34,571 nt of DNA. Origin: Campylobacteraceae bacterium. Lineage in GTDB: Bacteria; Campylobacterota; Campylobacteria; Campylobacterales; Campylobacteraceae. The stretch spans positions 1 to 34,571 of the forward strand of contig JAISQB010000028.1 in NCBI GenBank assembly GCA_031274495.1, given 5' to 3'. This document shows positions 1-34,571 of this stretch, in pieces. Position 1 is the first letter of the stretch; each line of letters begins with the position of its first letter. A program made the position numbers and the translations under genes. The notes beneath the pieces are model-generated. The model saw only the letters and a program-made list of their open reading frames with translations. It ran no database searches and was not told the origin of the DNA.

Positions 1-875
1 GCCTCCACGCTGCCCCACGCCACGTGCGGAGTTATGATAAAACGCTCCTGTTTTGTGAGGTTTGCCAAAGGCGAATCTATCCTCATAGGCTCTATCTCCA
101 ACACATCGCTTGCCGCGTATATCTTCTCATTCTCTATCGCTTCTGCCAAATCCGCCTCGTTTACGATGCCGCCGCGTCCGGTATTGACTATCACGGCGTC
201 TTGTTTTAAAAGCGCCAACTCTTTTTTGGCGATAAGACCTTTAGTCTGCTCGTTTAACGGCGCGTGTATCGTTACGATATCCGAACTTTTCAAAAGCTCG
301 TCTAAAGGAAGGCTTGGATAGAGCTCCTCTCTTGCAACGCCGGAGGTAGAATAATACGACACTTTCGCGCCAAAAACAGAGGCGATTTTGGCGACCTCTT
401 TTCCTATCGCGCCAAGCCCTATGATACCCCAATTTTTGCCGTCGATCTCATAAAACCTTCTATCAAGATTGGTGAAAATTCTACTCCCGCACCATTTGCC
501 TTTTTTCACATAACTATCGTAAAATTCGAGCCTTCCCACAAGCGCTAACACTAACATCATAGTGTGCTGCGCGACCGATTTGGTGGAGTAACCGGCAACA
601 TTTTTCACGCTAACGCCAAACTCTTTTGCGGCGTTTAGGTCTACATTGTTCATCCCCGTAGCCGAAAGCGCGATAAGTTTTAGTTTGGGCAGTTTTGCTA
701 ACAGTTCGCGGTCAAACACCACTTTGTTAGTTAGAACTATATCGGCATCGCGGGCGCGCTCATATTTTTCATCATTTTTTGTAGTTTTGTATATCGTGAG
801 TTCGCCAAAATCCCCAAAACACGAGAGATCAGCATCACTTCCCATAGTGTTAGCATCTAAAAAAACAAGTTTCAT
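1..875 (-). CDS. D-2-hydroxyacid dehydrogenase (glycerate dehydrogenase-like), 3' end cut by window
   Basis: NAD-dependent dehydrogenase of the D-isomer-specific 2-hydroxyacid family, probably acting on hydroxypyruvate/glycerate or a similar 2-ketoacid. The minus-strand frame opens at an ATG complementary to 873-875 (MKLVFLDANTMG) and runs off the left edge after about 291 residues. A Rossmann dinucleotide motif GLGAIGKEVAKIA is followed by the family signature VNTGRGGIVNEADL carrying the catalytic Arg, then LEIEPM (Glu) and TPHVAWGS (His), which completes the Arg-Glu-His triad. Its start codon directly abuts the TAG of the upstream HTH gene, so the two are probably co-transcribed. Only the last few residues are missing. 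The family is certain; the exact substrate is not. Confidence 0.85.
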   Translation of the reverse strand, partial: MKLVFLDANTMGSDADLSCFGDFGELTIYKTTKNDEKYERARDADIVLTNKVVFDRELLAKLPKLKLIALSATGMNNVDLNAAKEFGVSVKNVAGYSTKSVAQHTMMLVLALVGRLEFYDSYVKKGKWCGSRIFTNLDRRFYEIDGKNWGIIGLGAIGKEVAKIASVFGAKVSYYSTSGVAREELYPSLPLDELLKSSDIVTIHAPLNEQTKGLIAKKELALLKQDAVIVNTGRGGIVNEADLAEAIENEKIYAASDVLEIEPMRIDSPLANLTKQERFIITPHVAWGSVE

Positions 876-1562
876 CTATTCTGCTTCCCTTATCAATTCA
901 GCATCTTTTTTGATATATAAAACACCTTCGTCCTCAGCGATATCATCCGCGATACCAACGCTCCTTTGGGCTTGCGAGATAATCTCTTTTTTTCTTTTTT
1001 TGGAAAAACCCTTCGCCTTTAGATAGCTCTTCAACTCTCTCCAATCCGAAAAATCCCTATCCTCTTCGTCGTCGGCGTTCTCATCTCTTTTGGCGCGCCA
1101 TTTTTCCATACGCTCTTCAAAATTTGCCTCTATCGTGACCTTTTCCGCCTCATCCACGGGCTTTGCCAAAAGCGAACGGTTAGCGAGCGTTAGTATCGCT
1201 TTTAACTGTTCGTCGCGCTCTTTATAGATAGTCTCCAAAGCCACTCTTTGCTCGATTAAAAGCTGCTCTTTCTCTTTGATAAGCCGCTCTTTGTCTTTGT
1301 TTAACTCCGAATTTGTCGCCTTTAGCTCATCTATCTGCGAGATTAAAAGGTTGATATACCGCTCGTCGGGAACTGCGCTTTTTTTTTGGGTATTCACGCT
1401 TTTTGCGGCTAGGGGCGTTTTAGTTGGTTCATCTTCTAAAAGTATGTACCGCTCGTCGCCCTCCTGCACGATTTGCAAAGAGCCGCGCCTGATACGGTTA
1501 TAAATCGCCTCCTTTGTTATCCCCAGTTCCAAGGCGGCAGCAGCTACCGTTAGTTTTCTCAT
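876..1562 (-). CDS. HTH DNA-binding protein with central coiled coil
   Basis: A 228-residue protein. Residues about 1-45 (LGITKEAIYNRIRRGSL followed by a YILLED strand) look like an excisionase/MerR-type winged helix-turn-helix. Residues about 75-125 are a heptad-rich, charged coiled coil (ELKATNSELNKDKERL). The C-terminus has a second small basic/helical region (SDWRELKSYLKAKGFSKKRK). Proteins of this build are common in Campylobacterota and are usually annotated only as DNA-binding protein. It is the first gene of a two-gene minus-strand unit with the dehydrogenase. A TATAAT -10 candidate lies at 1594-1599 (minus sense) with direct repeats just upstream that could be its own operator. DNA binding is inferred from the fold; the target is unknown. 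Confidence 0.65.
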   Translation of the reverse strand: MRKLTVAAAALELGITKEAIYNRIRRGSLQIVQEGDERYILLEDEPTKTPLAAKSVNTQKKSAVPDERYINLLISQIDELKATNSELNKDKERLIKEKEQLLIEQRVALETIYKERDEQLKAILTLANRSLLAKPVDEAEKVTIEANFEERMEKWRAKRDENADDEEDRDFSDWRELKSYLKAKGFSKKRKKEIISQAQRSVGIADDIAEDEGVLYIKKDAELIREAE

Positions 1563-1620
1563 TGCGCTAACCTTATTTTGGTTTGTTTGTGTTATTATAG
1601 CAAAAAAGCCCGAAATAAGC

Positions 1621-1668
1621 CCAAAAAAGAGCTAACAAACACCAAAAAAAGAGCTTATTTGCTAACAA
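1621..1668. repeat. Direct repeats in the divergent promoter region
   Basis: CCAAAAAAGAGCT at 1621-1633 recurs as CCAAAAAAAGAGCT at 1642-1654, and GCTAACAA at 1631-1638 recurs at 1661-1668. The repeats lie between the divergent HTH gene and the DUF898 gene, upstream of a minus-strand TATAAT (1594-1599) and a plus-strand TATGATAAAAT (1670-1680). The placement suits an operator shared by both promoters. This is inference from position only. Confidence 0.3.
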
Positions 1669-1708
1669 GTTATGATAAAATTATGAAATTTTTTAAAAGG
1701 GGTACCTT

Positions 1709-2785
1709 ATGCAAGAAGAGATTGGGCTGCAAAAAAATGTGCCGTTTGAATTTCGCGGCAATGGGTGGGACTATTTTAAAGTCTGGATTGTAAACGCGCT
1801 GCTGACGCTTTTGACGCTTGGAATCTACTCGCCGTGGGCTAAAGTGCGCAACAATCAATACATCTACGCCAACTCATACCTTGGCGGAAGCGCTTTTGAA
1901 TATACGGCAAATCCTTTGCGTATTTTGCTGGGCAGGTTGATAGTCGTGGGCTTTTACGCGATATTTTTTATGGCGTTACAGTTTGGTTATTACGCGGTTG
2001 CGGGCATTATCACGGGGCTGTTTGTGTTATTGTTGCCGCTTTTTATCAGGCAGGCTATCGCGTTTAGGCTAAGATATACGAGATTTCACGGACTCTCTTT
2101 TCGCTTTAGCGCTACGATCGGGGACTTTTACAAATTTTTCCTTTTGCATCTGCTGCTAAATATCCTAACTCTTACCATCATATTCCCATATACGCACAAT
2201 GAATTTAAAAAGCTTGTCTTTACGAACTCCTCGTACGGCAATGTGCCGTTTGAATATGACGGGAAGGCGAGTAGTTTTTTCTTTTTGTATTTTGTGAAGA
2301 TGCTGCTTTTATCTTTGGCGCTGTTTTTTATCATATGTGTCATACTTTTCACGCTTGGTGTTCTTGGCGCCGAGAATGAATATGGTCATCCATTGTCCAT
2401 ATATTTTATAGTCATTACGCTTTTTTATACACTTATGCCTCTTTTTTACATTGGGCTTTTTATCGCCTCTTTTATACTGAGAGGTTCATTTGAGGCGTGG
2501 CTTGGGCAGATCGTCTACAATAAAACCTCCATCAAAGAGTTCAAAATGACAAACGAATGGAGCGCTTTTGACCTTTCTCTTATCTATATCACCAACTTTC
2601 TCCTCATAATCGTATCGCTTGGCTTTTTATACCCGTACGCGAAAATCAGACTCACAAAATACAAACTTAAAAATATGGGCTTTGAGTCCGTCTCGTTTGA
2701 AGATTTTGAGGGAGAGGCGCAAAGACAAAGAAGCGCGCTTGGCGAAGAGACGGCTGACTTTTTTGATTTTGATATAGGCTTTTGA
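1709..2785 (+). CDS. YjgN-type DUF898 multi-pass membrane protein
   Basis: A 358-residue inner-membrane protein of the YjgN/DUF898 family. The family signature appears near residues 25-45: a hydrophobic helix ending in LTLGIYSPWAKVR, followed by Y-A-N-S-YLGGSAFEY. The same pattern is repeated in the middle (NILTLTIIFPY, then SSYGNVPFEYDG) and near the C-terminus (VSLGFLYPYAKIR), so the protein looks like a triplicated module. About seven to eight membrane segments can be read. The start ATG at 1709 follows AAAAGGGG. The gene overlaps the downstream M48 protease gene at TGATG. DUF898 genes commonly sit next to M48 peptidase genes, which supports a shared but undefined envelope role. Confidence 0.85.
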   Translation: MQEEIGLQKNVPFEFRGNGWDYFKVWIVNALLTLLTLGIYSPWAKVRNNQYIYANSYLGGSAFEYTANPLRILLGRLIVVGFYAIFFMALQFGYYAVAGIITGLFVLLLPLFIRQAIAFRLRYTRFHGLSFRFSATIGDFYKFFLLHLLLNILTLTIIFPYTHNEFKKLVFTNSSYGNVPFEYDGKASSFFFLYFVKMLLLSLALFFIICVILFTLGVLGAENEYGHPLSIYFIVITLFYTLMPLFYIGLFIASFILRGSFEAWLGQIVYNKTSIKEFKMTNEWSAFDLSLIYITNFLLIIVSLGFLYPYAKIRLTKYKLKNMGFESVSFEDFEGEAQRQRSALGEETADFFDFDIGF

Positions 2786-3768
2786 TGCAGAGCTTTGAAG
2801 TTACCTATTATGACGGCAAATCTTCAAACGCGCGGCAGATAACGCTTGAAGTGCGCGATAATGTCGTACTTTTGAAGGAGCTTGGTATAGGCTACAACTT
2901 CGATATGTTGGGGGTCGGCGTCAAACTTAAAGGGACACCGCAGACGATTGATTTTGGGGATGGCTCATACTGCGTTTTGAAGACGGATGACCACTTTTCG
3001 CTGCCAAACGCAGGGTTTTCGAGATTTGTCTTGTGGCTTGAATCAAAAATGAGATACGCCCTCTTGTCGCTTTTTATCTTGGCGGGCGTAGCCGTTTTCA
3101 TACTAACATACGGAGGGGAGATGTTAGCCGATCTGTTAGCCGATAAAATTCCCCAAAGCGTGATTGAGAGAGTCAGCAAAGAGGCGCTTCGGTCTTTGGA
3201 TGAAGAGTATTTTCGGGAGTCAAATCTAACTAAAGAGCAGCAAGAGCATATCGCCTCAAGCTTTGGTAAACTGTTCGCGCAGGAAGAGCAAAATTACAAA
3301 ATACACTTTAGAGAGTCATCTTGGTTTGGCGCGAATGCGTTTGCGCTGCCATCCGGCGATATAGTGCTTTTGGACGCTCTTGTGAAGATGGATGAGGATG
3401 AAAAGTATCGCGGTATTATGGCGGTTTTGGCGCACGAAAAGGGGCACGTGGAGTATCGGCACGGAGTTAAAATGGTCATCAAATCCTCCGTCACCTCCGC
3501 GCTTTTAGGCTACCTCGTCGGTGACTTTTCGGGACTTATGACAAGTGTGGGCGCTTTCATAATGGAGGCGCAATATTCGCAAGAGTTTGAAAAAGAGGCC
3601 GACGCTTACGCGATAGCGGTGATGGATGGCAACAATATCTCCACAAAATATATAGCCGATATCTTTGAAAAGTTAAATTCCGACGCGGCAGATAATGTTA
3701 GTAAGATGTTTAGTTCGCATCCGGCGATGGGTGAAAGGATAAAAAATTTTAGAGAAGATAGAGAATAA
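2785..3768 (+). CDS. M48 family zinc metalloprotease, membrane-anchored
   Basis: Zinc metallopeptidase of the M48 (HtpX/Oma1/BepA-like) family. The zinc motif HEKGH is at about residues 217-221, and the third ligand Glu lies in EFEKEADAYAIAVMD. A single membrane helix spans about residues 90-112, with an N-terminal DUF-like region of about 85 residues before it and a C-terminal SSHPAMGERIKN motif that is typical of the family. The ATG at 2785 overlaps the DUF898 stop by one base (TGATG); a TTG one codon upstream (2782) is also possible. Translational coupling with the DUF898 protein suggests an envelope-maintenance pair; the substrate is unknown. Confidence 0.88.
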   Translation: MQSFEVTYYDGKSSNARQITLEVRDNVVLLKELGIGYNFDMLGVGVKLKGTPQTIDFGDGSYCVLKTDDHFSLPNAGFSRFVLWLESKMRYALLSLFILAGVAVFILTYGGEMLADLLADKIPQSVIERVSKEALRSLDEEYFRESNLTKEQQEHIASSFGKLFAQEEQNYKIHFRESSWFGANAFALPSGDIVLLDALVKMDEDEKYRGIMAVLAHEKGHVEYRHGVKMVIKSSVTSALLGYLVGDFSGLMTSVGAFIMEAQYSQEFEKEADAYAIAVMDGNNISTKYIADIFEKLNSDAADNVSKMFSSHPAMGERIKNFREDRE

Positions 3769-3792
3769 CCAAGGGGCAAGCCCTTGGTTATT
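3764..3792. terminator. Bidirectional stem-loop terminator between M48 gene and rpsU
   Basis: A perfect 12-bp inverted repeat, AATAACCAAGGG (3764-3775) and CCCTTGGTTATT (3781-3792), with a five-base loop. It contains the M48 stop codon and sits between convergent genes. The A/T-rich outer stem pairs give a short T-run in both directions. Confidence 0.75.
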
Positions 3793-3799
3793 TGCGTGA

Positions 3800-4012
3800 T
3801 TAGAGTCTTGATTCGTATCTGCGCAACATATAGAGCTTTTTGAGCATTTTTTTGCGCGCGCTGATTTTTTGTTTTTTGCGCTTTTCAGTCGCAGTTTCAA
3901 AATGTTTTCGCGCTCTGACTTCGGTAACTACCAAATTTCTGTCAACTTGCTTTTTAAACTTTCTGTACGCTTCTTCGAAAGACTCATTGGGATGAACCTT
4001 AATTCCGGGCAT
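3800..4012 (-). CDS. rpsU: 30S ribosomal protein S21
   Basis: Small-subunit protein S21, 70 residues, beginning [20 protein letters not shown] and ending in the conserved basic [10 protein letters not shown] tail. The open frame extends 11 codons upstream, but MPGIKV is the universal Campylobacterota start and is preceded by AAGGCGGTGATGAGG on the minus strand, so the start is set at 4012. The gene is monocistronic, flanked by the 3764-3792 terminator and by the divergent resolvase-like gene. Confidence 0.95.
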
Positions 4013-4141
4013 CCTCATCACCGCCTTTCGTTTAAATTCCCGCATAAAATGCGGTTTAGGGCGGTATTGTAACCAAAATCGCGATAAATTGCAACTGCAC
4101 TTGGGATTTTAAAAATATTGACGAAGATATATATCTTTTTA

Positions 4142-4170
4142 TTGACTTTTTACGCCAAAAGAGTTATACT
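4142..4170 (+). promoter_or_regulatory. Sigma70-type promoter of the resolvase-like gene
   Basis: TTGACT (4142-4147) and TATACT (4165-4170) are separated by exactly 17 bases. The predicted transcript start near 4177 lies inside the longest possible reading frame (TTG at 4118), which argues that translation really begins at the GTG at 4199. Confidence 0.6.
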
Positions 4171-4198
4171 TGACTTTTATAATAGACAAAGGCGATCC

Positions 4199-4873
4199 GT
4201 GGCTGTCATTCTTTTGAAAAACAGAGATTTTCAGAGCAATATCACAATACAACAAAAGCAGATTTTAAAATACGCGCAGATCAGCGGCTTTAGCGTGCAC
4301 GCAACCGAGATAGATAACTCCTCCGGCGAGACCGTATTGGAGGAGCGAAAGAGCTTTAAAGGATTTTTGCGCTCCTTGAAGCCAAACGATACCGTGCTTA
4401 TCTACGACCTCTGGTCGCTTACTACTAAAGTGGACGAATTGGTCAAGATATTTGAGTGCCTGCTTCGCCGAAATATCACGCTGCATATCTGCAACAAACA
4501 CTTCGTCGTCTCAAATCAAACTCCGCTTTTTGATGTTTTGGAACTTTTGGCAAAACAGCGCGAACTAAATCTAAACCCCGAAAAAACCGTAAGCGTAGGA
4601 CGCCCCAAAGGCAGGATGTCAAGGTCGAAATTTGACGACAACAGAGCGCGGATAGTGAGTATGCTGGAACTTGGCTCATCGGTAAACCATATAGCAAAAG
4701 AGCTTGGATTTAGCCGCAGTTCGCTGAAGGATTATATCAATTCAAGGGATTTGAAAGAGTTGGCGAGTATCAAAAAGACGCTGCCAAAGCAGGACAATAA
4801 AAAAATAGACAAATTAATAGCGCAACAGGCACAAGCCTCCAAACAAGAGTGCGCTCTTATAGCACAAATCTAA
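4199..4873 (+). CDS. Resolvase/invertase-fold DNA-binding protein, catalytic residues apparently lost
   Basis: A 224-residue protein with the architecture of small serine recombinases. It has an N-terminal resolvase-like fold (residues about 1-110), then VGRPKG and a Hin-type helix-turn-helix (IVSMLELGSSVNHIAKELGFSRSSLKDYI). Hand alignment to the usual Y-x-R-V-S-T...Q motif puts LLKNRD over the active site, so the nucleophilic Ser and its Arg are replaced. The D-R-L-x-R motif is replaced by YDLWSLTT, losing both further catalytic Arg. Recombination is therefore unlikely and a regulatory or structural DNA-binding role is more plausible. GTG at 4199 with AAAGGCG upstream is preferred over TTG at 4118. 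It ends 14 bases before ccoG and is probably co-transcribed with it. Confidence 0.7.
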   Translation: MAVILLKNRDFQSNITIQQKQILKYAQISGFSVHATEIDNSSGETVLEERKSFKGFLRSLKPNDTVLIYDLWSLTTKVDELVKIFECLLRRNITLHICNKHFVVSNQTPLFDVLELLAKQRELNLNPEKTVSVGRPKGRMSRSKFDDNRARIVSMLELGSSVNHIAKELGFSRSSLKDYINSRDLKELASIKKTLPKQDNKKIDKLIAQQAQASKQECALIAQI

Positions 4874-4887
4874 AAGAAGGACATTTT

Positions 4888-6222
4888 ATGACATACAAGA
4901 AGATGCGTTATATAGGCTTTAGCCTTATAACTTTCGTGAGCTTAGTGCTGCCGTGGATAACCGTAGACGGCAAGCACTTTTTTCTGCTTAGCTTTGACAA
5001 AAAGCAGTTGCAGCTATTTTTTACGACATTTAATATGTCGGAACTTTGGCCTATGCTGTTTTTGCTTATCATCCTCTTTTTGGGGATATTTTTTGTAACG
5101 ACGCTGGGTGGGCGCGTATGGTGCGGGTGGGCGTGTCCTCAGACCATATTTAGGACCATATACCGCGACCTGCTTCAGACAAAGATATTTGGTCTTTATA
5201 AGAGTGTGGACAATAAGCAAAAGCCGATTGCCAAAGGCAAATGGATACAAAAAATCCTCGCGTTTTTGATCTTTAATATATTCGCGATAGCGGCGGCGGC
5301 GGACTTGTTGTGGTACTTTATCCCGCCCGAAGACTTTTTTGTCTATATCTTAGACCCGCTTGAAAATCGTATTACATTTGTAGTGTGGTTCATATTTACA
5401 ACTCTTATAATGGCATCAGCCGTTTTTATAAAAGAGAATTTCTGTACCTACGTCTGTCCGTATGTGAGGATCCAATCCACGATGTTAGACAACGATACGG
5501 TACAGACGATTTACGATCCCGTAAGAGGCGGTGTGATATATGGCTCAGATAAACAAAAGATAACAGGTAACAAAGATGAGGGCGAGTGCACAAGGTGCGA
5601 TGCGTGCGTTAGAGTATGCCCCACGCATATAGATATAAGAGCAGGAATGCAGCTGGAGTGCATCAACTGCTTGGAGTGTTCGGACGCGTGCGAAAAGGTG
5701 ATGAAAAGGCTCAGCCTCCCATCCCTTGTAAGATGGACCAGTCCCAACTCTGTGCAAAATAATGAAAAGGTCAAAGTTATCCGCTTTAGAACGGTGGCAT
5801 ATAGCATTGCGATTACGATAGCGCTGGTCGCACTTTTGTCTATGAGTACGACGAAGAAGAGTATGATATTGAACATCAACCGAGGCACAGAGCTATTTCA
5901 CCTATCAAAAGATAAAGCGAACATTGAAAATACATATAAATTTAAATTTGAAAATATAGACTCCAAAGAGCATATGTTCTACTTTGAAGTGCTAAATCCG
6001 GAGATAACGATAAAAACGCCAAGCGAACCGTTTAAATTAAGGGTGGGCGAAGTGAAAAGCAAAGTGGTGATACTCTCCACCGATATCAATTCATCTCTCA
6101 AAACTCAAAACGGCAAGCCGCTTCCCGTTACGATAAGGGCTTTCGCGACAGACAGCAAAGAGAAGATATATATAGAAAAAGAGGCTGCGTTTATCTATCC
6201 TAAAGCGGATAGTATCCGGTAG
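4888..6222 (+). CDS. ccoG: Cytochrome c oxidase accessory protein CcoG (FixG/RdxA)
   Basis: A 444-residue membrane iron-sulfur protein needed for assembly of cbb3-type cytochrome oxidase, proposed to act in copper reduction or handling. It has several membrane helices (residues about 10-30, 50-75, 125-150, 165-190 and 310-330). NapH-like cysteine motifs CGWACPQTIF and CTYVCPYVRIQ precede a double [4Fe-4S] ferredoxin cluster region CTRCDACVRVCP plus CINCLECSDAC. The C-terminal ~120 residues form the periplasmic FixG immunoglobulin-like domain. The start at 4888 is chosen because AGAAGG precedes it and MTYKKMRYIG matches the family start; the frame is open 13 codons further up. The cbb3 structural genes are not in the window. 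Confidence 0.92.
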   Translation: MTYKKMRYIGFSLITFVSLVLPWITVDGKHFFLLSFDKKQLQLFFTTFNMSELWPMLFLLIILFLGIFFVTTLGGRVWCGWACPQTIFRTIYRDLLQTKIFGLYKSVDNKQKPIAKGKWIQKILAFLIFNIFAIAAAADLLWYFIPPEDFFVYILDPLENRITFVVWFIFTTLIMASAVFIKENFCTYVCPYVRIQSTMLDNDTVQTIYDPVRGGVIYGSDKQKITGNKDEGECTRCDACVRVCPTHIDIRAGMQLECINCLECSDACEKVMKRLSLPSLVRWTSPNSVQNNEKVKVIRFRTVAYSIAITIALVALLSMSTTKKSMILNINRGTELFHLSKDKANIENTYKFKFENIDSKEHMFYFEVLNPEITIKTPSEPFKLRVGEVKSKVVILSTDINSSLKTQNGKPLPVTIRAFATDSKEKIYIEKEAAFIYPKADSIR

Positions 6223-6231
6223 CTTTTAGCA

Positions 6232-6250
6232 GGGCGTGGGGGGGGCGCCC
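6232..6250 (+). terminator. GC-rich hairpin after ccoG
   Basis: GGGCG (6232-6236) can pair with CGCCC (6246-6250) around a G-rich loop containing a run of nine G, followed by AAAAATTT. No clear T-run follows, so termination is only possible, not certain. Confidence 0.3.
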
Positions 6251-6316
6251 AAAAATTTACAATTAGTTCACAATGTAGAGTTAATATGCCGTTACAAATT
6301 TCGTAGGAGGAAATCT

Positions 6317-6691
6317 ATGAAGATGTTTAAAACAGCAGCGATCATTTCGCTTTTGACGATGCTTTGCGCGGTAAACGCAAGTGCGTGGGGCAAAAAAGAG
6401 CAGGGTATTTTGATAGGCGCGGCTGCGGCTTTGACACTGCCGCATCTACTTAACAACCACAGATACGATTCGTCCGGATATTACAACAACAACTTCCGCT
6501 ATTCGACGGACATTTTATATGCGCGTCCAAGTGCGCCGACAGTCGTAAATAAAGTCATATACGTGGAAAAAAATGGAAATGACCCAATGCACAGAAGGGC
6601 AAAATTTCACAACTATATACACGACCAACAGCAACCTACTCGTGTTATAGTTGAACACGCTGATGGTACGGTAACCATTATAGAGAGATAA
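6317..6691 (+). CDS. Small exported protein, family not recognised
   Basis: A 124-residue protein with a Sec signal peptide (MKMFKTAAIISLLTMLCAVNASA, cleavage likely after ASA). It then has a short Gly/Ala hydrophobic stretch (GILIGAAAALTLPHLL), an Asn/Tyr-rich region (YYNNNFRYS) and a C-terminal strand-like segment (PTRVIVEHADGTVTIIER). The Gly/Ala stretch plus N/Y-rich part resembles small glycine-zipper or YXWGXW-type periplasmic proteins, but no family can be named. The start at 6317 has a strong TAGGAGG, while the frame upstream of it is open but lacks coding character. A terminator follows directly. Confidence 0.75.
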   Translation: MKMFKTAAIISLLTMLCAVNASAWGKKEQGILIGAAAALTLPHLLNNHRYDSSGYYNNNFRYSTDILYARPSAPTVVNKVIYVEKNGNDPMHRRAKFHNYIHDQQQPTRVIVEHADGTVTIIER

Positions 6692-6697
6692 AAACTA

Positions 6698-6724
6698 TTT
6701 CGGCGCCATCACTCCGCGCCGAAA
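6698..6724 (+). terminator. Stem-loop terminator after the small exported protein
   Basis: TTTCGGCGC (6698-6706) and GCGCCGAAA (6716-6724) form a perfect 9-bp stem with a nine-base loop, just after the stop codon at 6691 and before rpmI. Confidence 0.6.
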
Positions 6725-6830
6725 TACTCTCAAATTCAATCCCTCTTAAGAATTTTTCAGATAAAATTATTGGCTTTGAAAAATGTTAAGTCTAAACAGA
6801 CAGTTTTCAAAAATTATGCAAGGAGTTTGT

Positions 6831-7025
6831 ATGCCGAAAATGAAAACGGTACGCGGAGCGGCAAAACGCTTCAAATCGGCTAAAAACCGCATCAAACGCG
6901 GGGCTGCTTTTAGAAGTCACATTTTGACGAAAAAGCCCTCAAAGCGTATGCGCGGATTGAAAGAGGCAAAATATGTTGATAGCACGAACGAACGCTCTAT
7001 CAAGATAATGCTTTGCCAAAGATAG
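6831..7025 (+). CDS. rpmI: 50S ribosomal protein L35
   Basis: Large-subunit protein L35, 64 residues, very basic ([15 protein letters not shown], with [15 protein letters not shown] in the middle). The start at 6831 is preceded by AAGGAG; upstream in-frame codons belong to the leader. It is followed by rplT after 95 bases, the conserved rpmI-rplT pair. The infC gene that heads this operon in many bacteria is at 23.1 kb instead, a split also known in other Campylobacterota. Confidence 0.95.
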
Positions 7026-7065
7026 TTTATAGTTTTTGATTTAAATCATTCAGTTTTTGCAATCC

Positions 7066-7080
7066 CCCTGCAAGACAGGG
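7066..7080 (+). other. Short hairpin in the rpmI-rplT spacer
   Basis: CCCTG (7066-7070) pairs with CAGGG (7076-7080) around CAAGA, followed by the C- and G-rich stretch GTCCCCAAAGAGGGC. L20 is known to autoregulate by binding leader RNA in other bacteria; whether this small structure serves that purpose is speculative. Confidence 0.25.
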
Positions 7081-7120
7081 CAAGTCCCCAAAGAGGGCAC
7101 CAAAAGGTTAAGGAGAAAAA

Positions 7121-7480
7121 ATGGCAAGAGTAAAAACGGGCGTTATAAGACGCAGAAGACACAAAAAGGTTCTAAAACTCGCGCGCGGCTTTTTCAGCGG
7201 ACGCAGAAAACACTTTAGAAAAGCAAAAGAGCAATTAGAGAGAAGCTTAGTCTACGCATACCGCGACAGACGCGCCAAAAAGAGAGACTTCAGAAGACTC
7301 TGGATAACAAGAATCAACGCTGCGTGCAGACTAAACGACATCAGCTATTCAAGATTTATCAACGGTCTTGGCAAGGCTCAAATAGAACTCGACAGAAAGA
7401 TTTTAGCGCATTTAGCGATGAACGAACCCGAAAATTTCAGCGCAATAGTTGTCAAAGCAAAAGCTGCTTTAGAAAAATAA
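7121..7480 (+). CDS. rplT: 50S ribosomal protein L20
   Basis: Large-subunit assembly protein L20, 119 residues. It has the long basic N-terminal helix ([37 protein letters not shown]) and the globular C-terminal domain ([26 protein letters not shown]) at full family length. The ATG at 7121 follows AAGGAG. It is second gene of rpmI-rplT and is followed by a strong hairpin. Confidence 0.96.
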
Positions 7481-7492
7481 TTTATCATACCG

Positions 7493-7527
7493 CTCTATCT
7501 TCACGGCAACCGCCCACGAAGATAGAG
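7493..7527 (+). terminator. Stem-loop terminator after rplT
   Basis: CTCTATCTTC (7493-7502) and GAAGATAGAG (7518-7527) form a perfect 10-bp stem 12 bases past the rplT stop. No long T-run follows. Confidence 0.6.
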
Positions 7528-7671
7528 TCACCATCCATTTATCCCTTCACGGTTTTAATTTTAAATAGCATATTTTTTAACAAATCCGGAAATCTTTATA
7601 CGAAAATATTCAAAGTAATAGCGCCGTAATATATGGGGTTCCGGAGCAAATCCTGCGCTTTGGGCAAATAA

Positions 7672-7892
7672 AATTCGCATCAATTTCTCTGTCAGTCAAA
7701 GTGGTATCGGGTCATAAAAAGCTTTGAAGATTATGATGGACATATTCATCCCAAAGGGGAGGGGTAGATGTTTGTGATGACGGATGTGGTTTGTATTATT
7801 TGACGGAAAGTTTAAATATGCAGTGGGATAAATTTTCGCAAGACATTATCATTGATTCGCTTTCTGAATATATTATTGAAAAAAGTAGGTAA
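7672..7892 (+). pseudogene. Frameshifted relic resembling a DUF3601-type protein
   Basis: Two adjoining open stretches in different frames read as one family-like block. 7672-7767 encodes KWYRVIKSFEDYDGHIHPKGE and then stops; 7764-7892 continues as VDVCDDGCGLYYLTESLN and then MQWDKFSQDIIIDSL...EYIIE. The pattern Y-x-V-I-x-x-F-x-DYDG-x-x-HPxGE, then DDG-L, then QW, then YI recalls the small DUF3601 family as I remember it. There is no start codon or ribosome site, and part of the middle appears missing. The rest of 7528-8174 shows no gene. Confidence 0.4.
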
Positions 7893-8098
7893 GAAATAGC
7901 GGCACTTTTTCATATTTATGTGATGATGGAGCCACTAAAGGCAACGAATATCCTCTCTTATTTTAGCCCATCACATTTTCCATTTTGACCAATCGGACTT
8001 ACAAGGCACGACAATTTTATAATCAAACGATACGATAAGGATTTTTTATTGAACAAAGTCTTGGCGCGGGGTTGCATATTTTCTTCAAATAGCCATAA

Positions 8099-8118
8099 GG
8101 AGCGCTTTTAGAACGCTC
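8099..8118 (-). terminator. Stem-loop downstream of ilvD
   Basis: GGAGCG (8099-8104) and CGCTCC (8113-8118), with weaker pairing extending into the loop, lie about 55 bases past the ilvD stop on its strand. It is probably the ilvD terminator. Positions are hand-counted to within a base or two. Otherwise 7893-8174 holds nothing I can support. Confidence 0.35.
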
Positions 8119-8174
8119 CGAACTCTCGTTTTACTTGTGTAGCTTTCACCACTAAAATATACGCGCCGCTTTTG

Positions 8175-9851
8175 TTATTCAGTTTTTAAAACCGCGCCGT
8201 TGCTGGCATTGGTGACGAGCTGGCGATACTGTTTTAGCCAACTGCTCGTGATATTTTTGACTTTCGGTTTGAAATTGGTGCGTCTGGAGGTTATCTCCTC
8301 TTCGCTTAAAACGGCGTTTATTGTGTATTTATCCACATCTATCTCTATAATATCGCCGTCTTTTAAAAGCCCGATAAGTCCGCCCTCAGCTGCTTCAGGG
8401 CTTACGTGTCCTATGCTAAGACCTCTTGTCGCGCCCGAAAATCTTCCGTCCGTTATAAGTGCCACATCGGCACCCAACCCCATACCGACGATGAGCGAGG
8501 TGGGAGAGAGCATCTCTTGCATTCCCGGACCTCCCCTTGGTCCTTCATAGCGCAAAACGACCGCGTCGCCTTTTGTGACCTTACCGCCCGTGATGCCTTT
8601 TATCGCATCTTGCTGTGAGTCAAAACAGACCGCTTTGCCCCTAAAACTTCTGCTTCCGATGATGCCCGCCGCCTTTATAACGCAGCCTTCAAGAGCTAAA
8701 TTGCCAAATAGTATCGCAAGTCCGCCCACTTTTGAGTAAGCGTTATCGAGCGTATGGATGATAGTGGTGTCTTTTATATCCGCGTTTTTGATGCGCTCGC
8801 CTATACTTTCACCTGTTACCGTGAGGTTGTCAAGATAGAGTGTGCCGTTGTCAAGTTTGGCTATCTCATTCATAATGGCATTCATACCGCCCGCCCTATT
8901 CACATCTTCCATATGCACCGTGCCCAAAGATGGGGCGACTTTGGCGATGTGGGCTATCTTTTTGCTTATCTCGTTGATGTCTTTGATGTTGAAGTTTACA
9001 CACGCTTCTTTGGCGATTGCGAGCATATGCAGTACGGTATTGGAGCTGCCACCCATAGCCATATCCACGGCAAACGCGTTTCGTATCGCCTTTTCATTTA
9101 AGATATTGCGTATATTAAATCTCTCGTCAAGCGCGATTTCACAGACTCTTCGCGCCGCTTTTCTTATCAACTCTTCGCGCTCTTTTGTCAGAGCCAATAT
9201 CGTACCGTTGCCGCTAAGTGCGATACCCATCGCCTCCATAAGCGTATTCATAGAGTTTGCCGTAAACATTCCCGAACACGACCCTCCACCGGGACACGCG
9301 CGGCACTCTATGTCGTGCAACTCCTCTTCACTTATCTCGCCTTTATTATATTTGCCGACAGCTTCAAAGGTGGAGTTCAGATCCAGCGCCTGCCCCTCTT
9401 TATCGTGCCCTTTGCTCATCGGTCCGCCGCTCACAAAGACGGTGGGCACATTGACCCTTAGTGCGCCCATTATCATACCGGGGACTATCTTGTCGCAGTT
9501 TGGGATACAGATAAGCGCGTCCAGACAGTGCGCGTTCATCATAGACTCAACGGAGTTTGCGATAATCTCGCGGCTTGGCAGTGAGTAGAGCATCCCATCG
9601 TGCGCCATAGCGATACCGTCATCTATGCCGATAGTGTTAAACTCAAACGGCACACAGCCCGCGTTTCGTATCTCCTCTTTGATAATCTCCGAATATTTAT
9701 TGAGAAAAAAATGCCCTGGGATTATCTCTACAAATGAGTTCGCCACGCCGATAAACGGCTTTTTAAAATCCTCATCTTTAAGCCCCGCAGCCCTTAGCAA
9801 ACTTCTGTGCGGAGTTCTATCGGTCCCCTTTTTTATCATATCGCTGCGCAT
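8175..9851 (-). CDS. ilvD: Dihydroxy-acid dehydratase
   Basis: IlvD dehydrates 2,3-dihydroxyisovalerate and 2,3-dihydroxymethylvalerate to the 2-keto acids of valine, isoleucine and leucine synthesis. It is 558 residues, the normal length. Fe-S and active-site motifs are present: [12 protein letters not shown] near residue 120, [17 protein letters not shown] near 190, [10 protein letters not shown], and [12 protein letters not shown] near 450 followed by [10 protein letters not shown] and [11 protein letters not shown] at 9851 (MRSDMIKKG) follows AAGGTTGGATTT. It stands alone on the minus strand, with no other ilv or leu genes in the window. Confidence 0.96.
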
Positions 9852-9923
9852 AAATCCAACCTTGTTTAAATAAAATGAGGCGTTATTATAACAAACTATA
9901 ATAAAAAACGGGATAAGTAGAGA

Positions 9924-9947
9924 TAAGCCCGCGGCTTTGCGGGCTTA
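9924..9947. terminator. Stem-loop terminator after the unassigned exported protein
   Basis: TAAGCCCGC (9924-9932) and GCGGGCTTA (9939-9947) form a perfect 9-bp stem with a six-base loop, 10 bases past the stop of the minus-strand gene that ends at 9957 and upstream of ilvD. It separates the two transcription units. Confidence 0.7.
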
Positions 9948-9956
9948 AGGTGGAGA

Positions 9957-10778
9957 TTAAAGTGAGGGTCTATTGCCTTTTGTCTCTTTAATTAGTTTTT
10001 GTCGGTCTGCTTCTATTTTGTCGTAAACATCTTTATGGTTTATCATAGCAATACGAAACGCCATTATTAATCCTGTTTTTGGTTCAATATGAGGATATAC
10101 TCTTATCTCTCTACCGCATTTCTTGAATATAGTGCTTTCCGTAGGCGGCGTATAAAACACAAAATCAATTTTAGTCATATAGCCACACCCACCAAATTGT
10201 TTCTCTGAACTATTTGCTGCTCGAAAAATTTGTTCCCCATTTCTGTCATAAAACCATACAAGAATTGTTGGACCAGATACATACGATGGTCTACCATATT
10301 TTTCAAATATAGAGTCGTAAAAAGCTTGTATGCTTAAATAATCTTTTTCTTGAAAGCTTTGTCCCCTGATAAGATAAAATACTTTACCATAATCATCTTC
10401 TGAGATGGTGAATACATCTCCATCATACATCCCCGGTGAAGTGGTGAATTCACCCCTTACACCATACTCTCCGTTTACAGAAGTACCGATACTCCGAGGA
10501 ATAGACTTATCAAATTCCTTAATTTTATATTTTGAATTAATCGATTTTAGTTTTTTTGCTATATCTATAGAGCTTCCTATTTTAATGCCAGCGATATCAA
10601 AATTTTGTTTTGAGATAGTATCTTTTAGTGGCGCATTTTTAATTTTTATCTTTAAATCATTATGCAACTGAATCTCTTCATAAAAACTCGTAATATCAGT
10701 CTCCTTTTCAGCGGCATATATCGCACCTATCCCTACCCCTATCAAACACACACAAAGCGCAATATGTTTAATATTCAT
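9957..10778 (-). CDS. Exported protein of unknown family
   Basis: A 273-residue protein with a signal peptide (MNIKHIALCVCLIGVGIGAIYA, cleavage after YAA likely). The mature part has a helix-strand start (IAGIKIGSSIDIAKKLKSINSKYKIKEF), then YFLIRG-like strands (KVFYLIRGQSF), a YDSIFEKYGRPSY segment and two well-spaced cysteines (GGCGYMTKIDFVFY and KKCGREIRVY) that could form a disulfide. The pattern G-I-K-I-G-x-x-x-x-x-A, then F-Y-D-x-I-F-x-K-Y-G-x-P, is seen in assorted periplasmic proteins that I cannot name. AAGGAG precedes the ATG. It is more AT-rich than ilvD and isolated, so it may be acquired. Confidence 0.75.
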   Translation of the reverse strand: MNIKHIALCVCLIGVGIGAIYAAEKETDITSFYEEIQLHNDLKIKIKNAPLKDTISKQNFDIAGIKIGSSIDIAKKLKSINSKYKIKEFDKSIPRSIGTSVNGEYGVRGEFTTSPGMYDGDVFTISEDDYGKVFYLIRGQSFQEKDYLSIQAFYDSIFEKYGRPSYVSGPTILVWFYDRNGEQIFRAANSSEKQFGGCGYMTKIDFVFYTPPTESTIFKKCGREIRVYPHIEPKTGLIMAFRIAMINHKDVYDKIEADRQKLIKETKGNRPSL

Positions 10779-10917
10779 AACTACTCCTTGATTAATTGAA
10801 TAAAATATTTGATTTTACCTATCTGTATCTATATGCGTGCTTAAATATTACAAAGATAGACAAAGAATACCAGTCGACATTTTTACAAAAAAACAGTTGC
10901 GCGCGGGGCTTTTTTAC

Positions 10918-10946
10918 TTTACATTTCAATAAACTTTTGCTATACT
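10918..10946 (+). promoter_or_regulatory. Promoter of the tRNA cluster
   Basis: TTTACA (10918-10923) and TATACT (10941-10946) have a 17-base spacer and end 22 bases before the mature 5' end of tRNA-Gly. Confidence 0.55.
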
Positions 10947-10968
10947 TTGCCTCTTAATTTTTTACAAT

Positions 10969-11043
10969 GCGGGAATAGCTCAGTGGTAGAGCACAACCTT
11001 GCCATGGTTGGGGTCGCGAGTTCGAACCTCGTTTCCCGCTCCA
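10969..11043 (+). tRNA. tRNA-Gly (anticodon GCC)
   Basis: A complete cloverleaf: acceptor GCGGGAA/TTCCCGC, D arm AGCTCAGTGGTAGAGC, anticodon loop TTGCCAT, T arm with GTTCGAACC, discriminator T and encoded CCA. First of four tRNAs on this strand. Confidence 0.97.
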
Positions 11044-11062
11044 GTTGTTTGGGATTTTTTTG

Positions 11063-11148
11063 GCCCGAGTGGCGGAATGGTAGACGCAAGGGACTTAAAA
11101 TCCCTCGAACTTTTGTTCGTGCCGGTTCAAGTCCGGCCTCGGGCACCA
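11063..11148 (+). tRNA. tRNA-Leu (anticodon TAA)
   Basis: A class II tRNA with acceptor GCCCGAG/CTCGGGC, anticodon loop CTTAAAA, a variable arm (CTCGAACTTTTGTTCGT), T arm GGTTCAAGTCC, discriminator A and encoded CCA. Confidence 0.97.
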
Positions 11149-11158
11149 CCCAAAGCAC

Positions 11159-11232
11159 GGCGACATAGCCAAGCGGTAAGGCACGGGCCTGCAAAGCCTT
11201 GATCCCCGGTTCGAATCCGGGTGTCGCCTCCA
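11159..11232 (+). tRNA. tRNA-Cys (anticodon GCA)
   Basis: Acceptor GGCGACA/TGTCGCC, anticodon loop CTGCAAA, T arm GGTTCGAATCC, discriminator T and encoded CCA. It starts 10 bases after tRNA-Leu. Confidence 0.97.
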
Positions 11233-11253
11233 AAAAAACAAGAGGAGTGAAAG

Positions 11254-11406
11254 ATGAGGGTTGTTGTTTTGTTGTTTTTGGCTTTTTTGTTTGTTGCTTG
11301 CAGCAACACTTGGAGCGGCGTAAAAACCGACACCAAAGAGGCAATGAACTGGACAAAAGAGAAGATTCACGACGGTGCTACATATGTGAAAGAGAAGACC
11401 GAGTAG
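11254..11406 (+). CDS. Entericidin-like small lipoprotein between tRNA genes
   Basis: A 50-residue protein: a hydrophobic signal segment (MRVVVLLFLAFLFVAC) with lipobox LFVAC, then SNTWSGVKTDTKEAMNWTKEK and a charged amphipathic tail ending in KEKTE. This fits the entericidin/small outer-membrane lipoprotein type (signal, Cys, G-x-K-x-D-x-K helix). AGAGGAG lies seven bases before the ATG. It sits in the 192-base gap between tRNA-Cys and tRNA-Ser and so is probably read from the tRNA promoter. Confidence 0.7.
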   Translation: MRVVVLLFLAFLFVACSNTWSGVKTDTKEAMNWTKEKIHDGATYVKEKTE

Positions 11407-11424
11407 ATTTTCGCAATTTTATTT

Positions 11425-11512
11425 CGGGAGATGGCTGAGCGGTTTAAAGCGGCGGTCTTGAAAACCGTTGAGGTGAGAGCCTCCGGGGGTTCGAATCCCT
11501 CTCTCCCGGCCA
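11425..11512 (+). tRNA. tRNA-Ser (anticodon TGA)
   Basis: A class II tRNA: acceptor CGGGAGA/TCTCCCG, D arm GCTGAGC, anticodon loop CTTGAAA, long variable arm, T arm GGTTCGAATCC, discriminator G and encoded CCA. It closes the plus-strand tRNA cluster. Confidence 0.96.
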
Positions 11513-11537
11513 CTTTTTTATACACAAGCGGTGCGTG

Positions 11538-12101
11538 ATGACAACTTCGGCAAAAAAGGCGTCGGCAGTTATCTTTATACTCTTTTTGATACTTTTTACC
11601 GCTTACAAACCTTACGACCAGCCCATCTACGGCGACACTTTTTTAAAACAGCTTTTTGTACTCTACTCATTTATCTTAAACCAAACTTTTGGAATGATAC
11701 ACGAAGCGGGACACGGAGTCTGCTATATAGCGCGCTGTCCCGACTTTATAACAGCAGCGAATGGGACGCTTTTCCAGCTACTTTTTCCTTTTGTGCCGGG
11801 GGTCATCTCCAAAAGACAAGGCAATGTTTTTGGATTTTACATAGGGCTCTTTTTCGTGGGCTTTTCTATGCAATACACCGCGTGGTATATCTCAACGGCA
11901 CACGAAGGACTATATGTCAGCGCGGCAAACTCATTTCTGGGTAAAGACGGATATCACGACTTCAACTACATCCTATCGACATTCAATCTTGTCGGATTAG
12001 ACCGGCTCATCGGCGGCTTGGTGAAGTTTGGCGGGTATATTATGATGATGTACGCGTGCTTTAGAATGTGGCTTTTGGCGTTTGTGAATAAAGGGTATTA
12101 A
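11538..12101 (+). CDS. Membrane protein with HEAGH zinc-protease motif
   Basis: A 187-residue polytopic membrane protein. A first helix (AVIFILFLILFTAY) and a second (FVLYSFILNQTFGMI) lead straight into HEAGHGVCYIA at residues 55-59. An Asn/Asp-type second motif of M50 site-2 proteases is not obvious; helices follow at about 80-100, 105-125 and 165-185. HExxH in a membrane helix with a following Gly/Ala suggests an M50-like intramembrane metalloprotease fold, but it is shorter than usual and could be a catalytically altered relative. ATG at 11538 is preferred to the adjacent GTG at 11535; no strong ribosome site is seen. It follows the tRNA cluster by 25 bases. Confidence 0.6.
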   Translation: MTTSAKKASAVIFILFLILFTAYKPYDQPIYGDTFLKQLFVLYSFILNQTFGMIHEAGHGVCYIARCPDFITAANGTLFQLLFPFVPGVISKRQGNVFGFYIGLFFVGFSMQYTAWYISTAHEGLYVSAANSFLGKDGYHDFNYILSTFNLVGLDRLIGGLVKFGGYIMMMYACFRMWLLAFVNKGY

Positions 12102-12340
12102 AGTTTAAGTTTTTTATTATACGACCTCGTCTGTTTCATTGAAGGGGAGATTTTGGACAAGTTGAAAATTAGATAGTCAGCCGATTTTTTTCACCGAAAA
12201 GTTCCGGATTGGAAGGTATGGCTTGCAGATGGAGTTATCAAAATATTTTACAATGAATTATCGCATTGCACTGCCCGCAAGAGTTAAAGGGCTTGAAAGT
12301 TTATCTTTAGAAAATTATCAAATAGTTCGCGATAGCCGTT
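12102..12340. other. Intergenic stretch with short coding-like scraps
   Basis: This is a 239-base gap between convergent genes. Plus-strand pieces FFHRKVPDWKVWLADGVIK and MNYRIALPARVKGLE, then [15 protein letters not shown], read like protein but sit in different frames and are broken by stops. They may be a decayed small gene (the first piece recalls DUF2442-type sequences). No RNA gene or clear terminator is seen. Confidence 0.2.
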
Positions 12341-13402
12341 TTACAGCCCTGCGTTTTTCATCTGTTCGGCTTGGAAATGGGCGATGAGGGGTTCTACTAT
12401 CTCGTCGAAAAGTCCGCCTTCCATTATCGCTTCAAGTCTGTAGAGGGTGAGCCCTACCCTGTGGTCGCTTATGCGGTTTTGCGGGAAATTGTAAGTTCGT
12501 ATCCTTTCGCTTCTATCGCCGGAGCCTACTTGCGACTTTCTATCTGCTGTCTCTTTTTTCAGCCGCTCTTCCTCTTGTTTTTCGTAAAGCCTCGCTCTTA
12601 AGACTTTCATAGCGGCGTCTTTGTTTTTGTGTTGCGATTTGCCGTCTTGGTTTACGACGACGATACCTGTGGGAAGATGGGTGATTCTAACGGCGCTGTC
12701 GGTCGTATTTACGGACTGTCCGCCGTGTCCGGAGCTTCTCATAACGTCGATTTTCAAATCATTTGGGTTAATATCTATCTCGACATCGTCCACTTCGGGC
12801 ATAACGGCGACTGTGACGGCTGAAGTGTGAACTCTGCCTTGCGACTCCGTTTCGGGTACACGTTGAACTCTATGTGTGCCGCCCTCGTATTTTAGGCGGC
12901 TGTATGCGCCTTTGCCCTGTATGAGCGCTATCATCTCTTTAAATCCGCCCAAAACGCCTTCGCTTTGGCTTACTATCTCCACTTTCCATCTTTTGCTCTC
13001 GGCATATCTCACATACGCCTTGAAAAGGTCAGCCACAAATAGCGCAGCTTCATCTCCGCCAGTACCTGCCCTTATCTCAAGAAAGATGTTTTTATCGTCG
13101 TTGGGGTCTTTTGGAAGTAGTAAAACTCTTATCTCGTCTTCAAGCTCTTGGAGCCTCTTTTCTAAGATTTTCAGCTCCTCTTTTGCAAGCTCTCCCAGTT
13201 CGGCGTCATCCAAAAGCTCTTTGTTGCTCTCTATATTGTCGTGCGTTTGGATATATTCGTGCGCTTTTGTGTAGATATCTTCGATGCTTGACTGCTCTTT
13301 GGATAGTTCGGTCATCTTTTTCACATCCAAAGAGGAATCCGCCAAAGACGAGGATATCTCATCGTAACGGTTGATGAAAGGGAGTAGTTTATCTTTTAAC
13401 AT
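12341..13402 (-). CDS. prfA: Peptide chain release factor 1
   Basis: RF1 reads UAA and UAG and triggers peptidyl-tRNA hydrolysis. It is 353 residues, full length. The GGQ motif is at about residues 227-229 in [15 protein letters not shown], and the stop-codon recognition PxT motif appears as PET in [23 protein letters not shown]. The usual residue is Ala (PAT), so the middle residue is slightly atypical but the PxT pattern is kept. The upstream neighbour on the same strand is rpsT, separated by a hairpin at 13412-13436. Confidence 0.97.
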
Positions 13403-13411
13403 TAAAGGGGG

Positions 13412-13436
13412 AAAGCCACCTAATTTAGGCGGCTTT
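13412..13436 (-). terminator. Hairpin between rpsT and prfA
   Basis: AAAGCCACCT (13412-13421) pairs with AGGCGGCTTT (13427-13436) with one G-U. The rpsT stop codon lies at the loop edge. On the minus strand it is followed by CCCCCTTTAA, a weak U-tract, so partial read-through into prfA is likely. Confidence 0.4.
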
Positions 13437-13700
13437 TGTTTCTAAAGAGTTAACGAGTTTAGCTAATCTACCGACTTTTCTCGCGGCTGTGTTTTTTGTC
13501 AAAACACCTTTGCTAACATATGAGTGGATGCTCTTGTTAGCTGCTTTTAGAGCTGTATTTGCGGCTTCTTTATCGTTCGCGCTAACAGCGGTTAGTACTG
13601 TTTTTGTAAGATTTTTAATACGAGTTTTATAAAATCTATTTCTATCTGTTCTAACTTTAGTCTGCCTCGCGCGTTTCTCCGCTGACTTATGGTTTGCCAT
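13425..13700 (-). CDS. rpsT: 30S ribosomal protein S20
   Basis: S20, 91 residues, basic and helical: [21 protein letters not shown] at the start and [18 protein letters not shown] near the end are the standard family signatures. MANHKS at 13700 is the conserved start; the two upstream codons are ignored. AAAAGG precedes it on the minus strand. It is divergent from glmM. Confidence 0.96.
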
Positions 13701-13865
13701 TGTCAAGTGCCTTTTGTAAAATTTTAGTCTTGGATTATACAGAATTAGAAATTATACAAAACTTAATTTAAGCGGGAATTAATTTTTTTTGCGCTTTTAT
13801 ACCCTTTTTTGGCAAATCTTACCATTTGTTTGTTAAAATACGCGAAAACTTATCAAGGATAGATG

Positions 13866-15212
13866 ATGAAACTTTTCGGAACGGACGGCGTCAGGGGAAA
13901 AGCGGGCGCGAAATTGGATGCGCACACGGCTATGAGGCTCGCGATGGCTGCCGGAATATTTTTTAGAAAACACTCTCTCACCAATAAAATCTTAGTCGGC
14001 AAAGATACGCGCCGCAGCGGCTATATGATAGAAAACGCGATAGTCTCGGGGCTCACCGCCGTAGGATATGATGTGATACAGATAGGTCCTATGCCCACGC
14101 CGGCGATTGCGTTTTTGACCGAAGATATGAGGTGCGACGCGGGGATAATGATAAGCGCATCCCACAACAGCTACTTTGACAACGGTATCAAATTTTTTGA
14201 CCACACGGGCTACAAGCTTGATGTGAAAGATGAAGAGAATATAGAAAATATCTATTACGACGAAGATCTCATAGCCCAAAATCAAAAGACAGAGCTTGAA
14301 ATCGGCACTTCAAAGAGGATAGACGATGTCATCGGGCGATATATCGTGCATATAAAAAACTCATTCCCAAAAAATCTCACCCTCCACGGCACAAGGGTTG
14401 TATTGGATACCGCCAACGGTGCGGCGTATAAAGTGGCGCCGACTATTTTTAGGGAACTGGGAGCAGATATAGTCGTTATCAATGACGAGCCAAACGGCAG
14501 CAATATCAACCTCTCCTGCGGCGCGCTGCACCCGCAAGCTCTTGGCGAAGAGGTGGTCAAATACAGAGCCGATATCGGCTTCGCGTTTGATGGGGACGCC
14601 GATAGGCTTGTCGTGGTGAACAAAAAAGGCAAAGTTGTGGAGGGCGACAAACTTTTGGGCATTTTGGCGGATTATCTCAAGCAAAATTCGCTTTTGGAGG
14701 GGGATTGTGTAGTGGCGACTACGATGAGCAATCAAGCTCTGGAGGATTATCTAACCGCTAAAGGCATAAAGCTCGAGCGCGCCGATGTGGGCGATAAATA
14801 TGTCTTGGAAAAACTAAAAGAGCTTGGCTCAAACTTCGGGGGTGAGCAGAGCGGACATATCATCTTTGCCGATTTCGCAAAGACGGGCGACGCCCTTGTG
14901 GCGGCTTTGCAGCTTATGGCGTGCCTTTTAAATGAGGCCAAAAAGAGCGCCAACGGTGATAGGCTAAATCCCTTTGAACTCTACCCGCAAAAACTTGTCA
15001 ATCTCCCTATCGCAAAAAAGGTGCCGCTTGAGGATATTAAAGGTTATGACGAGCTTTTAAGCGACTTTAAAGCCAAAAACATAAGAACGCTTATAAGGTA
15101 CTCGGGCACGGAAAATCTTTTGCGCATACTTTTGGAGGCAAAAGATGAAAAGCTTATGAACGAAGCGGCACTAAATGCCGAAGCGTTTTTCAAAAGGGCG
15201 CTAAATGGCTAA
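13866..15212 (+). CDS. glmM: Phosphoglucosamine mutase
   Basis: GlmM converts glucosamine-6-phosphate to glucosamine-1-phosphate for peptidoglycan and lipopolysaccharide precursors. It has 448 residues starting [11 protein letters not shown]. The phospho-serine loop MISASHN is at about residue 99, the Mg-binding DGDADRL at about 245, and the sugar-binding GGEQSGHI and C-terminal [11 protein letters not shown] are present. ATG at 13866 is preferred over the one at 13863 because AAGGA lies 3 bases from the latter and 6 from the former. It overlaps lspA by eight bases, implying coupled translation, a pairing seen in other Campylobacterota. Confidence 0.97.
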
Positions 15213-15657
15213 AACTATACTAAAAGCGGCTATTTCCGCCGTTATCATCTTCATCTTAGATAGGCTCATTAAACTGCTCTTTTTGGACGGATCTACTTGG
15301 CACAGCGAAGTTTTATCGCTCTATCTTGTCCTCAATAAAGGTGTGGCGTTCTCTATGTTCGCGTTTTTGGGCGAGTGGCTAAAGTACATCCAGATAGTAA
15401 TCATCACGGCGCTTTTGGTATTTGTCTACCGCGAAAAGCTCTTTTTCACGCAAAACGCCATCGCCGTCGGTATGCTATTCGGCGCCGGATGCGGCAATAT
15501 CTTAGACCGCTTTTTATACGGCGGCGTCGTGGACTACATCGCGTGGCATTATGGATTTAACTTCGCCGTATTCAACTTTGCCGATGTAGCGATAAATTTT
15601 GGGGTATTTTTGATAATTGTGAAAATGGCATGGAAAAAAAGAGGAAATGAAGTATAA
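15205..15657 (+). CDS. lspA: Lipoprotein signal peptidase (signal peptidase II)
   Basis: LspA cleaves the signal peptides of lipidated prolipoproteins in the inner membrane. It has 150 residues and four membrane segments. The catalytic aspartates lie in the conserved blocks [16 protein letters not shown] and [17 protein letters not shown], and the N-terminal [10 protein letters not shown] and LNKGVAFS motifs are also present. It overlaps glmM by eight bases. Likely substrates in this window include the small lipoproteins at 11254 and 31470. Confidence 0.95.
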
Positions 15658-15688
15658 TATTTAATGCAGTATACATGAGGAGTAATTT

Positions 15689-18379
15689 ATGGCTACAAAT
15701 TTTTCAAGGGGTTCGGAATGGAGAAAGTGGGATTTGCATATTCATACCCCAAATTCAATTTGCCAAGAATACGGAAATACTCAAGAAGGCTGGGATAAAT
15801 TTATTAATGCATTAGAAAACTTGTCTATTGAGGTTAAAGTTATTGGCATTACTGATTATTACTTCATTGATGGCTATAAAAAAGTAATGGACTACAAACT
15901 CAAACACAATAAATTAAAAAATATTGATAAAATTTTTCCCATTCTCGAATTTAGAATTGATACTTTCGGTAGCGGAAGCGAAAATAATCTTCAAAAAATT
16001 AATTTGCATGTTTTGTTTGATATAAACGAAAATGATATAGCAACTGAAATAAGGCAAGTAGAAGAAGAATTTATTAAACAAATTCCTATAACTAAATTGG
16101 AGAGGCATAAAACAAAGTGTTTATCGATAGAAAATTTAACTCAAGAGGGCAATAATAATTTACAAAATGGTTTTAGCAGTTTAGTTCCACCTACCGACAG
16201 AGTTTTTGAATTACTAAATAGTCCAAGATGGAAAGATAAATGCTTTCTTTTTTTGGGCTATAAAGAATGGAGCAATTTAGAAAAAAACCAACAACTAAAA
16301 CCTTTGAAAGATGATTTGTATTCAAAAGTTGGCGCATTTTTGGGAAATAATTTTACCACTAATAAAAATAATCAAGAGTGGTTAAATAGCTTTGGCAATA
16401 AGAAGCTACTTCATTCATTAGATATCCATAACTTCACTGACTTGGATAGTTATGAATTTGATGAAAATGGCAATCGTAAGCCTATAGAAAGATATCATTG
16501 TAACACTTGGATTAAAGCTGATCCCACATTTGAAGGATTAAAACAAATTTTATATGAGCCAGAAGAACGAGTTAGAATACAAGAAAATAATCCCGCCTTT
16601 GATTTTGAAAAATCGCCGTTTACGGAGATTCAAATAAGTGAAAGGGTTGATGTTTTTGAAAATGAGCAAGATAATGTAACATTTGAAAAATGTGTCTTGC
16701 CATTAAATAGTAATTTAGTTTCAATCATTGGAGGCAGAGGAACTGGAAAAAGTATTTTAATCGATTATATTTCGACAGGATTAGGACAGAGCAATAGAAG
16801 TATAAGCTATACCAAAAGCGATAGAATAACTATCAAGCGACAACCTTCCTTGAATGACGAGCCCATTCCTTTTGTAATTTCAAATAAGCCGAATATTCCA
16901 TTCATGTATATTTCTCAAAGCGAAATTAAAGGAATAGTAGAAAAGCCGCAGGAATTTACAGAGAATATTAGAAAGACCATAGGCGTTATCGATAATTATA
17001 TAGTTTCTACGGAATACAAAGCAAAAGCAAATAGATACACGAATGAATATTCTGAGATAACCAAAATACTTGATACAAATAGTCAACAAAAGAAAGACGA
17101 GATTGATAAAGAAATAAAAAAATATAATGATTTTATTACAAATATAACTTCTAAGGAAAATAAACTTAAATTAAAAAATTATCAAAAACATTTAAATGAT
17201 TTATCGGAAAGAAAAATATTTTACGAAAAATTACAAAATCAAAAGAGATCCATAAGAGAATTCGAAAAGGAAGTAAATAGCAATATAGAACAACTAAACA
17301 AAGCTCTATTAGAAGTTGATAGCAACATAAGTATTCCTTGTGTTAACAATAGTACTACAATAAATTATATTACACAAACAGCATTGCCCAAAATTAAAGA
17401 GCTAATAGACAATGCAGAAAAAGAAATACAAAAAACAAAAGACGCCTTTAAAGGTTATACAGGAGATTTAACAACTTTATTGAGTGATGTGGCACTTTAC
17501 CAAAACAAGGTAACCGAATCTCAAAAACAAAAAACGCTTTTAGAAGAAAACGAGAAAAAATTTGAAACAATAAAACAAAATTACTTTAAGGAGCTTGGCA
17601 CAGAGATTGAGAGTGGCATCAAAGCCTATAAGCAGGAAATTGAAGATAAATGGAATAATTTCAAAAATGGAAGTGGTGGTTATTCCGAAGAGCAGAAACG
17701 ATTGCTTTCAGATATACTCGGTGAAGACAACCTGAATGTATCTGTTGAAATAAGTTTTAATGCAGAAAAAATGTATCAATTGCTTTTAGAAAAGCTAGAT
17801 CGTCGTTCTTGGAGCAAGGAGAAATTAGAAAACACTCTCAATGTAAGCAATTTGGATAAGTATATCGACTTTATCAAGCAAGCTTCTGATCCAAATGCTT
17901 TTAGTGATGCCGTTATCCCAATTAGAGATTGTGTGTTAGATGCATTCTTCACAAAATACATCGAGTTTATAACGCATAATATAGTTGTCACTTCTCAAAA
18001 CAAAAATATCACAAAATTATCTCGCGGACAACAAGGTACAATTTATTTACGTTTGAAATTAGCCGCAAACTTATTTAGTAAGACCATTATTTACGACCAA
18101 CCGGAAGATGATTTGGATAATGAATTTATTATGTCTGATCTGGTTTCAATTTTCAGGAAAATCAAAAAATATAGACAAGTAATCATTGTTTCTCATAATG
18201 CCAACCTTGTGGTAAACGCGGATTCCGAACAAATTATTATTGCCAGAAACGAGGAAGGAATTTTAAAGTATACTTCAGGTTCACTAGAAGATCCTGAAAT
18301 AAATGAGCAAATATGTAAAATTCTTGAGGGTGGCAAAACGGCATTTTTGAAACGAGAAAAAAAATATGGCTTTAAATAA
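15689..18379 (+). CDS. TrlF-type protein: PHP domain fused to SMC/Rad50-like ATPase
   Basis: An 896-residue protein. The N-terminus has a PHP phosphoesterase signature WDLHIHTP (His17, His19) with VIGITDYYFIDGYKK downstream. An ATPase follows: Walker A GGRGTGKS at residues 348-355, a long coiled coil (about 420-690, very Lys/Glu/Asn-rich), the ABC signature LSRGQQGT at about 777, Walker B/D-loop IIYDQPEDDLDN at about 803 and the H-loop VSHNANL at about 838. This is the TrlF family AAA-like ATPase layout. PHP-SMC proteins are often found in mobile or defence loci, so a nucleic-acid nuclease role is inferred. GAGGAG precedes the ATG. The gene is clearly more AT-rich than glmM-lspA and stands alone, suggesting transfer. 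Confidence 0.85.
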   Translation: MATNFSRGSEWRKWDLHIHTPNSICQEYGNTQEGWDKFINALENLSIEVKVIGITDYYFIDGYKKVMDYKLKHNKLKNIDKIFPILEFRIDTFGSGSENNLQKINLHVLFDINENDIATEIRQVEEEFIKQIPITKLERHKTKCLSIENLTQEGNNNLQNGFSSLVPPTDRVFELLNSPRWKDKCFLFLGYKEWSNLEKNQQLKPLKDDLYSKVGAFLGNNFTTNKNNQEWLNSFGNKKLLHSLDIHNFTDLDSYEFDENGNRKPIERYHCNTWIKADPTFEGLKQILYEPEERVRIQENNPAFDFEKSPFTEIQISERVDVFENEQDNVTFEKCVLPLNSNLVSIIGGRGTGKSILIDYISTGLGQSNRSISYTKSDRITIKRQPSLNDEPIPFVISNKPNIPFMYISQSEIKGIVEKPQEFTENIRKTIGVIDNYIVSTEYKAKANRYTNEYSEITKILDTNSQQKKDEIDKEIKKYNDFITNITSKENKLKLKNYQKHLNDLSERKIFYEKLQNQKRSIREFEKEVNSNIEQLNKALLEVDSNISIPCVNNSTTINYITQTALPKIKELIDNAEKEIQKTKDAFKGYTGDLTTLLSDVALYQNKVTESQKQKTLLEENEKKFETIKQNYFKELGTEIESGIKAYKQEIEDKWNNFKNGSGGYSEEQKRLLSDILGEDNLNVSVEISFNAEKMYQLLLEKLDRRSWSKEKLENTLNVSNLDKYIDFIKQASDPNAFSDAVIPIRDCVLDAFFTKYIEFITHNIVVTSQNKNITKLSRGQQGTIYLRLKLAANLFSKTIIYDQPEDDLDNEFIMSDLVSIFRKIKKYRQVIIVSHNANLVVNADSEQIIIARNEEGILKYTSGSLEDPEINEQICKILEGGKTAFLKREKKYGFK

Positions 18380-18459
18380 CATGTGCCTATTGAGCCACTG
18401 GTAGCGAATTCACTTCATCTATTAAAAAAGCAGATTTTGAACAAAAGAACCGCCAGAGG

Positions 18460-20094
18460 CTAGGGTAGCTCTTTTGTGCGGCATTTTTTGAATATATCGT
18501 ACTCTTTTTTATATACTTTTGTTTCGATTTCAAGTAGTCCCAAAAACGAGTGAAATATATTGTCGTGGCTGTATGCATCGGTCTTTGCCGCTTCTTGCAT
18601 ACAGCTGTAATCAATATAGTCCTGTTTTTGCATATTTTCAGACATCCAGAGTATCATCGGCACTTTTGTCTGCTCTTTGGGGGCTATCACATAGGGCATA
18701 CCGTGCAGATAGACATTGTTTTCGCCCAAAGACTCCCCGTGGTCTGAGATATACATAAGACCCGACTCAAAATCCGGAAATTTCCTCAAAGTGTCAATGG
18801 TCTTTGATATGATGTAGTCCGTGTAGAGTATCGTGTTGTCGTAGGTGTTGACTATCTCCTCTTTGGAGCAGTTTTGTATCTGGGCTGTGTCGCAGGTGGG
18901 TTTGAACACCTTAAACTCATCCGGATATCGTTTGTAGTAGGTGGGTCCGTGGCTGCCCATCGCGTGTAAAATTATAAGAGTATCTTTTGTGATATTTGAT
19001 AGATACCCTTCAAGTCCTTCTATGAGCACCTCATCAAAGCAACTCTCCTTATCGCAAAATTTATCACTGTTTTTCGACCCCAGCATATTTTCGGTCGGCA
19101 CTCTATCACAAACGCCCTTGCAGCCGTCGTCATTATCGCGCCAAAATATATCGTATCCGGCGTTTTTGGCTATGTCTAACAGATTTTCCGTATATTTGGC
19201 GCTTGTTACATCAAAATATTCGCGGTCTGCATTTGAAAACATACAAGGCACGGAGATCGCCGTCGCAGTCCCGCAGGAGAGGACATTTTTAAAGCTTATG
19301 ATATCCTGCTTTGCAAGGTTGGGGTTGGTATTTTTCTCATATCCGTTGATGTAAAAGTTATCGGCTCTGGCGGTCTCCCCTACGATGAGCACCACAACGG
19401 TTTTATGCGACTCTTTAAATGGCGCTACTTTGGCGTCGGGGTCCAAGCGCACAAATTCCCTATTAGTAAGGGCGCGCCGCTGAAAATACCTTACCGTCGA
19501 GTAGGTATAATTTATAGTATTGAGCAGTTTGCGCACTTCTCTATTGTTTCTGCCGAACGATGTGTACTCTTTATAGGAAGCGGCAGCGGTCGTTAAGAGT
19601 ATCAGCAAGCTTGCCGCCGCCGACAAAATCCGTATTTTCAGTTCGCGCTTCACCGATGCGTAGCGGATGGTCGTGAAAGCTAAGATAACGGAGGGTACGA
19701 CGCCCGTGACAAAAACCCACAAAAATCCCCACACCGTGATGAGGTCAAACGCCTCTCTTTTGGTCGTTTCAAATATATTGGTGATCATATCCGTATCTAT
19801 AAAGACGCCAAACTCATACATATAATAGTTAGCCGCGCTTGATATGAGCAAAAAGAGGGTGATGAGGGGCTTGGCTAAAAATGGAAGTGTTACGATGCTA
19901 AGCAGAAGATAGAACGGCGTTAAGATGAAAAAAATCAAAGAGAACGCGAAAATCACCATCTGAAAGCTGCCTATCTCAATGTGCCCCGATACGAAACGCC
20001 AAAAACTTAAATTTAGCACGAAACCAAAGTAGAGTGTCAGTATAATGATTAATATGCGGCTGTCTATCGCCAATTTTGATAGTAGTTTTGTCAC
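18460..20094 (-). CDS. eptA: Phosphoethanolamine transferase (EptA/EptC family)
   Basis: An inner-membrane enzyme that transfers phosphoethanolamine from phosphatidylethanolamine to lipid A and related acceptors; in Campylobacter jejuni the homologue EptC also modifies the flagellar rod protein FlgG. It has 544 residues. Five membrane helices fill residues about 10-175, then a periplasmic alkaline-phosphatase-fold sulfatase domain follows. The nucleophile Thr is in VVLIVGETARADNFY, with LSCGTATAISVPCMFS, the disulfide-rich WRDNDDGCKGVCDR, LHAMGSHGPTYYKRYP and the metal ligands in YISDHGESLGENNVYLHG. It is on its own between the TrlF gene and tRNA-Ser. The acceptor in this organism is unknown. 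Confidence 0.92.
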   Translation of the reverse strand: MTKLLSKLAIDSRILIIILTLYFGFVLNLSFWRFVSGHIEIGSFQMVIFAFSLIFFILTPFYLLLSIVTLPFLAKPLITLFLLISSAANYYMYEFGVFIDTDMITNIFETTKREAFDLITVWGFLWVFVTGVVPSVILAFTTIRYASVKRELKIRILSAAASLLILLTTAAASYKEYTSFGRNNREVRKLLNTINYTYSTVRYFQRRALTNREFVRLDPDAKVAPFKESHKTVVVLIVGETARADNFYINGYEKNTNPNLAKQDIISFKNVLSCGTATAISVPCMFSNADREYFDVTSAKYTENLLDIAKNAGYDIFWRDNDDGCKGVCDRVPTENMLGSKNSDKFCDKESCFDEVLIEGLEGYLSNITKDTLIILHAMGSHGPTYYKRYPDEFKVFKPTCDTAQIQNCSKEEIVNTYDNTILYTDYIISKTIDTLRKFPDFESGLMYISDHGESLGENNVYLHGMPYVIAPKEQTKVPMILWMSENMQKQDYIDYSCMQEAAKTDAYSHDNIFHSFLGLLEIETKVYKKEYDIFKKCRTKELP

Positions 20095-20272
20095 AAATTA
20101 GCCTTGCGGATGAATTTTGGAAATTATAATTTTTTATAGTTAATAAACTCGCTTGCATATCACAATAATAGGTATTTTATGTTATTTTTAAGTATAAATA
20201 GACCTGCATATGGGGATAAATGCCTGATATAGTACTTAATATAAAGATTAAGATTTGGGTATTTATCGTGAG

Positions 20273-20364
20273 TGGCGGACAGAGAGGGATTCGAACCCTC
20301 GAAGCCCGATTAAGACTTGCACCCTTAGCAGGGGTGTGGTTTCAGCCAGCTCACCCATCTGTCC
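20273..20364 (-). tRNA. tRNA-Ser (anticodon GCT)
   Basis: A class II tRNA on the minus strand: acceptor GGACAGA/TCTGTCC, D arm GGTGAGC, anticodon loop CTGCTAA, long variable arm, T arm GGTTCGAATCC, discriminator G and encoded CCA. Confidence 0.96.
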
Positions 20365-20546
20365 GTAAAAAAGTAGGATTTGGATTATATAAGAGTGTTG
20401 ATAATATTCGGCTTAAATTTTTTACCAATCGCCATTTTGGTTTTTTATATCAAATCAATTTAATGCCAAAACGCTCATCCTTCACAACAAAACATAATAG
20501 GCTGTGTTATAATAATCGCTTCAAATTTGCGTTAAAGGGAGCGTTT

Positions 20547-20894
20547 ATGAGCGATTTCGCCACAAAAGCAGTTGATGAGAAATTTTGCAGCGAGTGCGGC
20601 AGCATTATAAAAGCAAAGGCGGAGATTTGTCCCAAATGCGGCGTCAGACAGCGCCCTGCCCCATCCGCATTTAGCGACGGACAAGGCGGTAGAAGCAGGA
20701 TAGGCGCCGCGCTATTTGCGCTTTTTCTCGGAGGTTTTGGGGCGCACAAATTTTATCTTGGCAAAGTAGAGCAAGGCGTTATATATCTCATATTCTTTTG
20801 GACGCTCATACCGTACATCATAGCCTTTGTTGAGTTTATCATATACTTAACGATGAGCGATGAGGCATTTAACGCCAAATATAATAACTATTAA
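20547..20894 (+). CDS. Zinc-ribbon TM2-domain membrane protein
   Basis: A 115-residue protein. An N-terminal zinc ribbon (FCSECGSIIKAKAEICPKCG, two CxxC pairs) is followed by a Pro/Ser/Gly-rich linker and a TM2 domain: RIGAALFALFLGGFGAHKFYLG, then QGVIYLIFFWTLIPYIIAFVEFIIYL. ATG at 20547 is preceded by AAAGGGAG; the frame is open upstream across the tRNA-Ser region but has no coding sense there. TM2 proteins are widespread and mostly uncharacterised. Confidence 0.88.
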   Translation: MSDFATKAVDEKFCSECGSIIKAKAEICPKCGVRQRPAPSAFSDGQGGRSRIGAALFALFLGGFGAHKFYLGKVEQGVIYLIFFWTLIPYIIAFVEFIIYLTMSDEAFNAKYNNY

Positions 20895-21041
20895 TTTTCT
20901 CAACCAACAACGGAGTGTTTTGCCTCTTAAGCGAAAAAACGCCCCATTAAAGACAAATAAAAGATTTCGTTAGATATAATCTTTGGCTTAAAATTGAAGT
21001 TATGATTTTCGCCTTTAAAGCGAATTTTGTTTGTTCACTCT

Positions 21042-21116
21042 CCTGCGTCAGCAGGTAGCTTTAGGTGGGTTGAGGGAGCGTAGCTCCTTGTCGCAAAGAC
21101 GGCTTTGCCGTCTGCG
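21042..21116 (+). other. Three consecutive hairpins upstream of tRNA-Val
   Basis: CCTGC/GCAGG (21042-21055), GGAGC/GCTCC (21075-21087) and AGACGGC/GCCGTCT (21097-21113, extendable by outer CGC/GCG) form three tight stem-loops in 75 bases. They sit in the 233-base gap between the TM2 gene and tRNA-Val. No named RNA family is recognised. They could be a terminator cluster, a small structured RNA or palindromic repeats; no second copy was noticed in the window. Confidence 0.4.
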
Positions 21117-21127
21117 AAGTTCAAAAT

Positions 21128-21203
21128 GGTCGCGTAGCTCAGTTGGTAGAGCACTACCTTGACATGGTAGTGGTCGGAGGTTCAAGTCCTCTCGTGGCCA
21201 CCA
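21128..21203 (+). tRNA. tRNA-Val (anticodon GAC)
   Basis: Acceptor GGTCGCG/CGTGGCC with G-U pairs, D arm AGCTCAGTTGGTAGAGC, anticodon loop TTGACAT, T arm GGTTCAAGTCC, discriminator A and encoded CCA. Confidence 0.97.
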
Positions 21204-21318
21204 TTTTTTGTTTGGATGGGCTTTTTAGCCGATCTGACAACAAAGCTTGATAAGCTTTTAAATTTTAGTTCTTCCGTTGGTTTGGAAGTTCATTTGGTTA
21301 AAGGAAAATTTTACAATA

Positions 21319-23136
21319 ATGAAAGAAGACATTTTAGCTTACAGAGTTGACGATACCATCGTCGATACGCAAACGGCTCCGCAAAAACCGCAAAACGCCG
21401 AAGAGATATACTTTGACAATTCACCCTGTGCTCTTGAAATCATCCGCCACTCCACCGCCCACCTGATGGCTCACGCGATAAAAAAACTCTATCCTGAGGC
21501 GAAATTTTTTGTGGGTCCTGCTATAGAGGACGGTTTTTATTATGATTTTAGAGTGGAAAAAAAGATAGGCGAAGAGGACCTCAAAGCCATCGAAGCCCAA
21601 ATGCTAAAGTTGGCGGGCGAAAAACTCCCCATCGTCAAAAGCTCTTACACAAAATCGCAGATAGTGAAAAAATTCCAAGATGACGACCTAAAGCAAGAGG
21701 TGTTACTGCGCATACTTGATAGTGCGGCTGTTACGACATATGTGCAGGGCGATTTTGAAGATTTGTGCCGCGGTCCTCACGTACCAAATACCAAATACTT
21801 AAGATTTTTTAAACTGACAAGAGTTTCGGGCGCATATCTTGGCGGGGATGAAAAACGCGAAATGCTAACGCGTATCTACGGCACCGCGTTTGCCGACAAA
21901 CAGAGCCTCGTAGAACACATCACTATGATAGAAGAAGCAAAAAAGAGAGACCATAGAAAGCTTGGCACCGAACTAAAGCTATTTACATTTGACGACGAAG
22001 TGGGCGGCGGACTTCCTATCTGGCTTCCAAATGGCGCGAGGCTTAGAAGTAAATTAGAGAGTCTACTCTTTCGAGCGCACCGTTTAAGAGGCTATCAGCC
22101 TGTGCGCGGACCGGAACTTTTGAAATCTGACGCGTGGAAAATCAGCGGGCACTATCAAAATTACGGCGAAAATATGTACTTCACGACGATAGATGAAGCA
22201 GAATACGGCATCAAGCCTATGAACTGTCTGGGACACATAAAAGTTTTTCAAAACGACGTGAGAAGCTACCGCGACCTGCCTTTGAAGTTTTTTGAGTATG
22301 GCGTTGTCCATAGACACGAAAAGAGCGGCGTTTTACACGGGCTTTTTAGGGTCCGCGAATTTACGCAAGACGATGCGCATATATTCTGTAGTCCCGAGCA
22401 GATAAAAGAGAATATTTTGGAGATTTTGAGTTTTGTCGATAAGATAATGAAAAGTTTTGATTTTACTTATGAGATGGAAGTTTCGACAAAACCGGCTAAA
22501 GCTATCGGCGATGACGCTATCTGGGAAAAAGCCACCAAAGGGCTTAAAGAAGCACTCGACGCAAACGGTCTAAAATACGGCATAGACGAAGGCGGCGGCG
22601 CATTTTACGGACCAAAGATAGACATCAAGATAACGGACGCTTTGAAGCGAAAATGGCAATGCGGCACGATACAGGTCGATTTCAACTTGCCCGAGCGCTT
22701 TGACCTCTCATACATAGACGCTAACAACGAAAAAGCGCGCCCCGTGATGATACACCGCGCGATTTTGGGCTCGTTTGAGAGATTTATCGGTATTTTAACA
22801 GAACACACGGGAGGAGAATTTCCGTTTTTCATCGCCCCAACGGCGGCGGTTATCGTTCCTATAGGGGATGCTCATCTGGATTATTCCAAAGAGTTGGCGG
22901 GTGAACTGGCGGCTTTGGATGTAGATGTGGAGATTTCAAGTAAAAACGAGAGTCTGAATAAACGCATCAGAACGGCTGAAAAACAGAAGGTTCCGATGAT
23001 TTTAGTCATAGGAGATGAGGAAATTAACACAAAAAGCGTCGCTTTAAGAGATAGACGAGAAAGAAAACAGTATAATTTGGCGAAAGATAAACTGTTTCAA
23101 TTAGTGAAGGAGAAAATAGGTGAGGTACACTTTTGA
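21319..23136 (+). CDS. thrS: Threonyl-tRNA synthetase
   Basis: Charges tRNA-Thr and edits mischarged Ser. It has 605 residues. There is no N-terminal TGS domain: after about 35 residues the editing domain begins ([13 protein letters not shown], later [18 protein letters not shown] with the zinc/editing Cys). The class II core shows IKPMNCLGH (zinc Cys), [16 protein letters not shown] (motif 2), [13 protein letters not shown] and [13 protein letters not shown] (motif 3), followed by the anticodon-binding domain. This short form is normal for Campylobacterota. ATG at 21319 gives the family start (MKEDILAYR). Its stop overlaps the TTG of infC. Confidence 0.96.
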
Positions 23137-23654
23137 GTAAAGAGAAAGATAAAGATATATTGCTAAACCAGCAAATAAGGGCAAGCGAAGTTCGTTGCGT
23201 AGGGGAAGACGGCACTGCATACGGTATCATAAGCCGCAATGAAGCGCTGAGAAAAGCCGAGGATTTGGGGTTGGATTTAGTTCTTATCTCGCCCAATGCC
23301 AATCCGCCCGTATGCAAGATTATGGATTACGGCAAATTTAAATATCAGCAAGAGAAAAAGCTCAAAGAGGCGAAGAAAAAACAGAAAATCATCGAAATAA
23401 AAGAGGTGAAACTATCTGTCAAAATCGCCCAAAACGACGTGAACTTCAAAATAAGACAAGCACGAGAGTTTATCAACGAGGGTAAACACGTCCGTTTTCG
23501 CGTCTTTTTGAAAGGTCGCGAAATGTCAAATCCTGAAGCGGGCGTTGCAGTCCTTGAAAATGTTTGGGGACTGATGAAAGATATCGCCGACAGAGACCAC
23601 GAGCCCAATTTTGAAGGGCGATATGTAAATATGCTGACTGTGCCCAAAAAGTAG
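23133..23654 (+). CDS. infC: Translation initiation factor IF-3 (TTG start)
   Basis: IF-3, 173 residues, starting at TTG (23133-23135) that overlaps the thrS stop (23134-23136); AGGTGAGG lies upstream. The N-domain ([20 protein letters not shown]), the linker ([17 protein letters not shown]) and the C-domain ([37 protein letters not shown]) are all intact. IF-3 genes commonly use non-ATG starts because IF-3 itself discriminates against them, giving autoregulation; the TTG here fits that, though the mechanism has not been shown for this organism. Ribosomal genes rpmI-rplT are about 16 kb away. Confidence 0.95.
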
Positions 23655-23749
23655 CTTTTAGTTAAGATAAAAACCAAACCCTCTCTTTGGCAAAGATAGA
23701 GCGGCTGTGCGTTAGGCTATGCTTGCTTTTATCTTTATGCTCATCCCAC

Positions 23750-24400
23750 GGACAACGGATATCCATCAAAACGGTAATTGAGGCAGAAAAAACCTATATA
23801 TGTGGTAGATTATCAATAGGGATCGATCGCGCTCGCGTATGCTTTTTGCCTTATCGACCCGCATTGTGCATTTATTCAAGTAAAAAGGGCGAGGAGCTAC
23901 TTGACTTATCAACTTACATATATGGTAGATTATCCAATTCTCGCGCCCACTTTCCATTCTTAGGACAACTTATTAACTTATATATGTGGTAAATTATCTA
24001 TTCGGAAACATAAACGCGGCGGGGAATTTTTCTATCTTGTCAAACTCGTATGTATATGGTAGATCATCCACATTGAAGGATTGGTATACTATCTTCTCCA
24101 CGCTCTGCCTATCAACCCATATATATAGTATATCATCCATATGATATTTTACCACCCTACCCGCGCCTCGACAAAGCTACTTGATTGAAAAAGTTACGCT
24201 GGCATCGTCGGATTATCAAACTCGCACCAAAGCCTCAACCCGCGAAGAGATTTTACACAAAATAGATGCTTCCACCCCGCGGTTAGTATAGAAAAAGCAT
24301 ACGAACAGCTTGTTAAACTGTATGTGCGGCATATTATCCACTATGTGTCCTCCTATTTTAAAACTAATGGATTTGCATAGGCATTGTTAGCTTATCAAGT
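23750..24400. repeat. Degenerate interspersed repeat array, 60-70 bp period
   Basis: Copies of a roughly 20-32 bp motif recur. Clear ones end at 23816, 23936, 24000, 24070, 24139, 24219, 24340 and 24398, with weaker ones near 23765, 23879 and 24274. The plus-strand consensus is CTTATCAAC plus TATATATGGTAGATTATCCA, with AT-rich cores. Successive copies are 55-80 bases apart, and two gaps of about 120 are each halved by a weak copy. Intervening sequence differs between copies. Copies diverge strongly, with several mismatches each. No gene is seen in 23655-24363. The last copies (24211 and 24390) each carry a similar flank, TCGCACCAAnnCnnAAnCCGC, that also resembles katA read in reverse. Confidence 0.65.
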
Positions 24401-24729
24401 TCGCACCAAGTCCCAATCCGCAAGAAGATTTTATACATTTGCCGCACTGATGTCCGTTTCCATACAAAATAGACACCGCGCCCATTCAATATCTTATCTG
24501 CGTACACCGCCGCGCCGCGCTCTCCCGCGACTGTAGAAAATCCGATAAGAGCCCTCCCCTTTTGCGATGCCGAAGTTTTCGTATAGCGCGAAATATCTTT
24601 GGCGATATTTAGCACGCTGCCTTTGGCGTGAACGACCCGTTCAGCCATTATGCCAAGCCGTGCCGTTTGCAAATCGCGCTCAAACTTTGAATCTACTTTT
24701 TGCCCGCCCAAATAAACCCCTTGCAACAC
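24364..24729 (-). pseudogene. Decayed inverted copy of the katA N-terminal region
   Basis: The minus-strand translation contains [25 protein letters not shown] and [12 protein letters not shown]. These line up with katA residues about 48-100 ([37 protein letters not shown]). The DNA is also closely similar, for example GGTCGTTCACGC and GATATTTCGCGCTATAC. The copy has small deletions (GAFGAL after AKGS, ETTRV), loses frame after the AGERGAA block, and then carries ATTGGGACTTGGT, the katA NWDLV codons, out of frame. Everything beyond about residue 125 of KatA is missing. It is arranged back to back with katA, so it is a partial inverted duplication or the remnant of a second catalase gene. It cannot encode an active catalase. 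Confidence 0.75.
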
Positions 24730-24837
24730 TTCGCTGCTTTGTATTCAAATTTTTGCAATTTTGTATGATAATACAACCGCGCCGCTTCGGTTTAAGAAAG
24801 AATTCAAACAATAGATAGTAGAATAATTTTATTATTT

Positions 24838-24865
24838 GATAATAATTATCCTATAATAATTATAA
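24838..24865 (+). promoter_or_regulatory. PerR/Fur-like operator upstream of katA
   Basis: CTATAATAATTATAA (24851-24865) matches the Bacillus PerR box TTATAATNATTATAA at 14 of 15 positions. Immediately before it, GATAATAATTATC (24838-24850) is a second perfect palindrome of Fur-box type. Both lie within 45 bases of the katA start and would overlap a promoter. PerR control of katA is known in Campylobacter jejuni; here it is inferred from the sites. Confidence 0.6.
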
Positions 24866-24881
24866 TCCTTAGGAGGGTTTT

Positions 24882-26309
24882 ATGAAAAAAGTGATTACAA
24901 CAACGGCAGGCAACAAGTTATCGGATAACCAAAACTCGCTAAGCACGGGGAAAAGGGGTCCGCTTTTGATGCAAGATTATCAGCTTCTTGAAAAACTTGC
25001 CCATCAAAACAGAGAGAGAATCCCCGAGAGGGTCGTTCACGCTAAGGGCAGCGGCGCGTTTGGCGCGTTAAATATCACCGAAGATATTTCGCGCTATACA
25101 AAGGCGTCCGTTTTGCAAAAGGGTGAAACGACAAGGGTTCTTATCAGATTTTCTACGGTCGCGGGGGAGAGAGGGGCGGCGGATGCGGAGAGGGATGTGC
25201 GCGGCTTTGCGATGAAATTTTACACAAAAGAGGGCAATTGGGACTTGGTCGGCAACAACACCCCCGTCTTTTTCATCAGGGACGCCTACAAATTTCCCGA
25301 CTTCATCCACACACAAAAACGCCACCCGCACTCAAATTTGCGCAGCAACACGGCGATGTGGGACTTTTGGTCGCTCTCGCCTGAGAGTATCCATCAAGTG
25401 ACGATTTTGATGTCGGATAGGGGCATACCCAAAAGTTATAGGCATATAAACGGCTACGGGTCGCATACATATAGCTTGATAAACGCTAAAAATGAGCGCT
25501 TTTGGGTGAAATTTCACTTCAAAACCGTCCAAGGCATCCGGACGCTCACGAACAGAGAAGCCGAAGCCATCGTGGCAAAAGATAGGGAGTCTAACCAGCG
25601 CGACCTGTTTGAGAGTATCAAAAATGGCGACTACCCGAAGTGGAAATTTCAGATTCAGATTATGACCGAAGAGCAGGCAAGCGCAGCGCCCTTTAACCCG
25701 TTTGATTTGACAAAAGTATGGCCGCACAAAGAGTATCCGATGATAGATGTCGGGGAGCTCATTCTCAACGAAAACCCCAAAAACTACTTCAATGAGATAG
25801 AGCAAGCCTCTTTTAGCCCCTCAAATATAGTCCCGGGCATCAGCTTCTCACCCGACAAAATGCTCCAAGCGCGCGTTTTCTCTTACGCGGACGCCCACCG
25901 ATACAGAGTCGGCACGCACTATGAAACGCTGCCGGTAAACCGCCCCATAGTAGAGGTGAACACTTACCATTTGGACGGCGCTATGAATAGCGAGACAAAA
26001 GAGCCAAGCGACGCGTACTATGAGCCAAATAGCTTTGATGGTCCCGTCGAAGATAAGAGTTTTGCCGAGCCGCCTTTGGCGATTGAGGGCGCAGCGGATA
26101 GGTACGACCACCGCGATGGAAATGACGACTTTTCGCAGACAAGAGCGCTGTTTGAACTTATGGGCAGTTATCAAAAAGAGCAGCTTTTCTCAAATATCGC
26201 GGAGGCGATGGACGGCGTTCCACCCCATATCGTCAATCGTCAAATCGCCCTTTTTGAAAAAGTCAGCCCCGCATACGCCGAGGGCGTCAAAAAAGCTTTG
26301 GGAATTTAG
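24882..26309 (+). CDS. katA: Catalase (monofunctional, heme)
   Basis: Decomposes hydrogen peroxide. It has 475 residues, the small-subunit clade length. The distal His lies in [16 protein letters not shown] (about residue 51) and the distal Asn in [27 protein letters not shown], the proximal heme Tyr in [15 protein letters not shown] and HPHSN are all present. There is no signal peptide, so it is cytoplasmic or non-classically exported. A strong AGGAGG lies nine bases upstream, and PerR/Fur-like palindromes precede that. An ankyrin gene begins two bases after the stop. A broken inverted copy of its 5' third lies just upstream. Confidence 0.97.
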
Positions 26310-26311
26310 CG

Positions 26312-26758
26312 ATGGACGAAGCAAAAAGGTACGAGGAGCTGCAACTACTCGCTCTTGATTTTGCCAGATACGCCAACACCGACGAGTTAAAGGTTATGCT
26401 TTTGGCAAAACTCCCCGTCAATCTTTGCGACCACAAAGGCAACACTCTGCTTATGTTATCCGCGTACAACGGCAACGCCGACACGACGAAAATGCTCATC
26501 GAGATGGGCGCTGATGTGAACCGTAAAAACGACAGAGGACAGACCCCGCTTGAAGGGGTCTGCTTCAAGGGTTATCTCGATATAGCCAAACTCTTGGTGC
26601 AAAACGGCGCCGCAGTTAATGGCACCAACGCCATTATGTGCGCGTCGATATTCGGCAATCACAACATAGTCAAATACCTAACGCGCCAAAAAACGGGCTT
26701 TAAGACAAAACTCTATCTCGCACTTGCAAAATTTATATCGCTTTTTAAGAGAGCATAG
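26312..26758 (+). CDS. Ankyrin-repeat protein, catalase partner
   Basis: A 148-residue cytoplasmic protein built from about three to four ankyrin repeats: KGNTLLMLSAYNGNADTTKMLI, then EMGADVNRKNDRGQTPLEGVCFKG, then YLDIAKLLVQNGAAVNGTNAIMCASIFGNHNIVKYL. It starts two bases after the katA stop, so the two are almost certainly co-translated. In Campylobacter jejuni the equivalent gene (Cj1386) next to katA takes part in heme delivery to catalase, and Pseudomonas has an AnkB beside KatB; the same role is inferred here from position and fold. Confidence 0.88.
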   Translation: MDEAKRYEELQLLALDFARYANTDELKVMLLAKLPVNLCDHKGNTLLMLSAYNGNADTTKMLIEMGADVNRKNDRGQTPLEGVCFKGYLDIAKLLVQNGAAVNGTNAIMCASIFGNHNIVKYLTRQKTGFKTKLYLALAKFISLFKRA

Positions 26759-26815
26759 CAAAAATCTCTTGCACTTTTTGTTTTATAATAAATAAAATTT
26801 TTCGCACAAGACGCA

Positions 26816-26833
26816 CATGGTTACAAAACCATG
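26816..26833. terminator. Hairpin in the ank/hxsC convergent junction
   Basis: CATGGTT (26816-26822) and AACCATG (26827-26833) form a perfect stem with a four-base loop, between the stops of the ankyrin gene and hxsC. On the minus strand a short A/T-rich run follows further on. Possible terminator for hxsC. Confidence 0.35.
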
Positions 26834-26866
26834 CAACAAGCATATATAGCAAAATGTGACAGCATT

Positions 26867-28030
26867 TTATAATATTTTATGCTTTCTCGTGTCATCTACG
26901 ATAGCTTGTATTTTATACTTGGATATTTTCGTTGTAGAAAAAACACCCTGACAATTCTCTGCCTTTATACATAAACGGCACTCTTCCAAATAACTTTGCT
27001 TCCATTTGGAAATAGAATTCTTCACAAAACCCCACAATCTTTTATCTATCAAACAGAATGGCATATTATATATTGATACATTCATATCTCTTTGCTTTAA
27101 ATAGATGATAGCGTCAAGCAAGTTTTTATTGAACTCTTTTTGTGAGATATCTATTTCTGCAAAATTATCATAAGCATTGCCTATAATCTCAAGTCCCATA
27201 AATGTGACATGAACAACAAATGGAAAATTTCTATAAATAAACTCCGCTATTTGGGGCAATCTATCACAGTTTTGCTTCATAATAACTACCCTTAGCTCAA
27301 CCATTTGCCGCAATAAACCCAAATTTTGTATAGCACTTATTGTATCGGTAAAGCTTTGCACGCCCATAATTTTATTGAAATCTTCCATATTGTCACTTGG
27401 AAATGATACGCAAAAAGTTATATTGTGATTTAATAATGCAAGCTGTTTGGCATAGCTAAACTCTTTTAGCTTTCTACCGTTGGTCAATAAATCTATCCTT
27501 GCAAAAGGAAATATTTTTTGGGCATGTTTCAATAATGAACACAGTTCTTCTGATTTTAATGTTGGTTCTCCACCGGTAATGGCAATGCATTTTATATTTT
27601 TCTTAGCTAAATAACTCAATATTGCTTTATTGATTTCAAAAAATGAGTGTTCGTCTTTTCTTGGAGGCTGCGGACACATAATACAGTTTGCATTACATTG
27701 GTTTGTAACAAAAAGAGTTAAATCGTCATGATTAAGAATTTTATCCCACAATACATGTACGATACCATTTGAATAAATTTCTACAATATCCCCATCTTTT
27801 AAAGAATCAAAAAAGGTATCTTTAATATCGTATACCAATGGCTTATTGCCTATATTTTGCACTAAACTTGAGCTATTCGACAAATAAATACTATGACCAA
27901 AAGTAAAACAATTCGTTTTTCCAATATATGCTGTTTTGACTTTACATTTTAAATTGATTTTTGATGAAGAAACCACTGCGGTAATAAAATTGACGTCTAA
28001 ATTATTTATTTTTGCTCTGGTTGCTATCAT
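26867..28030 (-). CDS. hxsC: His-Xaa-Ser system radical SAM maturase HxsC
   Basis: A 387-residue radical SAM enzyme, predicted to modify the HxsA precursor peptide. Residues about 1-105 form an HxsC-specific N-terminal domain. The [4Fe-4S] motif CNANCIMC is at residues 112-119, followed by PQPPRKDE and ITGGEPTL (SAM binding), features I associate with HxsC. Later cysteines ECRLCIKAENC near the C-terminus could hold an auxiliary cluster. The ATG overlaps the hxsB stop by four bases (ATGA), so translation is coupled. It is the last gene of hxsA-D-B-C and is AT-rich relative to katA. The modification itself cannot be read from sequence. Confidence 0.88.
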   Translation of the reverse strand: MIATRAKINNLDVNFITAVVSSSKINLKCKVKTAYIGKTNCFTFGHSIYLSNSSSLVQNIGNKPLVYDIKDTFFDSLKDGDIVEIYSNGIVHVLWDKILNHDDLTLFVTNQCNANCIMCPQPPRKDEHSFFEINKAILSYLAKKNIKCIAITGGEPTLKSEELCSLLKHAQKIFPFARIDLLTNGRKLKEFSYAKQLALLNHNITFCVSFPSDNMEDFNKIMGVQSFTDTISAIQNLGLLRQMVELRVVIMKQNCDRLPQIAEFIYRNFPFVVHVTFMGLEIIGNAYDNFAEIDISQKEFNKNLLDAIIYLKQRDMNVSIYNMPFCLIDKRLWGFVKNSISKWKQSYLEECRLCIKAENCQGVFSTTKISKYKIQAIVDDTRKHKIL

Positions 28031-29478
28031 ATGGCAATCTCTTTTACATTTTTTTTATTGATCCAGCTCCAAAAAACATTCATAGCATCAACATTGTTCT
28101 TTTTCACTATATCTAACAAATAATCAAAAATAAGCATATTTCTTTTGCAAAAGCCGCTATCAGGTCTAAAGCCTGTCAAATCTTTATATTCTGCGTAATT
28201 TCTTATGGGATCACTACCGCAATACATATTAAAAACACAATGATGGCAGCCTGGCATTGTTTGCAATATGGACGACTTGGTGATATTAACAAGTTTTTCC
28301 GAGTAAAATATTTCACTGTAACTATTTTTTATCACATTGCCTATACAAAAATTATTATCCCCCATGCGTGCCAACATACGTGCTTCATCTGTTGGGTACA
28401 CATTGCCGTCAAAATCATACATTACACCACTAATGCCTGCACCTGCCGGACTTTGCAAATCAACAAAACCTGTAGAAAAAGGTGTTAAAATTCTTCTCAT
28501 AAGTAAGCTGGAATAATAATCAACAAAAACTTTGCCATTCAGGTTTAAACTAATTATATAATTTAATGCTTTTATATATTCATTTATAAACTCTTCTATG
28601 CTATATCCAAAATCAATATTATCTAAATCTTTGGCTCTGCCATACGGATTTAATGGTCTAATAAATATACCGTCAAATTCCAATCTAATATATTCGTCTA
28701 TAACCTCTTTTAGTCTATATAAATTTTTACTCGTAACTGTTAGCAATGCCCCTACGCTATTATGCCCCAACACTTTTCTAGTTAAAAATAATTTTTGCAC
28801 AAAGGTGTTATAACTTCCTTTATTGCCATATGTTACCCTATGGGCATCATGCATTTCTTGCGTGCCGTCAAGAGATGTAGATATGATAACTTTATATTTT
28901 TTGAGAAATTCTAGTTTCGATTCATCCATAAGTGTCAAATTTGTACATAAGATGATTTCAATTGATTTATCCTCATGCTCTAAATTTTTCTGGTATGATT
29001 TATCGATTATGTATTTACACAAGCCCCAATGCGTAAGAGGTTCGCCGCCTTGTAACTCAATTTTTATATATTTAGAAGCTGTCTGAAAAATCATTTCTAT
29101 AATTTTGTCAATCGCGTCTTTATTAAATACATTATGTCTATTGTATTTGTCTGTATCACAAGATGCTGTGGACGCATGACAATAAGTACACCTCAAATTA
29201 CACAATGTTGTTGTTTCAATCATATGCAAAGAGGTAAAATTTAGCAAATACTGTTGCTTTGTGCGTATTTGGTTTGCCAATAATTCTATAACAGAATGAA
29301 GTTCTTCTAAATCATTGTAGATAAAAAATTTAGATTTCAATGTTTTAAATGTTGATGTATCTTTATCTAAAGTATGCCCAAGTAATTGCTCAAACTCTAT
29401 GCTATCAATAAAATAGTGTTCGCCAGCATAATTAACAAGCAGTATGCAATCATTATATCTTTTAAACGCGAAAGGCAA
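28027..29478 (-). CDS. hxsB: His-Xaa-Ser system radical SAM maturase HxsB
   Basis: A 483-residue radical SAM/SPASM peptide maturase. An N-terminal RiPP-recognition-like region (FKRYNDCILLVNYAGEHYF, residues about 5-70) precedes CNLRCTYC at residues 93-100. ELQGGEPLTHW (SAM) and the SPASM region (PGCHHCVFNMYCGSDPIRNYA, then GFRPDSGFCKRN) follow. The TTG at 29478 is the only common start codon in frame and has no good ribosome site. The reading frame continues upstream without stop as HIKIGNYNFLPFAF, which looks like family sequence, so the true start may be an unusual codon near 29500. It overlaps hxsC by four bases. Confidence 0.88.
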   Translation of the reverse strand: MPFAFKRYNDCILLVNYAGEHYFIDSIEFEQLLGHTLDKDTSTFKTLKSKFFIYNDLEELHSVIELLANQIRTKQQYLLNFTSLHMIETTTLCNLRCTYCHASTASCDTDKYNRHNVFNKDAIDKIIEMIFQTASKYIKIELQGGEPLTHWGLCKYIIDKSYQKNLEHEDKSIEIILCTNLTLMDESKLEFLKKYKVIISTSLDGTQEMHDAHRVTYGNKGSYNTFVQKLFLTRKVLGHNSVGALLTVTSKNLYRLKEVIDEYIRLEFDGIFIRPLNPYGRAKDLDNIDFGYSIEEFINEYIKALNYIISLNLNGKVFVDYYSSLLMRRILTPFSTGFVDLQSPAGAGISGVMYDFDGNVYPTDEARMLARMGDNNFCIGNVIKNSYSEIFYSEKLVNITKSSILQTMPGCHHCVFNMYCGSDPIRNYAEYKDLTGFRPDSGFCKRNMLIFDYLLDIVKKNNVDAMNVFWSWINKKNVKEIAI

Positions 29479-29507
29479 AAAATTATAGTTACCAATTTTA
29501 ATATGGT

Positions 29508-29801
29508 CTAAAATAAATTTTTTTTTACGGAAGAGTATGCGTACTCTGTAATAATATCTCGTATATGGTTAGACTTTTTGGCAATGTCCTGTCTTATTTG
29601 ATAGTCTATGACTTTATTATTAAAGTTACTAATTTCTTTATTGTCATAATTATCATTTTTCGGTTCGAAGTAGGCATAAAAATAGTTATCAACTGCCTCT
29701 AGTTTAACATAATATAGCCCAGAATACTCATATAGTGCCTCTTGAATAGCCTCCTTGCTGAAAAGGGCGCTATCCACCTTAATGCAACATGTATTACTCA
29801 T
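29508..29801 (-). CDS. hxsD: His-Xaa-Ser system protein HxsD
   Basis: A 97-residue protein matching the small HxsD component: strands at the N-terminus (CCIKVDSALFSKEAIQEALY, YYVKLEAVDNYFYAYFEP) and a helical C-terminus (NFNNKVIDYQIRQDIAKKSN, then HIRDIITEYAYSSVKK). The N-x-V-x-D-x-Q-x-R block followed by I-R-x-x-I is the recognisable part. It probably helps present the precursor to the maturases, but its role has not been established. CAGGATAG precedes the ATG. It lies 23 bases after hxsA and about 29 before the annotated hxsB start. Confidence 0.82.
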   Translation of the reverse strand: MSNTCCIKVDSALFSKEAIQEALYEYSGLYYVKLEAVDNYFYAYFEPKNDNYDNKEISNFNNKVIDYQIRQDIAKKSNHIRDIITEYAYSSVKKNLF

Positions 29802-29824
29802 ATAAACTATCCTGATAATTTTAA

Positions 29825-30079
29825 TTAATATGGATAATATGATGAAGTATGGGAACTATGAGAGCTGTGGGAGCTATGCGAACTATGAGAGCTATGCGAA
29901 TAGTGGGAACGATGCCATGCCATATCCATATTGTTATTATTCTTCTGAAAATCTATATTGTGCTCTAACACTAGAACAGACTGTTCGTCAATAGCAGAAA
30001 TGGCATCAGCATTGTTTGTAGTTGCCGATACGTTAGATATGCCCAAAGTTGCCATAAGCAAAATTAAAAACTTTTTCAT
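29825..30079 (-). CDS. hxsA: His-Xaa-Ser repeat precursor HxsA, eight HxS triplets
   Basis: An 84-residue precursor peptide. A Sec signal peptide (MKKFLILLMATLGISNVSA) is followed by an acidic spacer (NNADAISAIDEQSVLVLEHN), then DMAW and eight back-to-back His-Xaa-Ser triplets: HRS, HYS, five HSS and HTS, ending SYYPY. The repeat codons vary (CAT/CAC, AGC/AGT, TCT/TCC/TCG), so the repetition is kept by selection at protein level and is not a recent DNA duplication. The start at 30079 fits AAAGGG and the signal peptide; the upstream frame is not needed. It is first in the hxs operon, with the two radical SAM genes downstream. Confidence 0.9.
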   Translation of the reverse strand: MKKFLILLMATLGISNVSATTNNADAISAIDEQSVLVLEHNIDFQKNNNNMDMAWHRSHYSHSSHSSHSSHSSHSSHTSSYYPY

Positions 30080-30095
30080 AAGAACCCTTTTTATT

Positions 30096-30107
30096 CTCCC
30101 ATGGGAG
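30096..30107. promoter_or_regulatory. Perfect 12-bp palindrome upstream of hxsA
   Basis: CTCCCATGGGAG lies 17 bases upstream of the hxsA start, just before its ribosome site, in an otherwise very AT-rich leader. It could be an operator. A TATAAT (30134-30139, minus sense) is the best -10 candidate further up. Confidence 0.35.
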
Positions 30108-30272
30108 GTTTTTCTATACATACTTGAAAATAAATTATATTACTTATATTCTTATGGAAAACTTATATATAAGGATAAATATGCTAAATTTACTAGAAAT
30201 AATAATATAAAGAATAAAAAAAATAAATTTTTTTTAAATATAGCGTGCAAATGCAAAATATTATAAAATGAA

Positions 30273-30395
30273 ATGGGTCAACTTGAAGTAGCTCTTTTTA
30301 TTGGTCGTCTATCGGCAGATTTTTATGTTGGTATAGAAAATTACTCGTATGAAAAACATTCTAATCTAAATAATTTTTATCAAAATGTTTTATGA
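30273..30395 (+). CDS. Possible 40-residue ORF or gene remnant
   Basis: ATG at 30273 opens a 40-codon frame (MGQLEVALFIGRLSADFYVG, then IENYSYEKHSNLNNFYQNVL). It reads like protein but has no ribosome site and no recognised family. It sits in the AT-rich 402-base gap between hxsA and the YbaK-like gene, which otherwise holds the hxs promoter region and nothing else I can support. It may be a relic left by insertion of the hxs block. Confidence 0.2.
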   Translation: MGQLEVALFIGRLSADFYVGIENYSYEKHSNLNNFYQNVL

Positions 30396-30523
30396 TGATA
30401 AGATTTTTTACTTTGCACTCTTTTTATGTGTAAACATCTTTTGCCACAACAATTTTCACCCCAAAATCTTTACTTGTATACCAAATTTTGCTAAACTCAT
30501 TTTTTTCATTTAAGGAGTGAGCG

Positions 30524-30988
30524 GTGGGGATAGAAAAAGTGAGGGACTTTTTTAAAGAGTTTGGCGAAGAGATAATAGAACTTAAACTATCAAGCGCTAC
30601 CGTAGAGTTGGCGGCGCGGGCGTTAAATTGCGAAGAGAAGCGCATAGCAAAAACTCTCGCGTTCAAAGCGGGTGATAAAAATATACTCATCGTCACGGCG
30701 GGCGACGCTAAGATAGACAACGCCAAATACAAAGGCTATTTTAAACTCAAAGCCAAGATGCTCTCCCCTCAGGAGGTTTTGGAAAACATTGGTCACGAGA
30801 TAGGCGGAGTTTGCCCTTTTGGCGTGAATGATGGCGTTACGGTATATCTGGATGACTCTTTGAAGCGCTTTGATACCGTATTTCCCGCGTGCGGAAGTAA
30901 CAATAGCGCGATAGAACTCTCCATAGAAAAGTTAGAGCGCTACGCCGGCGCTAAAGAGTGGGTGGATATCTGCAAAGATTGGAGATAG
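30524..30988 (+). CDS. YbaK/EbsC-type aminoacyl-tRNA deacylase
   Basis: A 154-residue protein of the YbaK/ProX editing family, which hydrolyses mischarged Cys- or Ala-tRNA-Pro. Family blocks are ELKLSSATVELAARALNCEEKRIAKTLAFK, ILIVTAGDAKID, KLKAKMLSPQEV and GHEIGGVCPFG. The start is GTG at 30524 with AAGGAG six bases upstream. The following thioesterase gene is 36 bases downstream on the same strand. The family is clear; the exact substrate is not. Confidence 0.88.
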   Translation: MGIEKVRDFFKEFGEEIIELKLSSATVELAARALNCEEKRIAKTLAFKAGDKNILIVTAGDAKIDNAKYKGYFKLKAKMLSPQEVLENIGHEIGGVCPFGVNDGVTVYLDDSLKRFDTVFPACGSNNSAIELSIEKLERYAGAKEWVDICKDWR

Positions 30989-31024
30989 AAAAATGGCGCG
31001 AAGTTTTATTTTGAAGGATTGGTG

Positions 31025-31459
31025 ATGGCTCTTGTTTACGAACACGCGTTAAAGGTGCAAGAAAGCGCGATTGATACGAATATGCACGTGAATAATGTGG
31101 AGTATATCCGCTGGATGCAAGACGCCGCTACGGCGCATTCGGATTCGCTTGGATTTACGGTGGCTTTTTATGAAAAAAGCGGCGGTACTTGGGTGGCAAG
31201 GTCGCACTTTATAGAGTATCTAAAGCCCGCTTTTTTGGACGATGAGATAGTGATACAAACTTGGATAAGCTCCATCAAACGCTCCATCTCCACGCGTGAA
31301 TACGCCTTTTTCAGAAAAAGCGACCGTGCACTTTTGGCAAAAGCTAAAACCGTCTGGATATACATCAATATGCAAAGCGGCAGACCAAGCGCGATAACTA
31401 AAGAGTTGCTTGATAGATTTGTAGCAGATGAGAATTATGAGCCTAAATTAAGCTTTTAG
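31025..31459 (+). CDS. Hotdog-fold acyl-CoA thioesterase (YbgC/4HBT type)
   Basis: A 144-residue thioesterase. The catalytic Asp region reads IDTNMHVNNVEYIRWMQDA near residue 20, followed by a long helix (AATAHSDSLGF) and the hotdog strands (WVARSHFIEYLKPAFLDDEIVIQTWI, AKAKTVWIYINMQSGRPSAI). ATG at 31025 is preferred; GTG 31022 and TTG 31019 are in frame too, and AAGGA lies upstream. It probably hydrolyses an acyl-CoA or acyl-ACP; the substrate cannot be told. Confidence 0.88.
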   Translation: MALVYEHALKVQESAIDTNMHVNNVEYIRWMQDAATAHSDSLGFTVAFYEKSGGTWVARSHFIEYLKPAFLDDEIVIQTWISSIKRSISTREYAFFRKSDRALLAKAKTVWIYINMQSGRPSAITKELLDRFVADENYEPKLSF

Positions 31460-31469
31460 GCTCTGCTTT

Positions 31470-31589
31470 TTAAAGAGATTTTTCGTACTCGTATATCACT
31501 TGCCCGCTGACTTGTGGCTCGCCCGCCGCGCAGCCAAATATCGCAAAACTAACTAACAAACCAACCGTTAGCGTTAGTATATATCTCAT
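31470..31589 (-). CDS. Small lipoprotein downstream of the Fur-family regulator
   Basis: A 39-residue protein: signal segment MRYILTLTVGLLVSFAIFGC with a lipobox-like AIFGC, then AAGEPQVSGQVIYEYEKSL. AAAGGATAAAAA precedes its ATG, and it starts 10 bases after the regulator's stop, so it is probably in the same zinc-responsive transcript. No known family. A mature peptide of about 20 residues is very short. Confidence 0.55.
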   Translation of the reverse strand: MRYILTLTVGLLVSFAIFGCAAGEPQVSGQVIYEYEKSL

Positions 31590-31599
31590 TTTTTATCCT

Positions 31600-31974
31600 T
31601 TATTTGCACTCTTTGCAGAGCCCTTTGATGACCACATTTTTGACTTGATGCTCCTTGATGTCAGCGCCGATATCCAAATCTATACAGATGATGTTGTGGC
31701 ACTGTTCGCAGACAAAATGGGCATGCGATTTGCGCAAAAGCTCGAAATACCATTTTCGCTCGTCCGACTCGAACTTTTGGACAACACCCGCCTCCTCAAA
31801 CAGAGATATATTTCTGTAAAATGTCGCCTTATCCATATCGCTCTTCATCAGTGAGCGAATCTGCTCGTAACTTAGCGGGGCTTTTACAGTGTTCAATATA
31901 TCCATTATCGCCTCTCTGGCGTTTGTGGGCTTGATACCGCTCTTTTGGAGGAGTTTTTTTGTCTTGCCGTTCAT
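31600..31974 (-). CDS. Fur-family metalloregulator, Zur-like
   Basis: A 124-residue Fur-family repressor. The N-terminal winged helix (GIKPTNAREAIMDIL, APLSYEQIRSLMKSDMDKATFYRNISLFEEAGVV) is followed by the dimerisation domain with the structural zinc site CEQCHN and a C-terminal CKECK pair. HAHF and an H-x-V pattern give further metal ligands. It is divergent from znuACB with two palindromes in between, which makes zinc uptake regulation (Zur) the most likely role. A small lipoprotein gene follows in the same direction. Confidence 0.85.
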   Translation of the reverse strand: MNGKTKKLLQKSGIKPTNAREAIMDILNTVKAPLSYEQIRSLMKSDMDKATFYRNISLFEEAGVVQKFESDERKWYFELLRKSHAHFVCEQCHNIICIDLDIGADIKEHQVKNVVIKGLCKECK

Positions 31975-32024
31975 ATCCTCTCCTTGTTTTTGCGGCTTTA
32001 ATCATAGCGAAATTTTTATTAAGC

Positions 32025-32077
32025 CGCAACTAAGTCGCATTTTTATATGATTTTACAAATCTTGCGACTAAGTTGCA
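32025..32077. promoter_or_regulatory. Paired 15-bp palindromic operators (probable Zur boxes)
   Basis: CGCAACTAAGTCGCA (32025-32039) and TGCGACTAAGTTGCA (32063-32077) are two versions of the pseudo-palindrome TGCRACTWAGTYGCA, centres 38 bases apart. They fall in the 122-base divergent region between the regulator start and znuA, one near each gene. The A/T-rich stretch between them probably holds the promoters. Confidence 0.65.
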
Positions 32078-32096
32078 CAAAACGAGGAGTTTGATG

Positions 32097-33170
32097 ATGT
32101 TTCGCGTTGTAATTTTTATATGTTTGGGGGCATTTATGCTCTACGCAAAGCCCGTAGTTACGGTCAGCATCCTGCCTCAGCAATATATGGTAGAAAAGAT
32201 CGCCGGCGATACGGTGGATGTTTTGGTGATGGTCGCGGCAAGTGCCAATCACGAGACTTACGAACCCAAACCCAGCCAGATGAAGCTCTTGGCAAAATCG
32301 GATATATATTTTACGATAGGACTGCCGTTCGAGAGGGCGTGGCTCGATAGATTTACCGCCGCTTCGCCAAAACTTAGCGTAACGGATGTGGGCAAGGGTA
32401 TCGAAAAGATCGGGCTGGAGGATCATCATCACGACGCGCACGAGCACGAACATAATGTGCACGCGTATCACGATGATGACCACGAGTATAGCTCACACGC
32501 AGACCACGATGATGAACACGACGCTCACGATGGGCACGAACACAGTGCACACGCAAGTCACGATGCGCACGATAAACACGCAGACTACGACAGTGAACAC
32601 GAGCATAGCACACACGCGGAGCACGACGATGACGAACATAATGCACACGCAAGTCACGAACACGGCACTCACGCGGATCACGATGCGCACGAGCTTGACC
32701 CGCACATCTGGCTTGACCCTGCCCTCGTCAAAATTCAGTCCAAAACCATCGCCGACACTCTATCTCTCAAATACCCGCAAAATGCCGCGCTTTATGCGAA
32801 AAATTATGAGAGTTTTTCAAAAGAGTTGGACGCGCTGGACGCTAAGCTCTCCAAAAAACTCACCGCGCTGAAAAACAGAAGCTTTTTTGTATTTCACCCT
32901 TCGTGGGGCTACTTTGCCAAAAGGTACGGTTTGGAGCAGATATATGTCGAGGTTGAGGGACGAGAGCCCAAAGCCGCCGAACTTATCGAGATATTGAAAA
33001 AAGCGAAAGAGAAAAATATCAAAGCTCTTTTAGTTGAGCCTCAGGTTTCAGAAAAAAACGCTAAAATAGTCGCCAAAGAGATAGGGGCAAAGCTCATCAA
33101 AGTGGACCCTGTCAAAAAAGATGTGAGCAAAAATTTGGACGAGGTGGCAGATATGCTGTTGGGAATTTAG
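32097..33170 (+). CDS. znuA: Zinc ABC transporter substrate-binding protein with long His-rich loop
   Basis: A periplasmic zinc-binding protein, 357 residues. A signal peptide (MFRVVIFICLGAFMLYAKP) precedes the cluster A-1 fold: VTVSILPQQYMVEKIAGDTV, the first ligand in SANHETYEPKPSQM, the second in DPHIWLDPA, the third in FHPSWGYFAKRYGL, and an acidic ligand near EPQVSEKNAK. Residues about 110-198 form a His/Asp/Glu insert with about 30 His, far longer than the loop of most ZnuA proteins. ATG at 32097 is chosen over 32094 for spacing to GAGGAG. First gene of znuACB; its regulation is probably through the upstream boxes. Confidence 0.92.
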   Translation: MFRVVIFICLGAFMLYAKPVVTVSILPQQYMVEKIAGDTVDVLVMVAASANHETYEPKPSQMKLLAKSDIYFTIGLPFERAWLDRFTAASPKLSVTDVGKGIEKIGLEDHHHDAHEHEHNVHAYHDDDHEYSSHADHDDEHDAHDGHEHSAHASHDAHDKHADYDSEHEHSTHAEHDDDEHNAHASHEHGTHADHDAHELDPHIWLDPALVKIQSKTIADTLSLKYPQNAALYAKNYESFSKELDALDAKLSKKLTALKNRSFFVFHPSWGYFAKRYGLEQIYVEVEGREPKAAELIEILKKAKEKNIKALLVEPQVSEKNAKIVAKEIGAKLIKVDPVKKDVSKNLDEVADMLLGI

Positions 33171-33173
33171 CCG

Positions 33174-33896
33174 ATGTTGCGGATCGAAAATCTATCTTTC
33201 GCGTATGATAAAGAGCCCATCCTTGAAAATATAAATTTTGAGTACGACAAAAGGGACTTTTTGGCACTCGTGGGACCAAACGGCAGCGGTAAAAGCACAC
33301 TTTTGAAGCTTATCTTGGGGCTTTTGGAACCAAGCGGCGGCAAGATAGAGCTTTCCTGCGACAGGATAGGCTATGTCCCGCAAGATACACTCATAAACAA
33401 AGATTTCCCTATAACCGTTTTGGATATCGTGCTGATGGGAAGGCTTAGGAAAAACGGATTTGGCTTTTACTCCAAAGAAGACAAAAAGATGGCGTTTGAC
33501 GCGCTATCAAGGGTGGGGATGGAAGATTTGGCACGCAACAAGATAAGCGCCCTCTCAGGCGGTCAAAGACAGCGCGTCTTTATAGCCAGAGCGCTTGCGT
33601 GTAAAAGCGAGTTGCTGGTCCTTGATGAGCCAACTGCGAGCGTTGATATGCAAGGGCAGATACAGATATATGAGCTACTCAAATCCCTCAACGAGACAAA
33701 AGGTGTCATCGTGGTAAGTCACGACATCAATATAGCCCTTGGCTACGCGACAAAGATAGCGTACCTCAGCCGCACGCTCTTTATGCACGAGCCATCCTCC
33801 GTCACGCAGGAGAGTTTTTTAAGGACCCTGCAATCAAACAACGGTCACAACTGCCCCGTGGATGTGCTGATGACCAACACTTGCACGCATTGCTAA
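33174..33896 (+). CDS. znuC: Zinc ABC transporter ATP-binding protein
   Basis: A 240-residue ATPase: Walker A GPNGSGKST near residue 38, Q-loop YVPQDTLINK, signature LSGGQRQR near 128, Walker B LLVLDEPTASVD and H-loop VVSHDIN. The C-terminal tail after residue 200 ends TNTCTHC and, with HNCPVDV, carries extra Cys and His that could sense or bind metal. It starts three bases after znuA stops and ends 10 bases before znuB. Confidence 0.92.
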   Translation: MLRIENLSFAYDKEPILENINFEYDKRDFLALVGPNGSGKSTLLKLILGLLEPSGGKIELSCDRIGYVPQDTLINKDFPITVLDIVLMGRLRKNGFGFYSKEDKKMAFDALSRVGMEDLARNKISALSGGQRQRVFIARALACKSELLVLDEPTASVDMQGQIQIYELLKSLNETKGVIVVSHDINIALGYATKIAYLSRTLFMHEPSSVTQESFLRTLQSNNGHNCPVDVLMTNTCTHC

Positions 33897-33906
33897 AGGA
33901 GGCGTT

Positions 33907-34571
33907 TTGATAGAGGCTTTGGAGTTCACATTTATGCAAAACGCCCTACTTTCGGGCGTGTTAGTGAGTATATCGTGCGGCATCGTCGGAAGTTTGATAG
34001 TGGTAAACCGTATGGTATTTATCGCGGGCGGTATCGCGCACGGGGCTTACGGCGGACTTGGGATCGCCTTTTTGCTGGGCATTTCGCCAATATTTGGGAC
34101 TTTGGCATTTTCCGTTATGCTCTCACTCGTCATAGCCTTTTTATCCTACAAAAACCAAGCTCGTATCGACGCGGTGATAGGCGCCATCTGGGCTTTTGGA
34201 ATGGCTGTGGGTATTATATGCGTGGATTTGACCGCGGGGTATAATGTAGACTTGATGAGCTTTTTGTTCGGCAGCATTTTGAGTGTCTCAAGCGGTGATT
34301 TGTGGCTCGTGGGGATAGTGTGCATTCTCATCGCGGCGGTTGTGGGCGTTTTTTATAAAGAGTTTTTGGCTATCAGTTTTGATATGGAGTTCGCGAAACT
34401 TCAAGGCTTAAACACAAAGCTTTTTTACACCGTCTTGATGATATTAACGGCGCTTTGCATAGTAGCCGCCATCCGTGCAGTGGGGCTTATCTTGGTCGTA
34501 GCGCTCTTAAGCATCCCGCCATATATCGCCGAGAAATTTTGCTCAAAGCTCTTAAGTATGATGATACTCTC
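33907..34571 (+). CDS. znuB: Zinc ABC transporter permease, 3' end cut by window
   Basis: Permease of the ABC-3 family, 221 codons seen before the window ends. The start is TTG at 33907 with a very strong AAAGGAGG. Helices are visible throughout (ALLSGVLVSISCGIVGSLIVV, GAYGGLGIAFLLG, MLSLVIAFLSY, IGAIWAFGMAVGIICVDL, LVGIVCILIAAVVGVFY, VGLILVVALLSIPP). The family blocks GGIAHGAYGGLG and LQGLNTK are present. Cotranscribed with znuA and znuC. Confidence 0.92.
   Translation, partial: MIEALEFTFMQNALLSGVLVSISCGIVGSLIVVNRMVFIAGGIAHGAYGGLGIAFLLGISPIFGTLAFSVMLSLVIAFLSYKNQARIDAVIGAIWAFGMAVGIICVDLTAGYNVDLMSFLFGSILSVSSGDLWLVGIVCILIAAVVGVFYKEFLAISFDMEFAKLQGLNTKLFYTVLMILTALCIVAAIRAVGLILVVALLSIPPYIAEKFCSKLLSMMIL

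Follow-up and report, generated by a model that had tools for sequence, protein, structure and literature searches.

A probable horizontally acquired His-Xaa-Ser peptide modification cassette (hxsADBC) in a Campylobacteraceae genome

An hxsADBC operon of the His-Xaa-Ser system was found in the genome of a Campylobacteraceae bacterium, on the 34,571-nt stretch of DNA analyzed here (contig JAISQB010000028.1, positions 1 to 34,571; referred to as the window). The operon is real, complete, and intact, and it is likely a horizontally acquired cassette under selection that makes a RiPP-like exported peptide. Its four genes are consecutive on the minus strand and comprise hxsA (29825 to 30079), encoding an 84-amino-acid precursor; hxsD (29508 to 29801), encoding a 97-amino-acid accessory protein; hxsB (28027 to 29478, with a TTG start), encoding a radical SAM/SPASM maturase with a predicted N-terminal RRE-like domain; and hxsC (26867 to 28030), encoding a second radical SAM maturase. 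The gaps are 23 nt between hxsA and hxsD and 29 nt between hxsD and hxsB, and hxsB and hxsC overlap by 4 nt, in keeping with the close or overlapping spacing given in the preliminary description. The block is flanked by ank (26312 to 26758, plus strand) on one side and a YbaK-like gene (30524 to 30988, plus strand) on the other, so that its neighbors, katA-ank and the YbaK-like gene, are the ordinary genes first named, and its GC content of 31.5%, against roughly 44 to 50% in the flanking genes, is as AT rich as had been described.

HxsA contains a predicted Sec-type signal peptide, a leader with the segment VLVLEH upstream of the repeats, eight His-Xaa-Ser units, and the tail SYYPY, which upholds the earlier reading of a secreted repeat precursor. 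Translation probably begins at the ATG at 30079, which AGGG precedes by a few bases. An in-frame ATG farther upstream, at 30121, has no evident ribosome-binding site and would place residues ahead of the signal peptide. The predicted signal peptide, MKKFLILLMATLGISNVSA (30023 to 30079, minus strand; residues 1 to 19, with the cleavage site placed by inspection), contains two Lys followed by a hydrophobic stretch (hydropathy of 2.4 over 12 residues). A hydrophobic N-terminal stretch after basic residues was present in all 19 HxsA precursors compared, and judging from hydropathy, HxsA is probably exported by Sec. The core (29843 to 29914, minus strand; residues 56 to 79) consists, in order, of HRS, HYS, five units of HSS, and HTS. 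Neither this HxsA nor that of the closest relative, L004 (Campylobacteraceae MAG Po218_bin111), contains a single Cys.

Across 19 HxsA proteins, encoded on plasmids, on phage-like contigs, or in genomes, the repeat comprises 5 to 8 contiguous units. Position 3 is Ser in 123 of 123 units and Thr in none, while position 2 varies; since the parse demanded His at position 1 and Ser or Thr at position 3, what is informative is the choice of Ser over Thr and the fact that the three-residue period never breaks. The His and Ser codons vary synonymously between the units of the window hxsA, and the same pattern persists in a homologue whose synonymous sites are saturated, so it is the protein pattern that is kept; the repeat as an accident at the DNA level is thereby ruled out. 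Among short HxsA proteins, 9 of 12 have Tyr, Trp, or Phe as the final residue, a short distance past the last repeat (the window, L004, L016, L048, L050, L051, L052, L054, and L022).

Model matches for all four proteins had been proposed as the supporting check. HxsB, HxsC, and HxsD exceeded their NCBIfam cut-offs, but HxsA matched the HxsA4, HxsA2, HxsA, and HxsA3 models weakly and passed none of these four families (accessions TIGR03979, NF038296, NF038309, and NF038313 in numerical order), with its best match, NF038313 (HxsA4), at 31.9 bits against a cut-off of 55. Nine other short precursors likewise fell below the cut-offs, and the window protein is therefore not assigned to a named HxsA subtype. 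Its identity as an HxsA is nonetheless clear by eye from the apparent signal peptide, leader, eight units, and aromatic tail. The long HxsA of L017 carries a peptidoglycan-binding domain (PF01471), which the window HxsA lacks.

HxsB and HxsC are two distinct maturases, as first proposed. HxsB scored 506 bits against TIGR03978 (cut-off, 370) and HxsC scored 289 bits against TIGR03977 (cut-off, 268), and these scores far exceed those against other radical SAM families, which removes the concern that the two proteins might fall in unrelated families. A PF04055 match above cut-off and the CxxxCxxC motif in both proteins place them in the radical SAM superfamily. Alignments of 11 to 16 diverse HxsB and HxsC sequences revealed four invariant Cys in each protein beyond those of the motif. 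In HxsB, the motif is CNLRCTYC (C93, C97, and C100) and the further residues are C411, C414, C420, and C444; in HxsC, they are CNANCIMC (C112, C116, and C119) and C326, C351, C354, and C360. From these conserved sets, each enzyme probably holds a catalytic cluster and one auxiliary cluster.

The predicted model of HxsB (pLDDT, 86) places three strands (residues 3 to 8, 11 to 16, and 21 to 25) and three helices (26 to 33, 42 to 49, and 57 to 74) ahead of the barrel, a layout that is RRE-like in the model. Its closest solved fold is CteB (5WHY; E value, 4e-21), in a near-full-length alignment of 462 columns, followed by anSME (E value, 2e-17), TigE, ChlB, and SuiB. CteB also ranked first in a sequence-profile search with HxsB. 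Beyond its own family, the nearest NCBIfam families are PapB and the sulfatase maturases, both scoring above the known cyclophane formers, a ranking that counts against the crosslinking chemistry favored below. These matches bear on the main rival chemistry, in which formylglycine would arise from the invariant Ser of every repeat through oxidation by one or both enzymes, leaving the peptide with a series of aldehydes in place of crosslinks. Among NCBIfam models, that of the anaerobic sulfatase maturases ranks third for HxsB (E value, 1.3e-29), and anSME is the next fold after CteB; moreover, residue 3 is always Ser and never Thr, and the oxidation would likewise cost 2 Da per unit. anSME has two auxiliary clusters, however, and HxsB has fewer Cys than anSME, with only four invariant ones beyond the radical SAM motif. 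Formylglycine formation would also leave the equally regular His unexplained, and we regard it as improbable.

We tentatively favor a carbon-carbon bond from His C2 to the Ser Cβ at i+2, forming a row of three-residue cyclophanes, a proposal made by analogy that may well prove wrong. Radical SAM/SPASM enzymes are known to link His C2 to the Cβ of Ala or Arg, and Phe (C4) to the Cβ of Ser, in an i,i+2 arrangement (PMC11002830), and this precedent fits the strict three-residue period with its fixed positions 1 and 3. It has also been observed that TvgB introduces 2-Da losses repeat by repeat on TVGG repeats (PMC9062424). Thioether chemistry, as in sactipeptides and ranthipeptides, is excluded, because HxsA offers no Cys donor. 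It counts against the overall explanation that nothing found here gives a reason for the need for two radical SAM enzymes. A search of open-access full texts (subscription journals lay outside the search) is in line with the earlier statement that neither a product structure nor a role is established: it turned up no biochemistry of the His-Xaa-Ser system, and no product or role was found in the searchable literature.

HxsD scored 64.5 bits against TIGR03976 (cut-off, 50). Its model (pLDDT, 88) has a predicted order of β-α-β-β-α, and no confident structural relative was found in the PDB (best E value, 0.02). We considered HxsD as a discrete, free-standing RRE and rejected it, as the fold order is wrong, no RRE was among the matches listed, and no PDB match was confident. 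In the mechanism we propose, the leader strand VLVLEH of HxsA would dock on HxsB, at its RRE-like N-terminal domain, in the cytoplasm, where HxsB would form one bond per unit with HxsD as an adaptor, a role that is a guess, and HxsC would add a second type of change. The signal peptide would then take the modified peptide via Sec to the periplasm or the surface and be trimmed by signal peptidase, so that no dedicated protease or transporter would be needed. A row of cyclophanes would render the product stiff and rod-like, studded with imidazoles and perhaps able to bind metal or the envelope.

The suggestion that the block looks inserted gained support on two grounds. In three genomes of the same genus (G405, G411, and G320), katA, ank, and ybaK are contiguous, and the interval between ank and ybaK is about 95 to 130 bp, compared with 3,765 bp in the window (26759 to 30523). 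In addition, the closest relative, L004 (HxsB, 70% identity; HxsC, 68% identity), carries its hxsADBC cassette after sppA, in a block of 31.3% GC next to a flank of 44%; an argH-like gene (named by inspection) directly follows sppA in G320 as well as in the genome of the window, with no hxs genes between. Two congeneric species thus hold related cassettes at different sites, and the empty ank-ybaK sites together with the relative's location elsewhere support insertion. The same evidence speaks against an artefact of assembly or binning, by which a foreign piece was joined into a Campylobacterota bin. Such a join would account for the GC content of 31% against 44 to 50%, but the flanks on the same contig keep the katA-ank and ybaK order of the genus and the same cassette is present in another congeneric assembly; we consider it extremely improbable.

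The block is bounded by a perfect 16-nt inverted repeat, with one arm, AAAATATTATAAAATG, at the hxsC end (26863 to 26878, minus strand) and the other on the ybaK side (30255 to 30270, plus strand). None of 1,000 shuffles exceeded 14 nt, for a repeat that was chosen after the fact and overlaps the hxsC stop, and the 1.8-Mb genome contains exactly two copies of the 16-mer, namely the two arms. The repeat was not seen at the edges of the L004 block, and as for a target-site duplication, the longest direct repeat between the flanks is only 8 nt. Given the post hoc choice, the overlap with the stop, the lack of a target duplication, and the absence at L004, the repeat is only suggested as the end of a mobile element. 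The window copy comes without an integrase or transposase gene. The combined picture of eight continuous His(C2)-Ser(Cβ) cyclophanes, an exported poly-imidazole rod, and a small cassette, bounded by 16-nt inverted repeats, moving between sites in the genus is unlikely to hold as a whole. Beside the insert, at 30273 to 30395 (plus strand), lies a 40-amino-acid apparent remnant of an HTH regulator (XRE-like by inspection); elsewhere in sister genomes the regulator has about 100 amino acids, and the window genome yielded only this fragment.

Codon divergence from the congeneric L004 copy shows a pattern of purifying selection. The dN/dS values are 0.09 for hxsB and 0.13 for hxsC, both rough since synonymous distances are high, and in hxsA and hxsD synonymous sites are saturated, with 0.19 to 0.26 nonsynonymous differences per site.

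The Hxs system is sporadic in the host genus, with HxsB in 3 of 14 genomes, and rare in the phylum, with HxsB in 3 of 397 sampled Campylobacterota genomes, one copy lying beside Tn7-like transposition genes. The window is not the sole case in the phylum; the system is also found in two further genera besides its own. In the tree of HxsB plus HxsC, the window and L004 copies are sisters (support, 100/100). The congeneric copy of G404, with the order D-B-C-A, lies outside the clade of six sequences to which both belong, and the G030 copy, a long branch, falls with Klebsiella elsewhere in the tree and adjoins TnsA, a Mu-type transposase, TniB, and TniQ, which make up a Tn7-like element. In L017 (positions 2903 to 10896), from a Campylobacterota genome other than that of the window (24% GC), an hxs operon is found beside Tn7-like transposition genes and an N6 DNA methylase gene, and a TnsA gene lies near the hxs operon on the Aeromonas plasmid L025. 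HxsB was found in 343 plasmid records (316 from Klebsiella), and the system also occurs in a Leptospira phage and in IMG/VR contigs. A single-sequence query of viral contigs gave no close relatives; an alignment query gave 21 contigs, of which the last four matched other radical SAM proteins weakly. Published work describes Hxs genes alongside genomic-island genes in Pseudomonas aeruginosa and as varying between strains in Vibrio parahaemolyticus (PMC8446631, PMC6537148). From the plasmid, phage, Tn7-like, and genomic-island occurrences, the inserted cassette is a common state of Hxs.

Carriage on the 343 plasmid records, the Leptospira phage, IMG/VR contigs, and the Tn7-like element that also bears a gene for a DNA methylase would suit cargo for inter-bacterial competition or anti-phage defense, with a mature peptide that harms rivals or blocks entry. 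The operon, however, has no immunity, transporter, or protease gene, and PADLOC gives only a general radical SAM similarity to viperin, so this role seems unlikely. The window holds another AT-rich gene (15689 to 18379, plus strand; 29 to 31% GC), which encodes an AAA-like ATPase of the TrlF family (NF045780, 481 bits; cut-off, 350) whose C-terminal part resembles the anti-phage protein Ppl. The gene was not found in L044 at the corresponding stretch after lspA and, being AT rich as well, is a second probable island. It adjoins a gene for an EptA-type lipid A phosphoethanolamine transferase (18460 to 20094, minus strand; NF028537 above cut-off). A degenerate catalase gene fragment (24364 to 24729, minus strand; PF00199 below cut-off) lies just upstream of intact katA, on the opposite strand.

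The peptide could also serve mainly to bind Zn, Cu, or Ni in the periplasm, with the modification tuning affinity, a role compatible with either chemistry. The eight regularly spaced His of HxsA would suit it, and at a distance of 1 to 3 kb there are znuA and genes for a Fur-like regulator and an ABC ATPase; the ZnuA-like protein (32073 to 33170, plus strand) has an unusually long His/Asp-rich loop. Yet the same neighbors occur in the sister genomes L041 and L044, which have no hxs genes at that site, and hxs operons elsewhere adjoin unrelated genes. Proximity to the zinc genes is therefore probably coincidental, and we rejected the zinc-uptake genes as part of the system; the metal-binding role itself is possible, though rather doubtful.

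The His-Xaa-Ser system is widespread, including on hundreds of Klebsiella plasmids. The window copy is among the simpler ones, with four genes, an 84-amino-acid Cys-free precursor, and nearly uniform HSS repeats, which takes thioethers off the list and offers a simple mass-spectrometry readout. A clean natural comparison is offered by the pair of congeneric copies together with the empty sites.

The kind of system is known; the host, the short precursor, and the documented insertion are new. The His-Xaa-Ser system is defined by NCBIfam TIGR03976 to TIGR03979 (HxsD, HxsC, HxsB, and HxsA) and credited to Haft and Basu in the citation given in PMC9062424. The window copy resembles it in that HxsB, HxsC, and HxsD pass their models, an H-x-S repeat protein is encoded alongside, and the order A-D-B-C is that of Leptospira plasmid pLiSL34 and Paraburkholderia pSYMBR3459. 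It differs in its short HxsA, without the C-terminal peptidoglycan-binding domain of the long forms and below the HxsA cut-offs. The SCIFF thioether maturase CteB (5WHY/5WGG) shares with the HxsB model a predicted RRE-like domain, radical SAM barrel, and SPASM-type C-terminal part, but HxsB has only four further invariant Cys and a Cys-free substrate, so no thioether. The triceptide formers HaaB, YhhB, and MscB (3-CyFEs) act on i,i+2 pairs that include His and on Phe-x-Ser (PMC11002830), whereas Hxs combines 5 to 8 repeats in tandem with a pair of radical SAM enzymes and HxsD, and its cyclophane is putative. In the TvgB poly-cyclopropylglycine system, a repeat core is modified unit by unit (PMC9062424), as we propose for Hxs, but with Val chemistry and by a different radical SAM cluster.
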